Below, piece after piece: positions 1 through 25,207 of a stretch of DNA of 25,207 nt (positions within the stretch are counted from its first letter, which is position 1; each line of letters begins with the position of its first letter). The DNA comes from Baffinella frigidus (Eukaryota > Cryptophyceae > Cryptomonadales > Baffinellaceae), in contig MU646313.1 in assembly GCA_026770585.1 (NCBI GenBank), forward strand, positions 180,580 to 205,786. The letters run 5' to 3'. The notes below the pieces were generated by a model that had not been told where the DNA came from, did no database searches, and worked only from the letters and a program-made list of their open reading frames with translations. Made by a program: the position numbers and the translations under genes.

Positions 1-1155
1 GGCTTCTGATTGGACTGAATACATCCAGATCACCCATTGGCCTGGTATTTGGCCGGGAACAACAAAGTCTGGGTGTGTTGGTGGGGGTGTTGAGATGAAG
101 GGGACCCACAGTGAGTCATGGAGCATGATGGGTGGATGGTTACGGAGGCCACAGGGGTGTTGTTCACGGGTGAGAGAGGCCAGGTGAGGAACGGTTCGCG
201 TGTGGAGGAGTTGTTTGATGAAGTGTTTTAGTGGGTTGGGGGAGGCGAAGAAGATGTGTCGGAGGAAGAGGGCGCAATCTTTGGGGTTTGTGAGATCAAG
301 AGAGGTGTGTGGTGCAATCTTCTCGGTTCTTGTGGTGGCGTGTTTGCTTGAGAGTAGGCGTGTGCAAAGGATTGGGGAGGCACACGGCCAGCAGATGTAG
401 GCACCTTGGTCTTGGAATTGTTGTTGGAGGTAGGGGAGTGTGTGTTGTTCCACTAGTTCTCCTCGAGCAGGGTCGAGTCGTTTCTGTGAGTTGTGGATGT
501 ATTGATTGTAACATTGTTTGAGGAGGGGTATTGTGAGGGTATCTTCGGGGTCGTTGGTGGGTCCAATGAACCATCGGGTGGGGGTAGCCTTTTTGCAGTG
601 GCTGCATAAGTCGACCGGTGGAAAGGCGCCTGTTGAGGGAGAGGGGGAGAGAATTCCTAGGTTCGAGCGGAAGTTGGAGATAGAGGCAATTTTTGTTTGG
701 TTTAGGAATTGATGAGCGTATGCATCCGTTGTTGCTATAGCTGTGAGTATAGTTGGCATGTTGTTTATGGAGATGCCCGCGACAATTCTCAGGTATTCGG
801 CTAGGGCCGTTGGGACCGTGCCAATTGGGAGAGGGGTTTTGTTGGGTTCCCCGTTGGGGTATGCTAAGTCGTGCATGGTTTTAGCCGAGGGGTATTGAGG
901 GGAGTCAACGGGAGGAAGTTTTGATAGGTTGTTGGTTTCGTTGGGGGGTAGAGCAGATTGCCACGGGCGATACACGGGTAGGTGATTGAGCGGGTCGCGG
1001 TTAGGCCTGGGGGGTAGCAGTGCGAAGTTGAGGTTCCGTGAGGTACTGTGCTCTGGTGTTAAATGCCAGATGGATGGTTGTTTCAGTGGAGGAGAATTAC
1101 AGGTCCATCCTAGTTTCCAGGCGAGAGAATCGAGGTGCGTAGATAAGGGGGACAT
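1..1155 (-). CDS. Partial long open frame with degenerate GATA-like zinc finger
   Basis: The minus strand is open without a stop from an upstream TGA at 1248-1246 to the window edge. The first ATG is at 1155, giving 385 codons with the C-terminus cut off. I do not recognise the protein as a whole. Residues 184-201 (CSHCKKATPTRWFIGPTN) resemble the first half of a GATA-type finger (C-x2-C, then T-P-x-x-W and G-P). It is followed by LLKQCYNQYI, where a GATA finger has a C-x2-C pair; only one of those two Cys is present. A further C-x2-C (CWPC) lies at residues 255-258 and could supply ligands. The protein is rich in Pro, Thr and Leu. It could be a host DNA-binding protein or an old transposon-encoded one. 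That it is open is seen; the zinc finger is inferred from spacing. The true start could lie in an upstream exon. Confidence 0.55.
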   Translation of the reverse strand, partial: MSPLSTHLDSLAWKLGWTCNSPPLKQPSIWHLTPEHSTSRNLNFALLPPRPNRDPLNHLPVYRPWQSALPPNETNNLSKLPPVDSPQYPSAKTMHDLAYPNGEPNKTPLPIGTVPTALAEYLRIVAGISINNMPTILTAIATTDAYAHQFLNQTKIASISNFRSNLGILSPSPSTGAFPPVDLCSHCKKATPTRWFIGPTNDPEDTLTIPLLKQCYNQYIHNSQKRLDPARGELVEQHTLPYLQQQFQDQGAYICWPCASPILCTRLLSSKHATTRTEKIAPHTSLDLTNPKDCALFLRHIFFASPNPLKHFIKQLLHTRTVPHLASLTREQHPCGLRNHPPIMLHDSLWVPFISTPPPTHPDFVVPGQIPGQWVIWMYSVQSEA

Positions 1156-1577
1156 CAATGTCTTGAGTTTGATAGGGGAAGCGAAAAGGTAAAAGCGAGT
1201 TTTGAAGTTGGCTGTGTGATCAAGGCCTCTTGGAGCGTTGTAGGCTCATGGTATCCCATGCCTCACAACCTGTTGGCAGATTTTACGCTCATCACACACA
1301 CCGAACCCAAGTCAGCCTCCTTTGAGGCTCATGTTATCCCATGGTTGAAGTTTAAGAGCTTCAATCACGAATACCCCACAAGGTGAAAGGGATTGTGTGG
1401 GGGTGTGAGGTGAAATCAGTTGGACACCAAAGATGGCCACCAAAGATGAAAGCAGATGAATGTGGTATTGTTGGGATTAACGTACGGAAGTCAGCGAAAT
1501 TCAGGGCAATCCAAGCGTCAGAAACAACAACAGAAAATCACTAAGACAAGCGTTAACACTCACCCACGTTAGCATCC

Positions 1578-1664
1578 TCCTTTAGGTCCTTTAGGTTTTA
1601 AATGCTCCCAACGTAGCCCAACGACACGCCCTTCCGTAGAAAGGACTGCAGAGAAAGCATTTTA
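1578..1664 (+). repeat. Family A repeat, short copy
   Basis: The copy begins with a tandem 9-mer (CCTTTAGGTCCTTTAGGT), then CTCCCAAC, then ACGACACGCCCTTCCGTAGA and GCAGAGAAAGCAT. Longer copies are at 1686-1855, 11953-12110 and 12609-12800, and a diverged one is at 11262-11372. Confidence 0.75.
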
Positions 1665-1685
1665 AGGTCCCCCGATGACCAGCTC

Positions 1686-1855
1686 AGGTCCTTTAGGTCC
1701 TTTAGGGTTTAAATGCTCCCAACATATGCCAACGACACGCCCTTCCGTAGAGAGGACTGCAGAGAAAGCATTTTTGCTTTCGGATCGCGTTTCGCTCTCC
1801 AGTGCAGAGGCTCGTGAAGAGGGGATACAGGGTGGCTCTCTTGGGGTGTTTGAGC
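1686..1855 (+). repeat. Family A repeat, long copy
   Basis: Same 5' end as the copy at 1578, extended through TTTGCTTTCGGATCGCGTTT and CCAGTGCAGAGGCTCGTGAA. Both strands carry open frames here, but the same peptides recur wherever the repeat does, so they follow the DNA copy and are not evidence of coding. Confidence 0.8.
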
Positions 1856-2020
1856 TATTCCAAAATAGGATCGCACTCGCACACGCACCGAACCCAAGTC
1901 AGCCTTAAGTCCGTCAATGAGGCTCATGGTATCCCATGCCTCACAACCTGTTACTGGAATTGGTCGGATTTTGCCTGTCTCGGAAAATCTTTTTTCCTTT
2001 CCTCTCCTCTCCCTCGCAGG

Positions 2021-2060
2021 GTGTGAAGGCTGGGCCTGTGAGGAGACAGCTGCTCGCTAC
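2021..2060 (+). promoter_or_regulatory. Repeat-borne 5' flank module, copy 1
   Basis: About 40 bases (GTGTGAAGGCTGGGCCTGTG, then AGGAGACAGCTGCT) lie 134 bases before the ATG of the MYND gene. Nearly the same 40 bases lie just before the ATG of the SnoaL-like gene at 13123. A pyrimidine tract ending in CTCGCAG immediately precedes this copy, so it may start a 5' UTR exon. A promoter or leader role is inferred only from shared position. Confidence 0.4.
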
Positions 2061-2193
2061 ATCTCTTCGGTGGTGAACTCCTCTCTCGTGTAGAAGCCCC
2101 ACTCGTGGACTGGCACGAGCGCGACGAGCGTCCCGTACGCCTCGGAGCAAGAACTTGAAGCAAACACGTGTTGGCTCGAGCTGGCTGGGAGCA

Positions 2194-4913
2194 ATGGCTG
2201 GGGGGGGTGCGGACGTAGCGCTGGCGCTCGAGACGCTGACGCTCAAGGAGACCTGCGCCCACTGCGGCAAGCAGCGTTCTTCGCTCAAGCGCTGCTCGCG
2301 CTGCAAGCAAGTCTCCTACTGCGGGGCGGAGTGCCAGAACGCGGGCTGGAAGAAGCACAAGAAGGCGTGCATGTCTCCTGAAGAACGAGAGACGTCGCTC
2401 AAGGATATCTTCCTGAAGATAGTAAACCCTGACCCCTAAACCCTAAACCATAAACCATAAACCATAAACCATAAACCATAAACCATAAACCGTACACCAT
2501 AAACCATAAACCATAAACCATAAACCATAAACCAAAAGCCATAAACCATAAGCCATGAACGCTAAACGCTAAACGCTAAACCTTGCACCCTAAAACCTAA
2601 ACCCTAAACGCCAAAACCCCAACCCCAACCCCGAAACCCTACACCAGGTAGCGGCAGATGAAGCGTCGGACTGGCGAGGCGTGCTTGCGTGGGAGGGGCG
2701 CATGGAGGAGATCATGGTCAATCGGCCAGATTCCGTGTGCGAGTTCATCCTCCTCCGCTTTGCCGCAGCACACACGCTCCGGATGAAAGATACGACTGCG
2801 AGTCTGGTTGACACCATCAAGGAGACGGGGGAGTTTGACTGGGGCAGCGGGGATCTGGGCCAGTCTGCGAGAGCTTTCGAAACTCTGGAAACCAGGCGCA
2901 TTGCACTGCTGGGCAAAATGCTGCGTTTCCGGGATATGGGCGAGGCGCAGTGTCTCCTAGGCGAAGGTCTGTTGGCACAGGGAAAAGCTGCATCTTCAAG
3001 CATGTACCTGCAACAGGCGCGCGACGTCGGCGCGGCGCACGGCTTCTTCTCGGTGGAGTGTCGCGCGTGTCTTGGCCTCGGGCAACTAGCAATCTTGGCG
3101 GGGCGCAGCGACGAGGGGCTTGATCTCCTCCGAAATGCTCTCGCTGCGGTCCCGCTCGATGAGGACCAAGGGAAAACCTCTGAGATGACGATCCTGACAC
3201 GGTTGACGGACGAGCTGATCAAGACACACGCGTTCGACGAGCTGGAGACGTTGCAGGCGCGCTATCGCACGGTGGCCAAGGCGGAGTCCCGCAGAAAGGG
3301 GCAGAACATTTGCTGGGAGGAGATGTGTGCAATCTACAGCAGCGCGCGCCTTCACGAGGTCCTTCTAGCTCTGTCTCAGTCTATTTGGGGCCATCCCTTT
3401 CATGAGCACGGGCTCTTTCCCGCTGCAAAGTTGACGGATTTGTACCGTACACGCAGCATGTCAACTTGAGAATAGTAGGTCCGTGTGCATCCTCATTGTC
3501 GTGATATGGTCATCAGTACAGGGGTATCTGGGCTATACAGAACCAGAACTGAAGAACACAGACCGGATTTGGGCCCCCCGTTTTCTTAATTTAGTACCAG
3601 AGGGTTGACTTAATCTTGCGTTGAGTCAACCCTCTGGTACTAAATTAAGAAAACAGACACCGACCGATGTCGGAGCACCCGTGTTCTTATAGCCCAGCTA
3701 CCCCTGTACGTAGCTGATATGCTGACACTAATTAAGTATCAGCCTCCGCCTGATATAACTGATATAAAAGTGCTGATATGCCAAGCTTAGTGAGAGAAAG
3801 ATTGTTGCAGCTCTTTCTCTTCTTGAACCCCCCTCCCACTCCCACTCTGCACCCTCAGGGGTGGCCGCGGCCTGCTAGGCCCATTAATAGTCTTTGGTGC
3901 TTTGGTGCTTTTATTTACACTCACATCGAAGGCCACAGCCCACCTCACTCTTGAGGAGTTGGGCGTAATCTACGGGTGAGTTCCCCGATCCTGCCCATTA
4001 AGGCTCGATCGAGCCCCCTTTTCCCTAGTCAACTCGAGTTGCCTAAAAAAGTTGACTGAGATCGTCTGACTTCGCCGTCTGGCTCGTCGCGGTCGTGTTT
4101 GTCAATTTATCCACCCTCCCTCCCTCCCTCCCTCTCTCCCTCCCTCCCGCCCTCCCTCCCTCCCTCTCTTCTCTCTCTCTCTCTCTCATCACGCCGTCCC
4201 CGTGTCGTCCCAGCGCACACCAAGCCTGCGTGGGTGAATGCATGGCGGGCGATCCTACCCCTTAAGTGACCAGTAGGCTCATACGCCCTACGGTAGGGTC
4301 CTAGGACCTGCCTAGAGCGAGTTAGGGTGAATATTCACCCTATGGCCACTTAAGGGGTATATCGATACGCTGGGGCATGCCCCACTTTGGACTACCTCTT
4401 TAGCCGCGATCCTCTGTACCGGGAGGCTTGACGTGATCCGAAAGGAAGCATGGCCTTTCTACAGAACCAGTTCCGGTGTCCACCTATGTTGGGAGCTCGA
4501 AGAACATTGAGGACCTGAAGGTCGGGATCGTTGAAGCTCTCTCTTCTTGATCCTCCCCCACTCTAAAGGCACATTTATTGGATTATGTCTCAGTTTGGGG
4601 GTTGGCGTTGGAGCCATTTCGTACTTTTAGGGTTTAGAATACCAGAATGTGTACCGGAAATCCTATGCGTAGCGAAAAATAAATCTATAAGGTGACGCCA
4701 TGAACTCTGCAGGCACACGGGAGGCCCGAAGAGGCCGTGCAGGAATGGCGCCTCCTCCAGGACCTTCCCCGCGAGAACCCGGAAGCTGTCTGGACCATGC
4801 CTCATGGGCGCGAGATGTTCGAAACAGAAGCCGGCTTTCGGCTCAAGTTCCACGATCCGGCCACTTCGGAGAGGGAGCGCAAGTTGATTGCGCAGCTGCC
4901 ATGGTACTTGTAG
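2194..4913 (+). CDS. MYND zinc-finger protein with TPR-like repeats, three exons
   Basis: The model has exons 2194-2421, 2648-3358 and 4713-4913, with both introns in phase 0; the protein is 379 residues. The ATG at 2194 (GCAATGG) is the first in frame. Exon 1 carries a complete MYND finger with ligands C21, C24, C34, C37, C43, C47, H55 and C59, normally a protein-protein contact module. Exon 2 is helical and TPR-like, with segments such as FRDMGEAQCLLGEGLLAQGK and GFFSVECRACLGLGQLAILA. Exon 3 continues the helical part from AHGRPEEAVQEWRLLQDL and ends QLPWYL-TAG. Without the second splice, the frame would run into transposon sequence and stop at 3469 with an unrelated tail. The joined ARLHE/AHGRPEEA boundary fits the family as I know it from algal genomes. 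Function beyond scaffolding is unknown. Intron 1 is telomere-like; intron 2 holds several mobile elements. Confidence 0.85.
2422..2647 (+). repeat. Intron 1 of the MYND gene made of telomere-like heptamers
   Basis: The donor is ATA/GTAAACCC and the acceptor CCCTACACCAG/GTA. Almost all of the 226-base intron is degenerate CCCTAAA, mostly the variant ACCATAA in tandem at 2445-2535. The acceptor AG comes straight out of a heptamer variant. Confidence 0.8.
3366..3483 (+). mobile_element. Family H foldback element, right end truncated
   Basis: The sequence CTCTGTCTCAGTCTATTTGG through CAACTTGAGAATAGT is shared with copies at 21273-21409 and 23028-23159 and a fragment at 24833-24906. It lies just inside intron 2 of the MYND gene, eight bases after the donor, and would encode the false tail if the intron were read through. 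The right terminus (GAGGCAGAG) seen in the other copies is missing. Confidence 0.7.
3517..3708. mobile_element. Family E foldback element, complete
   Basis: The termini are TACAGGGGTATCTGGGCTAT and TAGCCCAGCTACCCCTGTA. A long inner palindrome has arms TTAGTACCAGAGGGTTGACT and its complement. The TA at both ends fits a TA target duplication. It has no coding capacity. A second copy at 14888-15302 is interrupted by other elements. It lies in intron 2 of the MYND gene. Confidence 0.85.
4108..4188 (+). repeat. CCCT/CT microsatellite
   Basis: A run of CCCT units passing into CT units within intron 2 of the MYND gene, about 520 bases before its acceptor. Confidence 0.9.
4258..4357. mobile_element. 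Family C foldback element, copy 1
   Basis: The ends CCCCTTAAGTGACC and GGCCACTTAAGGGG are flanked on both sides by TA. The inner part carries CTACGGTAGGGTCCTAGGAC. Its left arm, read on the minus strand, is an empty version of the site where a family D element sits inside the copy at 15068-15279. Confidence 0.85.
4368..4540 (-). repeat. Family B repeat
   Basis: On the minus strand this matches 12140-12290: GAGCTCCCAACATAGG, then a GGACACCGGAAC-like part, GGAAAGCCATGCTTCCTTTC-like, then CCTCTTTAGCCGCGATCC-like. Families A and B share the CTCCCAACATA core and the CCTTTAGG start, so they are probably branches of one family. It lies in MYND intron 2. Confidence 0.7.
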
Positions 4914-4935
4914 GTCTGTACTAGGAGGGCAGATA

Positions 4936-5135
4936 TCCCTTAAGTGGCCATGATGTCGAAAGTGGCCCCAAAGAGATCCTAGGCAGGTCCTAGGGCCCTA
5001 CGGTAGGGCGTATGACCCTACTGGCTACGTGAGAGATACGGCTACCGGAGTAGGCTCATACGCCCTACCGTAGGGCCTTAGGACTTGCCTAGGATCTCTT
5101 CGGGGTCAGTTGTGACCCCATGGCCACTTAAGGGA
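4936..5135. mobile_element. Family C foldback element, copy 2
   Basis: The ends are TCCCTTAAGTGGCCATG and CATGGCCACTTAAGGGA, with nearly full-length foldback arms meeting near 5035. The left flank is TA; the right flank is CA, so the duplication is decayed or lost at a junction with the next element. It starts 23 bases after the MYND stop codon. Confidence 0.8.
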
Positions 5136-5138
5136 CAG

Positions 5139-5230
5139 CCCCCCCCTAGGGACCACCGTAGGGCCATAGGCATAGGCCTACTGTAGGGTCCTATGGGGGG
5201 GGGGGTTCTCATGAGCGAGGTACCCCTGTA
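5139..5230. mobile_element. Family D foldback element, left end missing
   Basis: This copy has the poly-C/poly-G core and the right terminus GAGCGAGGTACCCCTGTA but no left terminus. Confidence 0.75.
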
Positions 5231-5235
5231 GAGCC

Positions 5236-5342
5236 TACAGGGGTACCTCGCTCATAAGAAACCGCCCCCCTCCCTAGGACAACCATAGGGCCCTACATGT
5301 AGCTAAGGGGGAGCGGTTTCTTATGCGCGAGGTACCTCTGTA
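5236..5342. mobile_element. Family D foldback element, complete
   Basis: The ends are TACAGGGGTACCTCGCTCAT and ATGCGCGAGGTACCTCTGTA. Between them are short poly-C and poly-G runs and CCTAGG/CCTA motifs. It sits five bases from the previous copy. Confidence 0.85.
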
Positions 5343-5443
5343 GTGTGTGGGGTTCCACTATAGGCGCGCCGGGAGGAGCTCTCCCAGGACACCGAGTAAA
5401 GTCACTCCGCACCTAGTTGCTTCCAGAGGCGCCGGGACGCGTC

Positions 5444-5565
5444 TACAGGGGTACCTCGCTCATAAGAAAACGTCTTCCCCTAGGAGCCTACAGTAGGCCT
5501 ATCCCTAGGGCCCTACGATAGTCCTCCGGAGGGGGGCGTTTTCGTATGAGCAAGGTAGCCCTGTA
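5444..5565. mobile_element. Family D foldback element, complete
   Basis: TACAGGGGTACCTCGCTCAT at the left and GAGCAAGGTAGCCCTGTA at the right, the right end with two changes. There is no open frame. Confidence 0.85.
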
Positions 5566-5838
5566 GACGCACCTCACAACGCGTCTCGGTGGACCCTTGA
5601 CCACTGGGCTGCTGTGCGCGGCCGCACCGAGGTCCGTTTATTTTCGTGGTACTAATTAACAATTACGTGGTACAAAGACTTGTTATTCACCGATAGTTTC
5701 CTACTGGGAGGCGCCTGTGCAGGTCGCTACTGGCCGCGTCCCGGCGCTGAAACGGGTTTTCTTTATTCACACATCACGGAGTACGAGCCGAGCACAGCGC
5801 GTTCTCCGCGTGTGTCTGCTTAAGGCTCAACTACCCAT
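5566..5838. other. Spacer without recognised gene
   Basis: I see no open frame, splice-bounded exon or repeat unit I can support in this 273-base stretch between two family D copies. Confidence 0.4.
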
Positions 5839-5961
5839 TACAGGGGTACCTCGCTCATGAGAACCCCCCCCCCCCCCGTAGGACCACCGTCGGGCCCTAG
5901 TTATGGGCCTGCTGTAGGGCCCTAGGTTGGGGCGGTTTCTGGTAAGCGAGGTACCCCTGTA
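5839..5961. mobile_element. Family D foldback element with long poly-C
   Basis: TACAGGGGTACCTCGCTCAT at the left and AAGCGAGGTACCCCTGTA at the right. The left arm contains a run of about 14 C. Confidence 0.85.
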
Positions 5962-5962
5962 C

Positions 5963-6114
5963 TGCACTGCCAGCCAGAATATTTCACCTTACGTCAAATG
6001 GCTGATCTTCGGCAGTAAGGAGTCAGGGAGCCTGTTCCGAGAGCAGGCATTTGACTTGAGATTCTGGCTGTCAGGGCACTTGACTTGGGGTGAAATGTTC
6101 TGGCCGGCAGTGCA
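5963..6114. mobile_element. Foldback element I, single copy
   Basis: Inverted ends TGCACTGCCAGCCAGAATAT and GAACATTTCACC-type complement (right end read inward TGCACTGCCGGCCAGAACAT), with arms of about 30 bases. It abuts the right end of the family D copy before it. I saw no second copy in the window. Confidence 0.75.
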
Positions 6115-6159
6115 CTGGTCGCGTCCCTGAAACGGATCCTCGTTTAGGGTTTGCATCGC

Positions 6160-6216
6160 GGGAGGTGGTCCTAGGGTGGGGGGGGGGCGGTTCCGTATGA
6201 GCGAGGTGGTCGTGTA
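6160..6216. mobile_element. Family D remnant
   Basis: Only the right half survives: a G run, then GGTTCCGTATGAGCGAGGTG. Confidence 0.6.
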
Positions 6217-6629
6217 CAGACTTGCTGCCGGCGCGCGCGTGTAGCGGCGTGAGTGAGCGAGGTTATCCTTGGAGCCCTTTTCCCCCGGGGCGGGCCCGTC
6301 CAGGACCCGGTCCTCACACAGGCCGCTACAGGACGGACTCGGCCGCTTGCCAGTCACAGCCACAGGCATAGGGTGCCCCCGACTCCTCTAGGAGAGCGGC
6401 GTGAGTGAGCGCGGCGGGCCGCTACGAGACGGCCTCGGCGAGACAGGCTGTGAGCCTCGGTCGGACAGGTGGCGAGCCTCGGTGGTTGACTAATGAAGGT
6501 ATTTTTGATCTCGCTTGTGTGTCGGGCCTGGGCCTGCGCGGCCTCTCTCCTCCCAAGCGGGGTCGCACAGGTCAGGAGGCTGGAAAGGCCTGGGAGTCCG
6601 AAGGCCTGGGAGACTGAGTGATGCCTGCA
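6217..6629. other. GC-rich stretch with a shared 35-base repeat
   Basis: I find no supported gene. Bases 6448-6482 (CTGTGAGCCTCGGTCGGACA onward) recur with one change at 10304-10338. GGCGTGAGTGAGCG occurs twice, near 6245 and 6400. Confidence 0.5.
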
Positions 6630-6832
6630 GGGAACCCCCCCCCCCCCCAAAAAAAAAGGACCATCACAGGGTCCTAGGCATATGCCTACTGTAGAGTCTT
6701 AGGGGGTCCTTTAGATCCTTTAGGTTCTTCGAGCTCCCAACATAGGCGGACACCGGAACTTGTTCTGCAGAAAAGCCATGCTTCCTGTACACTTCCTTTC
6801 TGGCAGTTTCTTATGAGCGAGGTACCCCTGTA
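6630..6832. mobile_element. Family D element carrying a family B insertion
   Basis: The outer copy has a poly-C/poly-A core and the right end GAGCGAGGTACCCCTGTA; its left terminus is not recognisable. Between about 6709 and 6803 sits a family B repeat (TCCTTTAGATCCTTTAGG to CCATGCTTCC), placed where uninterrupted copies run straight from the G run to the right arm. Confidence 0.7.
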
Positions 6833-7084
6833 AGCCAGGCCGCCCTCTGCCCGGCTCCCAGGCGGGCCGCTGCAAGACAGACTCCACGAGGCCCCCCCGC
6901 GCCAGGTCAGAACTTCAATTTTCGAGATTGTGTAGTAAAATGATATTTCGTTCGTGTAAAGTTGATTCTACCCGAGAAACACGCCAAAAGTGATGGGAAT
7001 TGGAGCTCTTTGCCGCGGGTATAATGTTTTTTTAAATTGTACCAGGATTCGCAAACGAGTGTGTGTGAAAAAGGAACTTGGCGC

Positions 7085-7190
7085 GGTCTCTCTATATTTT
7101 TCTTTTTCTCCCTCCCTCTCTGTCTCTCACTCTCGCTCCCTCTCTCTGTCTCTCTCTCTCCCTCCCTCCCTGCCTCCCTCTCTATCTCAG
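7085..7190 (+). repeat. Pyrimidine (CT/CCCT) tract ending in an acceptor-like CTCAG
   Basis: About 105 bases of CT/CCT repeat end at TCTATCTCAG/GCC. This is an excellent-looking 3' splice site. Following bases 7191-7222 read ALHEAAKAFL, but no phase-compatible join to the exon at 7941 exists, so I do not annotate an exon. Confidence 0.6.
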
Positions 7191-7212
7191 GCCTTGCACG
7201 AGGCTGCGAAGG

Positions 7213-7722
7213 CTTTTTTAGGGTTTGGGGATAAGGGTCCAGAGTGTAGGGTTTAGGGCTGAGGGGTTAAGGGTTCGGGGTTAGGGGTTAGGGTTGAGGG
7301 GTTAGGGTTGAGGGTTGAGGGTTTAAGGTTCGGGTTTGGGGTGTAGGGTGCATGGTTGTAGGGTTTCGGCCTGGGAGGCATGGTCCTTGGGCTGAGGGTT
7401 TAGGGTTGATGGTTCAGGGGTTAGGGTTGAGGGTTGAGGGTTCAGGGTTAGGGTTCAGATTTTGGTGTCCAGGGTTTAGGGGTTAGGGTTTAGGAGTGAG
7501 GGTTTTGGGTTTTGGGTTGAGGGTTTAGGGTTGAGGGTGTAGGGTTTAGAGTTCAGGGTTGGTGGTTTAGGGTTTAGGGTTTAGGGTTTAGGGTTTAGGT
7601 TTTAGGGTTTAGGGTTTAGGGTTTAGGGCTTAGGGTTTAGCTGTCATGGTTTAGGGTTTAGGGTTGAGGGTTGAGGGTTGAGGGCTTAGGGGTTATGGTA
7701 CAGGGTGTAGGGTCTGGGGATA
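7213..7722 (+). repeat. Degenerate TTTAGGG array, G-rich on the plus strand
   Basis: About 500 bases of TTTAGGG with variants TTGAGGG, TTCAGGG and TTTTGGG; the purest part is near 7565-7625. It lies upstream of the exon at 7941, presumably in an intron or intergenic. Confidence 0.9.
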
Positions 7723-7940
7723 AATCCCCCCTAGGAGTAGTTCGAGTGACTTTACACAAGTCACGTCTCCTAGGACCACATTAGACCAAATGTACACATT
7801 CGGCCCCGCCGGATAATTCCGAGCGGTTGGGCTGGATTCCCTTTCTTCAGTGAAAGCCTCATACTCAACACGTCACCGTGTCTCGAGCCTCCGACGCCCC
7901 GCCTGGGCGCCAGAAGTTATAAGCCCTTTGTTCCCAACAG

Positions 7941-8422
7941 ATAGCCGGTAAAGAGCCGGCCATGCCCAAGATCGACGACCTCGATCCCTTCAATCCAAAC
8001 GAGATGGAATTCCCCAAGTGGTTCTCCAAGTTCGAGCTCTTCCTCCGCATCGCCTTCGCGCCCTGCCTCTGGATCGTGGCGTGGCCTCTCATCGGCCCCC
8101 ACACCGATGAGACGATGAAGAACGCCAAGATAGATAGGGTGTAGGGTTGAATTTGCGGCTTTGACCACTCGGCGATGCAATACCTAGGGGTTGTTGTTTA
8201 GGGTTTACAGTTTGAGGTTTAGGGTTAAGGGTTAAAGGTTTACAGTTTAGGATTTAGGGTTCAGGGTTCAGGGTTCAGGGCCAGCTGGTGCAGGTCGTGT
8301 AAAGCGTCAGCTGTTGGAGCCGTTGGGCTTAGGGCGTGGGGTTTCACCGCGACTAGACCGTTGATGTGATTTTCCTCGTCCCCTGACACAGCGCTTCCAC
8401 CTCCATGAGATCCTGGTGCAGG
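7941..8422 (+). CDS. Two exons of an unrecognised gene, one with a membrane-like segment
   Basis: Exon 7941-8138 has acceptor TTCCCAACAG and donor AGG/GTGTAGGG, phase 0 at both ends, 66 codons. It contains PKIDDLDPFNPNEMEFPKWF and then a hydrophobic stretch KFELFLRIAFAPCLWIVAW at about residues 30-48, which may be a membrane or buried helix. Exon 8392-8422 follows a pyrimidine-rich acceptor (CCCCTGACACAG) and reads RFHLHEILVQ before CAGG/GTTTGGGG. Phases agree across the join. The donors are formed from the telomere-like repeat that fills the introns. I do not recognise the family. Earlier and later exons should exist but were not found. The splice pattern is seen; expression is inferred. Confidence 0.6.
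8160..8290 (+). repeat. Intronic G-rich telomere-like repeat with exon-edge echo
   Basis: TTTAGGG variants lie between the exons at 7941 and 8392. At 8287-8295, CTGGTGCAG followed by GT repeats the last nine bases of the 8392 exon. Confidence 0.6.
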
Positions 8423-8610
8423 GTTTGGGGTTCAGGTTTCGGTTTTCGTGTTTCGGGTTTTGGGTTTTGGGTTTCGGGTTTCGGGTTTCGGGTTTTGGGT
8501 TGGGGGATTGGGTTTGGCTTAAAAAAGTGTTGGTGTAGGGTTTTGGGTTGGGGGTTTGGGTTTGGCTTAAAATGTGTGGGTGTAGGGCTCAGGGTTCAGG
8601 GTTTAGCTCA
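8423..8610 (+). repeat. TTTCGGG/TTTTGGG variant array
   Basis: The donor of the short exon leads straight into this array. TTTCGGG is the main variant at 8443-8505, followed by two copies of a larger unit ending in GGTTTGGCTTAAAA (near 8520 and 8570). Confidence 0.8.
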
Positions 8611-8664
8611 ACAAGTGAGGGAACCATTGAATATGGGTAAGGGGTTGGGATGATCGCGTGCCGA

Positions 8665-8950
8665 GATTGCGCAGTACACGTCGCCGTACCAAAGTCAACA
8701 AATCCGTTCCAAACGCCCCCACTGTCAACTTTCGAATAGTCCTCTACCCGACCGAGGCAAGCCACACGAGACTACTCGAGCACCCTTTTTAAATGTCGAG
8801 TGTAGGCGTTTGATGAGGAGTTGGTCACGTGTCGATACGGAAAGCGTGTAGACACGTGACCAAACATACGAAAATTACTACACACTGCCTCACTTGTACC
8901 ACTCCGGGGTTTAAATTGAGGAATTGAACAGCCGCGTGTGGTACTCTCCG
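8665..8950. repeat. Family H remnant plus a hairpin
   Basis: CAACTTTCGAATAGTCCTCT to CCGAGGCAAG near 8726-8760 resembles the right end of family H. At 8821-8863 a perfect 13-base palindrome (TTGGTCACGTGTC and complement) encloses 17 bases. I see no gene here. Confidence 0.55.
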
Positions 8951-8954
8951 CTGC

Positions 8955-9800
8955 CAAGCGGTTTGGGGTTTAGGGCATAGCTCAACAGGTGTCAGAGTTT
9001 AAGGTTTAGGGTTTAGGGTTAAGGGCTCAGGTTTCATGGTTCAGGTGTTAGGGCTGAGCTGAATAAGTGGTATGGTTTAGGGTTTAAGGTTTAGGGTTTT
9101 GGGATGAGGGTTTAATGTGCAGGGTGCAGGGTGTAGGGTTTTAGGGTGTACGGTGTAGGGTTTAGCGTTTGAGGTTTAGGGATAAGGTTTTAGGGTTTAG
9201 GGTTTAGGGTTTAGGGTTTGGGGTTTAGGGTGTAGGGTGTAGGGTGTAGGGTGTAGAGTGTAGGGTGTAGGGTGTAGGGTGTAGGGTGCAGGGTGTAGGG
9301 TGTAAGGTGTAAGGTTTAGGATTTAGGGTTTAGGGTTTAGGGTGTAGGGTGTAGGGTGTAGGGCGTAGGGTGTACGGTGTACGTTGCAGGGTTTAGGGTT
9401 TGGGGTGTTACACCCCAAACCCCGGGTGCAGGGTTTAGGTTTCAGGGTTCAGGGTGTAGGGTTTGAGGTTTAGGGTGTAGGATTTAGGATTTAGGGTGTA
9501 GAGTGTAGAGTGCCGGGTGTAGGGTGTAGGGTTTAGAGTTGAGGGTTTAGGGTTTAGGGTTTAGGGTTTAGGGTTTAGGGTTTAGGGTTTAGGGTTCAGG
9601 GTTCAGGGTTCAGGATTTAGGGTTTAGGGTTTAGGACGCATGGTGTAGGGTGTAGGGTGTAAGGTTTAGGATTTAGGGTTTCGGGTTTCGGGTTTAGGGT
9701 TTAGGGGTTGGGTTTTAGGGTTTAGGGTTTAGGGTTTAGGGTTCAGGATTGATGGTTCAGGGTGCAGGGTTCACGGTTCACGGTTTACTGTTTAGCTCAA
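8955..9800 (+). repeat. Main telomere-like array, TTTAGGG and TGTAGGG
   Basis: Long runs of perfect TTTAGGG (9190-9215, 9545-9595, 9715-9740) alternate with TGTAGGG runs (9225-9300, 9340-9370). At 9396-9422 there is a 13-base inverted repeat of the unit (GGGTTTGGGGTGT and complement). The array resumes in the original direction afterwards, so this is not a terminus. Confidence 0.9.
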
Positions 9801-10160
9801 GACGTGAGCGAAACATTGGCTAGAATCGCCTACCGAGATGGCGCCGCACACGTCACCGGTGTGCTCGCGTTAGGTTGTGGGTTTTGGGTTCACGGTTGAA
9901 AGTTCAGGGATTAAGGTTCGAGGTGTAGGCTTCACCGAGACGCCGAACTCCCCGAAATCGAGCAGTTGGAGTCTGTAGGGCATAGCTCAGCACGTGGCAG
10001 GGTTTTGGGTGTAGGGGTTAGGGATCAGGGTTCAGGGTGCTGGAATTAGCCCACGCAGTGTAGGGGTTTAGGGGAGTGCGCGGGTGGTGGTGTGTGTGGG
10101 GGGGGGGTTCATAACCTAACACCCCCCGTGCTTTGGGGGCGCCGCCGCTCACGTCCCTGT
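9792..10160 (+). other. Interrupted repeats with a recurring flanking motif
   Basis: TTTAGCTCAA..GTGAG..AACATTG at about 9791-9818 repeats a motif at 8602-8630, followed in both by ACCGAGAT/GCCGAGAT and CACGTC. Telomere-like units continue to about 10070. I see no gene. Confidence 0.5.
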
Positions 10161-10590
10161 CTCAGATCTACACCCTACAACCTAAACCCTGCACCCTATA
10201 ACCTACACCCTATACCCCAAACCCTAAACCCCACACCCTACATCCCAGGGTTTCGGATTTAAAGAATTAGAGGAGAGGCTCACAGCCTGCCACTGGACGT
10301 GCTCTGTGAGCCTCGGTCGGACAGGTGACGAGCCTCGGATCGAGGCTCACATGCTCTGGGGGGCCCCGCCGCTCACGCACCTGCCTCTGGTTCATGGGCT
10401 AGGGTTTAGGGTTTAGGGTTTCACTTTCGAGCGAAGAGGGAACAACTTAAATGGGGTCGAGGGCTTGAAATTCATGCCAAAATCTGCACTTGACTGTCTT
10501 ATATGTGACATATTCGCTCGATAGCGGAGGCGATTGGGGTTTATGGTTCAGGGTTCATGGCCGCCGCTCACGTCGCTGTCGCAGGAGGTC
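10135..10590 (+). repeat. Three copies of a CCGCCGCTCACGTC motif
   Basis: CCGCCGCTCACGTCxCTGTC plus xCAG occurs at about 10141 and 10561, and a diverged copy (CCGCCGCTCACGCACCTG) at 10367. Two of the copies end in CAG like acceptors. Between them lies the 10304-10338 repeat shared with 6448-6482. Confidence 0.55.
10165..10255 (+). repeat. C-rich telomere-like block
   Basis: Orientation is opposite to the preceding 2 kb: ACCCTACAACCTAAACCC and variants, ending ACCCTACATCCCAG. It could be the 3' arm of an intron whose 5' arm is the G-rich array, but I found no convincing exon after it. Confidence 0.75.
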
Positions 10591-10654
10591 CCAAAAACCA
10601 AACTTCGGATTCAGGGGTTAGGATTCTCGATTTGGGGTGAAGGGTTTTACGTGC

Positions 10655-10735
10655 GGAAGAATGGCCCGCTTCGGGGCGGATAGGCCCGCCTCGGGAACGA
10701 TAGGCCCGCTTCGGAACGGATAGGCCCGTATCGGA
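10655..10735 (+). repeat. 20-base minisatellite
   Basis: Four units of GATAGGCCCGCTTCGGAACG with small changes. CGGATAGGCCCGCCTCGG of this array also occurs, inverted, in the foldback at 23700-23810. Confidence 0.8.
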
Positions 10736-10744
10736 CTTCTTCTT

Positions 10745-10835
10745 GTACAAACCCTACCCAGTTTAGCCATTGTATCTAAACCCTAAGCACTAAACCCTAC
10801 ACCTGAAATCCACACCCCTACACCCGAAAAACTCA
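10745..10835 (+). repeat. C-rich telomere-like block
   Basis: CTAAACCCTAAGCACTAAAC and similar, ending ACACCCGAAAAACTCAG, an acceptor-like end. Nothing coding follows that I can support. Confidence 0.7.
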
Positions 10836-10839
10836 GCTC

Positions 10840-11125
10840 TACCGTTGTGTAAACTTTAAGACCACAAGGGACCGACCGCTTTCGTGCGTTTTCTCAGTTC
10901 AAGAAAACGGAGACCGGCCGGTTTTGCTCGCGTTTTTTCTAGTTTAATTAAGCCGAGGTATCCCTTTAACTTTGATCCTTTCTTAACCGGACTTTTTAAA
11001 AAAGGCAGTCCTGGTAAAAAATCATCAGACATTTCAATATAATAAACTTGAAGATGTAAAGTCGAGTCACAGTTCTGAGTTATCATAACATGTAGCACTA
11101 CGAGTCCAGCAGGGTTTGGCAAATG
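10840..11125 (-). other. AT-richer block with an 88-codon minus frame
   Basis: This stretch is poorer in GC than its surroundings. The minus strand 11122-10856 is open from ATG to stop; a segment reads GSKLKGYLGLIKLEKTRAKP. I do not recognise it. It could be a small gene, an exon, or a fragment of other origin such as organelle DNA. There is no splice or promoter support. Confidence 0.25.
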
Positions 11126-11261
11126 TAGTTGGGCCGCGACTCGCCCTAACTAAGCAATCCAGCAACTCATGTGCCCCTTTCTTGCCCGCATACATGCATC
11201 GCGATTCTGTTCGAATCCGTGTCGCTTGTTCCGTGTGGTGGCAGAGACCCGCATCTCTGCG

Positions 11262-11372
11262 CTTTAGGTCCTTAAGGTTTCAATTTCTCCCAACATAGGC
11301 AAGCACCTCGCCCTTCCATAGAAAGGTTTTGCAGAAAAAGCAGTTTGCTTTCGGCCTCTCGCAGAGCAGCCG
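11262..11372 (+). repeat. Family A repeat, diverged copy
   Basis: GCTTTAGGTCCTTAAGGTTT, CTCCCAACATAGGC, then CGCCCTTCCATAGAAAGG and TTTGCTTTCGG. Confidence 0.7.
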
Positions 11373-11403
11373 ATTTTTGGTGCCGCCGAACGTTGAGGGG
11401 AGA

Positions 11404-11475
11404 GAGGAGGGGGGGGGGTGGTCGAGAGAGAGAGAGAAAGCGAGAGAGACCGAGAGAGGGCGAGAGGGGGGAGGG
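11404..11475 (+). repeat. Purine-rich GA/G tract
   Basis: GAGAGAGAGAGAAAGCGAGA and G runs, strand-asymmetric low-complexity DNA. Confidence 0.8.
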
Positions 11476-11553
11476 GGGGCTAGGTTTATTAAGTTGTGAG
11501 TCGAGACGTGAGGGCTTTAGCAGGAAATCTCTAAATTAGCCTAGCGGGTCCAG

Positions 11554-11677
11554 TACAGGGGTATCTCGCTCAGAAGAAACTGCCCCCCCCCCCAGGACCA
11601 CAATAGGACCCCAGGCATGGTCCTACTGTAGGGTCCTAGGGGGGGGGACGCTTTCTTATGAGCGAGGCAACCCTGTA
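11554..11677. mobile_element. Family D foldback element, complete
   Basis: TACAGGGGTATCTCGCTCAG at the left and GAGCGAGGCAACCCTGTA at the right, with poly-C/poly-G arms. Confidence 0.85.
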
Positions 11678-11950
11678 GGCTATCTCGCATCGGAGACACG
11701 TCCTTCGCGATCAAGGCGGAGGCAGGAACACCGGTCCTGGCACCGTGTACTCTACGACAGACAAACCCCCACCGCGTCGCCTCCTCGCATCGCCTCCTAC
11801 TCATGAGCCTCCCCCTCCAGCAGAGGTTGCTTGATGAAGCCACACCGAGAGCGAGGCGGTAGACTCCCAGCCGCCCCATGGGTCTCACACCAATGGGTGA
11901 GCATTGACGCTGGGAAACAGAACCGGGATACAGAAGCACAGCGTTGCGCT
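11678..11950. other. Stretch without recognised gene
   Basis: A minus frame is open across it (11939-11541) but continues into the family D element, and I see no family or splice signal. I treat it as non-coding. Confidence 0.35.
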
Positions 11951-11952
11951 GA

Positions 11953-12290
11953 CCTTTAGGTCCTTTAGGTTTTAATTACTCCCACCATATGCCAACGACA
12001 CGCCCTTCCGTAGAAAGGACTGCAGAGAAAGCATATTTGTTTTTGCTTTCGGATCGCGTTTAGCTCTCCAGTGCAGAGGCTCGTGAAGAGGGGATACCGG
12101 GTGACTCTCTGACGAATTCCTGCGGCACCTCCTCTCTTGATGTTCTTTAAGATCTTCGAGCTCCCAACATAGGCGGACACTGGAACTTCTTCTGCAGGAA
12201 AGCCATGCTTCCTTTCGGATCACATCAAGCCTCCCGGTACAGAGGATCGCGGCTAAAGAGGTTGTCCAAAGTGGGGCATGCTCGGTGCTG
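11953..12290 (+). repeat. Family A copy followed by family B copy
   Basis: Family A (TTTAGGTCCTTTAGGTTTTA) runs to about 12110, then family B starts near 12140 (TTCTTTAAGATCTTCGAGCT) and continues through CCTCTTTAGCCGCGATCC-type sequence, ending with a GGGGCATGC part found inverted at 4375. The two branches share a core, so this is a tandem of relatives. Confidence 0.75.
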
Positions 12291-12600
12291 CGTCCACATA
12301 TTTTGCCTGTCCCCCATTTTTTTGAAGGGTACCCTCATCGGGCGTTTGAGTTAGACCAAAGAGGTACAGGCTCGCACACACACTCAGGATAAAGCAAGTC
12401 GGCTAAAGGTCCATATGATATCCCATCGTTAGGCTCGCAGGAGCTCCAGCCACGGATATCTCAGAAACAAATGTAGAGGTACGGATGTCAGCAAAGTTAA
12501 GGGCGATCCAAGCATCGGAAACAACACCAGCAAGTTACCAAAACAAGCGTTAGCACCCACCCGCGTTAGCACCGCAACAGCTTACCCGCATTAGTATTCA
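12291..12600 (+). repeat. Repeat mosaic related to 1430-1570
   Basis: ATTTTGCCTGTCCCCCATTT near 12300 recurs at 12994. Bases 12477-12580 resemble 1480-1570 (GATCCAAGCATCGGAAACAA, ACAAGCGTTAGCACCCACCC). No gene is seen. Confidence 0.65.
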
Positions 12601-12608
12601 CGCGCAAC

Positions 12609-12800
12609 AGCAGGACCTTTTAGGTCCTTTAGGTTTTGATTTCGCCCAACATGGCCCAACGACACGCCCTTCCGTAGAAGGGATCTGCAGAGAAAGCATT
12701 TTTGCTTTCGGGTCACGTTTCGCTCTCCAGTGCAGAGGCTCGTGAAGAGGGGATACAGGGTGGTTCTGTTGGGGTGTTTGAGGAGTCCCAAGTGGGAGCA
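12609..12800 (+). repeat. Family A repeat, long copy
   Basis: CCTTTTAGGTCCTTTAGGTT through CCAGTGCAGAGGCTCGTGAA and a GTTGGGGTGTTTGAG end, like the copy at 1686. Confidence 0.8.
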
Positions 12801-12851
12801 CGCTCGCGCGCTCATGGTATCCCATGGTTGAAGTTTAAGAGCTTAGATCCT

Positions 12852-13035
12852 GGATCCTTTAGGTCCTTTAGGTTCTTTTAACTCCCAACATAGGCGGACA
12901 CCGGAACGTATCCTGCAGAAAGGCCGTGCTTCCTTTCGGATCACATCAGGCCCCCCGTTGCAGAAGGATCTATGGATCTGGAAATTATTCACAGATTTTG
13001 TCTGTCCCCCATTTTTTTCGGCAGGATCTAAAGGC
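12852..13035 (+). repeat. Family B repeat leading into gene flank
   Basis: CCTTTAGGTCCTTTAGGTTC, CTCCCAACATAGGCGGACAC, AGGCCGTGCTTCCTTTCGGA, then ATTTTGTCTGTCCCCCATTT. It abuts the 5' module of the next gene. Confidence 0.75.
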
Positions 13036-13059
13036 CACTGTCCTACGAGGGCTTGTAGT

Positions 13060-13099
13060 GTGTGAAGGCTGGGCCTGTGAGGAGACAGCTGCTGGTTAC
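13060..13099 (+). promoter_or_regulatory. Repeat-borne 5' flank module, copy 2
   Basis: GTGTGAAGGCTGGGCCTGTG and AGGAGACAGCTGCT match 2021-2060. This copy ends 23 bases before the ATG of the SnoaL-like gene, so it would lie in the leader or core promoter. Confidence 0.4.
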
Positions 13100-13122
13100 A
13101 CCAAGGCACACCGCCGCATCAC

Positions 13123-13701
13123 ATGATCAAGCGGTCGGCTGCCTTCTTGGTTGGGACCCACGCTGTGTTGGCCGCGGCCAGCATGGGCGCCGGTACTTTC
13201 TCTCCACCAAGAATCCCAGCACCAGCTGCGGTTGAGGCCGCCAACCCAAGATGCCTTAGTTGCTCTGCTCCAGCTCAGCTGTCCAAGGTCGCTGGGAAAA
13301 TGTACCGTGGGGGAGGGCTCGACGCCGCGTTTCTCTCGCCCGGGGTGGTATTTGAGGACCCGGCCGTTTGCTGCGTCGGCACGGTCGAGGTGCAAGAGGC
13401 TTTCCGCGCGCTGCACGCGGCAAGTCCGGAGTCCTTGGAGGAACCCCGTCTCGTTGTGGACGGCGACAACGAGGGCGCGACGGCCGTCTTCGCCCTTCGC
13501 CAGCGCTACGTCGGCTTCCTCCAGGTGGACAGCACGCTGCACATTCACACCGCGGCCGACGGGCGCATCAGTCGGTTTGAGGAGCGATGGAACGGGACTC
13601 CGCTTTGGAAAGCGGCGCCATTCCGCTGGTCGAGGAGGCTCAACGGACTCCTGAGCAGCGCGCTGACGCCGCTCCTCGTTACAGGGGTACCTCCCTCGTA
13701 A
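13123..13701 (+). CDS. SnoaL/NTF2-like fold protein, probably plastid- or secretory-targeted; 3' end from a transposon
   Basis: This is a single frame of 192 codons with an ATG start. Residues 1-40 (MIKRSAAFLVGTHAVLAAAS onward) look like a signal peptide followed by a Pro/Ala-rich stretch, as in plastid leaders of secondary algae. From about residue 58, MYRGGGLDAAFLSPGVVFED and later FEERWNGTPLWKAAPFRWSR fit SnoaL/NTF2-like proteins of photosynthetic eukaryotes, which usually lack known catalysis. The sequence ends naturally at LSSALTPLLV. The last codons (TGVPPS) and the TAA come from a family D element that inserted at the TA overlapping the final GTT/ACA. The native stop has been displaced; a short native tail may be lost. 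Fold assignment is from pattern recall. Confidence 0.75.
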   Translation: MIKRSAAFLVGTHAVLAAASMGAGTFSPPRIPAPAAVEAANPRCLSCSAPAQLSKVAGKMYRGGGLDAAFLSPGVVFEDPAVCCVGTVEVQEAFRALHAASPESLEEPRLVVDGDNEGATAVFALRQRYVGFLQVDSTLHIHTAADGRISRFEERWNGTPLWKAAPFRWSRRLNGLLSSALTPLLVTGVPPS

Positions 13702-13803
13702 GGAACTGCCCCCCCCCCCAGGACCACCTTAGGACCCTATGCATGGTCCTAGTGTAGGGTCCCAGGGCGCTTTCTTATGAGCGAGGTTCCCATAGGTCCC
13801 TAC
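13680..13803. mobile_element. Family D foldback element closing the SnoaL-like gene
   Basis: The left end TACAGGGGTACCTCCCTCGT supplies the final sense codons and stop of the gene. The right end is decayed (GAGCGAGGTTCCCATAGG). Confidence 0.8.
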
Positions 13804-13921
13804 AGGGATCTGTAGGTAGCTACACCGTGCTACTGGAAAGTCACACCCCGCTCTATCCTCTAACCGATCTTGGATTCCAAGACCGACGGTAATCCTTTTC
13901 AGATTCCCACGACTGCTGACT

Positions 13922-14071
13922 TTATCTCAGAAAACGAGTTTTAGAACTCGTTTTCTGAAGTCAACCCCCCTACAAATTCGTCAACTTATTCTTCACTCTC
14001 CGCATAAGTTGACACTTTTGTAGGGGAATTGACTTAAGAAAACGAGTTTTAGAACTCGTTTTCTGAGATAA
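13922..14071. mobile_element. Family F element with hairpin ends, copy 1
   Basis: 150 bases, TTATCTCAGAAAACGAG to CTCGTTTTCTGAGATAA, flanked by GACT on both sides. Each end is itself a hairpin (AAAACGAGTT, loop TTAG, complement), and the middle (GTCAACCCCCCTACAAATTC region and complement) forms a third stem. There is no coding capacity. Confidence 0.9.
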
Positions 14072-14261
14072 GACTGATTAGAGAAAAAATAAAGATTTTC
14101 CGGGTACGAAACGCGCCCGGTTGAGCTACCGTCCCCGTACACAACCTGCGCGAGTTAGGCACCTGTGGTGGGACTCACTCCTCAACAGGCCACCAACTCA
14201 CGCACGGCACACACGGGGCGAGGCCAGAACAACATTTGACTCAAATGACATGGCCACCATG
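14072..14261. other. Spacer without recognised gene
   Basis: No repeat unit or splice-supported exon is seen between the family F and family D elements. Confidence 0.35.
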
Positions 14262-14382
14262 TACAGGGGTACCTCGCTCGTAAGAAACTGCCCCCCCCAT
14301 AGGACCACCATAGGGCCCTAGGCATAGGCCTACTGTAGGGTCCTAGGGGGGTGCGGTTTCTTATGAACGAGGTACCCCTGTA
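14262..14382. mobile_element. Family D foldback element, complete
   Basis: TACAGGGGTACCTCGCTCGT and GAACGAGGTACCCCTGTA, with the best preserved CCATAGGGCCCTAGGCATAG core. A family B repeat starts directly at its right end. Confidence 0.9.
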
Positions 14383-14445
14383 CAGAACAAGTTCCGGTGT
14401 CCGCCTATGGTGGGAGTTGAAAGAACCTACAGGACCTAAAGAACG
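14383..14445 (-). repeat. Family B repeat, partial
   Basis: CAGAACAAGTTCCGGTGTCC and GGGAGTTGAAAGAACCTACA, the complement of the family B core. Confidence 0.7.
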
Positions 14446-14539
14446 GTGTGCCTCTGCAAGACGCTCCCTGCCACCCTGGCATGTCCCGAGTCTTCCTGTT
14501 GGTGCTGTGCCGGCGGCGTCTAGGAACCAACGCAGTCAG

Positions 14540-14642
14540 ATTGGGGGGGGGGGGGGGGGGGTGCATCGAGTGAGGGGATATCTGGGGATACAACCCCGTG
14601 TAAAGCCACTCCGGCCATCCTACACGGGGTTGTATCCCCAGC
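14540..14642. repeat. Poly-G run and 21-base inverted repeat
   Basis: A run of about 18 G is followed by arms GGGGATACAACCCCGTGTA (14584-14602) and its complement (14621-14639), extendable by two pairs, with an 18-base loop. Confidence 0.8.
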
Positions 14643-14689
14643 GGTGGGGCAATCTTGGACGACGCTGCTTGGCCCGGGGGGCGTGATGA

Positions 14690-14790
14690 GATCCGAAAGG
14701 AAGCATGGCTTTTCTGCAGAACCAGTTCCAGTGTCTGCCTATGGTGATAGTTGAAAGAACCTGAAGGACCTCAAGGAAGACGGTGAAAGA
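14690..14790 (-). repeat. Family B repeat, partial
   Basis: GATCCGAAAGGAAGCATGGC, CAGAACCAGTTCCAGTGTCT, then AAGGACCTCAAGGAAG. Confidence 0.7.
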
Positions 14791-15067
14791 CCGCGCGTGG
14801 TGGCGTGTCTCTGAGCGTGGTTGATTACTAGGTCTGGCCGAGTCAGGTTGAATACATGGATGTCTGGGCTATCTACATGTATGGCCCTACAGGGTAACTG
14901 GGCTAATAACTTATAAGAAACCATAACTTCAGAACACAGACCGGATTCGGGCCCCCCGTTTTCTTATTTTAGTACCAGAGGGTTGACTTATTGTTACGTT
15001 TAGTCAACCCTCTGGTACTAATTGAAGAAAACATACACCGACCGATGTAGGAGCACCCGCGTCCTTA

Positions 15068-15279
15068 TCCCTTAAGTGACCAACGGGCGAATAATCGCCC
15101 GTGGAAGCCCTAGGCAGGTCCTAGGGCCCTACGGTAGGGCGTATGAGCCTACAGGGGTACCTCGCTCATAAGAAAACGCCCCCCCCCTAGGGCCCTACAG
15201 TAGGGCCCTATGGGGGTCCCTAGCTAGGGGGAAGCGTTTTCTTATGAGCGAGGTACCCCTGTACTGGCCACTTAAGGGA
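15068..15279. mobile_element. Family C element inside family E, split by family D
   Basis: The ends TCCCTTAAGTGACC and GGCCACTTAAGGGA sit between duplicated TA at 15066-15067 and 15280-15281. The intact E copy has CTTATAGCCCAG at this place, so the TA duplication is seen directly. Confidence 0.9.
15150..15263. mobile_element. Family D element inside family C
   Basis: TACAGGGGTACCTCGCTCAT to GAGCGAGGTACCCCTGTA. The surrounding family C sequence reads GTATGAGCCTA/CTGG when closed up. The copy at 4258-4357 has that uninterrupted sequence on its minus strand. Confidence 0.9.
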
Positions 15280-15302
15280 TAGCCCAGATAGATACCCCTG
15301 TA

Positions 15303-15360
15303 CGGTGGTCCGTCCTAGCTAGGGGGGGCGCGGCTCCTTTTTAGCGAGGCATGCCTGTAG
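15303..15360. mobile_element. Family D remnant
   Basis: CGGTGGTCCGTCCTAGCTAG, a G run, then TTAGCGAGGCATGCCTGTA. Confidence 0.6.
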
Positions 15361-15441
15361 ATCGTGGCCACGTTAGTTTTGACCAGAATAAACGTGTTTT
15401 CTCCTTTGTTCATCCATCACGTCGCTACCGAGATCTGTCCG

Positions 15442-15568
15442 AGTAAAGTTGAACGCGTCGTAGTTTCACCCCCCCCCGAAATGTCACAGGTAAATTTCAT
15501 GGGTGGGGGTGTCAAATTTACCTGTGAATTTTCAGGGGGGGCGAAATAGTGACGCGCCCAACTTTACT
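15442..15568. mobile_element. Family G foldback element, copy 1
   Basis: Inverted ends AGTAAAGTTGAACGCGTC and GACGCGCCCAACTTTACT. The inner stem is poly-C then CACAGGTAAATTT, paired with AAATTTACCTGTGAA and a G run. The inner stem is shared with 17391-17546, and the outer ends resemble 23490-23584. Confidence 0.8.
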
Positions 15569-15915
15569 AGGGATAGATCGAGGCTACCCCCACACCCACG
15601 CCCCGCGTCCAACCCCAACCCCGATCGATACATACATTCCCAAACTGAAACGGCCCGCGTTCTCTGCGGGCCTTACGGCCCGCACTCTCGCTCCCTCTCA
15701 CAGACCTACATCCACACACACGAACGCACCCGCGCGCTCCGTCTCACAGACCTACACGGCGCGCGTGGCAGGCACGCGTCTCGCCGCGACCCCCCCAGCG
15801 CATGCCTCGGCCTTGCGCGTCACGTGACGTACCGCAGCCCGAAGCGTACCCTCGCGGCACGTTACGCCCCCCCCACACCGCGCTGCGCCCCCCACCCCCC
15901 TACTGACTGGAGCCT
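15569..15915. other. C-rich stretch without recognised gene
   Basis: Open plus frames exist but are Arg/Pro/His/Thr-rich, as expected from C-rich DNA. CAGACCTACA occurs twice (near 15700 and 15747). I see nothing supported. Confidence 0.35.
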
Positions 15916-15995
15916 TCAGGGCCCCTGGATGAGGTTCTCGAGGCGGGCGCGCACGGCCGCGTAGTCTGTCCCGTTGTCCTCCGAATCGTCCCCCC
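15916..15995 (-). CDS. Terminal exon with acidic C-terminus
   Basis: On the minus strand, acceptor GCCTCATGACAG at 15996 is followed by two bases and then codons GGDDSEDNGTDYAAVRARLE and NLIQGP-TGA. It could end the gene whose exons lie at 17136-18795, but the intervening exons are not resolved. At least five further copies of this exon's first bases plus acceptor lie upstream (16050-16660). Family unknown. Confidence 0.5.
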
Positions 15996-16049
15996 CTGTC
16001 ATGAGGCGATGCATTTGTCAGTGATGTGTTTGTTAGGCGGTGCACAACC

Positions 16050-16660
16050 TGATGAGTCGGTCCCGTTGTCCTTAAGGGGTCGGTTAACGTGGGCTTACTG
16101 GAGCCGTTGATGGTCAACCGGGCTCTAAAACGATTTTAAAAGCGATTTCAGGACTTTTAAAACCTAAGAATGTTTTCCATTATAAATTTTGTACCAAAGT
16201 TACAACTGCGTTAACGTAAGCTTTTTGCATGATCCTCTTGGTCGCCCCCTCCTGCGCGAGAACGTGCGTGTGCCGAAATCAGGTTCTTGCACACGCCAGA
16301 AAACAGGGAGCTGTGTCGACTACAGGGGTACCTCGCTCATAAGAAACCGCCCCCCCCTAGGACCTCTGTAGGACCCCAGACATGGTCCTGCTGTAGGGTC
16401 CTAGGGGGGGGCTGTTTCTTATGAGCGAGGTACCCCTGTATCGGCCCCGTTATCCTCTGATTCGTGACCTCCAGCCATGTGGCGATGTATTTGTTAGGCG
16501 GTGCACGCGGTCCCGTTATCCTCTTGGTCGTCCCCTCCTGCCGCAGGAGGGGGGGCACAGCCAGGCCGAAATAAGAAGGCACGGTGGTGCAGAAAACAGG
16601 GAGCTTCGTAGTCGATAGTCGGTCCCGCTGTCCTCTTGGTCGTCCCCGCCTGCCATGTGG
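16050..16660 (-). repeat. Array of acceptor/exon-start echoes
   Basis: Read on the minus strand, a unit with GGCAG/GAGGGGACGACCAAGAG and GACAACGGGACC recurs at about 16656-16620, 16542-16508 and 16255-16231, with diverged copies at about 16467-16441 and 16072-16050. It matches the start of the terminal exon at 15995 (GDDSEDNGT as GDDQEDNGT). Other shared parts are AACAAATACATCGCCACATG and AGCTCCCTGTTTTCTG. Confidence 0.7.
16321..16440. mobile_element. Family D foldback element, complete
   Basis: TACAGGGGTACCTCGCTCAT and GAGCGAGGTACCCCTGTA, inserted within the echo array. Confidence 0.9.
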
Positions 16661-16664
16661 TGAT

Positions 16665-16768
16665 GTAGGGACCACCGTAGGGATATAATATATATATATA
16701 TAGAGAGAGAGGCCTGCTGTTGTGTCCTAGGGGCGTGAGCCTCCTAATGAGTGAGGTAACCCTCTAGG
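16665..16768. mobile_element. Family D remnant with TA microsatellite
   Basis: TAGGGACCACCGTAGGGATA, then (TA)n and (GA)n at 16682-16711, then a decayed right end TGAGTGAGGTAACCCTCTAG. Confidence 0.65.
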
Positions 16769-16789
16769 CACAGGAATGAGGTTTGGTGC

Positions 16790-16990
16790 AGAAGGTGAGT
16801 GTGCGCCGAAATCAGGTCGTTGCAGACGTTTACTTGATGCAACACCAGGTCGCTGCACACGTTACGCTGGTGCAGAAATGCTGTCGCTGCAGCAATCACG
16901 TGTAAATAGGGGGTCCTCCAGCATTCTCGAGTGGTTGCACAAATTACGCTGGTGCAGAAATATTATCGCTGCAGCAATCAAGCCGGTGCA
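16790..16990 (-). repeat. Tandem 37-base repeat and CTGGTGCAG units
   Basis: TTACGCTGGTGCAGAAAT with TCGCTGCAGCAATCA occurs at 16864-16900 and 16945-16981. GCCGAAATCAGGT at about 16797 also occurs at about 16273. The minus strand is open over part of it (VNVCNDLISAH), but I cannot place splice sites. Confidence 0.6.
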
Positions 16991-17135
16991 AAAATCAGGG
17001 ACAAGCACAACTGAGCTTGAAACGACTGACACAGTGCCTACCTCGGCGTTATCCACCCACTAGGCACATAAAACGTTGGGGCTGCCGTACTACGTTCAAT
17101 AAATCTCCAATAGCTCCAATAGCGCTGAAACGTAC

Positions 17136-18795
17136 CGAGACCCGAACGGTGTGGGGTGCTGCCCGTCCTTCTGAGATCGCTGGCGATACCGGAACCTGCA
17201 AGCAATCACACCGGTCTTCCCTAAACCCTAAACCCTAAACTCCAAACCCGACACGAGAAAACACGCAGCGAGGCCTGAGGCGGCGTATTGGATGAGAGTG
17301 CGTCCCGTTCCTCTGAGAACGAAGGCGTGAGAACGCTTAAAACCCCTAGCAGAAACTCTGGGGGAAGCGATGACGCTCGTCTCTAAGTTGAGCTCTGTCC
17401 CACTTGATTTGGGCTCCCCATCAATTCGCCCCCCCCCCAAATTTCACAGGTAAATTTTGACCCCCCCCCCCCCCCATGAAATTTACCTGTAAAATGTCGG
17501 AGGGTGGCGAATTGATGGGGAGCCCAAATCCAAGTGGAACAGAGCTAGTAAGTACGCACCGTTGCCTGCGGCAGCGTCTTTCGTGAGAGTGTTTCCCGTT
17601 AGCGAGGTCGCAGACATGGTGACGAATAAACCCCTATGGAAGCCATGGCACTGTTCTTTGAGTACGCACCGAGGTCGTCTTTGGTGCGGTGCTTCTCACG
17701 GACATGACAGCCTAACCGATTCTCACCCAGAACCGGGCCGAAAATGCTTTCGTAGCCCGCTGGGCAGGTGCGCACCGAGGTCGTCTTTGGTGCGGTGCTT
17801 CCCGTTGGCCTGCCACATGCGCTTCGACTCGTCGACTGACTTCTCGGGCGGCAGGAACAGCGTGCCCTGCGATCCAAGACACGCGGTTAGTCAACTGTCA
17901 CGTGACGGGAGGAACAGCGTGACGGGAGGGACAACGTACCCTGCGCTCAAGACACGCGGTTGGCTGAACCGGACATGGGACAGCGATCAAGACACGCGGT
18001 TGACTGAATGCGGTCGAGGCAGCTGCGCGGTTGACTGAACCGGACGGGGTTTGTAGTTCCTCCTCCTTGCACGACAGTTGACTAATCACACGGGGCGCAG
18101 GTACTAATCCTGCCCACCCTGCGATCAAGAACGAGACAGGCGTGGTTGACTGAACCGGGCGGGACTTGTACCGGGGATCGAACCCACGCCCGCACGCTCA
18201 CGACACCAGGTTGGATTGAAGGTTCAGGGATTAGGGTTCAGGTTTTCGGGTTGCGGGTTTCGGATTTATGGCTTAGTTGATAGTTTATGGTTTATGGTTC
18301 CGGATTCCGGGTTTAGCTAGAACGATGTGAGGGGGACCTCAGGAATGAATGAGGTCTTGCCTAAACCCTGAACCCTGAACCCTCCGCCCTGAACACTAAA
18401 CCCTAACCGTAAACCGTAAACCCTGAACATTAAACCGTAAACCCACCTCGGGGGTGAAGGAAGTCTTATACGAATTTGACTCGGTGAAGTCCTTCAATGG
18501 TGTATGGTTTATGGTCCAGGGTCAGGCTTCAGGGTTTGGCTAGAAAGATGGGAGGGAGACCTCATGAATGACGGAGGTCTGATCTAAAGCCTGAACCCTA
18601 CACACTAAACCCTGGACCCTAAACCATAAACTCTGCACCCTGAACCCTAAACGCTGAACACTAAACCCTGAACCCTAAACCCTGAACCCTGAGCCCTAAA
18701 CCGTGAACACTAAACCCTAAACCCACCTCGGGGATGAACGACGTCTTGTACGAATTTGACTCTGTGAAGTCTAGGATCTCCTCGGGGTCCAACGC
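17136..18795 (-). CDS. Multi-exon gene of unknown family with a duplicated 45-base exon
   Basis: Phase-consistent exons in transcription order: 18795-18727 (23 codons, phase 0/0; LDPEEILDFTESNSYKTSF), optional 18491-18447 (15 codons, 0/0; DFTESNSYKTSFTPE), 17866-17776 (30 codons plus one base; LFLPPEKSVDESKRMWQANG then KHRTKDDL), 17312-17248 (ALSSNTPPQASLRVFSC) and 17195-17136 (VPVSPAISEGRAAPHTVRVS). Donors are GTGGGTTTAGGG, GTGGGTTTACGG, GTGCGC, GTTTGG and GTACGT; acceptors are CTAAACCAG, CATTGAAG, GGATCGCAG, GTTCTCAG and GCTTGCAG. The first three exons join into a credible hydrophilic protein; the last two are weaker. N-terminal exons were not found. I do not recognise the family. Confidence 0.55.
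17391..17546. mobile_element. Family G foldback element, copy 2
   Basis: Arms of about 40 bases start AGCTCTGTCCCACTTGATTT and run through CCCCATCAATTCGCC. The centre has poly-C and CACAGGTAAATTT with its complement, as in the 15442 copy. It lies in an intron of the minus-strand gene. Confidence 0.85.
17555..17700 (-). repeat. Echoes of the KHRTKDDL exon end and donor
   Basis: Bases 17697-17670 (minus) repeat the last 28 bases of the 17866-17776 exon (AAGCACCGCACCAAAGACGA) with donor GTGCGTACTC. A third donor-like GTGCGTACTTAC is at about 17560. Confidence 0.75.
17880..18160 (-). repeat. Tandem repeats carrying acceptor copies
   Basis: On the minus strand GGTTCAGTCAACCGCGTGTC followed by TTGATCGCAG or a variant recurs four to five times. 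Copies at about 18122, 17943 and 17867 end in GCAG/GG; the last is the acceptor used for the 17866 exon. GTCACGCTGTTCCTCCCGTC at about 17920 also echoes the exon start. Confidence 0.7.
18165..18205 (-). other. tRNA T-arm-like fragment
   Basis: The minus strand reads GTGGGTTCGATCCCCGGTAC, matching the B-box/T-arm of tRNA genes. No D-arm, anticodon arm or matching acceptor stem lies upstream, so it is a fragment or tRNA-derived repeat end, not a tRNA gene. Confidence 0.45.
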
Positions 18796-18880
18796 CTGGT
18801 TTAGGGTTTAGGGTTTAGGGTTCAGGGTTCAGGGTTCAGGGTTCATGGTTCATGGTTTATGGTTTATAGTTTAGGGTTTG
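18205..18880. repeat. Alternating G-rich and C-rich telomere-like blocks
   Basis: On the plus strand the order is G-rich 18218-18320, hinge, C-rich 18361-18440, exon copy, G-rich 18498-18540, hinge, C-rich 18590-18722, exon, G-rich 18797-18875. The two non-exonic hinges share GGAGACCTCATGAATGACGG-like sequence, itself weakly palindromic. On the minus strand each intron starts G-rich and ends C-rich. Confidence 0.85.
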
Positions 18881-18959
18881 ATCTCATGGGCCGACTGCGT
18901 GGAACCCAGCAGCGAACGTAAATTTAACGTTCTGTCTTGCTCCGAAATTGAGATTCTGT

Positions 18960-19125
18960 TTGGACACCAGCGGCAAGTAGCTTCTAGCTTCGAACGCGGC
19001 GACACCCGAATATCTTCGGGAAAACAGCTGCTAGCTTCGAGACGACACCCTCTCGGGTCAAGCGGGTCAAGGAGGAAACAGCTTCTGGCTTCGAGGAGAC
19101 ACCCTCGCAGGTCTACGGTTTAGTG
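18960..19125 (+). repeat. Minisatellite with GCTTCTAGCTTCGA units
   Basis: AGCTTCTAGCTTCGA, AGCTGCTAGCTTCGAGACGA and AGCTTCTGGCTTCGAGGAGA alternate with ACACCCTC and GGGTCAAG. It is related to the array at 19228-19745. Confidence 0.75.
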
Positions 19126-19225
19126 TTCAGTGTTTAGTGTCAAGTGGTTCAGTGTTGAGTGTTTAGGTTTCGTGTCTAGTGTTCAGTATTCAGTATTCAG
19201 TATTCAGGGTTTACGGTTTAGGGGT
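19120..19225 (+). repeat. TTTAGTG/TTCAGTG repeats
   Basis: Heptamer variants of the telomere-like unit (GTTTAGTGTTCAGTGTTTAG, AGTATTCAGTATTCAG). Confidence 0.75.
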
Positions 19226-19227
19226 CA

Positions 19228-19745
19228 AGATGGTTGAGGAGAGGGTCGCATGCCTCAACGTGGGCTGTTGGGGAAATGTTACGCTTCCAACAACCAGCTG
19301 CTAGCTTTGAGAAAACACCCTAGCGGGTCACGAGGGTCGAGGCGAGGGTCGCACGCGCCAACAACCAGCAGCACATAGCGTCTGGCTTCGAAAGTGATGA
19401 CACCGTAGAGGGCCAAGATGATTGATGAGAGGGTCGCATGCCTCGACGTGGGTCGTCGGGAAATTTCGAAGGTCAAGATGATCAAGAGGGTCAAGAGTGT
19501 CAAAACGCTCAAGAGGGTCAAGAGGGTCAAGAGGGTCAAGAGGGTCAAAACGCTCAAGAGGGTCAAGAGGGTCAAGAGGGTCAAGAGGGTCCAGGAGAGG
19601 GTCGCATGCCTCGCCGTGGGCTGTCGCATAATTTTGCGCCTCCAACAACCATTAGCAAGAAGCTTCTAGCTTCGAAAGATGGTTGAGGAGAGGGTCGCAT
19701 GCCTCGACGTGCGCCGTAGGGAAATTTTGCGCTTCCAACAACCCC
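19228..19745 (+). repeat. Five diverged units of about 85-100 bases with an internal 9-base minisatellite
   Basis: Units start near 19228, 19334, 19417, 19588 and 19677, marked by GGAGAGGGTCGCATGCCTCG and by TTGCGCTTCCAACAACC. Within the third unit, GAGGGTCAA is repeated at 19486-19590. Open frames here (RVKRVKRVK, EGQEGQEGQ) follow from the 9-base period. Confidence 0.85.
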
Positions 19746-19769
19746 GAGTACCGTTCCGCGTCCTGCGAA

Positions 19770-19835
19770 GGGTTCAGGGTTCAGGGTTTCGGTTTCGAGT
19801 TTCGGGTTTCGGTTTTCGGTTTTCGGGTTTAGGAA
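19770..19835 (+). repeat. TTTCGGG-type repeat
   Basis: GGGTTCAGGGTTCAGGGTTT followed by TTTCGGG and TTTTCGG variants. Confidence 0.8.
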
Positions 19836-20011
19836 GGGTCCACTGCAATCCAGCTTCTGAAAACCCTGTGGCTGCGCGCGGTTGGTGGGGGGGGCGCGGG
19901 ATACGAGGTAACGAACAACCCTAACAGATATTCGTAACTTTCTTACGAATAAAAATATTGGTTGCGGGTAGCGCGCTTGGGCGCATCGTCAAATGCTCAG
20001 CGCACACCTCA

Positions 20012-20068
20012 CACCTCCCCCAGCCCTCCGAAGAGAGGGAACAGCGCATTTATCACGGATCGAAATGG
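20012..20068 (+). repeat. Copy of intron/acceptor sequence from 22925-23360
   Basis: CCCCCAGCCCTCCGAAG is shared with 22929-22945, and AACAGCGCATTT plus CGGATCG-like bases are shared with the acceptor of the exon at 23333. In the 22.9-23.3 kb version a family H element lies between the two parts. Confidence 0.55.
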
Positions 20069-20120
20069 CTTAAAGGCCTATCTAGGACCTGCTGCGAGAG
20101 TACTAACGAAGAAGAAAGGG

Positions 20121-20215
20121 GACGCTCGTAACCTCTCTATCTTGGAAGAGGACCGCGGTGTTCATCCGCGAGCAGGTGGAGGCTCACAACCTCTCTGTCT
20201 CAGGGGGAGGCGCGT
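20121..20215 (-). repeat. Echoes of the VLFEDKE exon end and donor
   Basis: Minus 20172-20133 repeats the end of the 20306-20250 exon (SRMNTAVLFQDRE instead of SLINTVVLFEDKE) with donor GTTACGAGC. Shorter copies of the GAGAG/GTTRTGAGC junction are at about 20189 and, with a destroyed donor, at about 20209. Confidence 0.75.
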
Positions 20216-20249
20216 AATCTCTCTGGGTTGCAGGGGGGGGGCTCGCAAC

Positions 20250-22024
20250 CTCTTTGTCTTCGAAGAGGACCACGGTGTTGATCAGCGAGCCGTCGCGTAC
20301 CCGCACCTGCCGCACCAAAAATTAAAAATTAAAAAACGGTCGAAACCCCTGCAGTCGTTCGAACGAAAATGCAACGCGCGAAATTTCTCGGGGCGTCGTC
20401 ACTGGCCGTACCGCTCAAACGGCTACGGGGCACCTTTAGCCCCGGATGCTGCAGAAACAATCCAAAATAAACAAAACGGTCGAAACCCCTGCAGTCTTTT
20501 AAACGAAAGCATCTGGGCCTATCTTTTCAGATTTTTCAGTTTTTCTCCTCTAGCCAGACCGCCACTCACCGAAAACGCAACCCCCTGAATGCAGCCGCGC
20601 CACACCTGCAGGGTGTAGATTCCCTCACTCTCCATGGACGCTCCAATCCCAGCATCTTGGCCCATCTTTTCAGAATGTTGGTTTCCATCCTCTAGCCAGA
20701 CCGTCAATCGCCGACAACGCAACCCCCTGCATATAGCCATGCCACGGACCCCCCTCACTCTCCGTGAACGCTCTAACCCGGAACCCTGCCCCATCTGCAG
20801 GGTGTAGATGTCCTCATTTTAGTGTGCGGGGCAACTCAATTTAAACCGCCCTTTATGCTATCTTAAGGGCGGTGACTCTCTTGTTTTTCTACAGTAGCTT
20901 CGACATAGCTTTGAAACATAGAAAACCCATCTCAAGATAGCAAAATCACGGTTTAAATTGAGTCGCCCCGCACATGAATTTGAAGTGACAGGATGAAAAA
21001 CGAAGAAAGCACGCACCTGGAGCGTGTAGATGCCCTCGCTGTCCGACCGCGGGTTGAAGAGCAGCACGAACACCTTCAACAGGTCCATCCAGCGGTCGTC
21101 GCTGTTCGGCTTCGGGAACCTGTGGCGCGGGTCGCGTCAGGCCTCCTGTGACGCCCAGGATGTCGAAAAGGCCATCTAACATGTAATAAATTTAGCTCTG
21201 CGTCTGAGCCGGGTTGACTGATCGCGGGGGGGCAAGCGCGCGGTCAGAGGAAGCGGCGGCGCGGAATGTCTACCTCTTTCGCAGTCTATTTGGGCTCACC
21301 AATTTGATGAGCCCGGGCTCTTTTCCGCTCCAAAGTTGACGGATTTGTAACGCCAACCCAGCCTAGCATGCCAACTTGAGAATAGTCGGCCAACCCGAGT
21401 GAGGCAGAGGAATCTCCTGTGACATGGAGGCGTCCTCTCGTTTGCCCAGGTCCTCAATCTGCCCTCCGCGGCGTGCAGGCAGCTCCACATACCCAGGTCC
21501 CTGCGCTCTGACATGATATTTTGGAGAGGGAAAGGCTCTTGGAAAGCTGCCGAGTGCGGGAAGGGACGCACTGGGAAGGTCGAGGGATCGCACGCTCGTC
21601 GTCCCATCCCGGTTGAAAGGCATCCAAGTTCGACGCCATGGAGAGGCCTCCGAGCCGGGCGCTCCTTCTTGCGGGAGGGCCATCGCGTAGCCTTGCGCCC
21701 CCTGTACCAGAGAAAAGAGCCGGATGGCGGGTCAGCGCATGCACGAGAGGGGTCCGCCGGCAATACCGCTCTCAATGCCCTCCACGACCTTGTGGTTTAG
21801 TACTGTAGTAGTTGAGAAGGGGGGTAGCGCGTGCGGGGACCGTTGGGGTTCGGAGGTCGGAACGTACCCCATGTTTGACAAGGGCCTCGTCGAGAAGAAG
21901 CCGCGCAGGCAGCTGAAGCGCTACGGAGGGCGAGCGCCGGTGCGGCGGGGGGCACGTATGCGGACGCAGAGTGCATGCAGGCTCCGATCAGCGCGACTAG
22001 CGAAGAGGTGCGCATCAGGGACAT
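20250..22024 (-). CDS. DUF3110-type plastid protein, multi-exon
   Basis: Exon 1, 22024-21868: ATG, then SLVALIGACMHSASAYVPP, a signal peptide with an ASA-type cleavage site and Ala/Ser/Arg-rich transit sequence, as in secondary plastids. Exon 2, 21701 to about 21493: acceptor TCTCTGGTACAG, phase 1, containing SMASNLDAFQPGWDDERA. Exon 21119-21017: KVFVLLFNPRSDSEGIYTLQ with donor GTGCGT. Exon 20306-20250: VRVRDGSLINTVVLFEDKE. The last two match the DUF3110 pattern (VLLFN..TDNEGI.TLQ, then VVLMFE), a family of photosynthetic organisms of unknown biochemical role. The join between exon 2 and the 21119 exon has a phase conflict, so a small exon is missing or an end is misplaced. The C-terminal part after VLFEDKE was not found. 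It is head to head with the next gene. Confidence 0.7.
20508..20817 (-). repeat. Tandem repeat of about 150 bases with exon-end copies
   Basis: Two units share GGCCYATCTTTTCAG, CTCTAGCCAGACCG and AACGCAACCCCCTG. Each carries a copy of the 21017 exon end: minus 20635-20606 reads ESEGIYTLQ with GTGTGG; minus 20817-20795 reads EDIYTLQ with the donor changed to AT. Confidence 0.7.
20823..20974. mobile_element. Foldback element J
   Basis: Ends TGTGCGGGGCAACTCAATTT and the complement AAATTGAGTCGCCCCGCACA, arms about 26 bases, 152 bases long, in an intron of the DUF3110 gene. Confidence 0.85.
21273..21409. mobile_element. Family H foldback element
   Basis: CCTCTTTCGCAGTCTATTTG to CCCGAGTGAGGCAGAG. 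It lies between exons of the DUF3110 gene. Confidence 0.8.
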
Positions 22025-22230
22025 CGAACTCGATGGCCCCGAGTCACGTCCATCATAAAGACGTCCATTGACGAGCTCTAAAACCACATTTTACAGTCGC
22101 TTTACAGATAAATGGCTCTAGTACAACAGAAAACCTCCAACGGCGCGACGCGAACGCCTCGCCAGGGCCACCACAGGAGGCTCGCCAGCGCCCACCGGCT
22201 GCCAGAATCGGCGATTTCGCAGGGCGCGCG
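22025..22230. promoter_or_regulatory. Divergent intergenic region
   Basis: This is the space between the minus-strand ATG at 22024 and the first supportable plus-strand coding sequence. I see no clear TATA box. A shared promoter is inferred from head-to-head layout only. Confidence 0.3.
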
Positions 22231-24639
22231 CGCAAGGGGCTGCTGAGGCTAAGGTGGCGCTCGGTGTGGCGGAAATCCTCGCGAGTGCGCTATCGGACTC
22301 AAGTGCGTCTGAAGGCGAGGTCGCGCGAAGATGTCACACGTCTGGCAGCCGCGCACGGCGCCGCCGGAGCTTGCCGCGGGCAAAGACCCGATGCGGTGCT
22401 GCCCTCTCCTCCACAAAGCTGAGAACAGAGGAGTCTGCGGAGCTTGCAGTTGTGGAGCTTGCAGTGGACCGCACGATGGCGCCGCATTGTACCGGGGCAA
22501 GGCTGCGTTCGGACCTCAAACAGTGTCCGGGCGTGGGTCCTGCGCGCACACAGTGCGATGCCCGCAGTGCCCTCAAAGCCATGACATGCCCTTTCAAGTG
22601 GTACCTACCTGCACTGCCAACCAGGATCCATGACCATCACCGCTCCGCTGCCCTCCCACCCGCTCATGCCCCAACCCGTCCCCTGCCGCGCAGGTATGGC
22701 ATGCGACAGTATGAAGCCGACAAGTCGCTGCAGGTTGTGCCTGTTCCACCACTCGGGACACCCCCCAGAACAAATCTTCGCCACCTTCCATCCCTCCCAA
22801 AGTTGACCACCTCGTTGTTCCTCCCAGAGCAAAAACAAATCGCCTCTCAGAACAAAAGTGCGCGGGGATTTGTTCCAGGACGGCAAGACTCCTTGATGAC
22901 TGGCGCCCTGGGACGGGGCGTAGCTTGCCCCCAGCCCTCCGAAGCCAAGTGTTTCTCTCAACGTGTTGTGTTGAGTGGTCCGGATTGGTACCGATGAGGC
23001 TTCGGAGTAAAGCGCAACGTCTGTCTACCTCTGCCGCAGTCTATTCGGGCTCACCAACTTGGTGAGCCCGGGCTCATTTCCGCTCCACAATTTTCGGATT
23101 TGTCCCGCGCACCCAGCATGCCAACTTGAGAACAGTCGGTCAACCCGAGTGAGGCAGAGCTAGGACGCCACTTGGCAGCGAGCAAAGACCTTTTCGCCTC
23201 GAATCCAAGGTGAAATTCCGGTTAGGTTCCAGGGCAATGGATAAGATTCTAGTACAAATCCTTTAGATGGACTGTATCCGTGAAGCCCCTGATGGATGCT
23301 AATTGGTTGGCTGACGCACCTTTCCGAAACAGCGCATTTTCTCCATCGCGGATGGACCGCTGACCAAGCAGCCCGTGTACGGCCGCCCGGTAATCCCCGA
23401 ACCGGTGTCCGTCTGTGTGTGGATGTCCGCGAATCGGCGTCTTTTCGTGTGTGGATGTCCTGCCTCGCGTCCATGTGTCTAGCTCTGCCTGAGTAAAACT
23501 GGGCGCGACATAAAACTCATTTAGAGCAGAAACTCCAACGAAATGGCAACTAAAATCCTTTTATGCCGAGCCCAGTTCTACTCAGAAACCATGCGAGATC
23601 TTGTAGTTTTGGTTCAAATAAAACTTCGGGTATGTCGACTTGGGGGATGTGGAGGGGATGTACTTCGGGTTGATTGACCCCTCTCGCGCTTTTCGGATCC
23701 TGTGAGGACTATCCTGGGACAGGCCGGCCCCCGTTGACTAATCTTGCCTCTCGCCAGCCAATAGCTCCAACGTCTGCCGAGGCGGGCCTATCCGCGGGTA
23801 GTCCTCACAGTTCCCGACACACAGGTTACGGCCTCGGCGCTGCTCGGGAAAGACAAGAACCATGAGGGGGTCACGTTCACGGCGAACATGCAGCCCAAGA
23901 TCGATGAGGGGCACTATGTCGAGGTGCGTAAACTTCTCCGGATTTCTGCTTTGGAAGTTTTTCTGTTTGATTTTGGCAACAACCTTCACCGCAAATCTTA
24001 CACGGCAAAAAACATTGAGAAAAGCAAAAGAAGGAGAGGAAGTGGCGCCAGGGCATTCCGTCAGGGTTTGGGGTGTAGGGTGTAGGGATTTGGGGGATAG
24101 GTTGTAGGATTTGGTGTGTAGGGTGTAGGGTGTAGGGTGTGTGGTGGTATAGAGTGGTAGGGTGTAGTTGGCAGGGTTTAGATGCCACCACCTGGGCGAT
24201 GTGGATCTGGCTTTATCTCAGAAAACGAGTTCTAAAACTCATTTTCTTAAGTCAATTCCCCTACAAATTTGTCAACTTATGCGGAGAGTAAAGAAGAAGT
24301 TGACAAATTCGTAGGGGAATTGACTTAAGAAAACGAGTTTTAGAACTCGTTTTCTGAGATAAGGCTCGTCCTGTTAGATTCCGGGAGTCTCACTGGAATT
24401 TAAGAAGGCTTCTTCATTTCCCGGCGTGTGTGCAGATTTTCTTCAACCCTGCACCCAAACCTTGGGCCAAACCCCCTAGACCCTAAACCCCAAACCCCAA
24501 ACCTCAAACCCTCAACCCTAAACCCTAAATCATACCCTAAACGCCACCCTACACCCTAAAACAGATCTTCTTCAACTGCGTAGACCTGGTCGAAATGTGG
24601 GTCGTCGAGCAGTTCGGACACCCGAAATCGCTCGCCAAG
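22231..24639 (+). CDS. Multi-exon gene of unknown family
   Basis: Well-supported exons: 22694-22733 (acceptor after a long pyrimidine tract, CCGCGCAG; YGMRQYEADKSLQ), 23333-23389 (RIFSIADGPLTKQPVYGRP), 23825-23923 (VTASALLGKDKNHEGVTFTA, then NMQPKIDEGHYVE) and 24565-24639 (IFFNCVDLVEMWVVEQFGHP, then KSLAK). Donors are GTTGTG, GTAATC, GTGCGT and GTTTAC. All junctions are phase 0 except the first, which joins an exon ending at 22600 (MTCPFK plus a split Trp) in phase 2. The coding frame before 22600 is open back to 22122, but its start and internal splicing are unclear. The joined protein looks soluble and moderately charged. I do not recognise it. The last intron contains G-rich then C-rich telomere-like repeats around a family F element. 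Confidence 0.6.
23028..23159. mobile_element. Family H foldback element, complete
   Basis: CCTCTGCCGCAGTCTATTCG to CCCGAGTGAGGCAGAG, flanked on both sides by CTA, which may be a 3-base target duplication. It lies in the intron between 22733 and 23333. Confidence 0.8.
23490..23584. mobile_element. Foldback element related to family G
   Basis: TGAGTAAAACTGGGCGCGAC and complement GAGCCCAGTTCTACTCA. The outer end resembles 15442-15568 but the poly-C inner stem is absent. It is intronic. Confidence 0.75.
23700..23810. mobile_element. Imperfect foldback M just before an acceptor
   Basis: CTGTGAGGACTATCC and GGGTAGTCCTCACAG, arms about 32 bases with several mismatches. It ends 14 bases before the 23825 exon. 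Its right arm contains the 18 bases shared with the 10655 minisatellite. Confidence 0.6.
24060..24180 (+). repeat. G-rich TGTAGGG block, 5' half of an intron
   Basis: CAGGGTTTGGGGTGTAGGGT and repeated GGTGTAGGGTGTAGG, downstream of the 23923 donor. Confidence 0.85.
24213..24362. mobile_element. Family F element with hairpin ends, copy 2
   Basis: 150 bases like 13922-14071 with the loop in inverted orientation, flanked by GGCT on both sides. It sits between the G-rich and C-rich halves of one intron. Confidence 0.9.
24430..24564 (+). repeat. C-rich telomere-like block ending at an acceptor, with echo
   Basis: CCCTAAACCCCAAACCCC and similar, ending CCCTAAAACAG at the 24565 exon. At 24437-24448, GCAG/ATTTTCTTCAAC repeats the acceptor and first 12 bases of that exon. 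Confidence 0.8.
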
Positions 24640-24659
24640 GTTTACCCCTCAGTCCCACA

Positions 24660-24831
24660 CGAGGGTATCCATGCGAACAGATTCATAAGTCAATTATTGG
24701 ATTATCGCCCAGGAAACACGCCAAAAGTCAGCAAATGATCACGTTTCCTCCCGGTTTTTCCGGGGGAAACGTGATCATTTCCCCACATTTTTTAAAAACG
24801 CCCTTTTATTCTGTTCGCATGGATAGCCTCG
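24660..24831. mobile_element. Foldback element K with inner palindrome
   Basis: Ends CGAGGGTATCCATGCGAACA and complement to CATGGATAGCCTCG. Inside, AAATGATCACGTTTCC (24733-24748) pairs perfectly with 24765-24780. Confidence 0.85.
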
Positions 24832-24832
24832 G

Positions 24833-24906
24833 GTGGTCTATCTGGGCTCTTTTCCGCCCCAATTTTGACGGGCGTTTACCGCGTACCCAGCATGTCGCCA
24901 TGAGAA
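24833..24906 (+). mobile_element. Family H fragment
   Basis: GGTCTATCTGGGCTCTTTTC to ATGAGAACAG, lacking both termini and directly followed by an exon echo. Confidence 0.6.
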
Positions 24907-25095
24907 CAGTTCGGACACCCGAAATCGCTCGCCAAGGTTCATCCTCGGAAGGGTTTGGAGTTGAGGGTTTGGAGTTGAGGGTGCAGGGTTCAGGGTTTTT
25001 CGTTGAGGAAGCAGGGTTGAGGGTGTAGGGTGCAGGGTTTGGAGTTGGGGGTGTAGGGTTGAGGGTGCAGGGTTCGCCAAGGTGCATCCTCGGAA
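24907..25095 (+). repeat. Exon-end echoes around a G-rich block
   Basis: 24908-24939 repeats the end of the 24565-24639 exon (CAGTTCGGACACCCGAAATC, then GCTCGCCAAG) with GTTCATCCTCGGAA. After G-rich GGTTTGGAGTTGAGGG repeats (24951-25072), TTCGCCAAGGTGCATCCTCG appears again at 25073. Confidence 0.8.
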
Positions 25096-25189
25096 CCCAT
25101 TCGCTGCTGTTTTTCAATTTCCGGAAATTACTCCACACTTGCTATGCTATGCAATTGCTGCACAATTGCTAGGGGATTGCTAGCATGAC

Positions 25190-25207
25190 CCCCCCCCCCC
25201 CCCCCCC
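25190..25207 (+). repeat. Poly-C run at window edge
   Basis: An unbroken C run reaches the last base. It may be the inner arm of another foldback element, many of which contain such runs. Confidence 0.8.

Follow-up and report, generated by a model that had tools for sequence, protein, structure and literature searches.

C-sense telomere-like arrays beside splice acceptors in a window of the Baffinella frigidus genome, and a proposed hairpin intron that is probably part of a longer intron

In a 25,207-nucleotide stretch of Baffinella frigidus DNA (the window, meaning the whole stretch that was analysed), the introns are read as ordinary GT/GC-AG introns, with telomere-like heptamer arrays in the C sense (CCCTAAA) adjoining four of the seven supported or predicted acceptors, where they would act as AG-free tracts, while a 235-base stretch put forward as a hairpin intron in an earlier note is predicted not to be an intron. 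This combined reading is considered moderately probable. The intron set comprises five introns of a minus-strand DUF3110 gene (I1 to I5), with junctions taken from the protein P0001, one intron of a MYND-finger gene (2422-2647) and one predicted intron of a plus-strand gene (23924-24564), the sites at 8139, 17247 and 23390-23824 being excluded as unsupported. The count of four in seven describes one window and seven introns, five of them from a single gene, and the acceptor at 24564 is placed by reading frame alone.

Pieces of the minus strand match the DUF3110 domain (PF11360), and the 126-residue protein obtained by joining them matches PF11360 at 9.9e-29. When some 5.8 billion proteins were searched, P0001 was 100% identical over the entire 126-residue query, followed in the hit list by P0002 (58%) and then by a protein of Guillardia theta (68% identity over 71% of the query). 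Exon limits were set at GT/GC-AG borders that preserve the reading frame, and six window exons, when joined with a translation script, reproduce the 166 residues of P0001 (a JGI protein) at 166 of 166 positions, stop included. The intron borders implied by P0001 are four GT-AG and one GC-AG (19703/19702), the I1 donor being 21571, and all five introns thus have U2-type borders (GT-AG or GC-AG) across which the frame is restored. P0001 sits on two contigs, the longest of 1,011 bp; as the gene spans 3.9 kb in the window and its introns are too long for a contig of this size, the P0001 sequence likely derives from spliced RNA or cDNA, and its agreement with the joined exons implies the removal of the five predicted introns from RNA. 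Upstream on the same strand, an open stretch (MSLMRTSSLVALIGACMHSASAYVPPAAP...) at 21869-22034 resembles a signal peptide followed by a plastid transit peptide, and the DUF3110 protein may actually begin there.

Table 1. Coordinates of the genes, introns, arrays and repeat copies discussed in the text.
Feature	Position	Strand	Basis
MYND-finger protein, exon 1	2194..2421	+	PF01753
MYND intron, GTAAACCC...CCCTACACCAG	2422..2647	+	Homologues contiguous across junction
MYND protein, exon 2	2648..3466	+	Homologue alignment
DUF3110, last exon of P0001, with stop	17723..17866	-	P0001 identity
DUF3110 intron I5, 860 nt, acceptor GGATCGCAG	17867..18726	-	P0001 junction
Second exon of the earlier note, partial tandem copy of exon d	18447..18491	-	84% over 133 bp; absent from P0001
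C-sense array, C arm of the earlier note	18493..18527	-	Array call
Array at donor 18726, G-sense on the coding strand	18578..18734	-	Array call
DUF3110 exon d, first exon of the earlier note	18727..18795	-	P0001 identity
C-sense array adjoining exon d acceptor	18788..18890	-	Array call
DUF3110 intron I4, 907 nt, GC-AG, acceptor CCCTAAACCAG	18796..19702	-	P0001 junctions
DUF3110 exon c, GC donor (GAG|GCATGC)	19703..19762	-	P0001 identity
C-sense array adjoining exon c acceptor (I3 end)	19760..19838	-	Array call
DUF3110 exon b	20250..20306	-	P0001 identity
DUF3110 exon a, start of DUF3110 domain	21017..21119	-	PF11360 and P0001 identity
DUF3110 exon 0, first Met of P0001 (MASNLDAF...)	21572..21639	-	Joined exons equal P0001
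Exon of plus-strand gene (VTASALLGKD...HYVE)	23825..23923	+	76% identity to P0151
Predicted intron with a palindromic element between a G-sense array and a following C-sense array	23924..24564	+	Donor side P0151; acceptor reading frame only
Palindromic MITE-like element inside 23924-24564	24213..24364	.	Sequence

The 235-base stretch 18726-18492 has the letters that had been described for it, beginning GTGGGTTTAGGG at 18726, continuing G-rich to 18578 and turning C-rich at 18527-18493, but its status as an intron does not survive comparison with P0001, in which donor 18726 joins acceptor 17867. The exon ending at 18727 is joined directly to 17866, with the junction reading ...SFIPE|GTLFLPPEK..., and the stretch is probably the first part of the 860-nt intron I5, as judged from this predicted junction. 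A next intron, said to start at 18446 (GTGGGTTTACGG) with the same G-then-C order, does show that order, but it lies inside I5 rather than forming an independent intron. The self-comparison identified 18771-18639 and 18491-18360 as the copies of a single tandem duplication (84% identity over 133 bp), and since both supposed introns belong to it, the order of the second is inherited from the first. The acceptor before exon d was correctly given as CCCTAAACCAG (18796), while the actual acceptor of I5, GGATCGCAG, is not heptamer-like. The copy of exon d begins 24 bases inside that exon and so comes without its acceptor. Mutually exclusive use of exon d and its copy was considered and rejected, as neither the acceptor of exon d nor its first 24 bases are present in the copy, and P0001 reads SFIPE and not SFTPE; an in-frame minor isoform using 18491-18447, which is preceded by TTGAAG, may exist. 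Tandem copies of exon ends within introns can thus pass for additional exons and introns in a reading of genes by eye.

Heptamer arrays, called where at least 19 of 28 bases match repeated TTTAGGG, occupy 3,449 of the 25,207 bases (14% of the window), long intergenic runs included, and they are not the product of chance, as the array calls in three mononucleotide shuffles came to 0, 0 and 29 bases. A C-sense array is located within 25 nt of the acceptor in I3, I4, the MYND intron and 23924-24564, where the call stops 19 nt before the acceptor, while a G-sense array is found this close to an acceptor in none of the seven introns. Three of the five array-bearing introns (I3, I4 and MYND) carry C-sense arrays only, amounting to 227 bases in I4 and to all 226 of 226 bases, with no G arm, in the MYND intron. 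No array adjoins the acceptor of I5, and 23924-24564 is the sole intron of the seven with both a G array after the donor and a C array before the acceptor, its G array beginning 132 nt past the donor. At the donors, one of seven has a G-sense array within 25 nt (I5) and one a C-sense array (MYND); at least one G-sense donor is reached by 155 of 819 coding-sparing and 1,107 of 3,000 unrestricted circular shifts of the array map, so that no donor bias is evident at this distance. Within 150 nt the counts are two of seven and one of seven, respectively; at least two G-sense donors are reached by 25 of 791 coding-sparing shifts and by 481 of 3,000 unrestricted ones, which is at most a hint of a G-sense bias. 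The claim that such arrays supply or adjoin splice sites holds at the acceptors (four of seven, all C-sense); the donors show no clear strand bias.

That the arrays are neutral bystanders, which proliferate in all the non-coding DNA of a repeat-rich genome and meet the four acceptors by coincidence or base rate, is unlikely but is the strongest of the alternatives. It is consistent with the share of the window that the arrays occupy and their long intergenic runs, with the frequency of local duplication in the non-coding DNA (398 of 2,127 probes) and with the skew in array strand. When added up, the array bases that are G-sense on the plus strand, and hence C-sense for the minus-strand DUF3110 gene, number 2,634 of 3,449, so that the base rate favours the C sense at I3 and I4. 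Circular shifts of the array map preserve this skew, as a plain sign test would not. At least four C-sense acceptors are attained by 58 of 3,000 unrestricted shifts (about 2%), but by only 4 of 819 coding-sparing shifts, in which at most 5% of coding bases lie beneath arrays, and the arrays touch acceptors rather than being scattered anywhere in the intron. Interstitial telomeric sequences are degenerate TTTAGGG arrays found within chromosomes in both orientations, whereas the arrays in the window adjoin acceptors in one orientation.

The sequence of the acceptor tracts suggests how the C-sense arrays may function. A splice acceptor requires an AG-free stretch past the branch point together with a branch-point-like word. 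At the four array acceptors the preceding AG-free stretch measures 78, 85, 93 and 83 nt, whereas I1, I2 and I5 have 21, 40 and 26 nt, and CTAA/CTGA words number 2, 6, 3 and 4 at the former versus 1, 0 and 1 at the latter. The last 60 nt before each of the four array acceptors contain no AG as they stand and 4, 6, 4 and 7 AGs if flipped. The corresponding native and flipped counts are 3 and 3 for I1, 1 and 1 for I2 and 1 and 5 for I5, and as the array-free I5 acceptor also rises from 1 to 5, the effect of flipping is not specific to arrays. C-strand telomere-like arrays may be tolerated or used as long AG-free acceptor tracts in a repeat-rich genome; the genome of Baffinella sp. CCMP2293 is given as 53.9% GC and 41.1% repeats in the available part of its description (PMC9756366), and the GC content of the window is 54.6%. 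The orientation would be kept as AGs are scarce on the C strand, which could also provide branch-point-like CTAA/CTGA words, while a decoy TTTAG|G acceptor would recur every seven bases on the G strand. Pairing of G arrays with C arrays would be a by-product of both orientations occurring within one transcript. Were the orientation bias found genome-wide, it would show a simple satellite at work as an acceptor tract, with the strand of the satellite a natural experiment on what acceptors need.

The two array acceptors outside the DUF3110 gene are supported to different degrees. The MYND protein belongs to a large family, with 601 proteins found at E ≤ 0.001; the 120 listed include four from Baffinella frigidus with 46-49% identity. 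All eight aligned homologues (of the 120 listed and 601 found) run across the MYND junction, one of them with one extra residue. The acceptor at 2647, named earlier as a heptamer variant, does end CCCTACACCAG, but the G-then-C rule fails in this intron, the donor side of which, left unnamed at the time, is C-rich (GTAAACCC). A dispersed repeat (CAGTCTATT...CAACTTGAGAA-like, recognised by eye) occurs at 3300-3480, where the MYND reading frame ends, and again at 21280-21390 and 23030-23140. The stretch 23924-24564 was accurately described as G-rich and then C-rich, ending CCCTAAAACAG at 24564, and P0151, the relative that supports its donor side, contains HYVEVRF twice, within an apparent unspliced intron. 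Two further donors that had been read as heptamer variants gained no support, as the open reading frame of the one at 8139 has no Pfam or PDB match and the one at 17247 (GTTTGG) falls past the point, 17723, where the P0001 reading stops.

Arrays might also have given rise to the introns rather than merely serving them. Insertion of arrays in coding sequence or at exon edges, by break repair or telomerase, with the creation of introns or new acceptors, is a rather improbable explanation of the data. The MYND intron, which is array throughout (226/226), accords with it, as does the C array at 24457-24562, which is flanked by two copies of CAGATYTTCTTCAAC matching at 14 of 15 bases, but no direct repeat above threshold is present at the MYND intron. 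These copies around the C-sense array before acceptor 24564 (24434-24576, plus strand) resemble a target-site duplication; the other array acceptors gave no direct repeats above threshold. A broader and likewise rather improbable proposal, given marginally more credence, is that introns in this lineage draw on telomere-like heptamer arrays as raw material, in which case a C-strand array inserted in or next to coding sequence could become an acceptor or a whole intron, telomeric addition at breaks would be an intron source and splicing would fix the orientation. A C-strand array would bring branch-point-like words and few or no AGs, and a small change could yield an acceptor such as CCCTAAACCAG. 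Such arrays would then bear on where new introns and acceptors come from.

Hairpin introns as originally proposed, with G-rich and C-rich arms pairing to draw the splice sites together, are a very improbable explanation. The supposed class, with G-rich sequence after the donor and C-rich sequence before the acceptor, is unsupported, given that acceptor 18492 of its leading example is unused in the P0001 reading, that I3, I4 and the MYND intron have C-sense arrays and no G arm, and that the donors show no clear bias. Folding against shuffled controls, which had been suggested as a check, gave low energies for the 235-nt and 641-nt stretches but no fold for the MYND intron. The 235-nt stretch 18726-18492 is predicted at -81.9 kcal/mol (z -2.93, 1 of 200 shuffles equally low) and pairs its own ends, though its acceptor is unused in P0001, while the MYND intron reaches -2.6 kcal/mol (z -0.06, 83 of 200 shuffles as low). 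The 641-nt stretch 23924-24564 is predicted at -290.8 kcal/mol (z -10.3, 0 of 20 shuffles) with its long palindromic element included; without the palindrome, 85 array-array pairs are still predicted from 24068/24559 inward, which favours pairing of the arms, but the donor is left 144 nt upstream of, and outside, the stem. When I5 (860 nt) is folded alone, its donor is unpaired in the best structure and 17880-17870, by the acceptor, pairs with 18693-18703, 23-33 nt from the donor, which would bring positions near both ends together and speaks for the hairpin proposal; this end pairing is lost once exon d and the end of I4 are included, with the acceptor then in a small local stem and the donor paired to the I4 acceptor region, a modelled arrangement that would hide both sites. 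When G and C arrays of the window that are unrelated to each other are paired, the 16 duplexes range from -47.4 to -137.8 kcal/mol, and as these energies are comparable, complementarity of the arrays is generic rather than intron-specific. The duplex across exon d has -121.2 kcal/mol, versus -56.8 kcal/mol for the arms of the 235-nt stretch, the C arm of which is about half as long. That the structure around exon d (18890-18578, z -8.3, 0 of 100 shuffles), in which the C-sense arm before and the G-sense arm after it pair across the exon as that duplex, governs skipping or circularisation of exon d is the least probable reading of all, as P0001 contains exon d and the loss of its 69 nt would delete part of DUF3110.

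The statement that no intron class of this kind had been described is, for hairpin introns in general, contradicted by published introns with paired ends (PMC8469720 and PMC4770533, in the parts available). The symmetrical stwintrons and sister introns of the Hypoxylaceae are GT-AG introns with terminal inverted repeats and possibly double-stranded intron RNA, and according to the accessible text their authors take expression data to strongly suggest that the symmetry is unnecessary for removal (PMC8469720). They form highly similar families with terminal repeats of 45-55 nt, and the portion of that paper seen here names no telomere-like arrays. Terminal inverted repeats of 45-55 nt are not found in the window introns, with I3, I4 and MYND having no G arm and the stem base of 23924-24564 lying 144 nt in. 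In the nonconventional introns of euglenids, RNA structure likewise unites the intron ends, but these have non-canonical borders, unlike the GT/GC-AG introns of the window (PMC4770533, available part). Introners are intron-creating repeats, of which 72 of 177 assessable families have terminal inverted repeats according to the accessible part of PMC9860276; the array considered here is by comparison a simple satellite, and no near-identical dispersed intron family was shown in the window. Telomere-type repeats at acceptors or as an intron source did not appear in the titles and abstract openings of the literature searched, which comprised few subscription papers.

The duplication of exon d is one of several local copies of exon ends. 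Twelve exons were considered, 11 of which have a real or predicted donor (three of these donors, in pB, pD and g8, are predicted, and that of the last exon at 17775 is unused in P0001) and nine of which were considered for acceptor-side copies. Copies of the exon 3' end are found downstream of six of the 11 (a, b, c, d, e and pD), with 12 copies within 17500-21120 (minus strand) and 24565-24939 (plus strand). Eleven of the 12 span the donor position and one stops short, while none is aligned to the 5' end of its exon. None of the copies carries its exon's acceptor. With a like threshold, acceptor-side copies occur at one of nine exons (e); the acceptor-side copy at 24564 scores 25, below the threshold of 26, with none of 277 controls as high. 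The P0151 relative seems to show similar exon-end copying within an intron. A copying mechanism directed at donors was considered and rejected, for random non-coding probes often have downstream copies too (398/2,127, and 109/345 within 17000-21700), in contrast to 7 of 188 wholly coding probes and none of 58 MYND exon 2 probes; the exon-end copies thus need no special mechanism and are read here as local tandem duplication that is tolerated where no extra exon results. Judging from the available part of PMC4974935, the tandem genomic duplication reported there similarly crosses an exon-intron boundary and recycles splice signals, but it crosses the acceptor and creates a new intron, whereas the duplications in the window cross the donor and leave copies without an acceptor inside an old intron.

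No tRNA was found in the window, Rfam gave no match, two predicted proteins had no match in the PDB, and no relative was found in the viral contigs and prokaryote genome contigs searched. One exact array pattern had no match in the viral contigs, and neither had two longer patterns from the MITE-like elements. Palindromic MITE-like elements with the end AGGTACCCCTGTA occur at 3517-3708, 5218-5961, 13680-16440 and elsewhere, and this end has 19 matches at up to one mismatch versus 0.05 expected. Additional long palindromic elements are located at 13921-14072, 24211-24364, 17391-17546 and 20823-20974. Two copies of the palindromic element beginning TTATCTCAGAAAACGAG were recognised by eye, one of them within 23924-24564, and two other palindromic elements lie in or beside the DUF3110 gene.
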